Shown one piece after another: positions 1 through 64,000 of a DNA stretch of 64,000 nucleotides. The notes under the pieces were generated by a model. That model was not told where the DNA came from. It made no database searches and saw nothing but the letters and a program-made list of their open reading frames with translations. The stretch lies in the IMG/VR virus record IMGVR_UViG_3300026488_000022, positions 1 through 64,000 of that record, one strand, 5' to 3'. The translations under genes were made by a program, and so were the position numbers. How positions within the stretch are numbered: position 1 is the stretch's first letter; each line of letters starts with the position of its first letter. Source of the stretch: a virus.

Positions 1-1144
1 GCTCTAATTTTTCTTTTAGTTTATCTAAATTTTCTTCAAGTTGTTTTTTTAATTCTTTTTGTTTAACATATTCATCTCTTTTTACTTTTAACTTTTCAAT
101 TTGTAATAAAATACTTTTTTTCTTTTTCTCAAAATCATTTTTTAAATTTTCATATTCTACCTTTAATTTATCTACTTTATTTTTTTCTTGTTTATAATAA
201 TTTTTAAACTCTTTAAATGCTAAATCTGCTTTTTTAAACTGCTCTTCATAAATTTTATACTTATCTTTTACAGGACTACTACACACCGGACAAACTCCCT
301 CTTTTAATTCTTCTTTTAATTTATATAAATTTTCAGCTCTTAATTTCAACTCTATTACTTGTTCTTTTAAATCGTCTAATTTCTTTTTTTGTTCTAAATA
401 CTTTTCTTCTTTTTGTTTTATAATTGCTAATGTATTGCTTGTTTCTAATTCATATAAATATTCTTTTAATTTCTCTATCTCTTCTTTATAATTTACTTCT
501 TCAACTTCTTTAATCTTATCAAATAGAACTAAATTATCTTGAATTGAATTATACTGCACTAAAAACAATTCATACTCTTTTTTTAATTCTCTTATTTGTT
601 TTTGAATTGACTCTTGATAAGCCAAAACTTTTTCTACATTAAAAAACCTATAAACAATATTATTTTTCCCTGTAATTTCAATAATACTATCAAGAGAAGT
701 CTGATTAAGATAAGTGAGAGAAGTAATTACATCAAAATCATAATTAATAATTTCGGTTTTAATTAAATTTAATTGATTTGTAATTCCTTTAGGACTTATA
801 AATTCTCCATTTTTATAAATATCAATTGACATTTTATTTCTATCATTAATAATTACAAATTCATTTTCATTTTTTTTAAAATCAAGAGAAATAACATAAG
901 GTTTTTTTGTATAAACATTATTAACGGATTGAATATTTCCCTTTTGGTCTTTAAGATTTTTATTAAAAAGACACTGATAAATTGCATTAAAAATACTTGT
1001 TTTACCTGCACCATTACTCACTAATGTGTCACTTTTTACATCTTTATTAACACCTTTAACAAGATAAACACCTTTTTTGAACTCAAACTCTACTTGTCCT
1101 AACGAATAAAAATTTTCTATCTTGATTTTCTTAAATTCATACAT
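1..1144 (-). CDS. sbcC: SbcC/Rad50-like recombination ATPase (T4 gp46 type), C-terminal part off window
   Basis: The ATPase and coiled-coil subunit of the SbcCD/Mre11-Rad50 nuclease complex, which processes DNA ends in recombination and replication. The first 381 residues are present; the gene runs off the left edge, so the second ATPase half is not visible. The N-terminus has a Walker A motif, SNGAGKTS, after a strand-rich start. Long K/E-rich coiled coil follows. A zinc hook CPVC lies at residues 285-288, where two SbcC molecules dimerise. The ATG overlaps the stop of the SbcD gene (TAATG), so translation is coupled. T4 gp46 and SbcC families both have this layout. Confidence 0.9.
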   Translation of the reverse strand, partial: MYEFKKIKIENFYSLGQVEFEFKKGVYLVKGVNKDVKSDTLVSNGAGKTSIFNAIYQCLFNKNLKDQKGNIQSVNNVYTKKPYVISLDFKKNENEFVIINDRNKMSIDIYKNGEFISPKGITNQLNLIKTEIINYDFDVITSLTYLNQTSLDSIIEITGKNNIVYRFFNVEKVLAYQESIQKQIRELKKEYELFLVQYNSIQDNLVLFDKIKEVEEVNYKEEIEKLKEYLYELETSNTLAIIKQKEEKYLEQKKKLDDLKEQVIELKLRAENLYKLKEELKEGVCPVCSSPVKDKYKIYEEQFKKADLAFKEFKNYYKQEKNKVDKLKVEYENLKNDFEKKKKSILLQIEKLKVKRDEYVKQKELKKQLEENLDKLKEKLE

Positions 1145-2145
1145 TACAAATCCTTTTCAATTAACTCAAGCTCATTAATAATTTCTTTTTTAAGTTCTTC
1201 GTCTTCTACTCTTAAATGTTTTTTTACAATATCAGTTATAACTATTTGTTTATCATTATTCTTAATTTCTGAAATAACCTCTTTTTTTTCATTTTCAATT
1301 TCATTAATATTTATAAAAGAATATCTCACAATTTTATCTTTATTATTTTCAATAAAATCAATTAATTTATCTGTTTTAACAACTGAAACAACTTTAAAAA
1401 CATCTTTTTTATTCTGTTCTAAAACTAATTTTAATTTATCAATATCTTTTTCTTCTTTTATTACAAATTTTACTAAATTAGGTAAATTCAATTGTTTCCA
1501 TTTTACTTCATAGTTTTTATTTTCTACATTTAAAACTATATATCCAAAGTCTTCTCTATTATCAAAAACAATCGAATAAGGACTTGAAGTATATTCTATA
1601 TTAACAGCAGGTTTATAATGTTGATGAATATCAGAGAGAATAGTATAATCGAAAGTTTTACTTACATAAACATTATCAATTTCGTCGGTCATATAATTAT
1701 TAATAGCACTTCTATAATGTGAGAATAAAATATTAATATCAGTAAAAAACTCATTTTTAAGTTTATAAATTTCAAAAATTTTATGATGAGAAATAAACCA
1801 AAAAGTTATATCATCTGTAATTTTTAAAAATCCCTTATCAACATATTCAAAGTTAGTTTGGGGAATATAATCATACAAACACTCATTTTTCGATAAATCC
1901 TCATGATTACCGCTTATAAGAATAATTTTATTTTTCACAAAATTATTCGCTTTCTCTATCCACTCATAAAATTTTTTTAACTCATACCAACTCGGATTTG
2001 CTCTGTCTAAAACATCCCCATTTAAAATTAAAATGTCTGGCTCTTCTTTTTTTATTACCTGAATTAAATTAAAAAACCTACGTTCATTAAAATCATAAGG
2101 CTCTTTAATACGAATATGAATATCTCCAAAAACAACGATTTTCAT
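1144..2145 (-). CDS. sbcD: SbcD/Mre11-like nuclease (T4 gp47 type)
   Basis: Metallophosphoesterase nuclease subunit that partners the following SbcC-like ATPase. All calcineurin-type metal motifs are visible in order: GDIH near residue 8, NGDVLDR near 43, GNHED near 80, FSHYRS near 141, and SDIHQH near 171 in place of the usual GHxH. Length of 333 residues is normal for a phage gp47. It lies between the ssDNA-binding candidate and SbcC in one minus-strand operon, with a TAATG overlap to SbcC. Confidence 0.92.
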   Translation of the reverse strand: MKIVVFGDIHIRIKEPYDFNERRFFNLIQVIKKEEPDILILNGDVLDRANPSWYELKKFYEWIEKANNFVKNKIILISGNHEDLSKNECLYDYIPQTNFEYVDKGFLKITDDITFWFISHHKIFEIYKLKNEFFTDINILFSHYRSAINNYMTDEIDNVYVSKTFDYTILSDIHQHYKPAVNIEYTSSPYSIVFDNREDFGYIVLNVENKNYEVKWKQLNLPNLVKFVIKEEKDIDKLKLVLEQNKKDVFKVVSVVKTDKLIDFIENNKDKIVRYSFININEIENEKKEVISEIKNNDKQIVITDIVKKHLRVEDEELKKEIINELELIEKDL

Positions 2146-2210
2146 AAAAAACCTTTTTTACTTATTATACCAAAAAAACTAAAAAAACAAAAGGAGGAAA
2201 GGAGAGAAAA

Positions 2211-3011
2211 TTAATAAGAAGTTTCTAAGTCTTCGTCATCATCAACTTGTGTTTGTGAAGTATCTTCCACTTGATTTGGAGCTTTTGTTTTCACACCCGT
2301 TGAAGCAACCCACTCATCCCATTTTTTAATTAAAGGAATGGTCTCTTTGATTTTTAACTGAAGTTCTGCTGAACTCAATGGCTCAATTTTTTCAATATCA
2401 TAAATCCAAACAGCTCTACCATTTGTTACCTCTTTTTTCGTTTTTACATAAACATAATATTTTAAAGGTAAATGAGCGTCACCAATTAATTCTTTTACTT
2501 GCTCCCAAAATTTCATATAATTTACACCACGCAGATAAATTAAATAAGGATTTTCTTTTCCGTCCTCTTCGATTGTAACAAGTAAAATTTGATTGAATGT
2601 TAATTTAACACCTTTTTCTTTTAAATCACCTACTTTTTCACCTGTTTTAGTCTCAACAACCTCTTTACCCTCCATAATATTTGTAAATACAGGGGTTATA
2701 TGGCTATAACCATTTTTGCTAATATCATAAGCACTATATTGATAACCAACTGCAATAATTCTCATTTTTACAGGCTGTTTAAATACTTTTCCTTGCTTTT
2801 TAACTTCAAGTGTTTTTTTGTCTATTTCCCAGCCTGTTATGATTTCACCCTTTTTTACGCCTTCGTTGATAAGCACATCATCTTTGTCATAATTGATTTT
2901 CACAACATCAAAAGGTAATCCACCGCTTGTCTGTTCTCCGCCTGTATGTTTAGCAATCAATCTTGCTTCTTCTGGGCTAACCCCACTTGCTACTAATTCT
3001 TCATAAGTCAT
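2211..3011 (-). CDS. Putative single-stranded DNA-binding protein
   Basis: I do not recognise a named family with certainty. The 266-residue protein has a mixed charged, strand-rich centre and ends in a short acidic tail with aromatic end (VDDDEDLETSY). That tail type is shared by phage SSBs such as T7 gp2.5 and T4 gp32, where it contacts replication partners. It is the first gene after a perfect sigma70 promoter (3089-3117) and precedes SbcD/SbcC, a recombination and replication setting. The alternative is a conserved phage protein of unknown role. An OB fold in a structure prediction would decide. Confidence 0.4.
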   Translation of the reverse strand: MTYEELVASGVSPEEARLIAKHTGGEQTSGGLPFDVVKINYDKDDVLINEGVKKGEIITGWEIDKKTLEVKKQGKVFKQPVKMRIIAVGYQYSAYDISKNGYSHITPVFTNIMEGKEVVETKTGEKVGDLKEKGVKLTFNQILLVTIEEDGKENPYLIYLRGVNYMKFWEQVKELIGDAHLPLKYYVYVKTKKEVTNGRAVWIYDIEKIEPLSSAELQLKIKETIPLIKKWDEWVASTGVKTKAPNQVEDTSQTQVDDDEDLETSY

Positions 3012-3088
3012 ACTAATCTCCTTCTAATAAATTTACTAATTTTGTGGCTAATGATTTTTAACTAATATTTTTATCAATAGCCTTTAAT

Positions 3089-3117
3089 ATTATATAAAAA
3101 CCTCTTTAAATTGTCAA
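3089..3117 (-). promoter_or_regulatory. Sigma70-type promoter for the SSB-like/SbcD/SbcC operon
   Basis: On the minus strand TTGACA (3117-3112) is followed after 17 bp by TATAAT (3094-3089). Both hexamers match consensus exactly. It lies in the gap between the NrdB stop and the 3011 start. Confidence 0.8.
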
Positions 3118-3124
3118 GAAAAAT

Positions 3125-4210
3125 TTATTCAAAATTATCAAATTTATTTAAGTCATTTTTAAGTGTCCCTTTTTGATAATTTATATTATCAGCCTCTTGT
3201 AAAGCAACCTGTGTTTTATTTAAATTTCTATAATCATTATACCAATCAATAATATCAGATTTTCTTTCATTATAAATAGGATTTAACCCAATAGTTTTTA
3301 ATCTATAATCTGTCCAATATTTAATAAAATGCTCTCCTATTTCTTTAGTATAACCTAAAATACCCCCCTCTTTTTGTAGATAATCATTCCATTCAAACTC
3401 TAATTCTGTTGTTTCTTTTGCCATATCATACGCCATTTGTTCAATTTTACTTTTTAAATGTATAAAACCTTGCTTTTCGTCTTTCATTAAAATTTTAATC
3501 ACATTCTGTCCGGTTGTCGTATGAACAGTCATTTCATCCCAAGCAATTAATTTTAATGCTTGTGAAAATCCTTGAATACAATTCTTACAAGCTCTATTAA
3601 TAGTCCAAGTTACAAAAAAACTAAAAGGAAATTTTACACCTTCAAGAAAATATGTTCTTAACAACATCTCTATTAAAACCATCTTAGCCTCATCATCTTC
3701 TTTACCTTGTTTAACTAAAACATCAATAAAACGATTAGCTGTTTCTATTTCTTTTTCTGTTCTTTTCTGTAAAATTTTATCATTATAAACATAATCAAGC
3801 ATTTCTGTAACTTTTTCTCCAAACACTTGAAATAAACCATTTGAATAAGAAAGACTATGTATTTGCTCCTCTGTTGCAATTCTACTATATAAATAACTCA
3901 ACCAAGTATCTGTCGCCAATTCACTTAAAACGCCAAATGTATTTGGAACTAAGCTATCCATATTATTTTGATAAAGAATGTTTAAATGAAACATTCTAAA
4001 CATTTTATCGTCTAAATTTCCAATACTTTTTTTATCTTTTGTATAATCAATTTCATTCATAAACCAAGTATTTCCTTCTGAATTCTCGGCAAGCGTCCTA
4101 AATATAGGATAAGCTACTTTATCTATTCTTTGAAAATTACCATAATCACCAAAAAAAAGTTTATTATATTCTTTTGGTTTTTTTGCTAAGCATAATGTAC
4201 TGCACGCCAT
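3125..4210 (-). CDS. nrdB: Ribonucleotide reductase class I small subunit
   Basis: Supplies the metal cofactor and radical for reducing ribonucleotides to deoxyribonucleotides together with NrdA, which is encoded just upstream. Metal-ligand pattern is complete: D85, E115 and H118 (EEQIHSLSY), the EGVKFPF segment near residue 205, and DEMTVH near 240. Tyr122 sits in the same place as the radical tyrosine of E. coli NrdB, so a class Ia tyrosyl radical enzyme is likely. Length 361 is typical. It is the downstream gene of the exonuclease-nrdA-nrdB operon. Confidence 0.95.
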   Translation of the reverse strand: MACSTLCLAKKPKEYNKLFFGDYGNFQRIDKVAYPIFRTLAENSEGNTWFMNEIDYTKDKKSIGNLDDKMFRMFHLNILYQNNMDSLVPNTFGVLSELATDTWLSYLYSRIATEEQIHSLSYSNGLFQVFGEKVTEMLDYVYNDKILQKRTEKEIETANRFIDVLVKQGKEDDEAKMVLIEMLLRTYFLEGVKFPFSFFVTWTINRACKNCIQGFSQALKLIAWDEMTVHTTTGQNVIKILMKDEKQGFIHLKSKIEQMAYDMAKETTELEFEWNDYLQKEGGILGYTKEIGEHFIKYWTDYRLKTIGLNPIYNERKSDIIDWYNDYRNLNKTQVALQEADNINYQKGTLKNDLNKFDNFE

Positions 4211-4234
4211 TTTATTCTCCTTTAAATTAAAAAT

Positions 4235-6529
4235 TTATATAGCACAACCTTCACAAACTTCTTCAATTTCACCTTTTTTTAAACTATTAAAATAATACAA
4301 ACTTTTTAAACCAAGTTTCTCTGCATATAAAATATCACTAATTATCTCATAAGCACTATCAGGATTAACTTGATACAAATTTAAACTTTGACTTTGGTCA
4401 AGAAATTTCTGTCTAATAGCTGCCAATTCTAATATTTGTTTCGTCGGTATTTCCCAAGCCTTTTCATAATACATTCTATTTTTTTGTAAATTAGGTACAA
4501 TAAAAGGTAATGTATATGTACCTTCTTTCATTATTTTAAGTTCTCTAATAGGCTCTATTCCCTCAGTAAAATTAAGTACAAGACTTGAGGTAGCCCCAGG
4601 CGGTATGCTCATAAGCAATTCAAACCTTACACCATATTTAACCATTTCCTCTCTTAATTCCTCCCAATTATGTTTTATAGAGTAATTTAATTTTATTCCT
4701 AATTCTTTTTCAATTTCTTTAAAATGTTCTTCATATAATTCCCAACCAAATTTTCCTTTGCTCCACAAGCTACCTTCAAAATAATAATATTTACCTCTTT
4801 GTTTTGCCAACTCTATTGAATTTTTAACAAGATAATAATAAATATCTTCCATAATATAATGTGTAACTTCTTTTGCTTTTTCTTCACTAGATTTTATTTT
4901 TTGACTTGCTAACCAATTATGATAATTAGTAATACCGATACCAATAGCTCTATGTAATTTATTAAACCTTTCCCCTGCTTTTACGGGATAATCAGCATAC
5001 TCAATAGCGTTATCCATACCAAGTAGTAATGAATAAACAAATTTATCTTTTTCTTTTTCATTCATTTTATCCCAAGCTAACAAATTTATAGAAGTTAAAT
5101 TACAAATACCTATTTCACCATCATATTCTCTTACTTCTTTTACCTCTTTCGTTTCTTCGTCTCTTATAAACTTTATTTCTTTAAGTTTTAAAGGTTTTGT
5201 TGGTAAAAGAACTTCAGAACAACACAAATTACCTTGATTTATAAAATCTTTTGTAACTCTAAATTTATTAGCATTATCAACACTAAACCAATATAAATTA
5301 CCTGTTTCACTTCTTATTTTTGCCACTAAATAAGCTAAATCCCTTGCTTTAATTTTTTTCTTTTTAATCCCTTGCTTCTCACTATATAATTTATACCATT
5401 TTTCAAAATCTTCACCATAACTCTCTAACAACTCTGGTGTATCTTTTGGGTCAAATAAATAAATATCTTCATTCTTTTTTATTGCATTAGTAAAAATTTT
5501 ATTCCATTTTATTGCATATTTTAATTTTCTTGCTCTTTCATCTTCATTCCCTCCTGCGTCTTTTAACAAAGTAATTCTCTCACTATCTAAATGCCAAAAA
5601 GGGTAATATATAGCCGCACTTCCCGGACGTGAAGATTTTTGATTAAAAGCACTGACAACACTCTCAAATATCTTTATAAAAGGAATAGTTCCAGAACTCA
5701 CCCCATCTTTACCAATACTACTACCTAAAGCTCTAATTCTACTAATATCAACCCCAAGGCCAGAAGCATTTTTACTATAAATCCCCATACTCCTTGCAGT
5801 TTCCATTATACTTTCACTATCATCATCAACTTGTATAAGAACACAACTTGTGGCATTAAATACATCACTAAGAGAATTTAGCATAATAGGCGTAGCAGGA
5901 GCTATTTTATGCAAACTTAACATATCATATTTTTCTTTAATTCTTTTAATTCTATCTCTATCTTTATAATGTAACTGAATAGCCACTCTCATATAAGTAT
6001 GTTGGGGCAATTCTAATATCTTATTTTTTGTATATTTTTTCGCATATTTTGTCATAAACAATTCTAAACCACCAAAAGTAAATAAAAAATCCCTCTCTGG
6101 CTTAATATAATCGCCAAGTTCTTTTAATTCTTCTTTTGTAAAACTATCTATAATTTCTTTTTTATAAACACCATATTTTAAAGCTTTTTTAACAACTTCT
6201 TTATAATTTGGATACTCATTTCTTTTAATCCCCCAAACTTCTTTGTAATATTTTTGAATTAAAAGTTTTTTAGCTACTTCATCCCACATTGGATACAATA
6301 AAGAAATTTTATTAGCAACTGTATTTATAACTTCATCAAATAATTTACTTATATGTATTCTATCATAAATTTTTATTTGAACATCGTTTAAAACTTCCTT
6401 TACCATCCACTCTCTGTTATCACAAGCCCACTCTAAAACTTTTCTCATTTTTTCTTCATTATACTCCTCTTCTCTACCATCTCTTTTAATTACAATATGT
6501 TTTTTATTTTTTACAAGGGTAATTCCCAT
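4235..6529 (-). CDS. nrdA: Ribonucleotide reductase class I large subunit
   Basis: Catalytic subunit reducing ribonucleoside diphosphates. An ATP-cone lies at residues about 12-95 (VIKRDGREEEY start). Active-site cysteines are C229 (ATSCVLI), C436 or C437 (GNLCCSE) and C476 (GICNLTS). The barrel loop IPPGATSS lies near 645, the YY radical-transfer pair in SLYYFNS near 745, and the C-terminal shuttle CEGC at 759-762. The usual NLCxE signature is NLCCSE here, one residue longer, so which Cys is the catalytic one needs an alignment. Length 764 is normal. It is 24 nt from nrdB and follows the exonuclease gene. Confidence 0.96.
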   Translation of the reverse strand: MGITLVKNKKHIVIKRDGREEEYNEEKMRKVLEWACDNREWMVKEVLNDVQIKIYDRIHISKLFDEVINTVANKISLLYPMWDEVAKKLLIQKYYKEVWGIKRNEYPNYKEVVKKALKYGVYKKEIIDSFTKEELKELGDYIKPERDFLFTFGGLELFMTKYAKKYTKNKILELPQHTYMRVAIQLHYKDRDRIKRIKEKYDMLSLHKIAPATPIMLNSLSDVFNATSCVLIQVDDDSESIMETARSMGIYSKNASGLGVDISRIRALGSSIGKDGVSSGTIPFIKIFESVVSAFNQKSSRPGSAAIYYPFWHLDSERITLLKDAGGNEDERARKLKYAIKWNKIFTNAIKKNEDIYLFDPKDTPELLESYGEDFEKWYKLYSEKQGIKKKKIKARDLAYLVAKIRSETGNLYWFSVDNANKFRVTKDFINQGNLCCSEVLLPTKPLKLKEIKFIRDEETKEVKEVREYDGEIGICNLTSINLLAWDKMNEKEKDKFVYSLLLGMDNAIEYADYPVKAGERFNKLHRAIGIGITNYHNWLASQKIKSSEEKAKEVTHYIMEDIYYYLVKNSIELAKQRGKYYYFEGSLWSKGKFGWELYEEHFKEIEKELGIKLNYSIKHNWEELREEMVKYGVRFELLMSIPPGATSSLVLNFTEGIEPIRELKIMKEGTYTLPFIVPNLQKNRMYYEKAWEIPTKQILELAAIRQKFLDQSQSLNLYQVNPDSAYEIISDILYAEKLGLKSLYYFNSLKKGEIEEVCEGCAI

Positions 6530-6538
6530 ACTAACTCC

Positions 6539-7459
6539 TTATTTTAATTTGTAAAACTTCTGTTCTTCATTTGTAGGATAATACAACTTATCAAAAATTT
6601 CAAGACTATCTTCAACTATTTTATTTACACTCTTTACAGGTTTAGACGAAATTTGTTTTTTAATTTCGTTCTGTTCATTTTCGTCTAAATCTTTAAAACC
6701 TAAAGGTTTAAACAACATCATATTATACTTAAACATTTCTTCTAAATCAACAAATTTTTCAGGTATTTTGTATCGTCCTTTTTCAACTAAATCAGCCAAC
6801 CTTCTCTTAATACAAGCTAATTCTCCTTTACATTCGTTATAAATTTTCATATAAGATTTATGCCCTAAACCTTTTAATCCTTTTATGTTCTCTTTTCCAA
6901 CACCACAAAAACAATCTTCTACAACCTTATCAAACCCCAGCTTATAACCAAATTCTTGCTCTAATTCACTTGAATGCAACAACTTACCTCTATTCAAATG
7001 ATAAAGCCACTGATTGCCCCAATTAGCGTTCATTTCATTAAAAAACTTAAGCCAATCACTATCGCTTGTAAAATAAATAAGATTATTCCCAATAAGATAA
7101 TCAGTTAAAACACTTGCTAAATCATCAGCTTCTAAACCATTAACTGCTACAACCCTACCAAAATTTCTCAAGTAACTTTCAAGTTTTGAATAAAATTCAT
7201 TCAGTTTTTTAACCTTTAATTCATAAGCCTCTCCTTGTTTTTTAATCAATTCTTTTCTTTGTGCTTTATATTCTGGAGCAATTTTAACCCTTTTACTTTG
7301 TCCTTTATCCATAACAAAAATAGGAATAACTTGATTACCAAATTCAGTATTTAACATTCTTTTGGCAATCAAATCAGTAAATTTCAATAGATTTGTTTCT
7401 TTTCTATGAAATAAATAATAAACTACTAACTTACTATCTATTATTAATATATTTCTCAT
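6539..7459 (-). CDS. 5'-3' exonuclease / flap endonuclease (PIN-FEN fold)
   Basis: Removes RNA primers and 5' flaps during replication, as T4 RNase H, T5 D15 or the PolA N-domain do. Visible motifs: DSKLVVYY at the N-terminus (first acidic ligand), GLEADDL near residue 108 and TSDSDWL near 130 (metal-binding acids), then the helix-3-turn-helix GKENIKGLKGLG near 195. Length of 306 fits the family. It is the first gene of the nrd operon and is preceded by a sigma70 promoter (7490-7518). Confidence 0.9.
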   Translation of the reverse strand: MRNILIIDSKLVVYYLFHRKETNLLKFTDLIAKRMLNTEFGNQVIPIFVMDKGQSKRVKIAPEYKAQRKELIKKQGEAYELKVKKLNEFYSKLESYLRNFGRVVAVNGLEADDLASVLTDYLIGNNLIYFTSDSDWLKFFNEMNANWGNQWLYHLNRGKLLHSSELEQEFGYKLGFDKVVEDCFCGVGKENIKGLKGLGHKSYMKIYNECKGELACIKRRLADLVEKGRYKIPEKFVDLEEMFKYNMMLFKPLGFKDLDENEQNEIKKQISSKPVKSVNKIVEDSLEIFDKLYYPTNEEQKFYKLK

Positions 7460-7489
7460 TTTAAGTCCTTTTTATTTTAGTGTATAAAA

Positions 7490-7518
7490 ATTATAAAATA
7501 TTTTTTATAATAAATCAA
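7490..7518 (-). promoter_or_regulatory. Sigma70-type promoter for the exonuclease-nrdA-nrdB operon
   Basis: Minus strand TTGATT (7518-7513), 17 bp, TATAAT (7495-7490), 30 nt before the exonuclease ATG. It occupies the place where other copies of the adjoining intergenic element have the late octamer, which fits an early operon. Confidence 0.6.
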
Positions 7519-7523
7519 TAAAC

Positions 7524-7687
7524 AAAAGTAAAATTTATTTTAAAAGCTCTATTATAATATATAATAACTTTAAGGGTTTGGACACTTTGGACAGTAACAA
7601 AAAGCCCTAAAATTCGGACTTTTAATAACTTGCAAACATTTATAATCAGTAAAAAATGTCATTTCGGCGGTCAAGAACATTTTATAA
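7524..7687 (-). repeat. Intergenic element copy 1
   Basis: One of eight related intergenic copies, full core. In the minus direction it reads CTTGACCGCCGAAATGAC, an AT-rich segment, a hairpin AAAAGTCC-GAATTTTA-GGGC plus T run, a direct repeat TGTCCAAAGTGTCCAAA, then TTATAATAGAGC. It fills the gap between RuvC (stop at 7688) and the exonuclease. Confidence 0.85.
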
Positions 7688-8161
7688 TTAATTTAAAAGA
7701 CCATACAAAGCAAGAGCATAGGCATCAACTAAATCATCAATTTTTTTATATTTTTTACTAAATAAATCTATAATCTCTCCTGGTGTAGCCTCAATCATAT
7801 CCTCTTTTTTTGCTCTTCCATTTTTAGTATAAAATTTCTTAAGTGTTGTAGGAGGAACTAACATAACTTCGTAATGCTTTTTTAAATCATAAAAAACACT
7901 TCCTAATAACATTGCTAAATCTACTATTTTTCCTTTAGAATGTAAAGAAATGTCCTCTATAATAACTTTTGTAAAAACATCTCTATGTTGCCTAACATAT
8001 TTTTTTACAATATCATTGATTTTTAAAGCTCTTTCTTTAATATTTTTACCCTCTGGAGAAATTAATTTAAAATCTAATAAACCTCCTGAATTTGATAAAA
8101 CTACAATTCCCGTATTTGTAGTAGATAAATCAATACCAATATAAAAATACTTACTTGTCAT
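7688..8161 (-). CDS. ruvC: RuvC-like Holliday junction resolvase
   Basis: Cleaves four-way junctions that arise in phage recombination and must be removed before packaging. RNase H-fold catalytic acids are in place: D11 in GIDLSTTNTG, E in VIIEDISL near 69, and the paired D in KKIDDLVDAYALAL near the C-terminus, with the lysine-rich GRAKKEDM helix before it. Length 157 is typical of RuvC. The next genes downstream in transcription lie beyond an intergenic element, while upstream lie small structural genes and the endolysin. Confidence 0.88.
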   Translation of the reverse strand: MTSKYFYIGIDLSTTNTGIVVLSNSGGLLDFKLISPEGKNIKERALKINDIVKKYVRQHRDVFTKVIIEDISLHSKGKIVDLAMLLGSVFYDLKKHYEVMLVPPTTLKKFYTKNGRAKKEDMIEATPGEIIDLFSKKYKKIDDLVDAYALALYGLLN

Positions 8162-8164
8162 TAA

Positions 8165-8404
8165 TTAGCCTCCATAACTATCATCATAAACAATTTTAGC
8201 TCTACCCCTTGCTTTTACATAAACATTTTGATTACCTGTATATTTAAAGAAATCTCCTATTATATAAGCACTAACACTATCTTCATTTGTAGGCTCGTTG
8301 TCTCCTATAAATACTAAAACTTCTCCTTGCTGAACTTGAAAAACACACATACCACTTTTTAATAAAATCCAATTTTGTTCATCTAAAAATTTTGAAACAG
8401 TCAT
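8165..8404 (-). CDS. Small beta-rich phage protein, probably structural
   Basis: Seventy-nine residues without a firm family. The pattern of short strands ending in YTGNQNVYVKARGRAKIVYDD resembles small beta-sandwich phage proteins that decorate virions. It stands next to a tail-fibre-repeat protein and the endolysin, four bases before RuvC. A virion role is inferred from shape and context only. Confidence 0.4.
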   Translation of the reverse strand: MTVSKFLDEQNWILLKSGMCVFQVQQGEVLVFIGDNEPTNEDSVSAYIIGDFFKYTGNQNVYVKARGRAKIVYDDSYGG

Positions 8405-8413
8405 TTAAACTCC

Positions 8414-8782
8414 TTATACTAATTCAATTTTTATTTCACCATTATCAACATAAAGTCTGTATTTTTTACTTGTATCGCTTCTATCTACTAAAACTAAACC
8501 TTTTGTTTCATCAGTATAAACAATATCCTCGCTAACTTGTGTATTAGCCAAATTACTTAAATCTATATTAGCTTTATCGTCTAAATCTGATTGATAAGCT
8601 ACATTGATATTATCTGCTTTTGTTTTAAAGTCTATATCAGAAACATTCGATAAATCTTTATCTGCTTTATCATCAACATTATCTATTAAATCATTTAAAA
8701 TAGAAAAATTATTATTACAAATAATTCTCCAAACTTTACTACCTGCCTCTATTGTCTCAATTCCATTACTTAAAATAGCCAT
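8414..8782 (-). CDS. Short tail-fibre-repeat protein
   Basis: The central part has repeated units of the type DKADKDLSNVSDIDFKTKAD and DLDDKANIDLSNLANTQ, common in phage tail fibres and short structural appendages. The C-terminal part (TDETKGLVLVDRSDTSKKYR) is a strand-rich cap also seen in such proteins. At 122 residues it is too short to be a full fibre. It may be an adaptor or a whisker. Confidence 0.5.
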   Translation of the reverse strand: MAILSNGIETIEAGSKVWRIICNNNFSILNDLIDNVDDKADKDLSNVSDIDFKTKADNINVAYQSDLDDKANIDLSNLANTQVSEDIVYTDETKGLVLVDRSDTSKKYRLYVDNGEIKIELV

Positions 8783-8784
8783 TA

Positions 8785-9198
8785 TTAATCCTTTCTAATC
8801 GTTTTCTGAAAATGAGAAGTATCAGGTTTTTTCCAGAAACCACCCCATCTATTTAATGGACTCAAACGTTCCCAAAACTCCCCAAATTTTTTTAAATCAT
8901 TCTTATTATACGTTAAAACATACTTATTTTCAACAGGTTTAAAAAAATTCAAATCAATTGCTAATCTCTGTAAATGTTTTGAACTTTTTGTCCAACTTAA
9001 TTTTTTATCTTTAATTAAACAAATAGGCTTAGTTGTTTCTTCACACTCTCGCACTCTATAACCATAATAATAAAGTAATTGCATATCATAAGGACGATAC
9101 AATTCCCCTCCTGTAACCAACCATCCTTCTTTTTGAATATAATCAATTAATCTTGCTAAATCATTTAAAAATTCATTTTGTAAAAAAACAAGTTTCAT
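8785..9198 (-). CDS. Endolysin, L-alanyl-D-glutamate peptidase (M15, T5 lysin type)
   Basis: Zinc peptidase cutting peptidoglycan peptide stems at the end of infection. Zinc ligands fit the M15C pattern: H75 and D82 in SKHLQRLAID and H129 in DTSHFQ, with D126 as the catalytic acid. The H-x6-D and D-x2-H spacings are those of the T5 endolysin. There is no signal peptide, so it needs a holin. It sits in the tail-tip operon, far from both holin candidates (26.1 and 44.8 kb). Confidence 0.85.
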   Translation of the reverse strand: MKLVFLQNEFLNDLARLIDYIQKEGWLVTGGELYRPYDMQLLYYYGYRVRECEETTKPICLIKDKKLSWTKSSKHLQRLAIDLNFFKPVENKYVLTYNKNDLKKFGEFWERLSPLNRWGGFWKKPDTSHFQKTIRKD

Positions 9199-9208
9199 TT
9201 TTAATCCT

Positions 9209-11422
9209 TTATATTAATATAGCCTTAATTTTTTCACTTTTATAATCATTTTTATAAACACTTTCAACATATATATCATTAATATTATAAGAGCTTACAT
9301 CAAAACTAACTATTGTATCATATCTATCAAATGCATAAGTTTTTAATAAATTATTTCCTTCATAAATATTTAATTGTAAATACTCCTCTGTTTGAGCTTC
9401 TGCGTCCCCTGCTACAACCATATCTGCGTCTTGCAAATCACCACTTAAACCGCCTCTAATAGCTGGTGATACATATAAAATATTGTTTTTAATATATGGA
9501 TTGACCGGATTTAAAGGTTTAAAAACAAAAACATCATTAATTTCTTTTTGCAAATTAGAACTTGGAGATATACTATACATATTTTTATAATAAAAATCAT
9601 AATCCAAAGAAAATTCATTACTACTAATTAAAGTGGCTTCACTGAAATAATTATAAAATACCCAAACTTTACTATCAGCAGTATGCTCTGATTTATTACC
9701 ATTTAAGTTTCTAATAATTCCCTCAATTGTCAATTTTTCAGTAGTACCATTATAACTGATATTTTTAACCGAAATTAACTCATTATTAACAAAAACAGTA
9801 ATTTTCAGTTTTTGCCACTCTTCATCACTTAAATTGTAATTATAAGCTTTACCTTTTACATTTTTTAAAACAAATGTAAAATCTCTATCTATATCTTTTG
9901 TAAAAGGTAAATCAGACTCTAACTCACCATATACAAACAAACCAGACAAATAAGTATTGCTATTATGGTTATTTTTTTCATATACACTGCTAACAATACC
10001 ATTTGTTGTTTTAGCACACACAGGTAATAAATTATACTTTCTTTCTTCTAAATTAGGATTTAAAAACAAATTATTTAAAGGTAATAAATCATAAAATTCT
10101 GGCGGGTCATTTAATTGATAAGTTTTAATAAGAGGGTCGATTGTAGTTTTGTATAATCCATCAGTTTTTGGGACTCTATAAATATCTTCAATCGCCTCAA
10201 TTTCGACATAAGACTGATATTCCTTGTCCCCTCCTATTTTTATAATCCTAAAATACATTTCAGGAATATTTAAACTTTCACTTTTTACTTTTACCAATTT
10301 TCCTATATGTAAATCAGGAAAGTCAAGAAAGTTTAGTTTGCACTTTAAAGTAGCCAATGGTTTTCCGTTTTTTTCAATAATTTTATTAGCAACTTTACTC
10401 ATAGTCTCCGCATTGCTAATTAGCTGAAAAGTATAAGTTTTTGGTTTTTCATACCCTAAAATATTGACTAAAGCCTCATTTTTAATTGTGAAACTATCAG
10501 TATTTCCTGTTGCTAAATTTGTATATTTAAAAGTAAAAGTAGTAAAAACATTAGACCAATCTCCTGTTTTTATTGTCAAATCACTTGCATTATATTCATT
10601 TATCTCATATGCAGGTGTATCTTCTTTTTTTATTAAATAAATTTTCCATTTACCATCTAAAATAGAATAATAAAGCGTTCCATCAATTACTCTTAAAACT
10701 TCTTTTATCCAATCAGTTATAGGCTTTTCAGTAGTCATAATAAAAGACACACCTAAGCCCTCATTTTTACAATAATCAAAAGCCTCTTGAAAACTAACTT
10801 CATCTATTTCATTCTCTGGAATACCAATAAAAGTTCTTAGCATATCATAAATAACAGCAACAGGATTAATATCATAACCTATAGCACTGCCTTTTTGATA
10901 AATATTATTTCCTTCAAAAAATGCATTTTCTAAAACCCATCTTGATAATCTAAATTTATAATTAGGAACTTGAGTTGTATTATCCCCTACAAAAGCGTCT
11001 TTAAAAATTGCACAACAAATATTATTTATTTTAACTTTATCTAATAAAGGATAATCAAAAGTGACAGTCCCGCTTTTTGAGGAAACAGGATAAGATAAAC
11101 CCCTAACTCTACTATCTTCACTATTAAGACTATTGGTATAAATCCTTATGATACTTTTTTCAGAATAATCAGAATGATAAACATCACCCTTTCTACCAGT
11201 AACAACATTTAATTCATAAATCCCTTGTGGAGCATTCTCACTATATAAAGCGGAAGGATTAATATCCCCTTCTCCGTCTAACGTTTTTAAATACTCAATA
11301 TTATCATTCCAACTATAACCTGATACCCAATCGCAATTTTCTACTAAAGCATAAACCATTGTTAAGGCATAGCCATAACCTACTAATTGGCAACCACCTC
11401 CTCTTTTACCACCTCCGCCCAT
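9209..11422 (-). CDS. Tail-tip / central fibre protein (J-like)
   Basis: At 737 residues, it starts with a glycine-rich leader (MGGGGKRGGG) followed by GYGYALTMVYALVE, the signature start of phage tail-hub proteins related to lambda J and GTA gp15. The middle (WKIYLIKKED and following) fits the hub folds; the C-terminal third is strand-rich and probably host-facing. It follows the short membrane-type tail protein and a BR0599/DUF2163 protein, the expected order at a siphophage tail tip. Confidence 0.72.
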   Translation of the reverse strand: MGGGGKRGGGCQLVGYGYALTMVYALVENCDWVSGYSWNDNIEYLKTLDGEGDINPSALYSENAPQGIYELNVVTGRKGDVYHSDYSEKSIIRIYTNSLNSEDSRVRGLSYPVSSKSGTVTFDYPLLDKVKINNICCAIFKDAFVGDNTTQVPNYKFRLSRWVLENAFFEGNNIYQKGSAIGYDINPVAVIYDMLRTFIGIPENEIDEVSFQEAFDYCKNEGLGVSFIMTTEKPITDWIKEVLRVIDGTLYYSILDGKWKIYLIKKEDTPAYEINEYNASDLTIKTGDWSNVFTTFTFKYTNLATGNTDSFTIKNEALVNILGYEKPKTYTFQLISNAETMSKVANKIIEKNGKPLATLKCKLNFLDFPDLHIGKLVKVKSESLNIPEMYFRIIKIGGDKEYQSYVEIEAIEDIYRVPKTDGLYKTTIDPLIKTYQLNDPPEFYDLLPLNNLFLNPNLEERKYNLLPVCAKTTNGIVSSVYEKNNHNSNTYLSGLFVYGELESDLPFTKDIDRDFTFVLKNVKGKAYNYNLSDEEWQKLKITVFVNNELISVKNISYNGTTEKLTIEGIIRNLNGNKSEHTADSKVWVFYNYFSEATLISSNEFSLDYDFYYKNMYSISPSSNLQKEINDVFVFKPLNPVNPYIKNNILYVSPAIRGGLSGDLQDADMVVAGDAEAQTEEYLQLNIYEGNNLLKTYAFDRYDTIVSFDVSSYNINDIYVESVYKNDYKSEKIKAILI

Positions 11423-11430
11423 AAAAACTC

Positions 11431-11781
11431 CTAACTACAAGCTTTAATTTTTAAGCTTAATAAATTATTATAATAAATAATATTACCTGATACCCAAACT
11501 GTCCCATACAAAACAGGAATACTCCGTGAATTTGAATTAGTTGGAAAAGTAAAATCATTTAAACTTGCTTGTTCTGCATTACTACTCATACTCGGCACAG
11601 GTATTAATAAATAAACTAAAATTAACAAAGTGGCAATTCCACCAAATAAAAGTAAAGGCTCTATGACATCCTCCTTAAAAACCTGATGTTGAAAGATTTT
11701 TCTGTGGTATATAAGGAAACCCACCAAAATGACTAATATTATTATATTTTTCACAACTTTCGGTAGTTTTACTGCAACCAT
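11431..11781 (-). CDS. Tail-tip associated membrane-type protein, start uncertain
   Basis: The C-terminal part has RSIPVLYGTVWVSGNIIYY, typical of the segment just before phage J-like hubs. One or two hydrophobic helices precede it. The ATG at 11781 overlaps the upstream gene by 107 bp and has no good ribosome site. A strong site, GGAGG (11674-11670), lies just after the upstream stop, but the first in-frame codon behind it is ATA (11664). ATG at 11669 is out of frame and ends after two codons. So either translation starts at 11781 or a rare start is used. An octamer CCGATATA lies 30 nt before 11781 but inside coding sequence. Confidence 0.6.
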   Translation of the reverse strand: MVAVKLPKVVKNIIILVILVGFLIYHRKIFQHQVFKEDVIEPLLLFGGIATLLILVYLLIPVPSMSSNAEQASLNDFTFPTNSNSRSIPVLYGTVWVSGNIIYYNNLLSLKIKACS

Positions 11782-12415
11782 AATAAACTTTTATATTAAT
11801 TATATCGGTAAATAAAAATGGTTTTAACAAAGTAATTTCCCCTGCACTTTCATCATATGCTGTTATATATTGTGTTTCCTGTTTATCAGTTACCACAAAA
11901 CCGCTAATTAAATCATAATATAAATTTTTTAATAAATCAGATTGAATAGTAAAACCATTAATATTAAATTCTCCTACCTGTAATTCAACTTTAAAATCAT
12001 CAATATTTAAACCGCAATTTTCATCACAAAAATTAAAACTACATAAAGAACTATAACTTCTCTTTGGTATGGTCACTTCTTTTAAATTATACTTTGACCC
12101 TATCATTAATTTTACTTGTCTTTTACTATAATCAAATTCACAACTATTAACAACACCTTCAAAAAAAGTAAAACCAAAAGGATATTTAATTATTTTTATC
12201 GTAGGTAATTGAACATTAGGATTTGTCACTAAATAAGCAAAAGGCTTAACATCAATAGGAGCTGTAACCACAGCACCGTTAGAGTCTATATCTAAATTTA
12301 TCTCTTCTCTTTCAATAGGAATAGGCTTATAAACTCTACCGTTAAATTCAATAGGCTCTGGTCCTGTATTATAATAATAAGTTTTCCCCATAAAACCAAC
12401 ATCGTAAAGCTCCAT
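11675..12415 (-). CDS. Tail assembly protein, DUF2163/BR0599 family
   Basis: At 246 residues, its C-terminus GCSKTTESCEKYNNISHFGG closely fits the Cys-rich end of the phage BR0599 family (compare GTA gp14), where paired cysteines hold a compact hub-associated domain. Four further cysteines (CSFNFCDENC) occur near residue 135. It lies between a minor tail protein and the J-like gene, the usual order. Confidence 0.75.
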   Translation of the reverse strand: MELYDVGFMGKTYYYNTGPEPIEFNGRVYKPIPIEREEINLDIDSNGAVVTAPIDVKPFAYLVTNPNVQLPTIKIIKYPFGFTFFEGVVNSCEFDYSKRQVKLMIGSKYNLKEVTIPKRSYSSLCSFNFCDENCGLNIDDFKVELQVGEFNINGFTIQSDLLKNLYYDLISGFVVTDKQETQYITAYDESAGEITLLKPFLFTDIINIKVYYGCSKTTESCEKYNNISHFGGFPYIPQKNLSTSGF

Positions 12416-12417
12416 AA

Positions 12418-13056
12418 CTAACTCCTAAACAAATTTAATAATTTATAATGTGCTACTGTAATTTCTTTAAAATTAAAATTAACACTTCCTCTAAACAAAT
12501 CAATAAAATTAAAAGATAAATCATCTTTACCTAATCTACCTAAGTGTGCAAAACAAAACCTTTTACATTTTTCTGATATTATGTCCTCAGGGACCGGGTC
12601 TTCTAACTCAATTTTTCCAATTTTTTTATTATCAATAAAGTCATTTGACTCTACATTAACAATTTTTGTAATAAAATTTAATTCAGGTATATAAATAAAT
12701 AAAGGACGTAATAAAAAAACTTTATCTAAAAAAGGTATTTCAACATCTAAAAAGATACTTCCTTGATTAACATCATTAATAATAGTGAGTTCATTTACAT
12801 AACTATAAAACCAAAACAACCCTTGCATTCCTTTATTATAAATAAAAAATTGTCTAATCTTGTCAAATTCATAATAATCATCAAATTTGATTTCAACATC
12901 AATATTATAATACTCACTTTCGTTCCATAAATAAAAATTATAATTATAAGGTTTTCCTAAAACAATACGATTATGGTTAATATTTTTTTGAATTTTATTT
13001 AAAGGCAAAAATTCAATAGGAAACAGTGGAAAACCTTTATACTCTAAATAACTCAT
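12418..13056 (-). CDS. Minor tail protein
   Basis: The 212-residue protein has a central segment FFIYNKGMQGLFWFYSY and an end segment RGSVNFNFKEI that match the layout of tail-tip minor proteins encoded just before DUF2163 genes in siphophages. It overlaps the next upstream gene by four bases (ATGA). Exact role in the tip is not known. Confidence 0.55.
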   Translation of the reverse strand: MSYLEYKGFPLFPIEFLPLNKIQKNINHNRIVLGKPYNYNFYLWNESEYYNIDVEIKFDDYYEFDKIRQFFIYNKGMQGLFWFYSYVNELTIINDVNQGSIFLDVEIPFLDKVFLLRPLFIYIPELNFITKIVNVESNDFIDNKKIGKIELEDPVPEDIISEKCKRFCFAHLGRLGKDDLSFNFIDLFRGSVNFNFKEITVAHYKLLNLFRS

Positions 13057-14300
13057 AATAAACCCTTTAAAGGTTTTATACTACTAACTTCTAAATTCAT
13101 TGTATTTTCATTATGTAATCTATCAATGCTACTATTATTTTTTTTCATAACATCAACAACAGGGACAATCCAATTATCTATTGAGTAATCTACAAACCCT
13201 TCTATAATAATATCATTATCAATAATATCAACAATAGTTAATAAATAAGCATTTAATTCATTCTCTATTAAAAATATTTTTGAACCTACCTCAAGAGTTT
13301 TAGGCAAACGTTCTGCTTTTATAATATTTGTTTTATTTCCTATTTCCCGTGGTTTAACCGCCTCAGACCATAAAGGAAAATAATTAAGGTTTCTTTCTAT
13401 CAAGATATTTATATTTTCTAAAAATTTATGTTTATATATTTCTAAATTAGAATAAGTAGCACTAAAATTAACTTTAGGGTTATTCATTGTTGAATAACCC
13501 GTTTCTACACCATTTATTGTTCTAAACATTAATGTATTAAAAAAATAAGTTTCAGTATAAGAATTTTTATCAGGGTAAAAGACAAAACCCCCAGCAAAAG
13601 AACTTCTTTTAAAACATAATTGATATTTTAAATAAAACTCTTTTTCACCATCATTAACCTTAATACTAATCCATTTGCCTTTAACATTCTCATACACATC
13701 TTGGTCTTCTATAACAAGTTGAAAACATAATTGGCTATTTGGATACAAAATATCCCCTACACTTAAACCTACAAATTTAACACCAAAAAGTTCAGATATA
13801 CCTACAATTTCTACATTTCTTTTATAACCAGAAACTAAACAGTAATTTACCTTAACTTTATTAAAAATAACATCGTTTGAATAATAAAAAGTAGTAGTTC
13901 TTTCAAAAAAATCACCTTCAGTATCATAAACTAACCACAACAAACCATCATTGATAATTCTTGTTTTTTCACAAAAATTTTCGTACTTTAAATTCTCTAT
14001 ATTATTATAAAGTTTATCTGTGAAAACATATGCATTATAACTTGTTATAACCTCTTGTTTCTTAGGTAAAACATAATTATCTACTCTTAAAGTTTTATCT
14101 AAAAAACAAAAGGAAAAAGAAAAAGAATTATTACAAAAAACATTATTTTGACCATACCCGGCTAAACGTTTAACAATTTGATAACTAACACTTTCTTGAA
14201 TTTGTATATTTTCACTATCATATATACGTAATTTTATGGGAACATAATTCTTATCTAAAATTGAAACTTGTTCTGTAACATATTTTATAATTGTTCCCAT
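13053..14300 (-). CDS. Tail appendage protein, paralogue of 30940-31917
   Basis: Function not recognised. The 415-residue protein shares its N-terminus (KYVTEQVSILDKNYVPIKLR and ESVSYQ) and middle (SGYKRNVEI, VGDILYPN, LCFKRS) with the 325-residue protein at 30940-31917, so the two genes come from a duplication. This copy has about 110 extra C-terminal residues. It lies in the tail-tip operon. Confidence 0.55.
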   Translation of the reverse strand: MGTIIKYVTEQVSILDKNYVPIKLRIYDSENIQIQESVSYQIVKRLAGYGQNNVFCNNSFSFSFCFLDKTLRVDNYVLPKKQEVITSYNAYVFTDKLYNNIENLKYENFCEKTRIINDGLLWLVYDTEGDFFERTTTFYYSNDVIFNKVKVNYCLVSGYKRNVEIVGISELFGVKFVGLSVGDILYPNSQLCFQLVIEDQDVYENVKGKWISIKVNDGEKEFYLKYQLCFKRSSFAGGFVFYPDKNSYTETYFFNTLMFRTINGVETGYSTMNNPKVNFSATYSNLEIYKHKFLENINILIERNLNYFPLWSEAVKPREIGNKTNIIKAERLPKTLEVGSKIFLIENELNAYLLTIVDIIDNDIIIEGFVDYSIDNWIVPVVDVMKKNNSSIDRLHNENTMNLEVSSIKPLKGLL

Positions 14301-14313
14301 TAAATTACCTTAT

Positions 14314-15300
14314 TTAGTATTTTTCCGAAACTATTTCAAATTCACTTTCCTCAACTAAAAGTGCTAAATTTAATTTTGAAGCAATGTCATAAACTTCAGG
14401 AAAACGATAACATAACTTTTGTTCTCCATTAATATCTTTAATATTTACAATATTTGGGTGATAGTAACTACTAATAGAATAATTCTCATAACTATAACCA
14501 ATAAATTTCCACTCTTCTACATCAGTATCAAAATTTGTATCTACAAAATAAGCAATAGGGCAAGCACTAACACTACTATTAGGTTGTGGGTAATGCCTAA
14601 AACCAACTGATTTATCTACATCAAGTTTGTGTTTTCTCGTAAGAATTCCACTTTCAGTATCTCCCCACCAATAACCATTATAAAAAATCAATGCTTTATC
14701 AGCAGTTTCGTGCCAATAATTAGTTATATACATTCCTCCGTTATCTTTATCTAAACAATTAAATACTTGAAATTTGAAAAATCCATTAAAATAAATTCTA
14801 TCTTCATAACGCCCAAGTAAAATTTGGGGTAAAGTAAAACTAATACTATAATCGGTTATCAACAAATTAACCAAAAAATTACTATAAATTTTAGGTTGTG
14901 GATTATAAGGCAAATAATCCATTAAAGTTTTAAACGTTTCACAATTTGTACCGTCACTTATAGCTCCTTCTTGTTCGCATAAATCCTTGCTACTATCATA
15001 ACTTTTACAAGGTATAAATTTTAAATACTGTTTATCATCATCACTATCATAATAATATTTAAAAATTAAATGTGGCTCATAATTTAACCCACTAACTTTA
15101 TTTTTAACAATCAATAAACCTATACCGTTTCTACCCCACTTATCTGTGGCAGTTTGGACTTCAACAATCTCCCAAGCATTAGTTCTATAATTTAAAGCCT
15201 TATATAATTCATTTAAAATAGACCAATTCTCTTCAGGTGTATCTACAACACTATCTAAACCTGTTGTCATATCTAAACTTTTAAACCAAGTTAATTTCAT
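14314..15300 (-). CDS. Tail structural protein of unknown role
   Basis: The 328-residue protein is aromatic- and strand-rich without a recognised domain. It starts MKLTWFKSLDMTTGLDS and has many Tyr and Trp in the middle (NGYWWGD), as in phage receptor-contact or fibre-base proteins. It sits between the LamG-containing protein and the 415-residue paralogue within a late operon. Confidence 0.45.
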   Translation of the reverse strand: MKLTWFKSLDMTTGLDSVVDTPEENWSILNELYKALNYRTNAWEIVEVQTATDKWGRNGIGLLIVKNKVSGLNYEPHLIFKYYYDSDDDKQYLKFIPCKSYDSSKDLCEQEGAISDGTNCETFKTLMDYLPYNPQPKIYSNFLVNLLITDYSISFTLPQILLGRYEDRIYFNGFFKFQVFNCLDKDNGGMYITNYWHETADKALIFYNGYWWGDTESGILTRKHKLDVDKSVGFRHYPQPNSSVSACPIAYFVDTNFDTDVEEWKFIGYSYENYSISSYYHPNIVNIKDINGEQKLCYRFPEVYDIASKLNLALLVEESEFEIVSEKY

Positions 15301-15303
15301 TTT

Positions 15304-17196
15304 TTACTCCTCATTTAATTCTACAAGATAGTTATATGGTGCTTTTATATGATTATCAGGAATAACTATATGCTTAACACCATTTATATAAACTTCAGTT
15401 TCTGGTTGAATTTCAGTAAAATTAATCAAATATAACCATTTAGGACTACCAAAATTAATAATTTTCAAATCATCAGCAATATTTCTGTATTTATTAACTT
15501 TAATAACAGAAATACTTTGATTATCATTTATAATTTCTCGCCACTCTCCAGATAAAGCCCCATCTGAAACATAATTATTAACCCAAGATGTACCATTCCA
15601 AAAACTTGTATTATCATTATACATTAAACCAAACCTAAAACTATCATTATTCACATCATAAGCATTATTACCCCCCCAACCTAAAACAAAAGGTAAATCA
15701 TATGTCTTATCTCCTTCTCCCCAACCTAAATAAAAAATTTGATAAGTTGGATTTTCAGTTTGAGAAGGGTCATATTTTTTTAGAACAATTAAAATATCTT
15801 CTCCATCAGTTACGTACCAATACTTTTCAATCATTTCATTATGCAATCCCCAATGTAATTTAGGAATATAAAAATTAATGTTTTCATTAAAAGAAACATT
15901 AGTAGCTCTATTCATCTGGTAATTCCACTCATAATTAGGTACAACATAAATACTTGAATTTAAAGATTGTAAATAGTCCTCTGTTTCTCCAATAAAATTA
16001 ACTACGTTAAAAAATCTAATTTCATTATTTTTAATTTGTAAAAAACCACTTTTATTAGTTTGAAGTAAAACATTTTTATATAAGCCTGTATCATTAAACA
16101 AAGAAATATAAAAATCATTTAATTCTTTAGGAGGAAAGCCATTTTCATCAAAACTATTTATTTCCTCTTCTGTTAATAACCTATCCCAAACATAATAACT
16201 GCTTACATAAACAGGAGCATCAATTTGTTTTCCAAATAGTCCTTTAAAATTTTTCCATTTATCATTTTGTAAATTATCAACAACTTTTACACCATCAACA
16301 TACACACTTAATTTACCTTCTGTACTATTAATCAAAACAACCAAAGTAACAGGACCTTTTCCTTCTACAATATCCACAATATTACATAAAACTTCATCAT
16401 CAAAATATAAATTACCATCTCTTAAGTCAGTTTGAATATAAAAATTCTTTTCACTTGTGTAATAATCAGAAGTAAAATTAGAAATATACATTCTATTTAT
16501 ATAATAATTATTAGATAAATCAGCTTTTACTAACTCACCAAATTGGGCGTGTAGTACCAGCGTAACATCCCCGTCAATACTATGAGATGAAGAATTAATG
16601 TCAGAACAATAAACTCTCCCATTTCTAAAGGGAGCAATTTTCTCAAAAGAATAATGAGTAGCTCCTATATTCCCTCCTCTACTAAAATAAATTTTTTTGT
16701 TTTTATATTTATTAAAATTCTGTGTTCTTCCTACACTACCAATTATATGTGTATAAGTTACATCAAAACCATAAGTTCCAGCAATCCAAGCTTTATTAAC
16801 TTCTACGTCGTTTTCTTCAAAGTTGGCTAAAACTTTAAAGGGTTTTGAGCTTCCTTTAATAACATCAATAGTTACAATATCTCCATCTTGCCACTCATTC
16901 TCCCCCTGTCTAATTGTAAAACTAATAATACCATTATCATAGGCTTGGTCTATTTGTGCGTCATCTTTTGCACCACTAACGCTACCTGTTACCTTAAAAA
17001 CATCATTAGTTGCGTCATATTTTATTTCCCAAGTTTCTGTGACAACTGTATCTGGATTAAAAGTAATATTTTCAATATTCCCATCTCCTTGTGCTAAATC
17101 ATAGCTTGTTTCCATACTCACAGGGTTACTTAAAAACTCTACTAAATTATCAATAGCTTCTTTTACTGTTTTTTTACATTCAACTCTATATGCCAT
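15304..17196 (-). CDS. Tail appendage protein with shared beta domain and LamG-like domain
   Basis: At residues about 40-125 of 630 is a beta domain (TETWEIKYD, KVTGSVSG, DNGIISFTI, DGDIVTIDV) that is also found in the tail tube protein at 29568 and in the protein at 31917. At about 150-355 follows a concanavalin/LamG-like jelly roll ending VYVDGVKVVDNL and YVWDRLLTEEEINSF. Such folds bind sugars, so a role in host-surface contact is likely. It opens the tail-tip operon and has the late octamer 31 nt before its ATG. Confidence 0.6.
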   Translation of the reverse strand: MAYRVECKKTVKEAIDNLVEFLSNPVSMETSYDLAQGDGNIENITFNPDTVVTETWEIKYDATNDVFKVTGSVSGAKDDAQIDQAYDNGIISFTIRQGENEWQDGDIVTIDVIKGSSKPFKVLANFEENDVEVNKAWIAGTYGFDVTYTHIIGSVGRTQNFNKYKNKKIYFSRGGNIGATHYSFEKIAPFRNGRVYCSDINSSSHSIDGDVTLVLHAQFGELVKADLSNNYYINRMYISNFTSDYYTSEKNFYIQTDLRDGNLYFDDEVLCNIVDIVEGKGPVTLVVLINSTEGKLSVYVDGVKVVDNLQNDKWKNFKGLFGKQIDAPVYVSSYYVWDRLLTEEEINSFDENGFPPKELNDFYISLFNDTGLYKNVLLQTNKSGFLQIKNNEIRFFNVVNFIGETEDYLQSLNSSIYVVPNYEWNYQMNRATNVSFNENINFYIPKLHWGLHNEMIEKYWYVTDGEDILIVLKKYDPSQTENPTYQIFYLGWGEGDKTYDLPFVLGWGGNNAYDVNNDSFRFGLMYNDNTSFWNGTSWVNNYVSDGALSGEWREIINDNQSISVIKVNKYRNIADDLKIINFGSPKWLYLINFTEIQPETEVYINGVKHIVIPDNHIKAPYNYLVELNEE

Positions 17197-17226
17197 TTAT
17201 AGCCTTTTTATTGATTTACTAAAAGG

Positions 17227-17234
17227 TATATCGG
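17227..17234 (-). promoter_or_regulatory. Late promoter octamer 1
   Basis: CCGATATA on the minus strand, 31 nt before the 17196 start. One of 13 intergenic sites of the CTGATATA/CCGATATA class. Confidence 0.55.
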
Positions 17235-17267
17235 AAATAAAAAATTACAAAACGAAAACTTTAAAAC

Positions 17268-17287
17268 TTCCCCTAAATTTAGGGGAA
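17268..17287 (-). terminator. Perfect 20-bp palindrome, possible terminator
   Basis: TTCCCCTAAATTTAGGGGAA lies between the tape measure stop and the next gene. On the minus strand AAGTTTTAAAGTTTT follows, giving a weak T-rich tail. A close relative (TTCCC-TAAATTTC-GGGAA) occurs at 57913-57930. Confidence 0.4.
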
Positions 17288-17305
17288 ACTAAAGATTTTT
17301 CTTTC

Positions 17306-17340
17306 TTATATTATAACTAACTTTAAGGGTTTGGACACTT
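17306..17340 (-). repeat. Intergenic element copy 2, truncated
   Basis: Only the TATATTATAA and AACTTTAAGGGTTTGGACAC part of the element remains. The element sequence stops exactly at the tape measure stop codon (17339-17341), so the deletion or exchange endpoint lies at the gene end. Confidence 0.7.
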
Positions 17341-20300
17341 ATTTTCCAACAACATTTCTTATAATTGTTCTGCCACTTCTACTTGTTAAATAGTCTTCAA
17401 ATGCTTTTGTATCTACACTATTTAAAATAACTACCTCAGGTGTTGGGGCAGTAACATTCACTTGAGGTGAAGTATTACCACTTGCTTTAATTGCTTTAAC
17501 TTCCTCTTTGCTTAAAACATATTCTCCTTTTTGTAAAATTGCAGGAATTTCATCATCTTTTAACCCGCCCATTTTTTGATTAGCAGTTTGCCTATCTACA
17601 TAACCTCCTGTATGAAATCTTTGTGCTTTAATAATAGCAACTCTCATCATACCTGTTGCAACCGCTAAACCAGCCGCCACATAGTTAAATGGTATAGGTA
17701 ACTCTGTCATTGCTTTTTGAGCCGAAGCATAAGTATCAATTATTGCTTGTGCCACCCTCATTGCCTTATAAACTGCAAACCATTTTTTTTGTTTTATTAG
17801 TCCTGCTTGCATCATTTGGTCTAACATACCAGAAAATTGCCCTATATAACCGCTTAATGCTGACAAAGACGCATTAAAACTTGCTTTTTCAAGAGCTTTT
17901 CTTTTTTCTATTTCATTTTTTACTATCTCAGTTTTTAAAGCCTCTAATTTTTTATAAGCCTCAGCTTCAGTTATTCTTTTAGACTCTAATTCTTGTAAAA
18001 TTTCTTGTTCTTGAGCTTGTATTAAAGCTTTTTTTTGTGCATAAAAATTTTTAATAGCCTGAATTTGTTGTTGATATTGATTAAAAGCATTAACTGCACC
18101 AGCCGTACCACTATCAACATTCCCCGGCACTATACCTAATTTAATTTCTTTTTCTTTTTGTTTTAATTCTTGTGCTTTTGTTTTAATATAAGCATTTATA
18201 TTTCCAAAATAAGCGTTTAGTTTTTCTTTATCTTTTTCACTATCAAAACTAACAATACTTAACTTTCTTCTATTTTCATACATTTTATTTTGTATATCTA
18301 ACAAAAGAGCGTCAGCTGGATTTTGCATTGCTTTAGTTTCTCTATTCATTTCAGCGATTGTAGCTTTAATCCTTTGTCTTATTTCTAATTCTTTAATTTC
18401 TGCCTGTAAAGTTCTTTTTTTATACTCCTCTTCTTTTTGATATAAACCTTTAATTTCACTTTCTAATTCTCTTTTTTTAGTTAAAAGTTGGGTTTTTTGT
18501 TCTTCATCTTTATAACCTGTCCATTTTAAACGTTTAATTTTAGCTACTAAAGCATAATACTCTTTTTCTTTTGCAACTCTTTGGTCATAATAAGTTTTAT
18601 ACATACCGTCTAATCTTTGTATTTCTTTTTGAGCCTCTACTAAATCATTTACAATAGGCATACGACCTGTTGCTTTTACCTTTTCTAAATCAGAGAACGC
18701 TTGTCTTAGTTTATCAGCCAATCTTTGAATTTCAGCCTCTACTTCACCAAAATCTTTAAAATTAAAAATATCTTTAATTTGATAATCCTGCCATTTAACC
18801 TCTAATGATTTTTTAGTAGAGTTTGCTTTATTAGCTACTGAATTTAAAGCATTCAGTCTTGCTTTTAAAATACCTTCTAAATTTGCAAAATCTTTGTCAA
18901 GCCCTTCTAAATATGCTTTTAATGCTTGATATGTATTTTTATCTAAGCTGTTTTTAGTTTTATCTAACAATAATTTCAATCTTATAAATTCAGCCTCTAA
19001 TTTAACAACTTCTTTAGGGTCAGTAGCATTTGCAAGCATAGTTTTAAATTGTATAAATTCTTTAGCTAAACTTTCTGGTAAAACATTGACATCAATTTTA
19101 GCTTGTTTAAAGCTAACTTCCATTGTATCTACAAGACCTTTTACTGTTTCTCTAAAAGCATTATCAAGCTCTGTATTTAAGTTATTTACTAAGTCAGTTA
19201 CATCAAGCCCGTTTTTTAAGAAAAACTTAATCTTTTCTGATAATTGTTGAAATCTTTGAACTTCCTCTTTAGTTACTAAAGTAATTAAACCTTTTTTAGT
19301 CTCGTCTTTTATTTCTTGAACATCTCTTTTTACTTTATCTTTAAAAACACCAAAATTCACAGTTAGCATATCAAAAGGATTAGTATCTAATCGAATACTA
19401 TTTAATGTAGTATCTATCTGTTTTATTTTTTGATTTAAAATTTCACTTTGTTTTATAGGTGTTGTAAAATCTATTAAATTCTGTTCCCAAGTAGTATTAG
19501 AAACACCTTGTGCTACGTTTGGTGTTTGTTCTTTATAAGGAGTAAAAACACTTACAGTCTGTGCTACATTTGTTTTAGGTTTATAATTAGCAAACTCTTT
19601 TAATTTTTCTAATTGTTTTTCTATAACAATAATTTGATTTTCTAATTCTTTTGAATTTGTTTTTAAATACTGAGACCTCAATCTTTCTAACTTAGCACTT
19701 AATAGTTGGTATTCAACATATTTTTGAGCTTTATCAACTTCTTCTTGTTTTTGTTTAACTAAATTTTCTTGTTCATTAATAATCTTTTTATACATTTCTA
19801 ATTGTTGCTCAATTTTGTTTAACTCACTGCCTAATAATTTAATTCTTTGACTATCATTATTAACCAAGGCTTCTGCTAATTGTTTTTTAATTTGTTGTTT
19901 TTTAGCTATTAAGCTATCATATTGTGAGATTAAACTGTTTAATTTCTGTTGTTCAGCTAACAAACCATTACTTTTTGCTAATTCCTCATTTACATTTTTA
20001 ATTGTAAAAAACAACTTACCAAAAGCACCTAAAGCTAAAGTTGCCACTAAAACATAAGGATTTCTCATTGCAATTAAAGCAACACTTGTTAAAGCGCCCC
20101 CAATTGCTTTAACAATATCTAAAAGGTTTTTACCTGCTAAAGTAGCCATTCTAAATGACTCTACTAAAGACTTAACACCTTTAAAAATTAATACACCTCC
20201 AATAACTCCTGCAATACCTTTGATTATACTCCATATTTGACTTAAATCTCTTTGAATTTGTGGCATAGCATTATTAATAGTATTAACCCACTCAATAGTT

Positions 20301-23263
20301 TTATTAACTATACTTTCTAAAATAGGCAAGGCATTCTGCATTAAACCATTAAAAGCTAATCCTAAACTATTTTTTAACCTTTCCCATTTGCCTATATAAG
20401 TATCTAACATAACATTTGATTTTTCTAATTCACCATTAACACCATCATTTAACGTTTTTAAATGAGTTAAAAGAGCGTCTGCATTATTTCTAATAGCTGA
20501 AAGGGTTTGTTTTGCTAATGTTTCCATATTCCCAACAGCTTCTTGAAACTCACTGTCACTCATATTTTTAAGCTTTTTAACAAGCCACACCATCATTCTT
20601 TCACTGTCTTCTGCACTTTTTCCTACTTGTTGTGCGAATAATTTTTGATTTACCCCAAGACTTTTAAAAAATTGCCTAACAGCCTCTGAATTATCTTGTA
20701 ATAAATCTCCTAATCTCCTGATACTTGTACCTATTGTACTTGCCTCAAATCCTGCATTTGAAAAAGCAATCGCTAAAGCCTCAATAAAATGCCTTGTAAT
20801 ATTAGCACTTTTAGCAGTTGCCAAAGCATAGTTAGAAAATACATTTATATCTTCAGTTGATAATTTACTTGCGTTTGCCATATAAGTTAATTCATCAGCT
20901 AATTGCTTAATACTAACTCCTGCTTTTTGATAATTGTGAATATAAGTAATCAAAGCATTAGCAGTTGTTTCAAACTGGTCACCTGTTAATTTAGACATTT
21001 TTATAACATATTCAGTAACTTTAATTAATTTATCACTTTCAATTCCTGCCCTACCAAGAGCCATAGCAATTTCATTAATTGACTCAATATCACCTCCATA
21101 AGCCATACCAAGCCTAACTAATCTTTCTTCTAATTGTTTTGCTTTACTTGCACTAATATCAAAAACAGCACTCATTTTACCGACAGCTTCATTCATTTGA
21201 ACAATAAATCCAAAACCTCTTTGAATAACATTTATAACCTCATAAATGCTCATATATAAAGCACTATACCCAAGTGCCATTTTAGTAATATGAGATATAA
21301 ATTTACTAAATGAAGTCTCTTGTAATGTTGCTTTTACTTTTGCTAATGTAATATCTAATTTATTTAATTGTTTAACTGCCTCATCTGCATTTTGTTTAAT
21401 ATTTGCAAAAATAGAAGTATTAAATGTTCCTGTTCTCAAACTTAATTTCAACTTATTTTGAACATCAGTTAATGTTTCTATTTTTGATGTATATTCTTCA
21501 ATTAAACGTTCTGCTTCTTTAATTGCTTTACTGTCTGCAAATTCTTTTCTACTACTTTTTTGAATTTCTAAGTTTTGAACTACTTTCATATATTTATTTT
21601 TAATTCTATCTAACTCTTTAATAAACTTATCTGCGTCTTTATATAAACCTTCAAAGAGTTTTATTTCTTTTACATTAGCACCTTTTATACTTGCCATAAA
21701 CTTTTCAAAAGCGGCTCTGTCATTAAACAACAATTCTCTTAAATTTTTAGAACTTATTTGAATTGAATTAATTTTCTGTTCAAACTCTTTTAAAGGTGTA
21801 ATATCTGCTGTCTTCTTAACTTCTTCATTAAGTTTTTTAAACTCTTCTTTTAAAGCTCTGATAGTATCGCTTGGTACTCCATAAGAACGTAAAACCTTTA
21901 AAGTTTCATTAATAGATTTTATTTTTCTTTCAACAACACTTAAATCTTTAACTTCTTTTTTTAATTCTCTCATATCTTTTAATAACAAACCTAAATAAGT
22001 TGTCTTTCCTAAACTCTTACTTTCTTCTGCTAATTTTTTAAATTCTTTCTCAAAATTAGCTAAAACAGTATCACTGACTCCTAATTTTTTTAACTCTTTT
22101 TCTAATCTTTCAAAAGTATCACTCGCTTTTACTAAACCTAAACTGTTATTTACTATCTGTTTTATTTCTTTATTTAATAAAGCTAAAGGTTTAGCGTCTC
22201 CTGTTTTAACAGCTACATCGTATAATTTTTGAATTTCATTTTGAAATTGAGCTATTTTAGTACTATCAATAAAGGGCAATCTACTTGCTTTATGTATGTT
22301 TTCTAAAGCTTTTAAATATAAGTCACTATATTTTTTAGAATTCTCAAAAGTTTTTTTAGCCTGTACCTCAAACTCTACTAAATCTTTTTCTAATTTTTCA
22401 AATCCATCTATTTTTCCTGTTTTAAACCACTCTCTTATAATACCATCAATTTGTTTTTTTAATCTTTCTATATCTTTTTCTGTTTTACCATACACTCTTA
22501 AACTTAAAGTTTTATTTAATAAATCTTCTCTTTTCTTTAAAAGCTTTTCAAAAGATTTATATTTATTTTCTAACTCTCCCATTTTCTGTTTTAATTCTTC
22601 AGTAGTTAAAACCCCTTTTTTCATTTTCTTATAAAAAGTTTCTAATGGTGCAGTTAATTGTTTTTTAAATTTAGAACTAATATCTAAATTGTTAATTTTC
22701 TCTAATTGTGTTTTATAAAAATTTAAAAGGTTAATCTTATCTTCTAATTCTTTATTAAAAGAAATAAGATTTTGTTTTCTTTCTGTTCTATCTTTAGCTT
22801 TTAATAATCTTTTATAAGCTCTTTCTAATGCTAAAACTTCACTTTTTGTAGTAGCTAATTGTTTATAATTTTGCAAATTTGCTTCAATTAAAGCTTTAAT
22901 AGCTTTTTCACTTTGTTGAATTGCTTGTTTAAAAACTTCAAATTCTTTATCTAATTTTCCAACATCTTTAACTATTCCTAACAATTCATTTTTTAAAGTA
23001 GAAACAATATTATTTTTTAATTTTACATCTTTTAAAGACTCTAACTTACTTTTAAATTTATTAATTTTATCATATACACTCTCTACTTCTTTATTTAAAG
23101 TGTTAATTTGTTTTTTAAATTTATCTTTTACTTCTAATTTATTTAAAGTATCGTTTAAATGATATAAACTTTTATCTATATTCTCTACAATCTCTTCAAA
23201 AGCTTTAACACCTTTTTGTTTAAATTCAATAACTATTTCAGCTTTGTTATTTCTATAAGCCAT
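17339..23263 (-). CDS. Tail tape measure protein
   Basis: The 1974-residue protein sets tail length and forms the core through which DNA passes. The N-terminal 680 residues and residues about 1200-1800 are K/E-rich coiled coil. Between them lies the conserved TMP core (MGRAGIESDKL-type segment, residues about 690-1000). Hydrophobic stretches occur near 1060-1130 (GIAGVIGGVLIF and following) and near 1890 (FNYVAAGLAVATGMM). At 1.5 angstrom per residue the tail would be near 300 nm (inference). It starts a late unit with element copy 3 and octamer 2 in front. Confidence 0.93.
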   Translation of the reverse strand: MAYRNNKAEIVIEFKQKGVKAFEEIVENIDKSLYHLNDTLNKLEVKDKFKKQINTLNKEVESVYDKINKFKSKLESLKDVKLKNNIVSTLKNELLGIVKDVGKLDKEFEVFKQAIQQSEKAIKALIEANLQNYKQLATTKSEVLALERAYKRLLKAKDRTERKQNLISFNKELEDKINLLNFYKTQLEKINNLDISSKFKKQLTAPLETFYKKMKKGVLTTEELKQKMGELENKYKSFEKLLKKREDLLNKTLSLRVYGKTEKDIERLKKQIDGIIREWFKTGKIDGFEKLEKDLVEFEVQAKKTFENSKKYSDLYLKALENIHKASRLPFIDSTKIAQFQNEIQKLYDVAVKTGDAKPLALLNKEIKQIVNNSLGLVKASDTFERLEKELKKLGVSDTVLANFEKEFKKLAEESKSLGKTTYLGLLLKDMRELKKEVKDLSVVERKIKSINETLKVLRSYGVPSDTIRALKEEFKKLNEEVKKTADITPLKEFEQKINSIQISSKNLRELLFNDRAAFEKFMASIKGANVKEIKLFEGLYKDADKFIKELDRIKNKYMKVVQNLEIQKSSRKEFADSKAIKEAERLIEEYTSKIETLTDVQNKLKLSLRTGTFNTSIFANIKQNADEAVKQLNKLDITLAKVKATLQETSFSKFISHITKMALGYSALYMSIYEVINVIQRGFGFIVQMNEAVGKMSAVFDISASKAKQLEERLVRLGMAYGGDIESINEIAMALGRAGIESDKLIKVTEYVIKMSKLTGDQFETTANALITYIHNYQKAGVSIKQLADELTYMANASKLSTEDINVFSNYALATAKSANITRHFIEALAIAFSNAGFEASTIGTSIRRLGDLLQDNSEAVRQFFKSLGVNQKLFAQQVGKSAEDSERMMVWLVKKLKNMSDSEFQEAVGNMETLAKQTLSAIRNNADALLTHLKTLNDGVNGELEKSNVMLDTYIGKWERLKNSLGLAFNGLMQNALPILESIVNKTIEWVNTINNAMPQIQRDLSQIWSIIKGIAGVIGGVLIFKGVKSLVESFRMATLAGKNLLDIVKAIGGALTSVALIAMRNPYVLVATLALGAFGKLFFTIKNVNEELAKSNGLLAEQQKLNSLISQYDSLIAKKQQIKKQLAEALVNNDSQRIKLLGSELNKIEQQLEMYKKIINEQENLVKQKQEEVDKAQKYVEYQLLSAKLERLRSQYLKTNSKELENQIIVIEKQLEKLKEFANYKPKTNVAQTVSVFTPYKEQTPNVAQGVSNTTWEQNLIDFTTPIKQSEILNQKIKQIDTTLNSIRLDTNPFDMLTVNFGVFKDKVKRDVQEIKDETKKGLITLVTKEEVQRFQQLSEKIKFFLKNGLDVTDLVNNLNTELDNAFRETVKGLVDTMEVSFKQAKIDVNVLPESLAKEFIQFKTMLANATDPKEVVKLEAEFIRLKLLLDKTKNSLDKNTYQALKAYLEGLDKDFANLEGILKARLNALNSVANKANSTKKSLEVKWQDYQIKDIFNFKDFGEVEAEIQRLADKLRQAFSDLEKVKATGRMPIVNDLVEAQKEIQRLDGMYKTYYDQRVAKEKEYYALVAKIKRLKWTGYKDEEQKTQLLTKKRELESEIKGLYQKEEEYKKRTLQAEIKELEIRQRIKATIAEMNRETKAMQNPADALLLDIQNKMYENRRKLSIVSFDSEKDKEKLNAYFGNINAYIKTKAQELKQKEKEIKLGIVPGNVDSGTAGAVNAFNQYQQQIQAIKNFYAQKKALIQAQEQEILQELESKRITEAEAYKKLEALKTEIVKNEIEKRKALEKASFNASLSALSGYIGQFSGMLDQMMQAGLIKQKKWFAVYKAMRVAQAIIDTYASAQKAMTELPIPFNYVAAGLAVATGMMRVAIIKAQRFHTGGYVDRQTANQKMGGLKDDEIPAILQKGEYVLSKEEVKAIKASGNTSPQVNVTAPTPEVVILNSVDTKAFEDYLTSRSGRTIIRNVVGK

Positions 23264-23295
23264 CAGACTATCCTTTTGTAATAATTGCTACTAAA

Positions 23296-23303
23296 TATAT
23301 CAG
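23296..23303 (-). promoter_or_regulatory. Late promoter octamer 2 (tape measure)
   Basis: CTGATATA, 33 nt before the tape measure ATG, at the edge of element copy 3. Confidence 0.6.
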
Positions 23304-23488
23304 TATAAAATAAAAGTAAAATTTAATTTAAAAGCTCTATTATAATATATAATAACTTTAAGGGTTTGGACAGTGTTGGACAGTAACAAAAAGCCCTAAA
23401 ATTCGGACTTTTAACAACTTGCAAACATTTATAATCAGTAAAAAATATCATTTGGGCGGTCAAGAACATTTTATAATTTTTGTAAAAA
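23304..23488 (-). repeat. Intergenic element copy 3
   Basis: Full copy. Differences from the others: GGACAGTGTTGGACAG instead of GGACACTTTGGACAG, and GGGCGG for TCGGCGG. It marks one border of the capsid module and joins directly to the outward plus-strand promoter at 23493-23521. Confidence 0.88.
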
Positions 23489-23492
23489 ACTC

Positions 23493-23521
23493 TTGACATA
23501 AAGTTAAAAGTGTTTTATAAT
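23493..23521 (+). promoter_or_regulatory. Moron promoter, sigma70 type
   Basis: TTGACA (23493-23498), 17 bp, TATAAT (23516-23521). The surrounding sequence (AAAAAACTC before, AAAACAAAAAACAAAAGGAG after) is almost identical to the promoters at 35715, 41271 and 43498. Confidence 0.88.
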
Positions 23522-23558
23522 TCTTAGCATAAAACAAAAAACAAAAGGAGAATTGAAA

Positions 23559-23945
23559 ATGAAAACTACATTTATAAACACAAGAGCAGATTTAGAAAAA
23601 ATGCTAAAAGAAACAAACAAAGAACTTGCTCTTAAATACTTAGAAATATTTAAAAATAGAATAATTTGGGGACAAGCTGAAAAATTTGACAATAATTATT
23701 ATATAGACATTACATTATTTGAAGACACTGATAGCATAAAAAGAGTTAAAGTATCAAAACCAATATTAGAAAATTCAGAGGATGTTCAAAGGTTTATTAT
23801 GTTTTGTCTTGATGAAAAAGATTATATTCATTATTCGAATATAATCACTGATAAAAAACTAATAGGTTTTATAAATGAATTTTATTTAGACTTAATCTCT
23901 TATCACCATTTAAAAGATGAATTAACAAAGGAAAACAATGAATAA
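23559..23945 (+). CDS. Moron protein of unknown function
   Basis: Not recognised. 128 residues from the ATG at 23559, chosen because AAAGGAG (23545-23550) stands at normal distance; an upstream in-frame TTG at 23553 is too close to it. Acidic and basic residues mixed, helix-rich, no membrane segment. It is transcribed against the surrounding late genes from its own strong promoter and is followed by a second gene with overlapping start and a terminator, the typical moron build. Confidence 0.8.
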   Translation: MKTTFINTRADLEKMLKETNKELALKYLEIFKNRIIWGQAEKFDNNYYIDITLFEDTDSIKRVKVSKPILENSEDVQRFIMFCLDEKDYIHYSNIITDKKLIGFINEFYLDLISYHHLKDELTKENNE

Positions 23946-24198
23946 TTATCCTATTCTTTCATTTAGAGTTTATAGTGTTATTTATAGGGCTTTAGAAAAC
24001 AAAAAAGCTAAGATAACATTAAAACACAAGAAAAAAGGCAATTTTAATGTAGAACATTACATAGTAGAAATTAACAACCCCACTTTAAAAGGAAGTGCTA
24101 TTAGAACATACAAACAATATTTTAAAGATAAAAATTTAGAAAAATTTAAAGAAATAATAAATAAAAATGAAAAGATAATTTTTGAAAAGTTTGAGTAA
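23938..24198 (+). CDS. Second moron protein, small and basic
   Basis: The 86-residue, lysine-rich protein is not recognised. Its ATG lies eight bases before the end of the preceding moron gene, so the two are translated together. It ends just before the hairpin terminator at 24189-24225. Confidence 0.75.
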   Translation: MNNYPILSFRVYSVIYRALENKKAKITLKHKKKGNFNVEHYIVEINNPTLKGSAIRTYKQYFKDKNLEKFKEIINKNEKIIFEKFE

Positions 24199-24225
24199 AG
24201 GGCAGATTTTTCTGCCCCCTCAAAC
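24189..24225. terminator. Terminator between moron pair and capsid gene
   Basis: Inner stem GGGCAGA/TCTGCCC (24200-24217) with a T loop, outer stem GTTTGAG/CTCAAAC (24189-24195 with 24219-24225), then GTTTTAG. The hairpin lies between two converging genes and can work for both strands. Confidence 0.75.
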
Positions 24226-24228
24226 GTT

Positions 24229-25437
24229 TTAGTTAGAAGCTACATTAACAATTACAGAAACAGGTGTAGAAGTTACAGAAAGTTTCTTAAAGTCAATATC
24301 TCTATATCCAACATATAGAGTTGTTGAACTAACTGCTTTTCTTTCAGTTTCAATTCCAATGTTTCCTCTATCAGCAACACCAAAATATGCTTTATTAACA
24401 AGTAAAACTGCTGTTTTGTCTCCATTTGTTTCATCAACATCACCATTAGCGTCAAGATTATCAGGGATATACTCAGTTACTACAATAGGCATACCAAATA
24501 ATTTCCCAATCTCACCTGTGATAATTGTAGCTTTAGCACCATATTTATCAATTGTTAGAACTTCTGGAAGTTCAAGCATTTGATATGCTACATTAACAGG
24601 CGCTACAATAGCAAGGTCACTTAAATTAATACCATAAACTCCAAGTAACCTTCTTGCTTGCGCTATAAGACTTGCAGTTACTGTATTTCCACCTGCATCA
24701 ACTTTATTTCCAGCACTTTTAGCGTATTTTAAAAGACCATCAAATGCTTTTTTAACATCATTAACATCAGAAATACCTGTATCACCCATTACAAGTGCGT
24801 CTTCTGTGGCTCTTGCAAGTGATTTTACAAGTTCTTGTCTAACAAGTTGTGTAATAGCTGTTACCATTTCTTTGTCTGCTTGGTCAGTTACTGCTAAAAG
24901 AGTTTTAAATCTTGAAGTTGCAAAACTCACTTTTGCACCATTAATTGCACTTTCAATTGCGTTATCACCAGGAGCAATCAAATAAGCTTTTGCTTTGTCT
25001 GTTTTTGCAGGAATAGAGAACGTACTTCTATTATCAGGCATTCTAAATCTTTGAAATAATCCTTCAACTTTAAGGTCAAGTTCAAGTTCTTCAAGCACTC
25101 TATTTGAAAATTCCTCAGCAAGCCAACTTGCAATGTCTGCTGGTTTAATTGCTTTTTCAACAATAGGAGCAATCTCTTTAAACTCCTCAAAAGTCTCAAC
25201 AGGTCTGCCTAATAGCTTTGATTTAATATGCAAATCAACTGCTTTTTCTCTTGCTTTTTCTACTTCTTTATCGTCATAAGCTTTTGTTTCAAATTGAGTT
25301 TTTCTGTTAGACCATTTATCTTCAAATTCTTTTTTAAGTTCTTCTACTTTTTTTTCTGCTTCAGTTTTAGTAGAGTCAAGTTGTTTTTTAAGTTCTTCTA
25401 CTTCTTTTTGTAGTGTAGAAATTGCTTCAATACCCAT
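24229..25437 (-). CDS. Major capsid protein, HK97 fold
   Basis: The 402-residue protein has a coiled-coil N-terminal delta domain (residues 1-110) that acts as scaffold and is normally removed by the prohead protease, then the HK97 core (DIASWLAEEFSNRV, LFQRFRMPDNRSTFSIP, TSRFKTLLAVTDQ, LVMGDTG). Start set at ATG 25437: the ATG at 25443 is one base from AAAGGA, whereas 25437 has normal spacing. Octamer 3 lies 33 nt before it. It lies between spanin genes and the morons, not behind the portal. Confidence 0.92.
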   Translation of the reverse strand: MGIEAISTLQKEVEELKKQLDSTKTEAEKKVEELKKEFEDKWSNRKTQFETKAYDDKEVEKAREKAVDLHIKSKLLGRPVETFEEFKEIAPIVEKAIKPADIASWLAEEFSNRVLEELELDLKVEGLFQRFRMPDNRSTFSIPAKTDKAKAYLIAPGDNAIESAINGAKVSFATSRFKTLLAVTDQADKEMVTAITQLVRQELVKSLARATEDALVMGDTGISDVNDVKKAFDGLLKYAKSAGNKVDAGGNTVTASLIAQARRLLGVYGINLSDLAIVAPVNVAYQMLELPEVLTIDKYGAKATIITGEIGKLFGMPIVVTEYIPDNLDANGDVDETNGDKTAVLLVNKAYFGVADRGNIGIETERKAVSSTTLYVGYRDIDFKKLSVTSTPVSVIVNVASN

Positions 25438-25469
25438 AACCATATCCTTTAATGTTATTTTACAAAAGT

Positions 25470-25477
25470 TATATCGG
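25470..25477 (-). promoter_or_regulatory. Late promoter octamer 3 (capsid)
   Basis: CCGATATA, 33 nt before the capsid ATG, in the gap behind the 54-residue gene. It gives the capsid gene its own late start. Confidence 0.6.
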
Positions 25478-25482
25478 AAAGT

Positions 25483-25647
25483 TTAATTAGATTTATTTTT
25501 AACAAATTTTTCATTATATTCTTTTATTTGTTGATTTAAAAAATCATTAATCTTTTTCAAATCATTACGCTCTTTAACACAGATTTTATAACGATTAAAA
25601 AGTTCTTCAAATTCATTTAGAGGAATTTCTATCATTTTCTTTTTCAT
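25483..25647 (-). CDS. Small coiled-coil protein of unknown function
   Basis: A 54-residue open frame starting ATG at 25647 inside the end of the Rz1 gene and stopping at 25483 just before the capsid promoter. It is helix-forming and charged (FEELFNRYKICVKERNDLKK) with one Cys. Overlap with the spanin gene suggests coupled translation. No family recognised. Confidence 0.55.
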   Translation of the reverse strand: MKKKMIEIPLNEFEELFNRYKICVKERNDLKKINDFLNQQIKEYNEKFVKNKSN

Positions 25648-25825
25648 CTTTTACCTTTATATGTAAAGTAATAGGTTTTGTTTTTGTTATATTATATTCA
25701 TAAGTTTGTAAAGCGGGACATTTAGACTTTACAAAAACATATTTAATTTTTTCGGTTTCTTTACAAGCACACCCACTAAGGAATAGTAATATTAACATCA
25801 CGCTCAAAAGTAATATTTTTTTCAC
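25613..25825 (-). CDS. Outer-membrane spanin lipoprotein (Rz1-like)
   Basis: 70 residues with a lipoprotein signal peptide, lipobox LSGC near residue 18, then a short periplasmic part. It overlaps the end of the Rz-like gene by 50 bp in another frame, the characteristic Rz/Rz1 arrangement. Outer-membrane spanins join the inner one to fuse the two membranes in the last step of Gram-negative lysis. Confidence 0.8.
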   Translation of the reverse strand: MKKILLLSVMLILLFLSGCACKETEKIKYVFVKSKCPALQTYEYNITKTKPITLHIKVKDEKENDRNSSK

Positions 25826-26096
25826 TATTTTTTCCTTCTTTTTTTATTATTTCTTCTTTAATGTTTTGATATTTATCTTCAAATAAAATAACTTTTAAAT
25901 CATTTTTAATTTTCTGTAATTTAACTTCTAAATTCTCTTTTTCTCTTTTTAGTTTTTTAATTTCTTTTTGTTTTACTAAAATTTGTTGTTCTAATTTTTT
26001 TACTTCTAAACGATAATTAACAACTCCTGCTAATAAAACCAATACAATTCCACTTATAAAATAAGAAAACAATTTAGTTTTTAAAAAATCAAACAT
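25776..26096 (-). CDS. Inner-membrane spanin (Rz-like)
   Basis: 106 residues: a single N-terminal membrane helix (residues about 10-28) followed by a K/E-rich coiled coil reaching into the periplasm and ending in a strand-like tail. The overlap with the Rz1 lipoprotein gene supports the assignment. The start overlaps the holin stop by eight bases. Confidence 0.8.
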   Translation of the reverse strand: MFDFLKTKLFSYFISGIVLVLLAGVVNYRLEVKKLEQQILVKQKEIKKLKREKENLEVKLQKIKNDLKVILFEDKYQNIKEEIIKKEGKNSEKNITFERDVNITIP

Positions 26097-26310
26097 TTGA
26101 ATTTTCCTTTAATTTTGATTTTTCATAACTTCTTCCAGCAATCCAAGCTATCGGAATACCCACAGCAATTGTAGTCCATAAACTTATCAAACTTTCTTTT
26201 AAATTTAAAACCCCAAAACCTTCAAGCAAAGTAATTAACGCACTAAAACACAGAACAAACCAAGACATTAAAGGTCTTGATGTGTTTCTAATTAATTCGA
26301 CTTTATTCAT
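26089..26310 (-). CDS. Holin, two or three membrane segments
   Basis: 73 residues with hydrophobic helices at about 13-33 and 42-60 and a charged C-terminus (RSYEKSKLKE). The start, NTSRPLMSWFV, resembles the RPxLxW start of small holins encoded beside spanins. It overlaps the protease stop and the Rz start, forming a compact lysis cassette inside the capsid module. Confidence 0.7.
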   Translation of the reverse strand: MNKVELIRNTSRPLMSWFVLCFSALITLLEGFGVLNLKESLISLWTTIAVGIPIAWIAGRSYEKSKLKENSNV

Positions 26311-27718
26311 CTAACTTAAGTTTCTCGTTAATAGTTTTTTCTATTTCCGTATAAACCTCAAACAATAAATTCACATCTTCTTTTTCTTTTAAAAATTTTA
26401 AAATTTCATCTTTTGTTAGTGCTTTTTCACTATTAACAGATTTTTTATTTCCTTGGTCATCTCTATCTGCAAAATACTTTTTCATAAAAGCTAATAGTTT
26501 TGCAACCTCACTTCTACCTATAATAAAATCATAAACATTTCCATCATCTTTAACATATCTTCTAATTCTATAACCTAAAGGTGGGTTAGGATAAGCTGTT
26601 AAAACACTGTTTTCAGTTACATTAACAATCAACTCACCTTGTTCTCCTCCTTGTAACTGACTTCCCTCCTCTGCACCTTGTGCATCACTAATAATTTGAT
26701 TTACTTTATCTTTTCCTAAATTTGTAGTTCCTCCACGTTTAGCTTTTGTTTGCATATTTTCAACCTCCTTAATTTCAGAATAAACTTTTTCTACTTGTGA
26801 CTCAAATTCTTTTACCATATCTTGTAATTCTTGTGGTATTTCTCCTATCAGTTCCTGTTTTAACATTTCTTTATAATGTTTTAAAAGATGCCTTGCGGCA
26901 TCTCTTTTTTCAACAGCACTAATATTAGGATTGTTTCTTGCACCTCTTAGTGCTTGATAAGCCGCAATCACACCATTTTTATTAACTATTAAATCTTCAC
27001 CTTGTAATTCGTGATGAGGAAACTTCCAAGTACTTCTAAGTTCTGGGTCTCCTACAACTAAATACGCTTCTTTAATATAGTTTAATTTACCCATTTCAGC
27101 TAATTTTTGTCCTAAAGCAGTCTTATCTACTTCTGACCAAGGTTTAGTACTAATTACGTTATTTTTTATTGCTTTTTCTTTCATTTTTTTATTTCCTTTC
27201 TTATTGTAATTTTGTCTTGTTGAAAGCAAACAAACTCCACTTTCACAAGGACTGCTTTCTAAAACATTAAACAAGCTATCTTGATTATCTGGTATTGAAA
27301 CGATACTAACTTCATAAAGCTCAATTTTAGTCCAATACCAGATACCATTCACCTCTTTGTATTCAAGCCCTCTAAATCCAATTGAAAAAGCCTTTAAAAT
27401 ACCCTCTTTTACAGCTAAATAAACTTTTGGGTTTAAATCTTTATAAACAACAGCCTCAATTTCAAGCCCTTGAGCATTTAAATTAATATTAGTAACTTTA
27501 CCAACAACATCACTTGGATTATGCTGATAAAGCAAAATAGGATTTTTCATATAGTTTTTTAAATCGTAACTTTCAGGCAAAACACTTTCGTCACTTCTAT
27601 CAATAACCAAATTACCGTTATCGTCGATATAACGATTAGCATATCCTTTTATTGTTATTTTTTCATCAGTAACTTCTGTTGAAAATTCTTTTATAATCAA
27701 ATTTAAGTTTTTATCCAT
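26303..27718 (-). CDS. Prohead protease (U35) with long C-terminal extension
   Basis: Residues about 1-150 of 471 are the HK97-type prohead protease: catalytic His in LLYQHN, Ser in KAFSIGF, acid in ELYEVSIVSIP. After a linker comes a second conserved domain (KPWSEVDKTALGQ, STWKFPHHE, GVIAAYQALRGARNN, AARHLLKHY) known from phage head proteins and perhaps scaffold-like, then a charged tail. Start set at ATG 27718 behind AAGGAG, rather than TTG 27721. First gene of the capsid module. Confidence 0.88.
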   Translation of the reverse strand: MDKNLNLIIKEFSTEVTDEKITIKGYANRYIDDNGNLVIDRSDESVLPESYDLKNYMKNPILLYQHNPSDVVGKVTNINLNAQGLEIEAVVYKDLNPKVYLAVKEGILKAFSIGFRGLEYKEVNGIWYWTKIELYEVSIVSIPDNQDSLFNVLESSPCESGVCLLSTRQNYNKKGNKKMKEKAIKNNVISTKPWSEVDKTALGQKLAEMGKLNYIKEAYLVVGDPELRSTWKFPHHELQGEDLIVNKNGVIAAYQALRGARNNPNISAVEKRDAARHLLKHYKEMLKQELIGEIPQELQDMVKEFESQVEKVYSEIKEVENMQTKAKRGGTTNLGKDKVNQIISDAQGAEEGSQLQGGEQGELIVNVTENSVLTAYPNPPLGYRIRRYVKDDGNVYDFIIGRSEVAKLLAFMKKYFADRDDQGNKKSVNSEKALTKDEILKFLKEKEDVNLLFEVYTEIEKTINEKLKLDE

Positions 27719-27742
27719 CAAAACTCCTTAAAACTTTTATAT

Positions 27743-27750
27743 TATATCGT
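27743..27750 (-). promoter_or_regulatory. Late promoter octamer 4 (protease), variant
   Basis: ACGATATA, 25 nt before the protease ATG at the edge of element copy 4. First base differs from the CTGATATA/CCGATATA classes. Confidence 0.45.
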
Positions 27751-27899
27751 CTTAAAAAATTCTATTATAATATATAAATAACTTTAAGGGTTTGGACACT
27801 TTGGACAGTAACAAAAAGCCCTAAAATTCGGACTTTTAACAACTTGCAAACATTTATAATTAGTAAAAAATATCATTTCGGCGGTCAAGAGGTTTTTAT
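27751..27899 (-). repeat. Intergenic element copy 4
   Basis: Core complete from TTATAATATA to GGCGGTCAAGAG; the moron promoter part is absent. It is the second border of the capsid module, in the same orientation as copy 3. Confidence 0.88.
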
Positions 27900-27921
27900 A
27901 AAAAGAGAGAAAAGAAAAGAT

Positions 27922-28419
27922 TTATACTCCAACAAAAGCGTGGTTAATAAACACAATCAATTGGTCTTGGTCAGTAACATCAAAAGCCTCATCAAATAAA
28001 AAATGGTTTAAAGCTTCAGTAGGATTATCTGGGTCATCTACTAAAGCACCTTCTATAACTCCATTTGCGACTACTTCACCTACGTCATATGTTATTTTAT
28101 ATGTTATAACATTTTCCCCTCCATTAGTATTTCCTTCATCTGTATAGTTTCTTTGGGGGAAACCACTATCGACAATTCTTGAACTTGGGTCTATATAAGC
28201 ATTAACATCAGTATCGTCTTTTGTAGGGTTTGAACTATCCGTTCCTAACCTTAAATATAAAGTATCTAATGAACTTGTTTCACCTATAATTTTTTTAGCA
28301 TAATGAATATCCCCAGCATTTGTTACTATATTATGCCCTTTAATTATTTTTTCTTTTCCTGTTTTTTTATTAATTATTTTTACTAAAATATTATCTTTTA
28401 CAATTCCTTTTACTAACAC
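27922..28419 (-). CDS. Phage structural protein of unknown role
   Basis: 165 residues, GTG start behind AAGGAG. The pattern (GHNIVTNAGDIHYAKK, LYLRLGTDSSNP, ENVITYKITYDVGEV, LIVFINHAFVGV) is that of a small beta-sandwich protein found among phage structural genes. It stands alone between the tail chaperones and the capsid module with its own octamer 5. Confidence 0.5.
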   Translation of the reverse strand: MLVKGIVKDNILVKIINKKTGKEKIIKGHNIVTNAGDIHYAKKIIGETSSLDTLYLRLGTDSSNPTKDDTDVNAYIDPSSRIVDSGFPQRNYTDEGNTNGGENVITYKITYDVGEVVANGVIEGALVDDPDNPTEALNHFLFDEAFDVTDQDQLIVFINHAFVGV

Positions 28420-28445
28420 TTTAAAACTCCTTTAATCTTTACATT

Positions 28446-28453
28446 TATATCAG
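28446..28453 (-). promoter_or_regulatory. Late promoter octamer 5
   Basis: CTGATATA, 27 nt before the 28419 GTG, overlapping the stop region of the chaperone gene. Confidence 0.5.
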
Positions 28454-29121
28454 AAACTGCTTTCTTTGTTGTTTTTTTGTAATTCTTTCATTTCCTCTTG
28501 TTGTATCTTATCATAAAGTTTTAAACTTGCTAAATAAAAAAATTTAGTCTGGTCGTATAAACCGCCCTCATCTGGTAGAAAACCTTTTTCAAAAGCGTTA
28601 TAACATTCAATAGCTTCTGCAATTAACTTTTTATCTACATCATAAATAGGACAATATGTATAGACTTTATCTCCAACATAAACTTTAAAATCTTTTTTCT
28701 TGTTTTTTTCTCCTCTAAAACCACAATTTCTAACTCTATCAAGTCTTTTTGCTTTACAAACTTCACATTTCCAAGTTTCAGCTTTAAATTTACTATCAAA
28801 ATAAATATCAATACTATCATAAAGTTTATTTAGCACCTCTAAAGTAACATCGCTCACTTCAAAAATAAACTTACCTACTTCTTTAATAGTATCTGAAGAT
28901 AAAAAAGAGAAAGGCAATTCAACTCCCTTTTTATCTTCTATTTTTACAACTGAAAATTTAAGAGCGTAATAATATAATTTTAAAACCTCACCGTTTAACA
29001 TATAAGGCTCAAGTGAGTTAATTTCCCTATAAGATAACGTTCTTAGCATTAATTCTAAATTAGGTTGAGAATTTGGAGTAATAAAGTGAATTACCTTATG
29101 ACTTTTAACATTATTTATCAT
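28450..29121 (-). CDS. Tail assembly chaperone-like protein with zinc-type cysteines
   Basis: 223 residues from ATG 29121; the frame is open to a GTG at 29133. It overlaps the preceding chaperone gene by 11 bp, as second chaperones do, but I see no clear slippery heptamer for a frameshift fusion. CEVCKAKRLDRVRNC is a probable metal-binding knuckle. The end is a charged helix (KLYDKIQQEEMKELQK). Position between tail tube and tape measure (now split by the capsid module) fits a chaperone role. Confidence 0.55.
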   Translation of the reverse strand: MINNVKSHKVIHFITPNSQPNLELMLRTLSYREINSLEPYMLNGEVLKLYYYALKFSVVKIEDKKGVELPFSFLSSDTIKEVGKFIFEVSDVTLEVLNKLYDSIDIYFDSKFKAETWKCEVCKAKRLDRVRNCGFRGEKNKKKDFKVYVGDKVYTYCPIYDVDKKLIAEAIECYNAFEKGFLPDEGGLYDQTKFFYLASLKLYDKIQQEEMKELQKNNKESSF

Positions 29122-29521
29122 CCTCTTCTTCACCTAAGTAAAGTTTTGCATTTTCTGGGTCTTTAGAAATTCCTACAATTACATTTGCAATTTCAGTTAT
29201 AAATGAAATAGGAAGATAATTTAAAGTTTCATCAGAAATACCGATAGTATCCCTATTAATAGGAATTTCTCTATTTCTCTCATCAAGTAAATTCCTCCAA
29301 TCTACTATTCCTCTTTTGCAAACTTCCCAATTATAAGAACCGGTAGAAACACTAATACTTTCATCTTTATTTAACCTAACCATTTTATCTTCAATCTCAA
29401 TGAGTTCTTTTGGAGTTAAAGGTCTAATTTCAACTGTAAAAGGGTCTTTTTCTCCTCTTTCTAAGATAGGAACATATCTATAAGTTATATCCTTTTTAGC
29501 TCTATCAATTCTAATTGCCAT
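29111..29521 (-). CDS. Tail assembly chaperone
   Basis: 136 residues. The segment VEIRPLTPKELIEIEDKMVR is typical of phage tail chaperones that bind the tape measure protein during assembly. It directly follows the tail tube gene and ends in acidic EEEDDK. Confidence 0.65.
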   Translation of the reverse strand: MAIRIDRAKKDITYRYVPILERGEKDPFTVEIRPLTPKELIEIEDKMVRLNKDESISVSTGSYNWEVCKRGIVDWRNLLDERNREIPINRDTIGISDETLNYLPISFITEIANVIVGISKDPENAKLYLGEEEDDK

Positions 29522-29567
29522 TTATTATCCTTTATTAATTAAATTTAGTTAATAAAGCACACAAAAA

Positions 29568-30893
29568 TTATTTGTGTGCTAAATAGAATGCCTCACCTAA
29601 AACTGGATGTTCATATGCCTCAAACTCAAGTTTATTTGCAAGAACACCATCATCATCTTCTACACTTACACTTGTGTATTTGATATATGGTAACCAAATT
29701 GCAAATTTATGTTTTTGTGTTTCATCGTCAGTTTCAGTTTTCATTTCAAGGAAAAACTCTGCTGTTTGATTATTTTTGAATTTGTTAAGCTCATCCCAAT
29801 TTTCAAAAGTAACAGTCATACTACCTTTAACTGTTTTTTTAGTGATAATTTTCCTCATAATACCAGAACTTGTAATAGCCTCTCTATCAGAAACTTGATT
29901 TTCGATTGTTATTTCAACATCTTTACCTTCATAAGTTTTACCATCAACTGTAAGAACTGCATTTTTACCAACATATGGTATTGTTGTTAAATATTGATTT
30001 GAAAGCAAAGGTTCATTTTCTGCTGTTTCAAAAGAACTTGCTCCTAAATCAATTGACAATGTTGCAATATCTGCAACAGGAAAACTAAATTTAACTGAAT
30101 TTGGAACTGCACCTTTTAGTGTTAAACTTCTACTATCAGTCTCATCACACCCATACATCAATTTAACAGCTAAAGATTGTTCCTGACCACAAGGCTTAGC
30201 GAGTTTATATAAAACAGCATCCCCTGTTTCGCCTTCTTGAACTTCGTAGATTTGATAAGCAACATTACTAACAACATCAATTGTGAATTTATCTCCTACT
30301 GCAAAGTCAGTAGAGCCACTAACAATTTTAAATTTAATAATACCGTTGTCATAATCAACACCTGTTGTTGCCTCAGCTTGTGTGCCACTTTCAGTTCCTT
30401 CAACACTCCAAACCTCAGCACCTGCTGTATCTGCATTTATACACTCAATAGTCCAAGTTTCAGTTTTAATAGTGTCTTCATAATACCCAAAATTAGTTAA
30501 GTTACCGTCCCCTGTGTTTCCACTATCAGCTGTGATAGTACTTTCAACTTGAGGGGCTTTGTTTGCTCTAATTACAGCCCCTGTACCAGACCCTGCCTCT
30601 TCTCTAATACCTAATGCTACTTCTAAAACTACATTACCTGCTAAATCATTACTTCCATCTCCTAATGGAATTAGCTCAAATGCTAATGTCCCACTACCAA
30701 ATTCTTTACCCGGTAATGCAGGAGCAGTAATATAAGAGTTTCTTACAACTTTTCTTTCAATAACGTCAATTTCTGGTTTTAATGCACTATCAGATGTAAC
30801 TTCAACAACATCACTGTCTGTAAATGTACCACCTTTATTAAATTCTGCTTCTTTAATAACCGCATAAAGAGTAGATAAAGTTTTATATGCCAT
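29568..30893 (-). CDS. Major tail tube protein with inserted beta domain
   Basis: The 441-residue protein has a tube-protein start (LSTLYAVIKEAEF, VRNSYITAPALPGKEFGSGT) and end (KGSMTVTFENWDELNKFKNN, FEAYEHPVLGEAFYLA). At about 115-215 an extra beta domain is present (TETWTIECIN, WSVEGTESG, DNGIIKFKI, VGDKFTIDV) which also occurs in the proteins at 15304 and 31917. Inserted domains in tube proteins usually project from the tail surface. Octamer 6 lies 32 nt upstream. Confidence 0.85.
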   Translation of the reverse strand: MAYKTLSTLYAVIKEAEFNKGGTFTDSDVVEVTSDSALKPEIDVIERKVVRNSYITAPALPGKEFGSGTLAFELIPLGDGSNDLAGNVVLEVALGIREEAGSGTGAVIRANKAPQVESTITADSGNTGDGNLTNFGYYEDTIKTETWTIECINADTAGAEVWSVEGTESGTQAEATTGVDYDNGIIKFKIVSGSTDFAVGDKFTIDVVSNVAYQIYEVQEGETGDAVLYKLAKPCGQEQSLAVKLMYGCDETDSRSLTLKGAVPNSVKFSFPVADIATLSIDLGASSFETAENEPLLSNQYLTTIPYVGKNAVLTVDGKTYEGKDVEITIENQVSDREAITSSGIMRKIITKKTVKGSMTVTFENWDELNKFKNNQTAEFFLEMKTETDDETQKHKFAIWLPYIKYTSVSVEDDDGVLANKLEFEAYEHPVLGEAFYLAHK

Positions 30894-30924
30894 TTTACCT
30901 TCCTTTTATTTATTCTACAAAAAT

Positions 30925-30932
30925 TATATCGG
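30925..30932 (-). promoter_or_regulatory. Late promoter octamer 6 (tail tube)
   Basis: CCGATATA, 32 nt before the tail tube ATG. Confidence 0.6.
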
Positions 30933-30939
30933 ATAGGTA

Positions 30940-31917
30940 TTATTCACCTTCGATAATACCTTCACCTGCTAATTTTATCGGACTTTTCACCACAGGATTT
31001 AACACCCTGTATTTTACATTCAATTTATCAAAACCTTCTTCTGTTATTATTTTAGTTTCTATTATTTCAATTTCTGGTAATTCTATACCATAAGAAAATT
31101 GAACATTTTTATTATTAATTTCAAAAAATGACACTTCTTTACTTAGATAATCAATTTCAGCTAAATTTAAAGTTCTGTTAAAAAATCTTGTCTGGTCAAA
31201 TAAAGCCTTAGTATAAGATTTATTACTCATAGGAGGCAAGAAAGCATAATTTCTTTTTGCACATAAAATATAAGATACTTTTACTCCGTTTTCAAATTCA
31301 ATTGTTAGTTTATTTTGATAAAGCTCTTTTAAACCTACAAAATATAAAAATTCAATATTAAATACTTTTTCGGTATTAGGATTTATTACATCTCCTATAT
31401 TAATACCTTTAATTTGAATACCATAAACATTTAACAAATTAATACTTTTAACTTTTAAATCTTCCTTATAACCATTAACAAACTTAACTTCAACAACTTT
31501 ACTAATATCATCAGTTAAATCCACTTCAACCCAAAAATTGCCTTTAAAAACACCTTTACTCCAGATTAAATTTTCTTTTAAAGTATCCTTAATAAGATAA
31601 AAATTGTCTTTTATTTCTGTCTGAATAATTTTGTTTTCTAATTTATAACCATAAACTGTTAATTTTTTAAGTTTTTGTTGAGGTTTAACAAAATAAGTAG
31701 AATATAAAACACTATAATAATTACAATTTTTTAAATTAATTTTATAATTGCAACTTTTAACAGAAGTTACATTTCCTTCTAAGGCTTTTAATAACTTATA
31801 AGAAACACTTTCATTAATACTTTCGTTTTCTAAATTATAAACTCTTAATTTTGCATTAACAAAATTTTTATCACCTATATTTGTGTTTTCATTTATATAC
31901 TTATTTATAGTAGCCAT
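30940..31917 (-). CDS. Tail appendage protein, paralogue of 13053-14300
   Basis: 325 residues, sharing ESVSY, SCNY-type cysteine segments, NGYKEDLKV and IGDVINPNTE with the protein at 13053. Unknown function. It shares the base of the upstream stop/start (TAATGG) with the LamG-containing gene, so both are translated together. Its gene lies directly before the tail tube gene, where siphophages usually have no appendage gene. Confidence 0.55.
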   Translation of the reverse strand: MATINKYINENTNIGDKNFVNAKLRVYNLENESINESVSYKLLKALEGNVTSVKSCNYKINLKNCNYYSVLYSTYFVKPQQKLKKLTVYGYKLENKIIQTEIKDNFYLIKDTLKENLIWSKGVFKGNFWVEVDLTDDISKVVEVKFVNGYKEDLKVKSINLLNVYGIQIKGINIGDVINPNTEKVFNIEFLYFVGLKELYQNKLTIEFENGVKVSYILCAKRNYAFLPPMSNKSYTKALFDQTRFFNRTLNLAEIDYLSKEVSFFEINNKNVQFSYGIELPEIEIIETKIITEEGFDKLNVKYRVLNPVVKSPIKLAGEGIIEGE

Positions 31918-33638
31918 TACAATTTCCTTGCTAAATTACCTATTTTAAATATCTTATCAGTTAAATCAATATCAGGTAGATATCCCCACAAAACTTTTTC
32001 ACTATTAACATAAACTTCTACATATTTTTCTTCTTTATAAAAGATAAGTGTATAAAAAAGCCACTCTTGTAAATTATATTTTTTATCACTTATAGTTTGC
32101 CCATCTAAATAAATATAATTTCCATTTTTAACAATATAAACATAGATTTTTCCGTTTGGGTGCATTCCTAAGCCAAGTCCGTTTTGCTCTTCATAATTAC
32201 TTAAAATTAAACGTTCATAACCATTCAAATAAAACCAGCCACTAACGGAAAAATCGCTATTAGGAATAGGAACATTTGTTTTTACCCCCGAATAACCTTC
32301 TAAAACCACTGCTTTATGTAGATAACCTTTTTCATAATAACCGGGATATTCCTCATTAATCCATTCCCCTAAATAAACTTCTTCTTCATCGTTTAAATTT
32401 TCTTCAAACCTAAACAATCCTACACAACTACCATCACCAAAAATATCTTTTATTTTTTCAGTTCCTTCTTGTTTATAATGCCCTACTAAAACTTCTGAAC
32501 TTATACTATAATATAAAGAGGCTTTAAAATCATTACTTAAAGCTTCTTTAATTAAATCAAAACATTTAATATCAGTTACAAATTCACCGTATCCGATTTT
32601 ATCAACTACTTCAAAATCTTTTATTCCGTTTTTACTATTTATAGTATTAATCTCTTTTAATTTATTTTCTAAAACAAATTGAAACCTCTCAACATTATAA
32701 TTTTCACCAGAAATATTAAAACAACCATATTGTTGATAAATTTCAGTCAAAAATACCTCTCTAAAAGGCTCTCTTAAAAATTCATTCTTATGAAATATAT
32801 ATTCAGGAGATTTTAATTCAAATATGAGTTCAGGAGTATTATTAACATCAAACAACATAGTAAATTTAGAAACAACAGCTTTTTTTAATTCAATCGCACA
32901 AGTGTCGTCTCCACAATAATATCCCATTAATAAATCAACCTTCGGTAACTCACTACATTTCATTGAAGGTTTATATAAAAAAGCACTTCCTAATTCTCCT
33001 GCTTGTACTTCATAAATCTGACAAGCTACATTTGAAGTTATATTTATTGTAAAATAATCACCAACATTGTATTCAAATTCGTCTGAAATTAAAACTTTAA
33101 TAATTTCATTAAAATAATCTTTTCCTGTTATGGCATTGTGTTTCCAACCACTTTCACTACCATAAACAGACCACTTTTTATCTCCTAAATATTCAAATGT
33201 CCAAACTTCAGTTTTTACATTAAAAGCAACATAATCTAATAATTGAACTTTTTTATTAATGCTTTCTATTGTATCACTCTCTATTTCATATTCAATTCTC
33301 GGATATTTATTAGCATTTAAAATCCCTCCACTACTAATACCGGGTATCTGCCTTTCTCCAAAGACACTATAAAAAAGCTCATTATTCACATTATCAAAAA
33401 CTTTATTATAAACAAAAGGTAAAAGAGATGTTTTAACGATAGCTGACCCGTTGCTTTTTCCTAAAACTTTCTTTTTATCAAAAAAATAAGTTTTACTTTT
33501 ATTTCTGTCAATTTTAGTAAAATCAATATTTACTAAACTTCCGCTTTTAAATTCAATCAAGTCATTAGCAACAAAAAAATCATTACGTTCATTATCACTT
33601 CTTTTAACTGCTATTATTTTAACTGACTCTTTTTTCAA
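31917..33638 (-). CDS. Diverged tail-tube paralogue with C-terminal LamG-like domain
   Basis: Residues about 130-400 of 573 follow the tail tube protein at 29568 segment by segment: TEVWTFEYLG, WSVYGSESG, VGDYFTINITSNVA, QIYEVQAGE, a cysteine pair YYCGDDTC against YGCDETD, and NISGENYNVERFQFVLENK. The last 170 residues are a LamG/concanavalin-like fold (GLFRFEENLND, FSVSGWFYL, EVYVNSEKVLWG). So this looks like a second tube-type subunit carrying a sugar-binding domain. Role in the tail is inferred. Confidence 0.6.
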   Translation of the reverse strand: MKKESVKIIAVKRSDNERNDFFVANDLIEFKSGSLVNIDFTKIDRNKSKTYFFDKKKVLGKSNGSAIVKTSLLPFVYNKVFDNVNNELFYSVFGERQIPGISSGGILNANKYPRIEYEIESDTIESINKKVQLLDYVAFNVKTEVWTFEYLGDKKWSVYGSESGWKHNAITGKDYFNEIIKVLISDEFEYNVGDYFTINITSNVACQIYEVQAGELGSAFLYKPSMKCSELPKVDLLMGYYCGDDTCAIELKKAVVSKFTMLFDVNNTPELIFELKSPEYIFHKNEFLREPFREVFLTEIYQQYGCFNISGENYNVERFQFVLENKLKEINTINSKNGIKDFEVVDKIGYGEFVTDIKCFDLIKEALSNDFKASLYYSISSEVLVGHYKQEGTEKIKDIFGDGSCVGLFRFEENLNDEEEVYLGEWINEEYPGYYEKGYLHKAVVLEGYSGVKTNVPIPNSDFSVSGWFYLNGYERLILSNYEEQNGLGLGMHPNGKIYVYIVKNGNYIYLDGQTISDKKYNLQEWLFYTLIFYKEEKYVEVYVNSEKVLWGYLPDIDLTDKIFKIGNLARKL

Positions 33639-33639
33639 A

Positions 33640-34047
33640 TCAAATCCTTTTAATATACCTAACTTCTATATCTATCTTTGCAATAGCATAAGGATGAACT
33701 ATCCCACCTTCTCTTTTCATACTACTCACTGTCATATCAACAACACCCATAGGTTGCCATCTAATATCCTCTACAACCTCATAAACAACATCAATTAAAT
33801 CACTTAATATATCCTCATATTTATTTCTATGTTGTTTATTAAACACATAAACACTAATGTTACCAATATAATAAGCTTTTCTATTTGTTAAATTGTCTCT
33901 TTCTTTTTCCTCACTTTCATAAATCACACTAACAGCCGGAAATCTGTCTATTTGAGACCATAAAGGAACTATATTTTTATAAAACTTAACAAACAAATTC
34001 TTATCTTTTAAGCCTTGGACTATTTTCTCTACAATTTCTTTTCTCAT
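33640..34047 (-). CDS. Tail terminator / tail completion protein
   Basis: 135 residues. The segments FPAVSVIYESEE, YIGNISVYVFNK and HPYAIAKIDIEVRY fit phage tail terminator proteins (lambda gpU, HK97 gp10-neighbour type), which cap the finished tail. Located between the gp10-like gene and tail genes, as expected. The ATG overlaps the stop of the 28-residue membrane peptide gene. Confidence 0.6.
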   Translation of the reverse strand: MRKEIVEKIVQGLKDKNLFVKFYKNIVPLWSQIDRFPAVSVIYESEEKERDNLTNRKAYYIGNISVYVFNKQHRNKYEDILSDLIDVVYEVVEDIRWQPMGVVDMTVSSMKREGGIVHPYAIAKIDIEVRYIKRI

Positions 34048-34130
34048 AATGAAAACCCTTTTAAAAATTCAATACATAACATCAATAAAATTACAAAATA
34101 AAATAAATTAGTACTTTTTTTAATTATCAT
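34044..34130 (-). CDS. 28-residue membrane peptide
   Basis: ATG at 34130 overlaps the stop of the preceding gene (ATGA) and the stop at 34044 overlaps the ATG of the next gene, so the frame is locked between two real genes. GGAG stands five bases before the ATG. One hydrophobic helix (NLFYFVILLMLCIEF). Function unknown. Confidence 0.6.
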   Translation of the reverse strand: MIIKKSTNLFYFVILLMLCIEFLKGFSL

Positions 34131-34612
34131 ATCAGCTCCTTAGACTCTTTTAAAATCAATTCAAATAAATCTCCTACTGAAGTGATATTACCTCTACCTT
34201 TATCAAACAAAACATCATACATCCAATCTTTCCAATAAGGCACTTTTCCATCTTTTCTTTGGGGTTTTGCCATATCAGTAAATTTAGCATAAGGCACTCC
34301 TATTTCTGCCCAACTATGAATTATAAAACTTTCTCCTTTTTTATAACTCTCAACCTTTGTTTTAATACTATTAACTTGATTTCCACTAATTTTATAAGTA
34401 AATCTTCTTTTTAACGGTCTTCTTTTATGGAGGTATTCAACAGGAATAGGAGTACCTAATGCTCTTTTAAGTGCTTTTTTCCAAGCTTTTAAATCTAAAT
34501 CAAGATTTTTTGCTAAAAGTTCTAATTTATGAAAAGATAAATCGGGTAATTCTTTTTTAAGCCCTACCCAAGCCTCCCCGACTGATTTTTTTATCCTCAC
34601 ATTAGCTATCAT
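34127..34612 (-). CDS. Head-tail joining protein, HK97 gp10 / minor tail Z type
   Basis: 161 residues, with basic middle (YLHKRRPLKRRFTYK) and segments IIHSWAEIGVPYAKF and WMYDVLFDKG. Size, charge and place after the gp6-like connector fit the gp10/Z family of neck or tail-completion proteins. Four-base overlaps exist on both sides. Confidence 0.5.
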   Translation of the reverse strand: MIANVRIKKSVGEAWVGLKKELPDLSFHKLELLAKNLDLDLKAWKKALKRALGTPIPVEYLHKRRPLKRRFTYKISGNQVNSIKTKVESYKKGESFIIHSWAEIGVPYAKFTDMAKPQRKDGKVPYWKDWMYDVLFDKGRGNITSVGDLFELILKESKELI

Positions 34613-35166
34613 AATCTAAATACCCTAAAAGAATTTAACATTTTATCTACAACAGCAGGAACTTCATCATTAACTTTCATACTTTCTCTAATGCCTGTGG
34701 ATAAAGAAGCTATGTTATCTGTATCTTTTGTTACGTCATTATAAAGTTTTTTTCCTAATAACAATAAACCTGATACCAACCCCTCAGGTATTAAATCAAT
34801 ATCATTATAACCTACCTTATATTCAATTCGCATAATCTGATAGTTCTCTATTGAAAATAAAACAGGCAGATAAATTCTATTTAATTCTCCTATTTCAAAA
34901 CTTAATAACACATCATTTTCAAGCTCCTCGCCATCAATCGTTATTTTTATAATTTCACTTATTAGACCTTTTTTTGTATAAATAGAGTTACCATAAATTT
35001 TATTAATGCGCTCAACTAAATCTCTTTCAAAAATTCCCACATTATAATAGTCATAAATATAACTCTCACTTATAATTAATATTTCTTTTAACAATTCATC
35101 TATTTCATCATCTTGAATATCTAAAACTTTTTTAAACTCTATTAACAAATCATCTATAAGAGCCAT
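34609..35166 (-). CDS. Head-tail connector, gp6-like
   Basis: 185 residues. Helical N-terminus (IDDLLIEFKKVLDI, ILIISESYIYDYYNV), a strand-rich middle and a helical end with IPEGLVSGLLLLGKKLYND fit the HK97 gp6/SPP1 gp15 connector family that forms a ring below the portal. Confidence 0.7.
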   Translation of the reverse strand: MALIDDLLIEFKKVLDIQDDEIDELLKEILIISESYIYDYYNVGIFERDLVERINKIYGNSIYTKKGLISEIIKITIDGEELENDVLLSFEIGELNRIYLPVLFSIENYQIMRIEYKVGYNDIDLIPEGLVSGLLLLGKKLYNDVTKDTDNIASLSTGIRESMKVNDEVPAVVDKMLNSFRVFRL

Positions 35167-35206
35167 AACTTATCCTTTTATAAAACTTACAATTTTAGAC
35201 CAAAAA

Positions 35207-35485
35207 TCAACTATTTTCTTTTTTAGACTTTGCTTTTCTTTTCCTCGTTTGACTTTTGGTATGTAATTCGCTTGTGGTTTCCCTCTCTTTACGAAGTAAC
35301 TCCTTTTTAGAATTTTTAGTCGTATCTTTAATCTTTTCTATTAAAACAAATTCTTTTGGAAAAGTAGAAAGCAGATATTTACCAAGCTCTTCATCTACAA
35401 CATACAAACCATCATATCTATTAGGACTAAATAAAATCCCTCTAACCATAATACCTTTACCGATAACTTTAATTTTATATTTCAT
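35207..35485 (-). CDS. Small protein with basic tail, head region
   Basis: 92 residues: a strand-rich first half (IKVIGKGIMVRGILFSPNRY, YLLSTFPKEFVLIEKI) like small proteins often encoded between capsid and connector genes, then a very basic tail (TRKRKAKSKK). Its position beside gp6 suggests that it belonged to the capsid-connector border. Octamer 7 lies 32 nt before the ATG. Confidence 0.5.
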   Translation of the reverse strand: MKYKIKVIGKGIMVRGILFSPNRYDGLYVVDEELGKYLLSTFPKEFVLIEKIKDTTKNSKKELLRKERETTSELHTKSQTRKRKAKSKKENS

Positions 35486-35516
35486 TATAAATCCTTTTAA
35501 TAAATGTATTTACTTA

Positions 35517-35524
35517 TATATCAG
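35517..35524 (-). promoter_or_regulatory. Late promoter octamer 7 (connector operon)
   Basis: CTGATATA, 32 nt before the 35485 start at the edge of element copy 5. Confidence 0.6.
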
Positions 35525-35710
35525 TATAAAATAAAAGTAAAATTTAATTTAAGAATTCTATTATAATATAATAATAACTTTAAGGGTTTGGACACTTTTG
35601 GACAGTAGCAGAAAGCCCTAAAATTCGGACTTTTAACAACTTGCAAACATTTATAATCAGTAAAAAATGTCATTTCGGCGGTCAAGAGTTTTTTATAATT
35701 TTTGTAAAAA
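35525..35710 (-). repeat. Intergenic element copy 5
   Basis: Full copy, nearly identical to copy 6 (both with GGACACTTTTGGACAGTAGCAGAAAG). It lies at the portal-connector junction and joins the outward moron promoter. Confidence 0.9.
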
Positions 35711-35714
35711 ACTC

Positions 35715-35743
35715 TTGACATAAAGTTAAAAGTGTTTTATAAT
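35715..35743 (+). promoter_or_regulatory. Moron promoter, sigma70 type
   Basis: TTGACA (35715-35720), 17 bp, TATAAT (35738-35743), almost identical in surroundings to 23493-23521. Confidence 0.88.
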
Positions 35744-35780
35744 TCTAAGCATAAAACAAAAAACAAAAGGAGAATTGAAA

Positions 35781-35906
35781 ATGAAAAGAGATTTTAATAT
35801 TTTAAAAATATATCAAAGAGAAATAAATTGCAGACCAAAAGTTGTTAAAAACAAAAAGAAATATACAAGGAAAGTAAAGCATAAAAAAGCTTTACTAAAC
35901 TTTTAA
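35781..35906 (+). CDS. 41-residue basic moron peptide
   Basis: ATG behind AAAAGGAG and the strong moron promoter. The product is highly basic (KNKKKYTRKVKHKK) with a single Cys. It ends inside the last codons of the convergent portal gene (12-bp overlap). Function unknown; nucleic-acid binding is possible from charge alone. Confidence 0.7.
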   Translation: MKRDFNILKIYQREINCRPKVVKNKKKYTRKVKHKKALLNF

Positions 35907-37229
35907 ATCAGGCTCACCACCAAGTGGGTCTGTGCTTCCTACATTTGTAGGTTTGTTTTGCCCTTCTGAACTATTTTGACTCATTTTTACTAAATCTTGA
36001 AAGAATTGTGCTTCACTTCCTGTTAAAAATGCAGGAACAACATTTTTGTCAGCTCCTTCAAAATCCATTTCTGGTAAATCAACTAAATCTCTTGCCTCAT
36101 TTAATGTAGCAAGTCCTGTTGCAAACAATGTTCTTGCACTATCAGCTTTTACATCAAGTGCAGTATCAAGTTCTGTTATTCTTCCAAAATCAAACTCAAA
36201 ATAATATTTTCCATAACCAAATTGTTTCCCTAAAAAGAGATTAATTTGGTCTTGTATTCTATAAAGATAAGGTCTGACTGCAGTATTAAAAACAACTTTC
36301 ATTAATTCTTGAGGTTTTCCTGCACTTTTATCTTCTCCTCCTAAAACAAGAGAATTTAATTTAAAAACTCTTAAAACTCTTTTTTCACTTATATCAAGGC
36401 TATCTAATAACATTGCGTCTCTTGGACTTGCTTGTACTGTTTTATAATCCATTTTAGCGGGTAAAACAGCAATTCCTCTTCTCTCACTTCCTCCTTTACC
36501 ATATAAAGCATTGAATTGGTCTCTTAATTCATCTATTTGTTGAGGTGTTAGAGCATATTCTGCTTTTAAAATACCAGCTAAAATTACACTACCCTCATAA
36601 AACTCTTTTAAACTATCAATAGCGTCCTTTTCTAAAGTTAAAGTGTCAAGTAAAGGTGCTACACTCGGCAAACCGTAATATGCATTATTTAATGTTGGGT
36701 TAATAATCCAAATAAGTTCGTTTTCTTTATAAGCAATTTGGTCATTATAAATATACCCTTTAATAAATTTAGAGGCGTCAGGTACAACTTGCACTAAATG
36801 TGGTTGGGTTAAAAACCAAGTTTCATAACTTCCTTTAACGTTTTCAAAAGTTAAAGGCGCTACCCCTGAAAGTAATAAACCTTGAATTGCAAGTTCAATT
36901 ATAACTCCCCAGGACCAAAAAGGATTTGGTCTATATTCCCATTCTGCTAATTTTTTATCTTTAACAGGCAGTTTTTTACCCGATTTATCTAACCTATAAA
37001 GTCTTGGGATTGCTTGTCCTCCAGCTTTTGCGATATAATCAACTGCACTAAAAACAAGCTCACTTGTATGAAAAGTGTTTTCCATTCCACTTGTAGCAAG
37101 TTGATTGTTACCTAATTTATAATCCTCAGCTATTTTTTTATTTGCTTTTGTTGCCTTTGTGTCCATATAAACTATTGTTTGTTTTTCTGTTTTTATATCC
37201 TTAGGTTTTAAAAAATCAAATAATCCCAT
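35895..37229 (-). CDS. Portal protein
   Basis: The 444-residue protein forms the dodecameric vertex for DNA packaging and tail attachment. HK97-type segments are visible: FVFSAVDYIA near 55, YRPNPFWSW near 105, LIWIINPTLNNAYYGLPSVAPL near 170, LKAEYALTPQQIDELRD near 225, SEKRVLRVFKLN near 285, and LNEARDLVDLPEM near 395. Followed by element copy 5 instead of the protease and capsid genes. Confidence 0.92.
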   Translation of the reverse strand: MGLFDFLKPKDIKTEKQTIVYMDTKATKANKKIAEDYKLGNNQLATSGMENTFHTSELVFSAVDYIAKAGGQAIPRLYRLDKSGKKLPVKDKKLAEWEYRPNPFWSWGVIIELAIQGLLLSGVAPLTFENVKGSYETWFLTQPHLVQVVPDASKFIKGYIYNDQIAYKENELIWIINPTLNNAYYGLPSVAPLLDTLTLEKDAIDSLKEFYEGSVILAGILKAEYALTPQQIDELRDQFNALYGKGGSERRGIAVLPAKMDYKTVQASPRDAMLLDSLDISEKRVLRVFKLNSLVLGGEDKSAGKPQELMKVVFNTAVRPYLYRIQDQINLFLGKQFGYGKYYFEFDFGRITELDTALDVKADSARTLFATGLATLNEARDLVDLPEMDFEGADKNVVPAFLTGSEAQFFQDLVKMSQNSSEGQNKPTNVGSTDPLGGEPDLKV

Positions 37230-37260
37230 TTATATTCCTTTTTGTTATTTTACTATTAAA

Positions 37261-37268
37261 TATATCAG
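37261..37268 (-). promoter_or_regulatory. Late promoter octamer 8 (portal)
   Basis: CTGATATA, 32 nt before the portal ATG. Confidence 0.6.
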
Positions 37269-37324
37269 TATAAAAAACAAAAGGAGAAAAAATGAAAAAG
37301 AAGAAAGAGCGGAAGCTCAATTGA
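37269..37324 (+). pseudogene. Remnant moron leader with 10-codon frame
   Basis: The string TATATCAGTATAAAA joins directly to ACAAAAGGAG and an ATG (37292) that opens a 10-codon lysine-rich frame (stop at 37322). In intact loci the element core and moron promoter lie between these two parts. This looks like a deletion that removed both, leaving the ribosome site and a stub. Confidence 0.5.
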
Positions 37325-37347
37325 AGCTTGTTTTACAAACCTCAATT

Positions 37348-37422
37348 GAACGCCCATTTCAGGCGTTCTAAATCAAACACCCATTTCAGGTGTTTTAAAT
37401 TGAACACCCACCCCAGGTGTTC
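37348..37422. repeat. Three tandem 27-bp hairpin units
   Basis: Units start at 37348, 37375 and 37402. Each has a 7-bp stem and 7-nt loop: GAACGCC/GGCGTTC, AAACACC/GGTGTTT and GAACACC/GGTGTTC with loops CATTTCA, CATTTCA and CACCCCA. Stem changes are compensated on the other arm. A weaker related hairpin AAGCT-CAATTGA-AGCTT lies at 37313-37329. Confidence 0.85.
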
Positions 37423-37428
37423 TACTAT

Positions 37429-37436
37429 TATATCGG
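37429..37436 (-). promoter_or_regulatory. Late promoter octamer 9, upstream of the hairpin array
   Basis: CCGATATA just behind the stop of the 37440 gene, 200 bp before the portal ATG. A transcript from here would begin with the hairpin array. Confidence 0.5.
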
Positions 37437-37439
37437 AAA

Positions 37440-38492
37440 TTAAACTAATCTTAATGACACATAATTTCCAACATAAGTTTTTTCACTTAAAGTAGCATCT
37501 GTGGTAAATAAAGGAAAATGTTTAATGCTTAAAGTTTCTTTAAAAAATTCACTAAAATAAACTTTTCCGTCTATTTCCTGTCTTAACCTAAATCTTAATT
37601 GGTTTGTTCTCCCCCATTGTCTTGTAGCTCCAATAAAATCAAAAAGAACTTCATTTTTAGTAAAAGCATATAAAGGATAATAACTGCCCCTTCTGTTTTG
37701 AGAAACACTACCTCTGTTTCCTGAATTATTAAAGTTTGTGTTTTTATCAAATCCCCATACTTCTAATTTTATTCCATCAGGAAAATCTTTCCCTAATTCA
37801 AAACCACCCGCAAACACAACATTAAAAAACCTTTTTTGTATTGTATATGTGTCACCTGAATTAAAACTTTGATAAGTAACATCCCAACTTGTTAAATCAC
37901 TATCATTCATAATTGCACTTTTTAAAAAACCATTCCCGTTAAATGCGTCTATATAAGATGTTTGAGGGATAAGGGCATTTCTTGCTTTAACATAGGAATT
38001 TCCTTCCTTTCTTGCCAATCTTAAATTGTATTGTCCGCCATATTTTAAAGGCTCTTCATAGACTATTTTAACAACCCCAGAAGGCGCACCATCTGGAAAT
38101 TCTAAATGTTCTACATAACCGGCAGGATTAATCACTTGTCCGTGAAAATCCCAATCTTCAAACAATTCGTCATTAATATAAACTTTTACTAAATCTTTTT
38201 TTGGAAAAATAACTTGTCTTAAAAACAAACGATTTTTGCTGGATAAATTATCCGTATGATTATAAAATACCATCACATTCTTTTTGCTGTTTTCAGCTCC
38301 AAAAGGTATTAAATGTTCATTATTTATTGCGTCATTTACGCTTTCATAAGAAATTGTATTATCTCGTACAACATAATATTTTAATTCAGTTCCATTATCC
38401 ACTATAACAAGCTGGTTTAATTGATAATTTTTTAAACTTATATAATCATTGCTTTTTAAAACCGGTAATTTATAATGAGTATAAGTTGCCAT
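37440..38492 (-). CDS. Fibre-like structural protein, paralogue of 38502-40367
   Basis: 350 residues. From about residue 95 to the end it matches the C-terminal half of the 621-residue neighbour (LVKVYINDELFEDWDF, RKEGNSYVKAR, HFPLFTTDATLSEKTYVGNY). The first 65 residues resemble the start of the fibre protein at 47185 (LVIVDNGTELKYYVV, VNDAINNEHLIPFG). Likely a virion appendage. Exact place in the virion is unknown. Confidence 0.55.
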   Translation of the reverse strand: MATYTHYKLPVLKSNDYISLKNYQLNQLVIVDNGTELKYYVVRDNTISYESVNDAINNEHLIPFGAENSKKNVMVFYNHTDNLSSKNRLFLRQVIFPKKDLVKVYINDELFEDWDFHGQVINPAGYVEHLEFPDGAPSGVVKIVYEEPLKYGGQYNLRLARKEGNSYVKARNALIPQTSYIDAFNGNGFLKSAIMNDSDLTSWDVTYQSFNSGDTYTIQKRFFNVVFAGGFELGKDFPDGIKLEVWGFDKNTNFNNSGNRGSVSQNRRGSYYPLYAFTKNEVLFDFIGATRQWGRTNQLRFRLRQEIDGKVYFSEFFKETLSIKHFPLFTTDATLSEKTYVGNYVSLRLV

Positions 38493-38501
38493 TTTTTCTC
38501 C

Positions 38502-40367
38502 TTATATTATTTTCATTAATTTGTAATGTCCTACAAAAGTATTGACATTATCTTCAGGGTCTGTTGTAAAAACAGGAAAATTACGCACACTAACTACACT
38601 TGATAACCATTGACTAAACAAAACATCTCCAGAATTATCAACTTTAATCATTCTAAAATGATATACACCGTTTTTGTCTAAATTATAAATTTTATTTCTT
38701 GTAAATTTTCCTACTGGAACTAACCTACCTTGTGCCTCCTTGTTATCAGGAATATGTTTTTTAGCTGGTGATTTACTGTCTCTTGCCCAAACTTCTATAA
38801 CAAAACCATCTGGCAAATCAGTTTCTTTTGGAAACTCAGCTATATAGGCTAAATTTGGACTTGCTTTTTCTACATCAATTGTATAATCACGATTATTGAC
38901 GCCTTTATAATGACAGATGTAACGCTCAAAACCATAACTTGTATTAACTAAATCTACACTATCTAAATAATATCTAATACCTCCTTGGTCAGTAATAAAT
39001 TTAGTTATCATTTTTGGTCTTGAAATTATAAAATTTGCACCTTCTTTTCTATATAAAACAAGCTTATAATCTCCAAGACCGATTGGCTCAACATATTCAA
39101 TTTTTATTTTATCATCATCGTTTAAAGCAGAATTAAACTTTAAATGAGTTGTATAATCTGGATTTAAACTTTCAACTTGGTCGCCAAAATCCCAATCTTC
39201 AAACACCTCATCATTAACATAAACTTTAATTAAATTTCTACTTTTATAAATATATCTTTTTAAAAACAACAAATTTTTACCTGAAATATCTTCCCCTTTT
39301 CTGTAAATAAAAACTTTATTAGTCGGGTCAGCACTTAGATTAAAACTAAAAAGCTCTCCTGTTGAGGTATCCACTCCAATTACATAAGGGTTATTAGGTT
39401 TTGCTTTAGGATTTTTACCATATGCATAAAAAATAGGATTATCTTCTTTTGTAAATTGATAATTGGTTTTTTTAACAATAAAATAAGGACTTAAACTTCC
39501 AAAATCATCACCTAAAACCACATCATATTGAGCATTATCACCATAAGCACCTACTACAAGTTGTGTGTCAGTTAAATTTCCGCCTTTCCCAGCAAGATAA
39601 GTTTGGTAAAAATTATCACCATACATTGTTAAGAATACTTGTTTGGCATACGGGTCAGCTGATGTAGAGGCAGTAAAACTTGCTCCTGTATAATTATCAT
39701 CATTATTTGTATTTGTAGCATTAAATTCTACAATACCATAAGCATTTCTTTCAATATAAACTCTTTGGACGTTTTCGGTGTTTTCATTAGGTACTAATTG
39801 TTCCCCTATGCCTGTATCTGCGTCTTCTTTTTTCCAATAAGTTTTAGTATCAATAATATCACAAATATCTTTAGGTGTGTATCTCCTCACTTCATTAACT
39901 TCACAAGGATTTTGTTTTTCGGCGTCTGATATTTTATGTATCTGAACTCCAAGATAAAACCAATTTGGATTACCTTCATCATCTGTTCTTGCCTCATATA
40001 AACCAGCTTTTTTCCTATTGAAAAAAACCCAAGTTCCTGTTGCTTTTTGTACTAACCATTGCTCACCGAGATGGTCTGCTGGGTCTGGCAAATCAGCATA
40101 AGTTTCAACTTCGCCTTCCCAACCATCAAAATTTGCATTACCTCCTAAGCTAACTTCAACCCAACTAAGCAAATCGTCTTGTAATTGCCAAAATTTTTGG
40201 TCTTCTTGATTATAAACAACCATTCCTACTTTTTTTCTTAAGTCAGGAATGTTATCACGTTCTTCAGTTGTTGCTACAACACGAAAACCACCTTCTAAAT
40301 GAATATCCTCAATTAACGGATATTCACCACCGCCTGTATCAAATTTACCTGTTATTTTAATTGCCAT
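38502..40367 (-). CDS. Fibre-like structural protein
   Basis: 621 residues. The start (VATTEERDNI, KVGMVVYNQEDQKFWQL, ETYADLPDPADHLGEQWLVQ) is the small strand motif set common in phage fibres and head or neck appendages. A glycine-rich beta region lies at about 210-300, and the last 270 residues are shared with the 37440 gene. It lies between TerL and portal, an unusual place for a fibre gene. Confidence 0.6.
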   Translation of the reverse strand: MAIKITGKFDTGGGEYPLIEDIHLEGGFRVVATTEERDNIPDLRKKVGMVVYNQEDQKFWQLQDDLLSWVEVSLGGNANFDGWEGEVETYADLPDPADHLGEQWLVQKATGTWVFFNRKKAGLYEARTDDEGNPNWFYLGVQIHKISDAEKQNPCEVNEVRRYTPKDICDIIDTKTYWKKEDADTGIGEQLVPNENTENVQRVYIERNAYGIVEFNATNTNNDDNYTGASFTASTSADPYAKQVFLTMYGDNFYQTYLAGKGGNLTDTQLVVGAYGDNAQYDVVLGDDFGSLSPYFIVKKTNYQFTKEDNPIFYAYGKNPKAKPNNPYVIGVDTSTGELFSFNLSADPTNKVFIYRKGEDISGKNLLFLKRYIYKSRNLIKVYVNDEVFEDWDFGDQVESLNPDYTTHLKFNSALNDDDKIKIEYVEPIGLGDYKLVLYRKEGANFIISRPKMITKFITDQGGIRYYLDSVDLVNTSYGFERYICHYKGVNNRDYTIDVEKASPNLAYIAEFPKETDLPDGFVIEVWARDSKSPAKKHIPDNKEAQGRLVPVGKFTRNKIYNLDKNGVYHFRMIKVDNSGDVLFSQWLSSVVSVRNFPVFTTDPEDNVNTFVGHYKLMKII

Positions 40368-40378
40368 TTAAAAACTCC

Positions 40379-41191
40379 TTAACTGATAGTACTATCTAAT
40401 GAACTACCTTGTTGATAAGCAGTTCGCAATACTTTATATTCAATTGTAATACCATAATCATTTGTTATATTTATATTATCCAAATAAGTAAAATCAACAG
40501 CAAAACCAGACTCATTGTCACGCCAATCATTGATATTTCCCCATTCAGCTGGATAAATAACATAACAATATTTATTTGTGCTTCCTATTGAAAAACTATA
40601 ATGTCCAGCATACCCACTTTTCAAGGCACTGTTTTCAAGATTTTTAACCTCATCTTCAGTTAATGTATCATTCACTGAAGTTCCCCAATAAACTCTTGCC
40701 CTCCAATAAACACGAAAATCACGGCTAAAGATTTGCCCTTTTGTATTAATTCCACTAATTCTCCAAGTATAAGAACTGTTAATTCCGCTTGAAGTTTTAT
40801 CGTCCCCAATATCTAAATCTTCCTGTCCATCGTTTGCTAAATTATCACCTAAAATCGCATTAGCATTTACATCTTTAATTCTAATTGAGTTTTCTTGAAT
40901 GTTTTCTGAATGACTTGTAGTCCATTTAAAAGTTCTAACTCCTCCGTTTATAACTTGGCCCACTTCTAACTGCGTAACTTGTCCATCAATATAAAAACTT
41001 GTAAAAGCAGGGTATTGATAAGGAAATAAAATCATTTTTAAAACTTCACAAGGTTGTAGCCCGTTTATATCCGTTCCTGCTTCTAAACCTCCGTGTGTTT
41101 CAGGCACTGTATCCTCAGTTTGCATAACACAACCAGCTTGGTCTCCTACCCCTATATCTGGATAAATTATAGAAAATTTATTATTTGCCAT
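40379..41191 (-). CDS. Structural protein, probable appendage base
   Basis: 270 residues, beta-rich (TSFYIDGQVTQLEVG, FKWTTSHSENIQENSIRIKD, YSFSIGSTNKYCYVIYPAEW). The middle resembles Ig-like or fibre-base domains of phage structural proteins. It is the first gene of the fibre-like group, with octamer 10 in front 27 nt before the ATG. Confidence 0.45.
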   Translation of the reverse strand: MANNKFSIIYPDIGVGDQAGCVMQTEDTVPETHGGLEAGTDINGLQPCEVLKMILFPYQYPAFTSFYIDGQVTQLEVGQVINGGVRTFKWTTSHSENIQENSIRIKDVNANAILGDNLANDGQEDLDIGDDKTSSGINSSYTWRISGINTKGQIFSRDFRVYWRARVYWGTSVNDTLTEDEVKNLENSALKSGYAGHYSFSIGSTNKYCYVIYPAEWGNINDWRDNESGFAVDFTYLDNINITNDYGITIEYKVLRTAYQQGSSLDSTIS

Positions 41192-41217
41192 ACTCAGCCT
41201 TTATTAGCATTTATACA

Positions 41218-41225
41218 TATATCAG
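41218..41225 (-). promoter_or_regulatory. Late promoter octamer 10
   Basis: CTGATATA, 27 nt before the 41191 start. Confidence 0.55.
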
Positions 41226-41270
41226 TTATATTACTCTTATAAAAAATTTTAAAATTTTTGTAAAAAACTC

Positions 41271-41299
41271 TTGACATAAAGTAAAAAATATTTTATAAT
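41271..41299 (+). promoter_or_regulatory. Moron promoter, sigma70 type
   Basis: TTGACA (41271-41276), 17 bp, TATAAT (41294-41299). Here the element core is missing and the promoter follows the octamer region directly, another sign of loss of the middle part. Confidence 0.88.
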
Positions 41300-41332
41300 T
41301 CTAAATGTAAAACAAAAAACAAAGGAGAAAAT

Positions 41333-41902
41333 ATGGCAACAATTAAACAACTTGGAGAAATTAAAGTAGTAGAAATTAGAGGGGTTGGAGAAAACATCTC
41401 CGACGAAACTAAAAGAATTTTTTTAAGTAAAAGTGGGTTAAAAATAATTGAAGAATATGAAAGAACAAAAGAAAGCAATCCTGAGGAAGCACCAAGCTGG
41501 GAAGATGTTATTAACAAGCTTGAACTTTATTTTAACAAAAACAACAAACCTATTTTAACTGCTAAAAAAGATAAAACAAAAATAACAATTAACAAATATA
41601 TTGAAAGCAGTTATAGGGGAACTTCTTATATTGAAGAAACAAGTGAAGGAGTTACAATAGTTAGCGCAACAGGTGCTGGAAGACTTGGTGAGCATACTGA
41701 ATTTATTGCTACTATACCAGAAGGATGTTATGTTATTGTTTATAGTGGTGGGAGATATCACAAAGGTTGGACTTGTTTTAAAAATGTAGAAGGAGAACTT
41801 AAAACTTATGAATTTTACAATAGAGGCAAATATGTAGAAAAACCTGATTATGAAGACGCTAAAATAGCTTTTGGATTAATGGATTGTGCTTGTGAAGATT
41901 AA
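41333..41902 (+). CDS. Moron protein of unknown function
   Basis: 189 residues. Not recognised. Residues about 85-160 form a Gly-rich strand region (VTIVSATGAGRLGEH, YVIVYSGGRYHKGW) and the end has a CAC pair. It ends three bases before the convergent TerL stop. Its own promoter and ribosome site suggest expression outside the late programme. Confidence 0.75.
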   Translation: MATIKQLGEIKVVEIRGVGENISDETKRIFLSKSGLKIIEEYERTKESNPEEAPSWEDVINKLELYFNKNNKPILTAKKDKTKITINKYIESSYRGTSYIEETSEGVTIVSATGAGRLGEHTEFIATIPEGCYVIVYSGGRYHKGWTCFKNVEGELKTYEFYNRGKYVEKPDYEDAKIAFGLMDCACED

Positions 41903-41905
41903 TTT

Positions 41906-43264
41906 TTACACGACCTGAATTTGTAAATTTTGCAATTTCCACCACCCACTTGTTAAATACCTTAAAGCACCTACGGACAAATCAAAATGTCCGTCCTTGT
42001 TTCTTTCTATTGTTTTTCCATTGCTATTTTCTTTCCAATGAGCTAATTTTAATTCTTCAATCAATTGCATACAATTTTCTGATATGAATAATTTTCCTTT
42101 TTGAAATGCCGTGTTAATGTCCCTAATGCTTTCTACTAATTGAATTGGTGCGGGTTGTGTATAGTAACTATAACTATACGCCATATCTGCCATTGTCAAA
42201 CTTGCACTTGGGTCACAAAATCTTACAATCTGCATATCAGGATTTTCACAATATCTTTGTTCTATTTCTCTAAAATGTTTAATGTGCCATTCAATAGGCA
42301 TTTGCCCCGCCATATATTCATCTAAAACATAAATATTACCAGTCATTGGCTCTATCCAAGCCATAACAAAACTTGTATTGTCCCTAAAACCAATATCAAT
42401 TCCTACTGCAAACGTATCTTTTGTTGTCATTTTATTTTTTAAATCACTAACTCTAAATACATTTTTTTCTAAATCAAAAGCATAAAATACCTGCAAATCC
42501 TCACTAAACCCACTTTGAAACTCACATAAATATTCTTGTTCAAAACTTCTTTTATCAAGTTTTGCTTTTATTGACTCAATCATTTCTTTTGTTATCATAG
42601 GATTATCATAAACTGTAACTTTTTTACAAAAATAATCGTTTCTTTGCCCACATCTTTTCCATAACTTATAAAAATCATTATCAAAAGTTCTTGGTGTTCC
42701 TATAAAATAAGTTTTAGAAAACATAAAGCCGTTTTCATCAGTACCATAATCGTTTTGTGCTGGTGAAATGTAGGTTTCCCAAATTTCAAGAACATTATTT
42801 ATACTCGCAGTTTCATCAAAAATAACTAAACTGAATTTATCTCCAAGTGCATTTTCATAATTTTTTTCTGTAACTACACGAAATTTAGCACCATTTTCTA
42901 ATGTAAATGTTAAACCTTTCATATCCTTTGATTTAAAAGGTAATTGTAGTTTATTTACATCTTTTTCAACATTACTAAAAATAGCTTGTGCATTTGCAAA
43001 TGTAGGTGTTACTAATAATATACTTGCATTAGGAATTAAAAGTTCTGACAATGCAATTTTTGACATAATTGTAGATTTACCTGCCCTTCTTGACATTAAA
43101 AAAACACCAACATTAAAATCAGCTTTTTGTATCCTATCAATTATCTCTTGTTGATATTTTGTAGGTGTAAATTCTAACAATTTTAATACTTTATTATAAT
43201 CAATTTTTCTTTTTACTTTTTTATAAAGTTCTATTTCTTGATTTACAGGTTTAAATTCTGACAT
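41906..43264 (-). CDS. terL: Terminase large subunit
   Basis: ATP-driven packaging motor and nuclease. Walker A SRRAGKST at residues 58-65, Walker B VIFDE near 150, and C-terminal RNase H-type nuclease with GIDIGFRDNTSF near 290 and FCDPSAS near 350. The length of 452 is typical. Octamer 11 and element copy 6 stand in front. Confidence 0.95.
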   Translation of the reverse strand: MSEFKPVNQEIELYKKVKRKIDYNKVLKLLEFTPTKYQQEIIDRIQKADFNVGVFLMSRRAGKSTIMSKIALSELLIPNASILLVTPTFANAQAIFSNVEKDVNKLQLPFKSKDMKGLTFTLENGAKFRVVTEKNYENALGDKFSLVIFDETASINNVLEIWETYISPAQNDYGTDENGFMFSKTYFIGTPRTFDNDFYKLWKRCGQRNDYFCKKVTVYDNPMITKEMIESIKAKLDKRSFEQEYLCEFQSGFSEDLQVFYAFDLEKNVFRVSDLKNKMTTKDTFAVGIDIGFRDNTSFVMAWIEPMTGNIYVLDEYMAGQMPIEWHIKHFREIEQRYCENPDMQIVRFCDPSASLTMADMAYSYSYYTQPAPIQLVESIRDINTAFQKGKLFISENCMQLIEELKLAHWKENSNGKTIERNKDGHFDLSVGALRYLTSGWWKLQNLQIQVV

Positions 43265-43299
43265 TAAATCTTCCTTTTTAATAGATTGTAATTTTAAGT

Positions 43300-43307
43300 T
43301 ATATCAG
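43300..43307 (-). promoter_or_regulatory. Late promoter octamer 11 (terL)
   Basis: CTGATATA, 36 nt before the terL ATG. Confidence 0.6.
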
Positions 43308-43493
43308 TATAAAATAAAAGTAAAATTTAATTTAAGAATTCTATTATAATATAATAATAACTTTAAGGGTTTGGACACTTTTGGACAGTAGCAGAAAGCC
43401 CTAAAATTCGGACTTTTAATAACTTGCAAACATTTATAATCAGTAAAAAATGTCATTTCGGCGGTCAAGAACATTTTATAATTTTTGTAAAAA
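43308..43493 (-). repeat. Intergenic element copy 6
   Basis: Full copy nearly identical to copy 5, with outward moron promoter attached. Confidence 0.9.
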
Positions 43494-43497
43494 ACTC

Positions 43498-43526
43498 TTG
43501 ACATAAAGTAAAAAATGTTTTATAAT
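43498..43526 (+). promoter_or_regulatory. Moron promoter, sigma70 type
   Basis: TTGACA (43498-43503), 17 bp, TATAAT (43521-43526). Followed by AAACAAAGGAG and ATG at 43558. Confidence 0.88.
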
Positions 43527-43557
43527 TCCAATACAAATAAAAACAAAGGAGAATAAA

Positions 43558-44022
43558 ATGGAATATAGCGTAATAATAAATCTAACTCAACATAAAGCAA
43601 CTGAAGAACAAAAACAGGCAGGTGTGATAGACCTGCCAGAAAAATATCAAACAAAATTAAGAACACTTTTAACGTTTAATGAATTACCAAATTGTAAAGA
43701 AATCACTAATAGAGCTGAAAAAATAGGAGATTTAGTTTTAGAATTTTTATCAGATAATTTAAGTCCTGTTAAAAACGAAGTTGAACAAATTTTAAAATTA
43801 GATGAAATTAAACAAATTGAAGAATTTGAAAAACTAAATTTAGGTTTTATGATAGGTGGAGCGCCTTATCTTATGGGCGCTTTAGAAGAAGAACTAAGTT
43901 ATTTTGGGACACCTTTATATGCCTTTACAAAAAGAATTGTAGAAGAAATAAAAAAATCAGACGGAACAGTAGAAAAGAAAGCAATATTCAAACACGAAGG
44001 CTTTGTTCCTGCTTGTATTTAA
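43558..44022 (+). CDS. Moron protein resembling Csx20-type ring nucleases (inferred)
   Basis: 154 residues, alternating strand and helix: VIINLTQHKATEEQK at the start, LLTFNELP near 40, GFMIGGAPYLMGALEEEL near 100, then PLYAFTKRIVEE, DGTVEKKAIFKHEGF. From memory of the family, the last part has the order seen in CRISPR-associated Csx20 proteins (a YATTKR-like segment, DG, FKHxxF), small Rossmann-type enzymes that degrade cyclic oligoadenylate. If true, it would switch off type III CRISPR signalling. It overlaps terS by four bases, convergently. Function is an inference. Confidence 0.5.
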   Translation: MEYSVIINLTQHKATEEQKQAGVIDLPEKYQTKLRTLLTFNELPNCKEITNRAEKIGDLVLEFLSDNLSPVKNEVEQILKLDEIKQIEEFEKLNLGFMIGGAPYLMGALEEELSYFGTPLYAFTKRIVEEIKKSDGTVEKKAIFKHEGFVPACI

Positions 44023-44543
44023 TCTTTTATAACTTGATTTAAAATATTGACAAAAACATTTCCTGTTGTTCCTAATTTTTTTCTTTCTTCTTCTTTCATA
44101 ATATCATCAAGCATTTTAGCTACATCTAAAATATCTTTGTCAGTAGCATTAGCAAAATCACCTCCTTGTTTTTCAATTTGTTCTATTTTATCTTCTAATG
44201 TTCTCATAACAACAGAAACTACAACATTTTTAGCATTTTCTTTTATTTCTTTCATAATTGCATTATAAAAATCTTTAACATAAGGTTTTGATAAAGTTCT
44301 ACTAATATATTGATATGGCAAACCAAGTTCAATTGCTATTCTTTTATTGCTATAACCTTTTGCTTTCATTTCTACAATATATCTTTCAACTGTTGATAAA
44401 GGTTTATCGAAATTAACATTTGTAAATTCTAAAACTTCAGTAGAAACTTTATTGTTTTTAACATTAGCGTCTGGTAAATTTTCTAATTCTTCTTTTTCTA
44501 CAACTGCCACAGGAGTTATTTCTTTAGTTTCTTTATTCTTCAT
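44019..44543 (-). CDS. terS: Terminase small subunit
   Basis: 174 residues from ATG 44543 (TTG at 44546 rejected). Residues about 55-85 are a helix-turn-helix (YSNKRIAIELGLPYQYISRT) for recognising phage DNA, followed by a long helical oligomerisation part and a short C-terminal tail. It lies upstream of terL, separated by a moron and element copy 6. Confidence 0.75.
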   Translation of the reverse strand: MKNKETKEITPVAVVEKEELENLPDANVKNNKVSTEVLEFTNVNFDKPLSTVERYIVEMKAKGYSNKRIAIELGLPYQYISRTLSKPYVKDFYNAIMKEIKENAKNVVVSVVMRTLEDKIEQIEKQGGDFANATDKDILDVAKMLDDIMKEEERKKLGTTGNVFVNILNQVIKD

Positions 44544-44778
44544 CAAAATGCCTTTTATTTACAGTATTACTAAATTTAATTACTAAATCTTTAATTACTT
44601 CATCTTCTATTTTTATTTTCTTGTTTTTTTCTTGACAAACATTACAACGTGTTTTTAATTCTAATTCTTTTAGACTTTCAACAAAAAATACATTAGAACA
44701 AGAGCAAACAACTTCATATTTTTTTAATTCTTCATTATAAACATAATCTAATAAAGGACTAATTTTATCTTTTTTCAT
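44533..44778 (-). CDS. Small zinc-ribbon protein
   Basis: 81 residues with CSCSN and CNVCQEK pairs forming a probable zinc ribbon. It overlaps the start of terS by 11 bp, so the two are co-translated. A helper of TerS or a transcription factor is possible; no family is recognised. Confidence 0.55.
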   Translation of the reverse strand: MKKDKISPLLDYVYNEELKKYEVVCSCSNVFFVESLKELELKTRCNVCQEKNKKIKIEDEVIKDLVIKFSNTVNKRHFDEE

Positions 44779-44809
44779 TTTAAACCTTTTTATTAATTAT
44801 AGCTTAATT

Positions 44810-45121
44810 TCATTTTATTTTCAATTTTTTTATAATTTCTGTTTCTATTAAATATAAAAAATTAGCTCCTTTGTGAGCCATAACACCGCCTATTGCACTT
44901 GCTCCATAAACGCTTATATCCATTAAATCATAAGCAAGAATAAAACCTATTAAACCTAAAAAACTTGCATAAAATAAATCTAAAAAATATAAAAAAATTT
45001 TAGATTTTAATGATTTATTTTGTAAATCTCTTTGTGTAAAATTAATAGACGTAGCCCAAATAATAAAACCCATTAATAAAATATATGCTTTTATAGAAAT
45101 TTCATCCCACTTATTTTTCAT
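44810..45121 (-). CDS. Membrane protein, second holin candidate
   Basis: 103 residues, with hydrophobic helices at about 11-27, 43-64 and 70-85. The segment GASAIGGVMAHKGANFLYLIE resembles phage holins of the LydA-like group. It starts the terminase operon and is far from both the other holin and the endolysin. Alternatively it is an antiholin. Confidence 0.5.
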   Translation of the reverse strand: MKNKWDEISIKAYILLMGFIIWATSINFTQRDLQNKSLKSKIFLYFLDLFYASFLGLIGFILAYDLMDISVYGASAIGGVMAHKGANFLYLIETEIIKKLKIK

Positions 45122-45154
45122 CTTTTAAAACCTTTATATTTTAATGTTATTAAA

Positions 45155-45162
45155 TATATCAG
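45155..45162 (-). promoter_or_regulatory. Late promoter octamer 12
   Basis: CTGATATA, 34 nt before the 45121 start at the edge of element copy 7. Confidence 0.6.
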
Positions 45163-45326
45163 TATAAAAATAAAAGTAAAATTTAATTTAAAAAACTCTA
45201 TTATAATATATAAAAACTTTAAGGGTTTGGACACTTTGGACAGTAACAAAAAGCCCTAAAATTCGGACTTTGTTGATAACGTAAATTAAATTTTAGTTGT
45301 TTTTTGTTAATTTCGGCGGTATAGAA
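45163..45326 (-). repeat. Intergenic element copy 7, diverged at one end
   Basis: The core is intact up to TTCGGACTTTG; the distal part is rewritten and only TTTCGGCGGTATAGAAG remains. The stop of the DUF1353 gene lies inside it. Confidence 0.8.
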
Positions 45327-45676
45327 GTTTTTATTATTTGAGGCAATTTATATTTAAAAAAATGATAAAATTTAACTGCATAATAAAAAAGATAACTTGT
45401 AAATTTTCCTACTTTTAAATCTAATAAGCAATTTAAGAAACATTTATCAGCCTTATCGTAGAGTTCTAAATTACAAAGATAATCGTGTAAAATAGCACAA
45501 GGTAAATAATCAGGTCTATATTTTGTATAGTTAAAAAGATATGCTATAAAAGGCACACTTGCTCCATCACTTTTAAAACCTTTTGGAATTTTTATGCTCT
45601 TATAATAAAAAGGTTTGACAACCTTAAATTTGTTATTTTTTAAAGGTTGTAACCAAACATCGCTATATTTTAACAT
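45293..45676 (-). CDS. DUF1353 family protein
   Basis: 127 residues from ATG 45676 (TTG 45688 rejected). The DUF1353 signature is clear: IPKGFKSDGASVPFIAYLF, LPCAILHDYLC, YDKADKCFLNCLL. The family is common in phage tails and late regions; activity is unknown, though the conserved His and Asp suggest an enzyme. The last 11 residues (TSIPPKLTKNN) are encoded by sequence of the intergenic element. Confidence 0.75.
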   Translation of the reverse strand: MLKYSDVWLQPLKNNKFKVVKPFYYKSIKIPKGFKSDGASVPFIAYLFNYTKYRPDYLPCAILHDYLCNLELYDKADKCFLNCLLDLKVGKFTSYLFYYAVKFYHFFKYKLPQIIKTSIPPKLTKNN

Positions 45677-45678
45677 TT

Positions 45679-46194
45679 TTAATTCCAAGAAATATTTATT
45701 ACTTCTTTAATAGAAGTAGCATTATAAATTGCTTTTCTTAAGCTGACTTTTTTACTCCATAAAGTTGAATAATTTATACCAAGTTCTGTTAGCATTTTTT
45801 TGACTTCAGCAAGTTCAAGTTCGTGGTCCTGATTATAATAATCACCAACCAACATTGTACTCATACCTAATGTTTCAGCAAGTTCAATTCCCGCTTTTAA
45901 TTTTTGTATATCTAAAAAGTCGCAATCCATAGTTATACCATTAGAGCATTTATAACCATTTTTAATATGAAAATTAAAAGCTTTTTTAATTTCTTCAATT
46001 TTTAAATCTTTAGCTTTTTCTAATATTAATTCTTCATCAGGAATAATATTTCCGTTTTCATCTAATTTATAAAACGGATATAATGCTTGTGGTAAATTAT
46101 CAGTGACTAAAAAATTTTCTTTATTAATATAATCTTCTTCGTTTGATACTTCAACAGGAATTAACCTTTTTTCATCATTTATAAAAAATACCAT
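45679..46194 (-). CDS. Tail-fibre accessory protein, DUF4376-like
   Basis: 171 residues. The start (LVTDNLPQALYPFYKLDENG) resembles tail-fibre assembly proteins; the C-terminal half (FHIKNGYKCSNGITMDCDFL, LRKAIYNATSIKEVINISW) fits DUF4376, which occurs downstream of fibre genes and may help folding or attach to the fibre. Confidence 0.55.
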   Translation of the reverse strand: MVFFINDEKRLIPVEVSNEEDYINKENFLVTDNLPQALYPFYKLDENGNIIPDEELILEKAKDLKIEEIKKAFNFHIKNGYKCSNGITMDCDFLDIQKLKAGIELAETLGMSTMLVGDYYNQDHELELAEVKKMLTELGINYSTLWSKKVSLRKAIYNATSIKEVINISWN

Positions 46195-46195
46195 T

Positions 46196-47170
46196 TTACT
46201 CTCCTTGAATTAAATATAAAATTTTAACTTCATCATCATTTAAATTTCTTGTGAATATCCTAACATCATCAATTGTTCCGCTTTGTCTATAACCCGCATT
46301 TCTGCCCCAACCAAACAAATATAAAGTATCGTTAAAAACCATACTATATCTGTTAATTGTGCCACAGTTTTGAGCTAAGTTTTGCTTTTCACCGTTAAGG
46401 TAAATATCGCCATATTCTCCCTTTCTAAAATTAACTGATAAATGCACCCACTGATTTTTATATTTTAAAAAATTAAAACCAAAATTATCGCTATTAGCAG
46501 TATTAAAACCAAGTTTTCCATTTCTGCAAATATAAATATCACATTCTTTAAAACCAAATGGCATAGTATAATCCCTGCCATTCCATTTAAACCACATTGA
46601 AATATTTAACTCTTCTGTATTTACATTAAAAGGTAAATTTTTTATTTGAATTTGTCCCCAATCAGAATAAACAGCTAAATTTTCTTTACCTTCAACGTAT
46701 CTTATGCCTCCTACTATTGTTCCTCTATATTTTCCGCTAACATCAAGGACATTTCTATTAAATTTAAACAAAGCAATACCACTACCATCGCCAAAAACAT
46801 CAACTTTTTCAAAAGGCGGAACATTCATAATTGTTGTTCCTTTATTTCCTACCCAAATGTTATCATTATTATCATTTTTAACACATTCAAACATTTCTGA
46901 AGTTTGAATATTATACCATTTAAAACCTTTAAAAGCCGGGTTAAAATTAACAGTAGGATTTTCTAAACTTATAATGTTAGCTATATTTTTAGTAATTTTA
47001 TCTACTACTTTTAGTTTGCCGTTATTTATTAAATCTCTTGCTTTTTGGTTTTTTACATCTTCTTTTAAATAACATTTATAAACAACATTTTGACGTTCGA
47101 TATTTAAAATTACAATTAAATCATCTTTTTTTCCGGTTATTAAACTATCTAAATTTTCTATATAAAACAT
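46196..47170 (-). CDS. LamG-like fibre or receptor-binding protein
   Basis: 324 residues. The C-terminal 200 residues are a concanavalin/LamG-like fold (GIALFKFNRNVLDVSGKYRG, LNISMWFKWNGRDYT, GDIYLNGEKQNLAQN, IDDVRIFTRNLNDDEVKILY). It is the third protein in the window with this fold, and the most likely receptor-contact candidate since it stands beside the fibre and the accessory gene. Confidence 0.6.
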   Translation of the reverse strand: MFYIENLDSLITGKKDDLIVILNIERQNVVYKCYLKEDVKNQKARDLINNGKLKVVDKITKNIANIISLENPTVNFNPAFKGFKWYNIQTSEMFECVKNDNNDNIWVGNKGTTIMNVPPFEKVDVFGDGSGIALFKFNRNVLDVSGKYRGTIVGGIRYVEGKENLAVYSDWGQIQIKNLPFNVNTEELNISMWFKWNGRDYTMPFGFKECDIYICRNGKLGFNTANSDNFGFNFLKYKNQWVHLSVNFRKGEYGDIYLNGEKQNLAQNCGTINRYSMVFNDTLYLFGWGRNAGYRQSGTIDDVRIFTRNLNDDEVKILYLIQGE

Positions 47171-47184
47171 AAAAACTCCTTATT

Positions 47185-48747
47185 TTAATTAATTTGATAT
47201 CCCCAAAGTTCGTCTTTATAAACATTACCATTACCATCTGCCCAATAAACAACGAAGCTTGAATTGTCATTTTCTTTAATCCCCCCTAAAACAAAAGTAG
47301 GTTTGTCTAACGGCTCTAATAATGCCACTGCATTATCATCATTTGCAATAAAATTAATAAACATCATCGCACGTCTTGTATCGTTGGCTTCTCCGTCATT
47401 ATTAATTAATTTTAGTCCGTTAGGTAAGTTATAAAATTTAATACTATCTTCATCACAATCAACTTCCATTCTTGTTGCATTATCTATGCTTGTGTATTTT
47501 GAGCTTGTAGCTCTAATATGCAAATGTTTTTTGTTATTTGAATTGTTATACCAATCAATCCTTGCTTGTGCCGGATAAGCAGTACCTAAACCAAAATTAT
47601 AACCTACCCAATTATCAGCACTTGTTGTGTCTTTATAAGCAAGATAAGTGCCACTATCTCCAGCTACAACATCATAAACGTTAATATTTGAACTTGTAAC
47701 ATCTACACCTAAACCAAGTGTTCCTGTTGTCCAATTATATTTTAAACTTTTTCCTAAAGTTGAACTTGCATTGTAATTGTCGTTTTGACTTATAACAACA
47801 TCGTAATTTACATAATCATTAGTTTTAACAGCTAATGCCTTCCATTCGTTTGAGTTACCTTTTCTTCTAACTATAATTTCTTCAGCGGAATTATCGTAAA
47901 TTAACTGCCCACCTTTTGGGTATTCGTTAATATCATTTTTCCAATCTTCAATTTTTTGATAAACAACATCGTGTGAATTTGCAGGTAAATAAACCCAGCT
48001 ATCACTCCATAAAACAAAACCTGAATATTTAATTTCTTTATTACCAACTAACGAAGTTTTACCTTTAAACCAACCAAAATGTCCATTTGAATTATAAATA
48101 GCAAGGTTTTGATTTTCATAATCAATCCAATAATAACCATCTTCGGGTGTTCCTTGTCCTGTGGCTGGGTATCCTGTGACATAATTAAAGCGATTATCCA
48201 TAGAACGATTAAAATCCCAACCAAAACCATCACGTGCTTTAATTGCATTTGAACGACCACAATATAGATTGTAATTATTTGTATTTCCATCAATAGAAAT
48301 ACCAGCACCAATGACACCATATTGATTAACAGCAAATTGAACTTGTGAGGTATAAGCTTGTATAATTTTTTCGCTATGTGTAAAAATTCTCAATGGTGTA
48401 ACACCATTATTATCAACAGTTGTATCAATATTTAGTGCTGAATTTGTACCTTGTGGGTTATGTTGTAAATATGGACTTGTTACAGCTTTGTCTCCGTTAA
48501 TTTTATATAAAAACTTTCCATTTTCACCTTCAATTGTTGTTCCGTATTTTATTTTTAAAAGTTGTCCATTATCAATTGCGTCTGTTACACTTACTCCAAC
48601 AACATCATTTGGATTAGCTACTAAAACATAATATTCAAAAATATCTTGGTCTGTTTGGATTTTTAAAATTTCACCTTTTCTAAACTTATTAAGCCCTGTA
48701 AATTGAATATCAACTACTGCAAAATTACTATGGGTGCTTATAGACAT
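47185..48747 (-). CDS. Tail fibre-like protein
   Basis: 520 residues. The start (KGEILKIQTDQDIFEYYVLV, SVTDAIDNGQLLKIKYG) resembles the start of the 37440 protein. The middle is Asn- and Gly-rich beta structure typical of fibres; repeated YNLYCGRSNAIK and GLGTAYPAQARIDWY type strands. The end (ADGNGNVYKDELWGY) is a short tip. First late gene beside the divergent early operon, with octamer 13. Confidence 0.6.
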   Translation of the reverse strand: MSISTHSNFAVVDIQFTGLNKFRKGEILKIQTDQDIFEYYVLVANPNDVVGVSVTDAIDNGQLLKIKYGTTIEGENGKFLYKINGDKAVTSPYLQHNPQGTNSALNIDTTVDNNGVTPLRIFTHSEKIIQAYTSQVQFAVNQYGVIGAGISIDGNTNNYNLYCGRSNAIKARDGFGWDFNRSMDNRFNYVTGYPATGQGTPEDGYYWIDYENQNLAIYNSNGHFGWFKGKTSLVGNKEIKYSGFVLWSDSWVYLPANSHDVVYQKIEDWKNDINEYPKGGQLIYDNSAEEIIVRRKGNSNEWKALAVKTNDYVNYDVVISQNDNYNASSTLGKSLKYNWTTGTLGLGVDVTSSNINVYDVVAGDSGTYLAYKDTTSADNWVGYNFGLGTAYPAQARIDWYNNSNNKKHLHIRATSSKYTSIDNATRMEVDCDEDSIKFYNLPNGLKLINNDGEANDTRRAMMFINFIANDDNAVALLEPLDKPTFVLGGIKENDNSSFVVYWADGNGNVYKDELWGYQIN

Positions 48748-48776
48748 TTTGTCTCCTTATATTGCTACTTTAAACA

Positions 48777-48784
48777 TATATCAG
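48777..48784 (-). promoter_or_regulatory. Late promoter octamer 13 (fibre operon)
   Basis: CTGATATA, 30 nt before the 48747 start. Confidence 0.6.
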
Positions 48785-48802
48785 TTTAATATATAAGCTA
48801 TA

Positions 48803-48988
48803 ATAATTATAAAATGTTCTTGACCGCCGAAATGCTATTTTTCATTGTTTGTAGATAATTATAGTTTGTTAAAAGTCCGAATTTTAGGGCTTTCTGCTAC
48901 TGTCCAAAGTGTCCAAACCCTTAAAGTTATAATATATTATAATAGAGCTTTTAAAACAAAATTTTATTTCTATCTTTACTTTTATTTT
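48803..48988 (+). repeat. Intergenic element copy 8, inverted
   Basis: The only copy pointing to the plus strand. It again points toward the downstream operon, here the early plus-strand genes. CTTGACCGCCGAAATG begins near 48820, followed by the hairpin GTCCGAATTTTAGGGC, TGTCCAAAGTGTCCAAA and TTATAATAGAGC. Confidence 0.85.
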
Positions 48989-49003
48989 GCTTTTTGTTAT
49001 AAT
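48975..49003 (+). promoter_or_regulatory. Early operon promoter, sigma70 type
   Basis: TTTACT (48975-48980), 17 bp, TATAAT (48998-49003), 39 nt before the ATG at 49042, at the end of element copy 8. Confidence 0.6.
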
Positions 49004-49041
49004 CTTTTAAAGATTTATAATTTATAAAAAGGAGTTGTAGA

Positions 49042-50928
49042 ATGATGAATGTAAGAAAAGAGAAAAGTAGAATTTTAACAGGAAATGATGTGATGAAAGA
49101 AAAAAAAGAAAAAATTTTTAAAGAAAAAACTTTAGAAATTTTATTTGTTAGAAAAACAAAAAAAGGAGAAATTTTAGCAACCCGACCGGATAAATTTGAA
49201 GATTTAATTGGGTTGCTAAAGAATTATACTATATTTATATATACTTTGTCAATACAAAAAGGACAATTTTTATCTATTTTTAATAATATTTTATTTTTAT
49301 TAGATAGAGCTGATAAAAATGATGTTTTTATCAAAAATTTTAAACATTTAATTTATGATTGGGCAACTAATAAAATTACAACAGACGAAATTGCAGATAA
49401 TTTTATTTCTTTTTATGAAGCCTTAACAGCTAATCATTTTGAAAGTAAAGGTTTTAGTTTTGTTGCTAATCCTTATAAAGTAACACAATATGATAAAGCA
49501 AGACCTAATACTAAAAATGGAAAGTTTTATAATATTTATAGAAAAGGTTATGAAGAAAATTTAGGTCTTGCTTTTGATAATGAAGTTTCTCTTGTTACTG
49601 CTTATTTCAAAATGCTTATAAATCCTCATTGTGCGTTTTATATTCCTAATAATAAATATTCTAAAAATTCTTTAAGATTTGATATTGATGATAAAAGTTT
49701 AAGTTTAGAAGAAATAACTTTATTAAGCAAGGCAACTATGAATGCTTTAAGTTTTAACGGACAAGTAGTAGTTTTAGAAACTACAAAAGGTTATCAAATT
49801 AGTATTTATATTCCTGTATTTTTTGTTAAAACATTTTTTGATAAAGATGATTATGTAGTTAGTGAAATTTTTGGTAAAAAAAGAAAAGTTACAAAAGCAT
49901 TTTACGCTTATCAATTTGTAGTTAAAAAATTTATTGAAAAATTTGAATTTTTAGCAAATGAATTATATGAAGTTAAATTAAAAATTGATAAATTTGCAGT
50001 CGAACAAGAAAAAGCAAGAATTTGGAGGAATTTTCAAGCTCATAATTATAATACATTTTCAATAACTGAAAATGATAGGACTACTATTTTTGATTTAGCT
50101 GGGGAATTTGAAAAAGAAGAAGAAAAAAAAGAAATAGTTAATTTATTTGAAGCTAAAACAATGAGTTATGCGGGTTTTAAACAAAAATTTTATAATGTTT
50201 ATAAATTTTCTAAAAAATATAAAGTAAATTTACCAGCTGTTAATTTAGAAATGGTAGGTAAATTTAGTGAAAATGCTGAAATGTTTTGGCTAACTAAAGC
50301 TTTAACTCATAAATTTATTATAAATTATAATCATTTATCAAATTTTAATATGCTTTTATTAGAGCTTTTCACTGCTATTGAAAATGATTTAATGTTTGTT
50401 TATGGTAATGAAAATGTTAAAGATGTTGTTTGGGATGTTTATGATTTTTATTTAGAAAATATGACAAAATACTTAAATGGACAAAAAATAGCAAGAAGTA
50501 AAACATTTAAAAAAATTACTGAAAGTTTAAAAGTAATTAAAAATGCTCCAGAAAATAAAAAAGAAAAGTTACAACAAGTTAAAATTGAAGTAGAAAAATT
50601 TGTAAATAATAAAGAAGATAAATTATCAGTTAGAAAATTAGCTGATTTAGTAAAAAATGTAGGGCTTGATTTTTCAAAATCTACAATCCATAATTACATT
50701 AAAAATGAAAATATGGATATTTTAGTAGAAATAATCGATATTTTATTAGAATATGTTATTATTTTAATGAACGGCAATAAACAAGAACAAGAAAAAGCAA
50801 TTTTATTATTAAAAATTGCTGATGAATTTCAAAGTGCTGTTAAGTTAATGGTAGTTATGATAAATCAAGGTTTGTTTTTACATAATGAAAAATTAAAAAA
50901 TTATTTTTACTACAATAAAAAGGAATGA
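49042..50928 (+). CDS. Replication-type protein, possible diverged primase (AEP-like)
   Basis: 628 residues, no firm family. LRFDIDDKS at 211-219 followed by VVVLETTKGYQISIYIP at 242-258 is the order of archaeo-eukaryotic primase motif I (DxD) and motif II (SxxGYH-like), but the His is Gln or Ser here, so activity may be lost or changed. Residues about 505-535 (LSVRKLADLVKNVGLDFSKS) form a probable helix-turn-helix. It heads the early plus operon with AAAAGGAG before the ATG. Alternatives: a replication initiator or a regulator. Confidence 0.4.
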   Translation: MMNVRKEKSRILTGNDVMKEKKEKIFKEKTLEILFVRKTKKGEILATRPDKFEDLIGLLKNYTIFIYTLSIQKGQFLSIFNNILFLLDRADKNDVFIKNFKHLIYDWATNKITTDEIADNFISFYEALTANHFESKGFSFVANPYKVTQYDKARPNTKNGKFYNIYRKGYEENLGLAFDNEVSLVTAYFKMLINPHCAFYIPNNKYSKNSLRFDIDDKSLSLEEITLLSKATMNALSFNGQVVVLETTKGYQISIYIPVFFVKTFFDKDDYVVSEIFGKKRKVTKAFYAYQFVVKKFIEKFEFLANELYEVKLKIDKFAVEQEKARIWRNFQAHNYNTFSITENDRTTIFDLAGEFEKEEEKKEIVNLFEAKTMSYAGFKQKFYNVYKFSKKYKVNLPAVNLEMVGKFSENAEMFWLTKALTHKFIINYNHLSNFNMLLLELFTAIENDLMFVYGNENVKDVVWDVYDFYLENMTKYLNGQKIARSKTFKKITESLKVIKNAPENKKEKLQQVKIEVEKFVNNKEDKLSVRKLADLVKNVGLDFSKSTIHNYIKNENMDILVEIIDILLEYVIILMNGNKQEQEKAILLLKIADEFQSAVKLMVVMINQGLFLHNEKLKNYFYYNKKE

Positions 50929-51176
50929 AAATGCAAATAACTAAAACAAATCTTTTAAATCTTATTACAAATGACCCGATAATTTCAAAACTCTGGGAGG
51001 AAGGGTTAGCGTGGTTTGATTATTATAAAGAAAGAAAAGAAGAAAATGGTATGAGTTATGAAAAATATATGGTATATATGGATTTACGTCAAAAATGTAT
51101 AGAGTTAAAAAAAGAAAATTTAGATAAAAGAGAAGAGAAAATTATAAAAGATTTTGTTGATTTTTATTTTAATTAA
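50925..51176 (+). CDS. Small early protein, unknown
   Basis: 83 residues, helical, with Trp/Tyr-rich EEGLAWFDYYKERKEEN. The ATG overlaps the stop of the 628-residue gene (ATGA), so expression is coupled. No family is recognised. Confidence 0.65.
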   Translation: MKMQITKTNLLNLITNDPIISKLWEEGLAWFDYYKERKEENGMSYEKYMVYMDLRQKCIELKKENLDKREEKIIKDFVDFYFN

Positions 51177-51188
51177 AAAGGAAAAATT

Positions 51189-51662
51189 ATGGAATTAATA
51201 AAAGCAGATTGGTCATTTGGTTTAAAAAATTTAAAATCACAAAATATCTCACTTACTAAAAAGCAATACGATGTTATTACACCTATTGTATTGCCTTCAA
51301 GAAATTATGATGAAATTAGAAGTGCATATGTTAAATCAGTGCAGAAATTAAGAAGGTATTATAACGCACCTGTTTTTTCTACAATGAAAATTGTGTATTT
51401 TAATAATATGAGTTGGTTTATTTATTCTAAAGCTTATTTAGAACAATGGTTAGAGTTTATGTTAAGAGAAGCAAATATCAAATTAAATGATTATATTTTT
51501 GAGCCACATAAACTATCTGAAAAAGTAATTAAAAAGGAAATTAAGTTTTTTATAAAACCAAAAGAAAAAGCACAATTTGATTTAGTTAAAATTTTTTATA
51601 AAGATAAAGCTATCGGATATAAAGTTGAAAACGAAGTTTTAAAATATAAGGAGATAAAATAA
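51189..51662 (+). CDS. Early protein, unknown
   Basis: 157 residues, basic, with LRRYYNAPVFSTMKIVYF and a lysine-rich end. No domain recognised. The stop shares bases with the next start (TAATG). Confidence 0.65.
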   Translation: MELIKADWSFGLKNLKSQNISLTKKQYDVITPIVLPSRNYDEIRSAYVKSVQKLRRYYNAPVFSTMKIVYFNNMSWFIYSKAYLEQWLEFMLREANIKLNDYIFEPHKLSEKVIKKEIKFFIKPKEKAQFDLVKIFYKDKAIGYKVENEVLKYKEIK

Positions 51663-51898
51663 TGTTATACAGAAAGGTTACTTTTGAAAGGTTAAAATTT
51701 TTATTAGAAAATTTAAATAAAAATGTTGAGGTTGTTGCTTATGTTTATGAGGATAATTGTAAAGTTGTTTTAAAAATAGGTAGTATTTTTTATGAAATAA
51801 AAGAAAAAAATCCAATTTTTGTCAATAAATCGAATAAATTTTATAAAATAATAAGGTTTTTAACCGAAAAAAACATAAAAAAGATAAAAAAATGTTAA
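51662..51898 (+). CDS. Small basic early protein, unknown
   Basis: 78 residues. A strand-rich middle (VEVVAYVYEDNCKVVLKIGS) and very lysine-rich C-terminus. The start is coupled to the upstream gene and the end overlaps the next gene. Confidence 0.6.
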   Translation: MLYRKVTFERLKFLLENLNKNVEVVAYVYEDNCKVVLKIGSIFYEIKEKNPIFVNKSNKFYKIIRFLTEKNIKKIKKC

Positions 51899-52410
51899 AA
51901 ATTTCTCCGATTTTTGCATTTTTTAAAGAAAAAAAGATAGAAAATTGGTTAAATCAACAAAAATTTAAAGAAATTGCTTTACTTTTTTATAAAATAAAGC
52001 AAAAAGAGCTTGAAAATTTAATAGCTGATTATAATGAAATAGAAATTTTAATGAGTTTTTTTAGTTATTTAAAAACTTATAACAAGTTAGATTATTTTTA
52101 TGTTTTACATAAAGAAGACAAAATGTTTGGCGTTTTAAGTTTTGATATTAATGAAGGCGACTTATATTTTAAAAAAGGTAAATATATGATATTTACTCAA
52201 ACCGGTGTTATTGGTGGATTAAACGAATTTTGGTTTTTGTTAAAACAATTCAAAATAAAAACCAAAGAAATTATTGAAATTGAAAAACCAGATTTTTATA
52301 TTTCTTATTTAAAAAATGTAAAACATAATGATAGATTATTTAGTTGGTTTATTAAAGCATATAATTTAAAAACAAAATTACATTATAATTTAAAATTTGT
52401 AGGAGAATAA
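51892..52410 (+). CDS. Early protein, unknown
   Basis: 172 residues, rich in Lys, Phe and Tyr. FAFFKEKKIENWLNQQKF is at the start; a strand region with FGVLSFDINEGDLYFKKG lies near 80. No catalytic motif seen. Confidence 0.6.
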   Translation: MLKISPIFAFFKEKKIENWLNQQKFKEIALLFYKIKQKELENLIADYNEIEILMSFFSYLKTYNKLDYFYVLHKEDKMFGVLSFDINEGDLYFKKGKYMIFTQTGVIGGLNEFWFLLKQFKIKTKEIIEIEKPDFYISYLKNVKHNDRLFSWFIKAYNLKTKLHYNLKFVGE

Positions 52411-52411
52411 A

Positions 52412-52690
52412 ATGAAAACAAATTTGATTTTATCTGATAAAAAACTTGGAAAAGAAAATAATCAAAAAATTGTGGATTTAATAAGAGAACTTTATCCTTA
52501 TTTATCAATAGACGCAGTAGCGAATTTAACAGGTTTATCAAGAACTAAAGTTAAAGAAATTTTAAAAGCTAATAATATTACAAAAGAAGAAGACCCGAGT
52601 TGGTATATAAATATTCCGATTGTAATTTGGTTACCAAAAAAATTATATGATAAGATTGATATAGAAAATTTAAAATTTATTGAAAAATAG
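52412..52690 (+). CDS. Small helix-turn-helix protein
   Basis: 92 residues. SIDAVANLTGLSRTKVKEIL at about 31-50 is a clear helix-turn-helix of the resolvase/transcription-factor type, so it probably binds DNA. Candidate regulator of phage operons. Confidence 0.6.
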   Translation: MKTNLILSDKKLGKENNQKIVDLIRELYPYLSIDAVANLTGLSRTKVKEILKANNITKEEDPSWYINIPIVIWLPKKLYDKIDIENLKFIEK

Positions 52691-52691
52691 C

Positions 52692-52720
52692 TTGACATAT
52701 ACATAGACAAAAGTTATAAT
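52692..52720 (+). promoter_or_regulatory. Perfect sigma70 promoter inside the early operon
   Basis: TTGACA (52692-52697), 17 bp, TATAAT (52715-52720). Drives the second part of the early operon from 52750. Confidence 0.82.
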
Positions 52721-52749
52721 ATTTATACAAAAAATTTTAAGGAGAAAAA

Positions 52750-53193
52750 ATGGAAATGACAACTTCAGTTTATCTAAAACAACTGCTAACACCAGAAATT
52801 GTTTTAGCGATTTGTAATAATAAACCAACAAAAGTTAAAAATGAAATTCCGCTGTTAGCGGTTTTGACAAGAAAACTTGTTAAAGAAAAAAATTTAAAAA
52901 AAGATATAGAAAATTTTTGTGCTGTTGTAGGTTATGTAGCATATGTTGAATTTATGTTTGTTGAGGAAGATGATTATTTTGATGTAGATATGCTTGATAA
53001 TGCTTTTTATCTTTTAGTTGGTAAAATAGAAAAAGCAGGTATAGCTAAAGGTTTTATTAAACAATTTATCATAGATTGTTTTAAATCTTATTTTGGTATA
53101 AGTGATAAAACGATTGATACACTAATATGGAAATACCAAGATAAAAAAGAAAAATTACCTCAACAAATAGGAGGAGCAAATGTTAGAGCGTAA
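52750..53193 (+). CDS. Early protein, unknown
   Basis: 147 residues, helical and mostly acidic in the middle (FVEEDDYFDVDMLDNAFY). First gene after the strong promoter at 52692. No family recognised. Confidence 0.65.
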   Translation: MEMTTSVYLKQLLTPEIVLAICNNKPTKVKNEIPLLAVLTRKLVKEKNLKKDIENFCAVVGYVAYVEFMFVEEDDYFDVDMLDNAFYLLVGKIEKAGIAKGFIKQFIIDCFKSYFGISDKTIDTLIWKYQDKKEKLPQQIGGANVRA

Positions 53194-53485
53194 ATTTAGT
53201 TGCTATCAAATCCAAAAAATAATGGATTTGTTTTATTTTAGAAAAGCTACAATTACAAAAATAGCAAAATATTTTAACGCAAGTTATAAAACAATTCAAT
53301 ATATAATCCAAGGCAAAACTTATAGGAATTGTTGGCGTTATGATAGATATGGTTGGGAGAATGAAGAAGATTTTAAAAGAGCGTATGAACATAGAAAAAA
53401 AGAAAATGTTAGGTTATATGGTAACGGGCGTAAAAGCCAAAGCATTGAAATGATGTTAAAACAATTAGAAAAGGGAAAAGTTTGA
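53180..53485 (+). CDS. Helix-turn-helix protein
   Basis: 101 residues. ATITKIAKYFNASYKTIQYI at about 23-42 is a helix-turn-helix, followed by the basic IQGKTYRNCWRYDRYGW. A DNA-binding regulator is likely. The ATG lies 14 bases inside the preceding gene. Confidence 0.6.
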   Translation: MLERKFSCYQIQKIMDLFYFRKATITKIAKYFNASYKTIQYIIQGKTYRNCWRYDRYGWENEEDFKRAYEHRKKENVRLYGNGRKSQSIEMMLKQLEKGKV

Positions 53486-53730
53486 AAATCATTTGGGTAG
53501 TAAAGTGCAAAAAGTGCAATGATGAAATTGAACGTGGTTTTTGTAAATGTGGAAATGTTGGGGTAAGGAAAAAAGGAAACCAAATTTTAGCTTTGTTTTG
53601 TGATGATTTAACAACTTGTAATTTAAAACAAATTGTTAAAAATAAAAACTTAATAATAAAAGAAAAAAGTTGGTTTCCTTTTAGTTTTGCTAAAGTTGAA
53701 AAAATAAATATGGAGTTAGATTATGAATGA
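53482..53730 (+). CDS. Small zinc-binding protein
   Basis: 82 residues starting TTG. CKKCNDEIERGFCKCG gives a four-Cys zinc knuckle near the N-terminus; two more Cys (FCDDLTTCNL) follow. Role unknown. Confidence 0.55.
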   Translation: MKIIWVVKCKKCNDEIERGFCKCGNVGVRKKGNQILALFCDDLTTCNLKQIVKNKNLIIKEKSWFPFSFAKVEKINMELDYE

Positions 53731-53809
53731 TTTAGTTTTAGGTTTAACTTTATTAAGTTTTTATGTTGGTTTATTTTATATAATTCAAGAAATTTTAAAG
53801 GAGCATTAA
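53723..53809 (+). CDS. 28-residue membrane peptide
   Basis: The ATG overlaps the end of the zinc protein gene, and the stop TAA at 53807 directly precedes the next ATG. One hydrophobic helix (LVLGLTLLSFYVGLFYII) and a short charged end. Function unknown. Confidence 0.55.
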   Translation: MNDLVLGLTLLSFYVGLFYIIQEILKEH

Positions 53810-54064
53810 ATGAGTAAATTAAGAGAAATTTTAACACCGTTTTTAATAATTTTATTTTTAGTGATTTTTGGTTTAGCGGGGTTATTATTATATGGTGTTT
53901 TAGGGTATCTTTTATTTTTATTTATAAATACAATATTTTATAGTGGAGAAATACTTGCAAATGCAAATTGGGAGGTAGTAGTTTTAGATTTAAAAATGGT
54001 TGTATTTTTGGGTTTAGCTGGTTTTTTGGTTTTTTTAATTGCTTATTTTGTAAATGAAAATTAA
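53810..54064 (+). CDS. Membrane protein with two hydrophobic helices
   Basis: 84 residues. Helices at about 9-41 and 60-80 separated by a short loop with acidic residues. AAAGGAG lies at the end of the preceding small gene. Could be a superinfection or host-membrane factor; nothing in the sequence decides. Confidence 0.6.
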   Translation: MSKLREILTPFLIILFLVIFGLAGLLLYGVLGYLLFLFINTIFYSGEILANANWEVVVLDLKMVVFLGLAGFLVFLIAYFVNEN

Positions 54065-54074
54065 AGGAGAATAA

Positions 54075-54248
54075 ATGAAAATTAGAGAAAGTTTCAATCT
54101 AAACGAAATAAAAAATCTTGTTTTTGACGAAAAAACGAAAGCGGTTTCTTTCGTTTATAATAATAAAAAAGTAACAGGTAAATTGATTTTCTTTTATAAA
54201 GGCGAAAACATATTAGTAATTGAAAAGGAAATAAAATGGTGTGGTTAA
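54075..54248 (+). CDS. 57-residue protein, unknown
   Basis: ATG at 54075 behind AAAGGAG, stop at 54246. Strand-rich (KNLVFDEKTKAVSFVYNNKK, KLIFFYKGENILVI). It overlaps the next gene start. No family is recognised. Confidence 0.6.
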   Translation: MKIRESFNLNEIKNLVFDEKTKAVSFVYNNKKVTGKLIFFYKGENILVIEKEIKWCG

Positions 54249-54478
54249 ATATTGAGAATATCGGTTTTTTAAAAGTTAGTGATATTAGTTATATTGGTGA
54301 AGTTAGTTTAATTGATTTTGATGAATATACTAATAAAAATTTGTATGGTTTTGAATTAGTAGTTGGTGGTGAGCTTTTACCTTTAATTTATGAAAACAAA
54401 GAAAAAGCGCTAAAAATTCATAGTGAAATTAAAAAACAACTTTTGATGAGCGCTAAAATAATTAAGTTGGAGGTTTAG
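54236..54478 (+). CDS. Small protein, related to next gene
   Basis: 80 residues. VSDISYIGEVSL, FELVVGGELLPLIYENKEKA and a C-terminal helix follow the same order as in the next protein, so the two seem to be tandem paralogues. Similar small strand-helix proteins are common in bacteria without known function. Confidence 0.6.
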   Translation: MVWLNIENIGFLKVSDISYIGEVSLIDFDEYTNKNLYGFELVVGGELLPLIYENKEKALKIHSEIKKQLLMSAKIIKLEV

Positions 54479-54724
54479 ATGAAAATTTATAAATTAGGTG
54501 GGGATGTTTTTGATTTATCTAAGATTGAAGTTGTAAGTGAAATTGAACAGGTTGGGCTTGATTATAAATTTAAAGTAATAGTAAATGGAATTACACTTGC
54601 TTTTATTGATGATAATTTAGAAAAAGTTAAAAAAGAAAGAGAAAAATTAATAAAGGAGTGGAAAAATGAAAACCGCAACAAGCTTGAGTTTTTTAGAAAA
54701 TCTAAAAAGTACAGAAATAAGTGA
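54479..54724 (+). CDS. Small protein, paralogue of previous
   Basis: 81 residues with KIEVVSEIEQVGL, FKVIVNGITLAFIDDNLEKV and a basic helix. Starts right after the previous stop. Its basic end overlaps the next gene. Confidence 0.6.
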   Translation: MKIYKLGGDVFDLSKIEVVSEIEQVGLDYKFKVIVNGITLAFIDDNLEKVKKEREKLIKEWKNENRNKLEFFRKSKKYRNK

Positions 54725-54959
54725 GGAACAAGAAAAACAACTCATAAAATTTTATGAGTTGTTGTTTGAATATGAGAAAGAAATAGATAAATTAAGAGGT
54801 GAAAACAACATCTTGTTTATACAAGAAGAAGATAATGAATTTTTAGCTTATTTTAGCGGTGTCTATTTTTTACCAATAGATAAAGAGAAATTTTTTAGTT
54901 TTAGTTCAGATGATTTAATTATAATTGGTGAGTTTTTAGAGGAGGCTTTAAATGATTAA
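54666..54959 (+). CDS. Small acidic protein, unknown
   Basis: 97 residues. ATG preceded by AAAGGAG. Helical start, then NILFIQEEDNEFLAYFSGVY. The overlap of 59 bp with the preceding gene is long but both have good signals. Confidence 0.55.
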   Translation: MKTATSLSFLENLKSTEISEEQEKQLIKFYELLFEYEKEIDKLRGENNILFIQEEDNEFLAYFSGVYFLPIDKEKFFSFSSDDLIIIGEFLEEALND

Positions 54960-55311
54960 ATTCATAAAACGCTATGTTTGTGATGGGGATTTTAAAGATG
55001 ATTTTGAAAATAAAGTGGTTTTTTATCAAGTTTTAGTTAAAAAACAAAAAGGTGGTTTTGCTTGGAATGATATTATAGTTAAAGGTTTTCTTGTATTTTT
55101 AAAAGGTGGTAGGTATGATAGGCATATAAAAGGAATGTACGAATTGAGCGAGGAAAAATGGCAAGAACTTGAAAACTTATTGTATGATACGGTCGAAAAA
55201 ATTGATTGTAAAGAAGAAAGTGAATTTGAAAGTTATGAAAAAGGTTTGGTTGGAATAACTTTACCAGAGCTTCACCAATTTTTAGAAAAAAACGGAAGGA
55301 AAGTAAAATGA
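54952..55311 (+). CDS. Early protein, unknown
   Basis: 119 residues, mixed charge, strand-rich first half (VVFYQVLVKKQKGGFAWND). No family recognised. Overlaps the following gene by four bases. Confidence 0.6.
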   Translation: MIKFIKRYVCDGDFKDDFENKVVFYQVLVKKQKGGFAWNDIIVKGFLVFLKGGRYDRHIKGMYELSEEKWQELENLLYDTVEKIDCKEESEFESYEKGLVGITLPELHQFLEKNGRKVK

Positions 55312-55607
55312 GAATTGTTGCCCTTCTTTTCGCTCTTTTTTCGCTATCTTTTAGTTGGGATTTGTTATGTATTGTAGGTAAAAAAGGTAATAAGTGGTAT
55401 AACGTTGAAGTGCAAGAAACTTTTCATTGTAGTTATGATGTTTTAGAGAAAAATGCGGTAGAAAAAAGCAAAAAAGGCGATTTGTTTATTTTTAAAATGC
55501 CTGATGGTAGGGTTATGTATTGTGAAAGCGATTGGGTTTGGAGTTTTAGAAATTTTGTTATTTTTGGGCGTGATAATTTTAACGAAAAGTTTTGCGAGGA
55601 AAAATAA
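55308..55607 (+). CDS. Secreted Cys-containing small protein
   Basis: 99 residues. Signal peptide MRIVALLFALFSLSFSW with likely cleavage after it, then a short exported domain with four Cys (LLCIVG, FHCSY, YCESDW, FCEEK), possibly two disulfides. A periplasmic phage factor such as a superinfection-exclusion protein is possible. Last gene of the early operon. Confidence 0.6.
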   Translation: MRIVALLFALFSLSFSWDLLCIVGKKGNKWYNVEVQETFHCSYDVLEKNAVEKSKKGDLFIFKMPDGRVMYCESDWVWSFRNFVIFGRDNFNEKFCEEK

Positions 55608-55695
55608 CAAGAATTTTTTTGAAATGTTATATTAACATAATGTTTTTACTCTGTATATACTAAGCTAAAAAATAGTAATTGTTAGGTAATAGAAA

Positions 55696-55745
55696 GTCCG
55701 CCGGTTTGTTGAGCGGTCGGCAATCAAGGACCTCCCCCTTTTTTT
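55696..55745 (+). terminator. Structured GC-rich element with T run
   Basis: Nested stems GTCC/GGAC (55696-55699 with 55728-55731) and GCCG/CGGC (55700-55703 with 55718-55721), then CTCCCCC and seven T. It follows the early operon and may be its terminator or the end of a small RNA. Confidence 0.5.
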
Positions 55746-56061
55746 GTTTGCTCCAGGTTCTTTCCATTTTGTTTTTATTTGGTGACAAACACTGATTTTT
55801 TACTTAACATAATGCATATTCTCTTGGAGAAAAAGCATTGTTTTCTTAAAGAAAATTTAAGTAGAAATAACGATTTTAAGTTTTGTTTAAGCTATTTATA
55901 AAAAGTTTTTTATTACTTGGAGGTGATTTTTGCTAAAAACACAAAATAAGTAGGTAGTTTATATAATAAGCGACAGGCACGATTTTTCGGTCAGTTTGTG
56001 TTCAAAAGGGTAGCGTTCTACAATAAAGGTGCAAAAAATGGTGCGTTTAGTAGGTCACATT

Positions 56062-56121
56062 GTAGCTTATATTTTCATTGCAAGTAGCTTATATTTTCAT
56101 TGCAAGTAGCTTATATTTTTT
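56062..56121. repeat. 22-bp tandem repeat, 2.7 copies
   Basis: Unit GTAGCTTATATTTTCATTGCAA at 56062-56083 and 56084-56105, with a partial third copy from 56106. Confidence 0.9.
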
Positions 56122-56194
56122 GTTTTAAAAAAATTATATCTTATAGTCTCTGGCACTAACTTGATTAAAAATAGAGAGAGAAAGGGGAGGAGAT

Positions 56195-56521
56195 TTAATA
56201 TTCGTTTTTTATTTTTAATTTTTTTATAAAATTAAGCCATCTTTTTTCTTTTATTTCTTTAAATTCACCTTTATCATACCAATACCATTTTTTAAGCTTC
56301 CTGTTATAGAAAGCTTTTTCATTTAAAATTAAAAATTTTTCAATATCTTTCCACAAATATTTTGGGAGATGGTCGTCAGCTGCCCATCTCCCATTGTTAT
56401 ACAAAAAAATGTTTCCTCCTTTACTAAAAGAAGGTCCTTCAAATACATACCATACTCTTCCCATTTTATCGTTGTCTATTTTCCACTTATACTTTCTCAG
56501 CTCAATTTGTATGTTTAACAT
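56195..56521 (-). CDS. Small aromatic-rich protein, unknown
   Basis: 108 residues with many Trp and Lys (YKWKIDNDKMGRVWYVFEGP, KKWYWYDKGEFKEI). No family recognised. Last gene of the minus operon from 57594. Confidence 0.6.
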   Translation of the reverse strand: MLNIQIELRKYKWKIDNDKMGRVWYVFEGPSFSKGGNIFLYNNGRWAADDHLPKYLWKDIEKFLILNEKAFYNRKLKKWYWYDKGEFKEIKEKRWLNFIKKLKIKNEY

Positions 56522-56537
56522 TTTTTCTCCTTTTTAG

Positions 56538-56945
56538 TTAATTAATTCTGTAAATAAAAAATATTTTATCATCTACTATAAATTCTCTTTCTTCGCTGTC
56601 ATAAGGAGCAAGGATACTCCCTGCTCCGTCTGACAGCAAAACATCCTCAATCCAGGCCTCTACATCTATGTAATATTGTAGAGGCTCTGGGACTTCTGGA
56701 GCATAACACTCTTCATAAATTTCAGATAGTTTGTCTTTCGCAAACTCTTTAACAGCATCATAATTATCAAAAATTAGAAATTGACGACAACTGCAATCAG
56801 TGAAGAGATAATTACTTTTTTCATAAAATCTACAATTTTTTATTTCTTTTGTAGGTATTTCAAAAACTTTTGCTAAATTTTTTAAATCTTCTCTACTTTT
56901 AATGTTAAAAAACTCTATAATTTCTTTAAAAGTTAATTCTTTCAT
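56538..56945 (-). CDS. Early protein with cysteines, unknown
   Basis: 135 residues. Helical start, then YLFTDCSCRQFLIFDNYDAV and an acidic middle. The ATG overlaps the stop of the upstream gene. Role unknown. Confidence 0.6.
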   Translation of the reverse strand: MKELTFKEIIEFFNIKSREDLKNLAKVFEIPTKEIKNCRFYEKSNYLFTDCSCRQFLIFDNYDAVKEFAKDKLSEIYEECYAPEVPEPLQYYIDVEAWIEDVLLSDGAGSILAPYDSEEREFIVDDKIFFIYRIN

Positions 56946-57241
56946 TTTATTCCTCCTCTTTTTGTTTTTAATTTTTCATCAATTTTTTCTATTTTTTCTT
57001 TAGTATTCTCTACATATTCGACAATTTTAGCTAAAATTTTTTCAAGCTCTTCAATCTCCTCAATTTTAACAAATAATTTTCCTGAATTCACGTCATAATA
57101 AACGTGAGGAAAATCATTATAATCAATTTTTGCAATAACCTCGTCAGCACCTGCTCTTCTTATAATGAATTCATCAGTAAATTCATTGTAAGTTACATTT
57201 AGAGATTTTAAAAATTTATTTAATTTTACTTCAAATTTCAT
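56942..57241 (-). CDS. Small protein, unknown
   Basis: 99 residues: strand-rich start (VTYNEFTDEFIIRRAGADEV) and a coiled-coil end. AAAAGGAG stands before the ATG, just after the 21-bp hairpin. Confidence 0.6.
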   Translation of the reverse strand: MKFEVKLNKFLKSLNVTYNEFTDEFIIRRAGADEVIAKIDYNDFPHVYYDVNSGKLFVKIEEIEELEKILAKIVEYVENTKEKIEKIDEKLKTKRGGIK

Positions 57242-57271
57242 TTTCGCTCCTTTTGTTTTTTAATTTTTAGC

Positions 57272-57320
57272 CTCTCAGCTTATATAAACAGACACTCCAT
57301 CTGTTTATATAAGCTGAGAG
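57272..57320. repeat. Perfect 21-bp inverted repeat
   Basis: Arms 57272-57292 and 57300-57320 pair without mismatch around the 7-nt loop CACTCCA. There is no T run behind it on either strand, so it is not a standard terminator. Confidence 0.9.
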
Positions 57321-57350
57321 AAGAAGAGTGTTATTTAAAACACTCTTCTT
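57321..57350. repeat. 12-bp inverted repeat over a stop codon
   Basis: AAGAAGAGTGTT and AACACTCTTCTT around ATTTAA. It encloses the stop of the 57331 gene and adjoins the 21-bp hairpin. Confidence 0.85.
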
Positions 57351-57594
57351 CTTCCCTTAATCTTTCTTTATACCACGAAACCCATTTTTGTGGGTTTCTT
57401 GGAGCTATTACCCAGCTCCAATTATATTCTACTACTACATCCCCATCTCTTTCAAAAGGGGTAGCAAATTCAACTGCCACCCAGTCATTAATTATCTCAA
57501 TAGAGCGGAAAATTTCCGCTCCTTCTATTTTATTTTTTACTTTTCTCATTTCTTTTAATATTTTTTTAGCTTCTTTTAGTGTTATTTCTTTCAT
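57331..57594 (-). CDS. Small protein, unknown
   Basis: 87 residues. Helical start (ITLKEAKKILKEMRKVKNKI) and a strand region (DWVAVEFATPFERDGDVVVE). AAAGGAG before the ATG and the strong promoter at 57634-57662. Confidence 0.6.
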   Translation of the reverse strand: MKEITLKEAKKILKEMRKVKNKIEGAEIFRSIEIINDWVAVEFATPFERDGDVVVEYNWSWVIAPRNPQKWVSWYKERLREEEECFK

Positions 57595-57633
57595 TTTCGC
57601 TCCTTTTGTTTTTGTTTTTGTTTTACACTTAGA

Positions 57634-57662
57634 ATTATAAAATATTTTTTACTTTATGTCAA
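57634..57662 (-). promoter_or_regulatory. Sigma70 promoter for 56195-57594 operon
   Basis: Minus strand TTGACA (57662-57657), 17 bp, TATAAT (57639-57634), with the same flanks as the moron promoters. Confidence 0.88.
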
Positions 57663-57823
57663 GAGTTTTTTACCTTTTTTCAAAAATTTTTAAAAAATTT
57701 GTTTGCTTATAAATTGTATATACATTATATATAAAAAATAGCTCCAAAAAATTTAAGTGCTAAACACCAAAAATTTTGTATTACTAATTTTTGTAAAATA
57801 ATCAAATTTTATTCAATAATATA

Positions 57824-57915
57824 CTATTACCGGTTTTTCAGCAGATTTTGAAAAGTTTATTTCTAATTTCTATTACTGGTTTTTCAGCAGATTTTGAAAA
57901 GTTTATTTCTAATTC
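57824..57915. repeat. Two tandem 46-bp repeats
   Basis: CTATTACCGGTTTTTCAGCA at 57824 and CTATTACTGGTTTTTCAGCA at 57870; the units differ only at one base inside and at the end. Confidence 0.92.
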
Positions 57916-58258
57916 CCTAAATTTCGGGAAGTTTAAATTTTCAATCTCTTGTAAATTGTGCCAAATTTGTTTTTATAAAGCTTTTATTTGTCTTTTAATT
58001 TTTATCAAAAATTGTTAATAAGTTAGAGAAAATTTTAATTTTAGAGCTTTTTGTTCTAAGATAAAAAAGATATTTACAATATGCCCTACTAAACGTATTT
58101 TTTTATATTTCTTATTAATTATTTTATAACTAAATTTTTGTTTCATAGAGATTTCTTTTTAAAAATATAAAATTTAATCTTAAAAAGAAATATTAATTTA
58201 AAAGATAAATTTATAACATAAATCAATCTTATGTTTTATTTTTCTATATTTTAAAATT

Positions 58259-58282
58259 TTATTTTATTTTAAAATAAAATAA
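58259..58282. repeat. 24-bp perfect AT palindrome
   Basis: Centre between 58270 and 58271, all A and T. It lies about 60 bp behind the ligase stop. Confidence 0.8.
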
Positions 58283-58341
58283 TAAAAGATAATGAAGTAA
58301 CAAGAGGGAAAGAAAAAGAAATTTAATTTTTATATTTTATT

Positions 58342-59712
58342 TTAAGAAGAACTTTTTAAGGGATTTTTAGTAATTACTAAATCCTCAAAATTATCTGCTT
58401 TATCTTTATCAACTCTAAACTCTTTAAATCTTGGAAAGTCCATAACTAATTGCTTTTCTTTATCTGCATTTATTATACAATATAAATCTGTATAATAAAT
58501 TTCTACAAGTTTTCCAATTAATTTGTTTCCGTCAAGTTCTCTAATTTCATCAGTTAATCCGCTTCCTACTTTGATTTCAAATTTTTTATCTTCTGTTTGG
58601 CAAATAAATCCACCTATTTTACCTTTATATTTTCCTTCACCTTCAAACCAATCTACAATTTTTAAAGTGCAACTTTCAAGTCCTTTATATTTAATCCATT
58701 TTTTACTTCTTTTTTTCTCATAAACTCCACTTAAATCTTTAAGCATAATCCCTTCACCATTTTTATTTCTAATTTCATCAAAAAAATCTTTAACTTGTTT
58801 AAAGTTGTCACACACAAATTGCTCAACTAATTTAATAAAATTTTTATCGTTTGAATTTTTGACCCCCCTTAAATTTTGACCCCCCTTAAATTTTGACCCC
58901 CCTAAAATACGCTCAAGTCTAACCCGCCTATCTTTCAAGGGCGGACAGTAGGATTTAAGATTATTCCACTCTCTAATTGTGAGATAATCAAAACAATAAA
59001 AACTAAGCTCTTGTTTTTCTTGTTCTGTTGCAGTTTCTTTTAACACTTTATTAACTAAACCGCTTGTTTCTTGTCTTGTGTTTGCAAGTAACTCACCGTC
59101 ATAATAGCCGTCAGGTTTATTTTTTAATTCATCAAAAATGTGTGGTAAATTCAAAACACTACCGTTATAAGTAACTGCATTTATTTCATTTTTGTTTTTA
59201 TAAATAAGACATCTTACACCGTCTAATTTTTCTTCTACTGCAACAGGAAATTTAATCTCATTAATATCAATTTTATTTAAATCATATGCTTTCATAATTG
59301 TTGTATCAGGGATAAATTCATAACCTAATGCCTCATTTATTAATTTAACTTTAACTCCAATTTTTAATTTTTTAGTTAAAATATCTTGATAATATTTACC
59401 TTCTATCCCACAATTAGACAAAAAACTAATTACTTTAGTTTCAATTTCTTTGCTTTTACCTTTTACTTTACTGATATTATCTATTACATTTAAAAAAACT
59501 TTTGGAGGCATAATGAAGCCTCCGTGTTTATAAGAAATTTCTGGTAGTTTTTTTATATGTGTATTTATAAAAGGATTAATAAGAATGTTTAACAAATCAA
59601 GAAAATAAGGATACTCCTTATTTTCTCTAATAATTTCTATTTTTTTATTTTTAGATTGTGTCATTAAGAGTTTGTTAAAACCTTCTATCCATTTAAAATT
59701 TTCTTTTTTCAT
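58342..59712 (-). CDS. ATP-dependent DNA ligase
   Basis: Seals nicks in replicated or recombined DNA. The adenylation motif EKLDGVR has K162; further motifs are YYDGELLA near 205, FYCFDYL near 239, EGIMLK at 319-324 and KKWIKYKG at 336-343, followed by the OB domain. Length 456 fits T4-type phage ligases. A loop at 270-285 (GGSKFKGGQNLRGVKN) is coded by three 17-bp repeats with G6 runs. Last gene of the 60888 operon. Confidence 0.93.
   Translation of the reverse strand: MKKENFKWIEGFNKLLMTQSKNKKIEIIRENKEYPYFLDLLNILINPFINTHIKKLPEISYKHGGFIMPPKVFLNVIDNISKVKGKSKEIETKVISFLSNCGIEGKYYQDILTKKLKIGVKVKLINEALGYEFIPDTTIMKAYDLNKIDINEIKFPVAVEEKLDGVRCLIYKNKNEINAVTYNGSVLNLPHIFDELKNKPDGYYDGELLANTRQETSGLVNKVLKETATEQEKQELSFYCFDYLTIREWNNLKSYCPPLKDRRVRLERILGGSKFKGGQNLRGVKNSNDKNFIKLVEQFVCDNFKQVKDFFDEIRNKNGEGIMLKDLSGVYEKKRSKKWIKYKGLESCTLKIVDWFEGEGKYKGKIGGFICQTEDKKFEIKVGSGLTDEIRELDGNKLIGKLVEIYYTDLYCIINADKEKQLVMDFPRFKEFRVDKDKADNFEDLVITKNPLKSSS
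58855..58903 (-). repeat. Three 17-bp tandem repeats inside the ligase gene
   Basis: GACCCCCCTTAAATTTT type units start at 58861, 58878 and 58895. Each has a run of six C (G on the coding strand). 17 is not a multiple of three, so each unit is read in a different frame, but three units together (51 bp) keep the gene open. Confidence 0.92.
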
Positions 59713-59715
59713 TTT

Positions 59716-59979
59716 TTACTTCTCCTTACAGATTTCTCTTAAAAAGCCTAACAACTCATAGCTACCAAGCTCTTCTACAAAATCACTCCAATATAGTTTA
59801 AACTCACCTAAAAACATTACGTCTTCTTCTAAATGATTATTATTCATATATGTTATTGGGTAACCGTAACTAATTGTAATATACATTTTTTCACCATTTA
59901 AAAATTCCTCTATAACTTCTCTGGCATTTTCATAAATTTTATCATAAGCTTCATCAAAGTCTTTGGCATTAATCCACAT
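59716..59979 (-). CDS. Small acidic protein, unknown
   Basis: 87 residues, with ITISYGYPITYMNNNHLEED and aromatic patches. No family recognised. It lies directly before the ligase gene. Confidence 0.6.
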   Translation of the reverse strand: MWINAKDFDEAYDKIYENAREVIEEFLNGEKMYITISYGYPITYMNNNHLEEDVMFLGEFKLYWSDFVEELGSYELLGFLREICKEK

Positions 59980-59981
59980 TT

Positions 59982-60284
59982 TTAAACTCCTCTTTTTATA
60001 GTCTCCTTTAATTCATTTAAAATTTTTTTTAATTTACTTACTTCATTTTCACAAAACTCTTTAAAATTTTTAATTTTTTCTTTAATTTCTCCTTCATCTG
60101 CACCATAAAATACAACTATGTTTTTATTGTTCCAATAATCTGCATTATCAAACCCAAAACTGTCAGGGACATCAATTTCTTTTTTAATTGAATGTCTTTC
60201 TTCGCTAAGATAAAATTCTATTTTATGCCCCCTCATATTTAAAATATGAGGGTTAATATCTTTTGTTAAAAATGTTACTTTCAT
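59982..60284 (-). CDS. Small protein, unknown
   Basis: 100 residues: strand-rich first half (KVTFLTKDINPHILNMRGHK) and a helical end (EIKEKIKNFKEFCENEVSK). No family is recognised. Same operon as the ligase. Confidence 0.6.
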   Translation of the reverse strand: MKVTFLTKDINPHILNMRGHKIEFYLSEERHSIKKEIDVPDSFGFDNADYWNNKNIVVFYGADEGEIKEKIKNFKEFCENEVSKLKKILNELKETIKRGV

Positions 60285-60294
60285 TATACTTCCT

Positions 60295-60888
60295 TTAATT
60301 TACTTCAAATAAATATAGCAAAATCGGATTAGACCAAGAGCCTTCTTCTTCTGATAAAAAGAAAAATTTATTCCCTTTTTTTATTAATGTAATATCTTTT
60401 CTTGCAAAATATTTGTTTAGCAATCTGTGCAAGATTACAGTTTCTTTTTCTTTTAGATTGCAGTGATACTCCACGAGAGTATCATCCCACTGATATGCTC
60501 TTTTGTATTTTTTCACTTTTTTAAGTCTAAAAGATGTAATATTTCTTTTTAACAATTCATTTAATAGTTCTATCTCGTTAATTGTATGATTAATATCTTC
60601 TACAATTAGCCCACGTTGATTATCATTGTAATCAACATTTCTTTTACATCTTTCACATTCCTCTGTGTATGCACCAAATGCCTCTTCACACTCTTCATAA
60701 GTGTAAAGAGGGTCATACGCTTCATACTCCTCTTCAAGATATTTAAGAGCTTCTTGGAGGTCTTTAATTTTTCTTCTAATTAAATTTTTATTTATAACTA
60801 CCTCTTCTTTTTCTTCTTTTTTTAAAGGGATTTCTAATCTATAATTATCATAAAGTTCTTTAAAGTTGATTTTAGTTAAAATATCCAT
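60295..60888 (-). CDS. Early protein with Cys cluster, unknown
   Basis: 197 residues from ATG 60888, chosen because AAAGGAG precedes it; the longer frame to 60939 would run through the promoter. A helical region carries YEECEEAFGAYTEECERCKR, a possible metal site. First gene after the promoter at 60928-60956. Confidence 0.65.
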   Translation of the reverse strand: MDILTKINFKELYDNYRLEIPLKKEEKEEVVINKNLIRRKIKDLQEALKYLEEEYEAYDPLYTYEECEEAFGAYTEECERCKRNVDYNDNQRGLIVEDINHTINEIELLNELLKRNITSFRLKKVKKYKRAYQWDDTLVEYHCNLKEKETVILHRLLNKYFARKDITLIKKGNKFFFLSEEEGSWSNPILLYLFEVN

Positions 60889-60927
60889 ATTTTCTCCTTT
60901 GTTTTTTGTTTTTGTTTTACACTTAGA

Positions 60928-60956
60928 ATTATAAAACATTTTTTACTTTATGTCAA
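60928..60956 (-). promoter_or_regulatory. Sigma70 promoter for the ligase operon
   Basis: Minus strand TTGACA (60956-60951), 17 bp, TATAAT (60933-60928), flanks again like the moron promoters. Confidence 0.88.
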
Positions 60957-61047
60957 GAGTTTTTTACAAAAAATAAAAAATTCTTTGAAATTACAAAAGA
61001 AAAGAGGTTTTTGTAGATTTGTTTTTAACTAATTTTAATATTAAAAG

Positions 61048-61935
61048 CTAAGAATAAAGAAGTTGTAAGAAATCGTTGAAGTCTTTTTGTCTGCTATTAT
61101 AATACTCTTTTATAAGAGGTTTTTTAGAGCTAATTGCAAGTTTTAAATCAAACCAATTTTTTAAATCTGATTTAAAAAATTTTCTAATCGCCTCTTGTCC
61201 TCTTTTATCATTATCAAGCATAATATAAATTGTATCTATACCTTTTTTTAAAAGATAACTGATTTTATAAGAATTAAAATTAACTGCCAAACCAAAATTT
61301 GCAATAGCTTGAATATTTAATTGATAAAGACTTAAAGCGTCCATAATGCCCTCAACAAGATAAATTTCATTTTGATTTAAGTCAATTCTAGGGTAAATTA
61401 AACTTTTTAAATCCAAGCCTTTTGCATATAAATATTTTGGCTCTAAATTTTTATCATAAGCTCTTGTATTATAGCCTATACAAATATTTTCATCATTATA
61501 AAAAGGAAAAATAACCCTGTCTTTATATAAACCTCTTCTGCAAACATAAAGGTCATATTTTTTAATTGTCTGAAAATTTAACCCCCGCCATTTTTTAGGT
61601 AACTCTTCATTTCTTGGAGGTAAAACAAAAGACTTTGTTTTTATTTGTTCTTGGTTTGTTAATTGTTGTAAAAGATTGTTGTATTTAGTTTGTTGTTGAA
61701 TTTCATAGAGTTCTTCGTCGGAGAAATTAACATTATCTAACCAAAAGTTTTTATTAACTTTGTAACCGCAACCAAAACACTCACCAAAACCCGTTTCAAA
61801 ATTAATCCACATACTTTCGTGTTTATCATCGTGTTCTGGGTTTAAGCAATTAACAAGGAAAAAATTATCCCCTGTTTGTTTATAATTAACTTTTAATTGT
61901 TTGAGTTTATTAATTATTAATAATTTTAAATTCAT
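61048..61935 (-). CDS. DnaG-type primase without helicase domain
   Basis: Makes RNA primers for lagging-strand synthesis. A zinc-binding domain lies at about 25-60 (CLNPEHDDKH, CFGCGYK) and a Toprim core at about 185-260 (YLVEGIMDAL with the catalytic Glu, IYIMLDNDKRGQE with the acidic pair). At 295 residues it is short and lacks a helicase part, so a separate helicase should exist outside the window. It overlaps the upstream gene by 26 bp. Confidence 0.85.
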   Translation of the reverse strand: MNLKLLIINKLKQLKVNYKQTGDNFFLVNCLNPEHDDKHESMWINFETGFGECFGCGYKVNKNFWLDNVNFSDEELYEIQQQTKYNNLLQQLTNQEQIKTKSFVLPPRNEELPKKWRGLNFQTIKKYDLYVCRRGLYKDRVIFPFYNDENICIGYNTRAYDKNLEPKYLYAKGLDLKSLIYPRIDLNQNEIYLVEGIMDALSLYQLNIQAIANFGLAVNFNSYKISYLLKKGIDTIYIMLDNDKRGQEAIRKFFKSDLKNWFDLKLAISSKKPLIKEYYNSRQKDFNDFLQLLYS

Positions 61936-62413
61936 TGTTAAATCTTTCGATTATTTCTGGCGTATTTTCTTTTCTTAATTGAATATCAAATATTTCCAAA
62001 TTAATTGTTTGAGTATCCAAAAAGACCTTATAATAATTAAATTTTTTTTGAATGTCTTTATCTTTTAAGAGGAAATGTATTTTTTTATAGGTATCTTTTA
62101 GCATAGGCTTGACATTATATATAGTATCAAACCAAAAATAATAAAGAGCATATTTAATAATATGCTGTCCTATTTTTTTAAGTTTTGATTGATTATTGCT
62201 TGTAGCCTCATAAATAAAAACCAAATTCCCCTTTGCTAAATGTAATAGCATATCATCTGGTACATTTAATAAAAATTTTTTGTATGCTTTTTGTTCAAAT
62301 AAAGAAGATTGTAATCTACAAAAAGAAATATTGGAAATTGGATTTATAAAAATATGTCTATGCTGAAAAGCCTCTAACCCTGCTGTTAAATTAACATATT
62401 CTTTTACTATCAT
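61910..62413 (-). CDS. Protein of unknown function beside primase
   Basis: 167 residues, mixed charge, with FQHRHIFINPISNISFCRLQ near the start and long helical stretches. No motif recognised. First gene of the primase operon. Confidence 0.6.
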   Translation of the reverse strand: MIVKEYVNLTAGLEAFQHRHIFINPISNISFCRLQSSLFEQKAYKKFLLNVPDDMLLHLAKGNLVFIYEATSNNQSKLKKIGQHIIKYALYYFWFDTIYNVKPMLKDTYKKIHFLLKDKDIQKKFNYYKVFLDTQTINLEIFDIQLRKENTPEIIERFNNEFKIINN

Positions 62414-62525
62414 TTTTTATCCTTTTATTTTATATTTTGAATTTATTTAATTATTGTTTAGTAATTTACTTCATCATTGCCACATTGCTAATAAAATTTG
62501 TTTAATTGCTATTTTTAATTATTAT

Positions 62526-62555
62526 ATTATAAAATACTTATTAACATAAAATCAA
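62526..62555 (-). promoter_or_regulatory. Probable promoter for the primase operon
   Basis: TTGATT (62555-62550), 18 bp, TATAAT (62531-62526) on the minus strand, in AT-rich DNA between 62413 and 62623. Weaker than the other sites. Confidence 0.45.
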
Positions 62556-62622
62556 AAACTTTTATTCTTCTCTAAATTAAAATAATTAAAAAGCTTTAAA
62601 AACTTAAATATTATAATTTATT

Positions 62623-62919
62623 TTAATTTTCTATTAATTGAATATGCAGATTGTTTTTCGCCAAAAGTCCTTTTCTTTTTGCCTTAAAAGTAAAAAATCC
62701 TTCAATTTTATTAAATAAGAGATTGTATAAATCATTAATATTTGAGTTTATCTCAGCTGTTTCAATATATTTATCAATTATACAAAAAATACCTTCTGCT
62801 TTATTTTCAATTTCTTCTTCAGTATTTCCTTTTACTTTGACATATACTTCAAATTTTGAAGTATCTTTATTGATAAAAGAAACAGGAATTTTAAATTCCC
62901 TGTAAATTGTTTTAATCAT
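62623..62919 (-). CDS. Small protein, unknown
   Basis: 98 residues, strand-rich (FKIPVSFINKDTSKFEVYVK). No family recognised. Follows the lipoprotein gene. Confidence 0.55.
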   Translation of the reverse strand: MIKTIYREFKIPVSFINKDTSKFEVYVKVKGNTEEEIENKAEGIFCIIDKYIETAEINSNINDLYNLLFNKIEGFFTFKAKRKGLLAKNNLHIQLIEN

Positions 62920-62932
62920 TTTTATCTCCTTG

Positions 62933-63361
62933 TTAATGTGAATTTACTTCTATCGTAGGTAATGGTACTTGTGTTGTAACTTTTGTTTCTACTATAGGTA
63001 TAATAGTTTGAGGTCTAAAATTAACTTTGTAATAATAAGCAGGAACATTTATCTCTTTTAATTGTTCAACAAAATAAGCTGTGTTATCTGATAATCCAAA
63101 ATATTCTTTAATGTAAGAGTTGTCTCCAACTTTACAAGTTACTTCTAATTGATTATCATATTTATCGTACTCTATACTACAAAACCCTTTTATCTCAAGT
63201 AAATATTTATCAGTTATACCATTAAAAAACACAATCCGTCTTAACACCTTAAAATTATCTGCCTCATAGCTAATATTATATGAGGCAGTTGTTGCCTCTC
63301 TTGAACAACCTATAAATAAGGTAGCTATTATTAATCCAAAAATTAAAGTTTTAATTTTCAT
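62933..63361 (-). CDS. Predicted lipoprotein
   Basis: 142 residues with a signal peptide and lipobox FIGC near residue 19. The rest is strand-rich with a Cys pair (FCSIEY, VTCKVG). Anchored to a membrane facing the periplasm; an early lipoprotein could block superinfection, but this is only a guess. Confidence 0.65.
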   Translation of the reverse strand: MKIKTLIFGLIIATLFIGCSREATTASYNISYEADNFKVLRRIVFFNGITDKYLLEIKGFCSIEYDKYDNQLEVTCKVGDNSYIKEYFGLSDNTAYFVEQLKEINVPAYYYKVNFRPQTIIPIVETKVTTQVPLPTIEVNSH

Positions 63362-64000
63362 TTTTATATCCTTTATTCAAATTTATTTTGCAGTTTTTAT
63401 AGTCAGCTTTTACCCATTTAGCTCTTGCTTCAGGTGAAGTATCTTTTTGAAATTTACCATCTACTATTTTACCTTTTCTACTGTTAATTTCTTTCCAAGT
63501 TTCATATAGAGTGCATTTAGGGTCATAACCAAGTTTCATTAACATTCCTATACAAAATACCATAATATCGTTAATACCATCTACAATTTCTTCTTCGCTA
63601 ATTCCTACATAATCATCAAATTTTTTCTTTTCTTCTTCTGATAAATTTAACATAAAGAAATCTTCAACCCATTTTTTTAAAGCAGGACGTCTCTCTTTTG
63701 TGATTTTAAACCCAGCAATTTCAAACATTTCTTCAATTATATTTGTAAATTCGTTTGTCATATTAAATTCTTGCTGGTCTAACAATCTTTCTTTCTGCCA
63801 CTTTTCGATTTTATTTATTACCTTGTTCGGAATATCATCAATGTAAAATAATGTTTGATAACAAATATAAACATAGTGTTTTGTAATTCCAGCAAAATTA
63901 AAATCTTCTATATACCCTATATTGTTAAATTCTACACTAAAAATTTCGTATTCTTTTTTCACATCAACGACAATTCCATAACCATATCTACAATCCCAAA
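63351..64000 (-). CDS. MazG-like nucleotide pyrophosphohydrolase, start off window
   Basis: The frame stays open to the right edge, so the GTG at 63962 is probably not the start. EEMFEIAG and EEIVDGINDIMVFC provide the acidic metal site of the all-alpha NTP hydrolase group, and the end (EINSRKGKIVDGKFQKDTSPEA) has the usual N-x-x-K-G-K pattern. Such enzymes clear dUTP or other NTPs or lower alarmones during infection. Confidence 0.7.
   Translation of the reverse strand, partial: WDCRYGYGIVVDVKKEYEIFSVEFNNIGYIEDFNFAGITKHYVYICYQTLFYIDDIPNKVINKIEKWQKERLLDQQEFNMTNEFTNIIEEMFEIAGFKITKERRPALKKWVEDFFMLNLSEEEKKKFDDYVGISEEEIVDGINDIMVFCIGMLMKLGYDPKCTLYETWKEINSRKGKIVDGKFQKDTSPEARAKWVKADYKNCKINLNKGYKNEN

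What the first reader, a model, noticed from the sequence alone, without database searches (positions are those of the whole stretch)
23304..37229. Capsid module out of place and bracketed by the elements
Usual siphophage order is portal, protease, capsid, connector, tail. Here protease, lysis genes and capsid (24229-27718) lie between tail chaperones and tape measure, with element copy 4 on one side and copy 3 on the other. Copy 5 sits between portal and gp6 connector, exactly where the module is missing. Three junctions with the same direct repeat fit a move of the module by recombination between elements.
Basis: partly seen in the sequence, partly recalled or inferred. Interest (0 to 1): 0.8.

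Follow-up and report, generated by a model that had tools for sequence, protein, structure and literature searches.

The report
Capsid gene block moved between promoters
In this 80-kb virus of bacteria, the block of genes that builds the head shell has moved from its usual place, still held by its two closest relatives, to a new place among the tail genes, and copies of one repeated control switch lie at all three new joints, a clear natural case of a virus rearranging its core gene order.

Summary
The protease, lysis-like and capsid genes (24229-27750, - strand) lie between the tail genes and the tape measure. Two close relatives (complete circular contigs, capsid 90% and 93% identical) are colinear with this phage over about 80 kb but keep portal-protease-capsid-connector. 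More distant relatives also keep protease directly after portal. The window's order is therefore derived.

An assembly error is unlikely. All three contigs end in an exact 127-nt overlap (a circular k=127 assembly), and the three junction repeats share only 46-60 identical nt. The module's identity to the relatives matches that of its neighbours, so it moved within the lineage.

The 'elements' are not transposons. They are dispersed cassettes at operon heads: a perfect sigma-70 early promoter facing away (in three copies), a stem-loop and a repeated TGTCC motif, mostly followed by a late-promoter-like CTGATATAT box. Relatives carry the motif at two of the three borders. All three new joints run through a copy, and the module keeps its own late boxes.

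Best explanation: homologous recombination between cassettes excised the capsid unit and reinserted it. Known analogues are PeSL cassettes in T4-type phages and repeat-bounded modules of Campylobacter phage CP21. The derived order is well supported; the recombination path is inferred.

The parts
24229..27750 (-). moved module: protease (26303-27718), holin-like (26089-26310), coiled-coil membrane protein (25776-26096), Rz-like (25613-25825), small ORF (25483-25647), capsid (24229-25443)
   Evidence: Families; canonical place in relatives; cut exactly after the portal stop and after the capsid stop compared with relatives
27742..27750 (-). late-promoter-like box (ACGATATAA) of the protease; first ancestral bases of the moved block
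   Evidence: Same box after the portal stop in both relatives: GTTTAG|CCGATATAAT; box class lies 29-43 nt before late genes
25469..25477 (-). late-promoter-like box of the capsid gene (CCGATATAA), 34 nt before the start codon
   Evidence: same in both relatives
27751..27901 (-). element copy 4: new junction between gene 27922 and protease; lacks the downstream part (with CTGATATAT) seen in other copies
   Evidence: absent at the protease in relatives
23264..23559 (-). element copy 3: new junction between capsid side and tape measure; includes divergent early promoter
   Evidence: homologous motif upstream of the tape measure in both relatives
35486..35780 (-). element copy 5: new junction between portal side and connector operon; includes divergent early promoter
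   Evidence: motif at 14300 in G001 before the same gene; degenerate in G002
23493..23521 (+). perfect sigma-70 promoter TTGACA-17-TATAAT in copy 3, driving 23559-24198
   Evidence: 12 of 12; one of two such sites in 23200-37300
35715..35743 (+). perfect sigma-70 promoter in copy 5, driving the 41 aa gene
   Evidence: copies 3 and 5 are 95.7% identical over 187 nt here
23559..24198 (+). two small early-type genes (128 and 86 aa) between capsid and copy 3, not found in G001 or G002
   Evidence: no family matches
35781..35906 (+). 41 aa early-type gene whose 3' end now runs into the portal 3' end (scar)
   Evidence: 91% identical over 34 aa to a G002 gene next to TerS, 56% to one in G004; homology stops at the portal stop
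43265..43557 (-). element copy at TerL, paired with an early promoter and + gene; shares 120 identical nt with copy 5 and 89 with the copy at 7506
7506..7701 (-). element copy upstream of the 5'-3' exonuclease gene; relatives hold only the short core here
45130..45271 (-). short element copy upstream of a holin-like gene
48799..48988 (+). inverted element copy upstream of the rightward operon 49042-55607
17299..17340 (-). core fragment of the element between tape measure and next tail gene
17339..23263 (-). tape measure protein, new downstream neighbour of the module
35895..37229 (-). portal protein, former upstream neighbour of the module

Best explanation
The protease-lysis-capsid block is one late transcription unit that moved inside this phage lineage from between portal and connector genes to between gene 27922 and the tape measure. 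The 'elements' are dispersed regulatory cassettes at operon heads: in three copies a divergent sigma-70 early promoter serving a small + strand gene, then a stem-loop and tandem TGTCC motif, then in most copies the downstream operon's late promoter. Inferred path: one cassette lay between portal and protease (carrying the 41 aa gene) and another between capsid and connector. Homologous recombination between these two direct repeats excised the module as a circle with one cassette, and a second crossover put the circle into the cassette before the tape measure. The module kept its own late-promoter boxes and stayed expressed. Shown: the order is derived, the whole-genome colinearity otherwise, exact cut points at two stop codons, a cassette at all three joints, and long identical tracts between cassette copies. 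Inferred: that homologous recombination did it, the order of steps, and the promoter functions.
For: Gene order: G001 and G002 are colinear with the window phage around the circle apart from this block and have portal-protease-lysis-capsid-35207. L011, L012 (with L013-L015 the same order), L035, L036, L037, L038 and G004 also have protease right after portal. Cut points: relatives read portal stop GTTTAG|CCGATATAAT-protease; the window has GTTTAG|TAAAGC at the portal and AAGA|CGATATAAT at the protease, and the capsid side is cut just after its stop. Elements: at all three joints; in relatives at TerL and before the tape measure, and before 35207 in G001 (degenerate in G002). Recombination among copies: 120 nt identical between copy 5 and the TerL copy, 89 between the exo and TerL copies, 95.7% over 187 nt between copies 3 and 5. 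The motif is TGTCCAAACCCTTAAAG in all 8 window copies but GAAGC in G001 (5) and GGAGC in G002 (4), and full window copies cluster together rather than by position. Not horizontal: nucleotide identity of protease 79-80% and capsid 87-88% falls within the range of most flanking genes, 74-91%. Not assembly: 127-nt terminal overlap in all three contigs and no exact repeat as long as 126 nt. Late boxes C[TC]GATATA[AT] (one variant ACGATATAA at the protease) 29-43 nt before 11 late genes including protease and capsid; a phage sigma factor is encoded.
Against: No relative carries an element between portal and protease, so the cassette needed there for a pure three-repeat exchange is not seen. Copy 4 ends early, before the CTGATATAT part, so at least one joint (copy 4|protease), and the joint 41-aa-gene|portal, look illegitimate rather than homologous. 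No second, independent contig with the derived order was found. No reads were available. No recognisable annealing protein or RecA-type recombinase was found among the proteins scanned, although exonuclease, RuvC-like and SbcCD-like genes are present.
Confidence: 0.7

Rival explanations
1. The move happened by tandem duplication of protease-to-27922 followed by two deletions, with illegitimate joins at the portal|protease gap. The elements matter only as one homologous deletion site and as tolerated boundaries.
For: Copy 4 joins the protease at a short A/T microhomology and lacks its downstream part; the 41 aa gene is fused into the portal 3' end. This path needs no prior cassette at portal|protease.
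Against: It needs more steps, and the 41 aa gene at the portal differs after ATGAAAA from the + gene at copy 3, whereas simple duplicates would match further. All three joints carrying a full element core is then partly coincidence (chance 8e-4 to 0.02).
Confidence: 0.17
2. The module was acquired or replaced by recombination with another phage that already had it at the tape measure, rather than moved within this genome.
For: These phages are mosaic: chaperone-like genes are closer to G002 and gene content differs locally.
Against: The module's identity to G001 and G002 matches that of neighbouring genes, and no phage with the order was found in viral contigs. It only pushes the question back to that donor.
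Confidence: 0.08
3. Assembly artefact: the assembler swapped flanks at three similar repeats.
For: All three joints lie in repeats, and the canonical order is reached by re-pairing the flanks of copies 3, 4 and 5.
Against: The contig is a closed circle with a 127-nt overlap, implying k=127. Copies 3, 4 and 5 share at most 60 identical nt and no exact repeat reaches 126. The longest repeat pair (copy 5/TerL copy, 120 nt) keeps the relatives' order. Re-pairing would still leave an element between portal and protease that the relatives lack.
Confidence: 0.04
4. The elements are transposable (insertion-sequence-like) and carried the module as a composite transposon.
For: The module is bracketed by two direct copies, and extra copies appear in this genome compared with relatives.
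Against: No transposase-sized ORF or terminal inverted repeats were recognised in the copies. Copies lie at operon heads, and the same positions in relatives hold homologous short motifs.
Confidence: 0.01

Closest known systems
PeSL (promoter early stem-loop) mobile regulatory cassettes of T4-type phages (Arbiol et al. 2010, doi 10.1093/gbe/evq006; Comeau et al. 2014, doi 10.1093/gbe/evu129; not held here, read only as cited in PMC4503421)
   Same: Dispersed copies of an early sigma-70 promoter joined to a stem-loop, reported to mediate shuffling of genes
   Different: The genome here is not T4-type (tape measure and HK97-type capsid of other tailed phages). The cassette also holds a TGTCC repeat and usually a late promoter. 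What moved is the capsid unit rather than a set of accessory genes (the accessory nature of PeSL regions is from general knowledge)
Campylobacter group II phages CP21 versus CP220/CPt10 (PMC4546147)
   Same: Close relatives differ in module arrangement, with repeat regions at the module borders; structural genes are affected; low-GC genomes
   Different: Their repeat regions are 1-2.9 kb with many units, and modules of 28-55 kb are inverted. Here the repeats are about 150-250 nt regulatory cassettes and a 3.5 kb unit is transposed without inversion
Boundary or linker sequences in lambdoid phages (general knowledge; mosaic formation by relaxed homologous recombination, PMC3945230)
   Same: Short conserved sequences at module borders used for recombination
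   Different: Those mainly exchange equivalent modules between phages; here the position of a core module changes within a lineage

Membership tests
PeSL cassettes (T4-type phages) | early sigma-70 promoter in the repeat | tested here: met
   12-of-12 promoters in copies 3 and 5 and in the TerL copy; absent from copy 4, the exo copy and the 45166 copy
PeSL cassettes (T4-type phages) | stem-loop next to the promoter | tested here: met
   8-bp stem, -11.3 kcal/mol, z -2.8; -11.6 and -7.9 in G002; not in the one G001 sequence folded
PeSL cassettes (T4-type phages) | resident in a T4-type myovirus genome and homologous to described PeSLs | tested here: not met
   No near DNA match among 50,697 phage records; portal, capsid and TerL match families of other tailed phages; direct comparison with described PeSL sequences was not possible
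CP21/CP220 repeat-bounded modules | 1-2.9 kb repeat regions made of many 72-86 bp units | tested here: not met
   Elements are single copies of about 150-250 nt
CP21/CP220 repeat-bounded modules | close relatives colinear except for modules bounded by repeats | tested here: met
Insertion sequence / composite transposon | transposase gene within the element | tested here: not met
   No ORF of transposase size within copies
Siphophage with HK97-type head module | S78 protease, HK97-type capsid, portal, tape measure | tested here: met

The most novel reading that the evidence does not exclude
In this phage group the late transcription unit is the unit of rearrangement: the cassettes are kept alike by gene conversion and act as a standing recombination system, so that core head and tail operons are re-ordered repeatedly, possibly with alternative orders coexisting in one population. 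The distant relative G004, whose head and tail genes are in yet another order with its own repeated motif before several operons, would be a second instance.
Probability: 0.25. Interest if true: 0.8.

Novelty: new variant of a known kind. Interest (0 to 1): 0.6.

Why it matters
The order terminase-portal-protease-capsid-connector-tail is among the most conserved in tailed phages, and why it is conserved is debated (general knowledge). This phage gives a recent, direction-known exception: relatives are mostly 75-90% identical at the nucleotide level and the cut points are located to the base. It suggests that the capsid unit can work from another place if it keeps its own late promoters, and it names the DNA that probably allowed the move, which can be tested directly.

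Tried and rejected
Assembly artefact: tested with terminal overlaps and repeat lengths and largely rejected. Horizontal acquisition: tested with per-gene identities, not supported. Transposon reading: rejected.

Searches that found nothing: megablast of 20 kb against cultured phages; exact element patterns in viral contigs; kin of a virus record are not drawn by the genome search; Rfam at gathering scores. Independent contigs with the derived order were sought with capsid, portal, gene 27922 and TerL queries: only canonical-order relatives were found. The one scan of genome contigs gave a single 4.6 kb fragment with canonical order from capsid onward. The primary PeSL papers are not held.

An iterated nhmmer profile of the G004 repeat was weak, so the G004 argument rests on a plain motif and gene order. 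One call was an input error, and one script stopped after giving most of its output.

Full report
What is there. The window is part of an 80,614-base IMG/VR virus record. All virion genes run leftward. Reading in the direction of transcription, the order is TerL (43264-41906), three putative tail or fibre genes, portal (37229-35895), gene 35207, gp6-like, 34127, tail terminator, 31917, 30940, tube (30893-29568), two chaperone-like genes, 27922, then protease (27721-26303), holin-like, coiled-coil and Rz-like genes, capsid (25443-24229), and then tape measure (23263-17339). Repeat copies sit at 23295-23541, 27752-27901 and 35517-35763, the three joints, and also at 7506, 43300, 45166, 48799 (inverted) and a core piece at 17299.

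The order is derived. Capsid, portal, gene 27922 and TerL searches of viral contigs each returned the same two close relatives, G001 (78,936 bases) and G002 (83,931 bases). A whole-genome protein comparison shows the three are colinear around the circle except for this block. In both relatives the order is portal-protease-lysis genes-capsid-35207-gp6 ... 27922-tape measure. More distant contigs (capsid 41-64% identical: L011, L012 and its near-identical L013-L015, L035, L036, L037, L038) also have protease immediately after portal and capsid next. The window phage is the only one that separates portal from protease. The polarity is therefore clear: the window phage changed.

It is not likely an assembly error. 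The three contigs each begin and end with the same 127 bases, the sign of a closed circle assembled at k=127. In the window phage no exact repeat of 126 bases exists. Copies 3, 4 and 5 share only 60, 57 and 46 identical bases pairwise, and the longest pair (copy 5 and the TerL copy, 120 bases) lies at places where the order agrees with the relatives. Reads were not available, so this is strong but indirect.

It is not foreign DNA. Nucleotide identity to G001/G002 is 80/79% for protease and 87/88% for capsid, against 85/84% for portal, 85/85% for tube, 81/80% for gene 27922 and 74/75% for tape measure.

The cut points. In both relatives the portal stop is followed at once by the protease leader: GTTTAG then CCGATATAAT. 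In the window the portal ends GTTTAG and goes straight into the 3' end of a 41 aa gene on the other strand, while the protease leader, starting at CGATATAAT, is attached to the end of element copy 4. On the capsid side homology stops just after the stop codon; the relatives' terminator is replaced by another hairpin and two small + strand genes leading to copy 3. The 41 aa gene is 91% identical over 34 residues to a gene next to TerS in G002, and 56% to one in distant G004; its own C-terminal end is lost at the portal joint. So the block was lifted out between two stop codons with no virion gene broken.

What the element is. Read in the late direction, a full copy holds a perfect TTGACA-17-TATAAT promoter facing the other way and serving a small + strand gene, a 100-base conserved stretch, an 8-bp stem-loop followed by Ts (-11.3 kcal/mol, z -2.8), two TGTCC repeats, CTTAAAG and TATAAT, and usually an ACTGATATAT box. 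Not every copy is full: copy 4 and the copies at 7506 and 45166 lack the early promoter, and copy 4 lacks the ACTGATATAT part. The box class is found 29-43 bases before 11 late genes in the window phage, including TerL, portal, protease, capsid, tube, 27922, 35207 and tape measure. It is found before matching genes in G001 and G002, more often than any shuffled version of the word (11 against at most 6). The phage encodes a sigma factor (Sigma70_r2 4e-7, phrog_351 1.9e-9), the natural candidate to read that box; this pairing is inferred. Protease and capsid each carry their own box, which would explain how the unit could work at a new address.

The elements recombine with each other. Each phage has its own spelling of the core: TGTCCAAACCCTTAAAG in 8 of 8 window copies, TGTCCGAAGCCTTAAAG in 5 G001 copies, TGTCCGGAGCCTTAAAG in 4 G002 copies. 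Full window copies cluster together. Within the window phage, tracts of 120 and 89 identical bases link different copies, and copies 3 and 5 agree at 95.7% over 187 bases. In G001 two copies share more than 80 identical bases. At the exonuclease gene the relatives have only the short core, where the window phage has the long version. Copying or conversion between sites is the simplest reading.

Mechanism. All three new adjacencies run through an element. By chance this would be about 8e-4 over 76 adjacencies, or 0.02 if only the 25 larger gaps count. The simplest path is: a cassette (with the 41 aa gene) between portal and protease and another between capsid and 35207 form direct repeats; a crossover releases the module as a circle; a second crossover inserts it at the cassette before the tape measure. 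This predicts the observed flanks of all three joints. Two facts weaken it. No relative shows the required cassette at portal|protease. Copy 4 ends early at that joint, so at least one illegitimate step took place there. Duplication followed by deletion is the main rival.

A wider pattern, tentative. The distant relative G004 (capsid about 45% identical) has a different order again: TerL, 34127, tube, chaperone, small tail genes, then portal-protease-capsid, then tail terminator, with gp6 and the second chaperone elsewhere. It has its own repeated motif before several operons. This suggests that operon shuffling recurs in the group, but the distance is large and the G004 repeats were only lightly studied.

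Comparison with the known. PeSL cassettes of T4-type phages combine an early promoter with a stem-loop and are reported to mediate shuffling (cited in PMC4503421; originals not held). Campylobacter phage CP21 differs from CP220 by inversion of repeat-bounded modules (PMC4546147). The present case works like these but belongs to neither: the genome is not T4-type and the repeats are short single units. It is a new variant of a known kind. The point of interest is that the head-shell unit itself moved, with direction and cut points known.

Noticed in passing
L029:14647-15249 (record 78647-79249): Phage-encoded sigma factor (Sigma70_r2), with homologs in G001, G002 and G004; candidate reader of the CTGATATAT late boxes.
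   Followed up: partly
window late genes; G001; G002: Box C[TC]GATATA[AT] 29-43 nt before 11 late genes in the window phage and matching genes in two relatives: a likely late-promoter class.
   Followed up: partly
L029:1776-1993 (record 65776-65993): The DNA polymerase A gene is split by about 217 nt that look by eye like a group I intron (AATCCTGAGCCAAGCC ... GATATAGTCCGACACC); no Rfam match at gathering score. G001 has the gene intact; G002 is split too.
   Followed up: partly
L029:6571-8358 (record 70571-72358): ThyX-type thymidylate synthase with an intein carrying an HNH endonuclease.
   Followed up: no
G004 (IMGVR_UViG_3300026531_000002), 40-68 kb: Distant relative with strongly scrambled head and tail gene order and its own repeated motif (AAAGCGACACACA) 30-36 nt before several operons.
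   Followed up: partly
29568-33638 and 13053-14300/30940-31917: Paralogous tail genes: 31917 resembles the tube protein, and 30940 resembles 13053; the extra pair is in the window phage and G002 but not G001.
   Followed up: no
37440-40367: Two adjacent virion genes share related C-terminal parts (about 30% aa; 120-nt repeat 73% identical), suggesting duplication.
   Followed up: no
57592-57696, 60886-60990: The same early promoter cassette without the late part also drives two leftward gene groups outside the late region.
   Followed up: partly
L040 (JALVEF010000103.1): A 4.6 kb contig binned as a Saprospiraceae MAG carries capsid-to-chaperone genes of this phage group; probably a mis-binned phage contig.
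   Followed up: no
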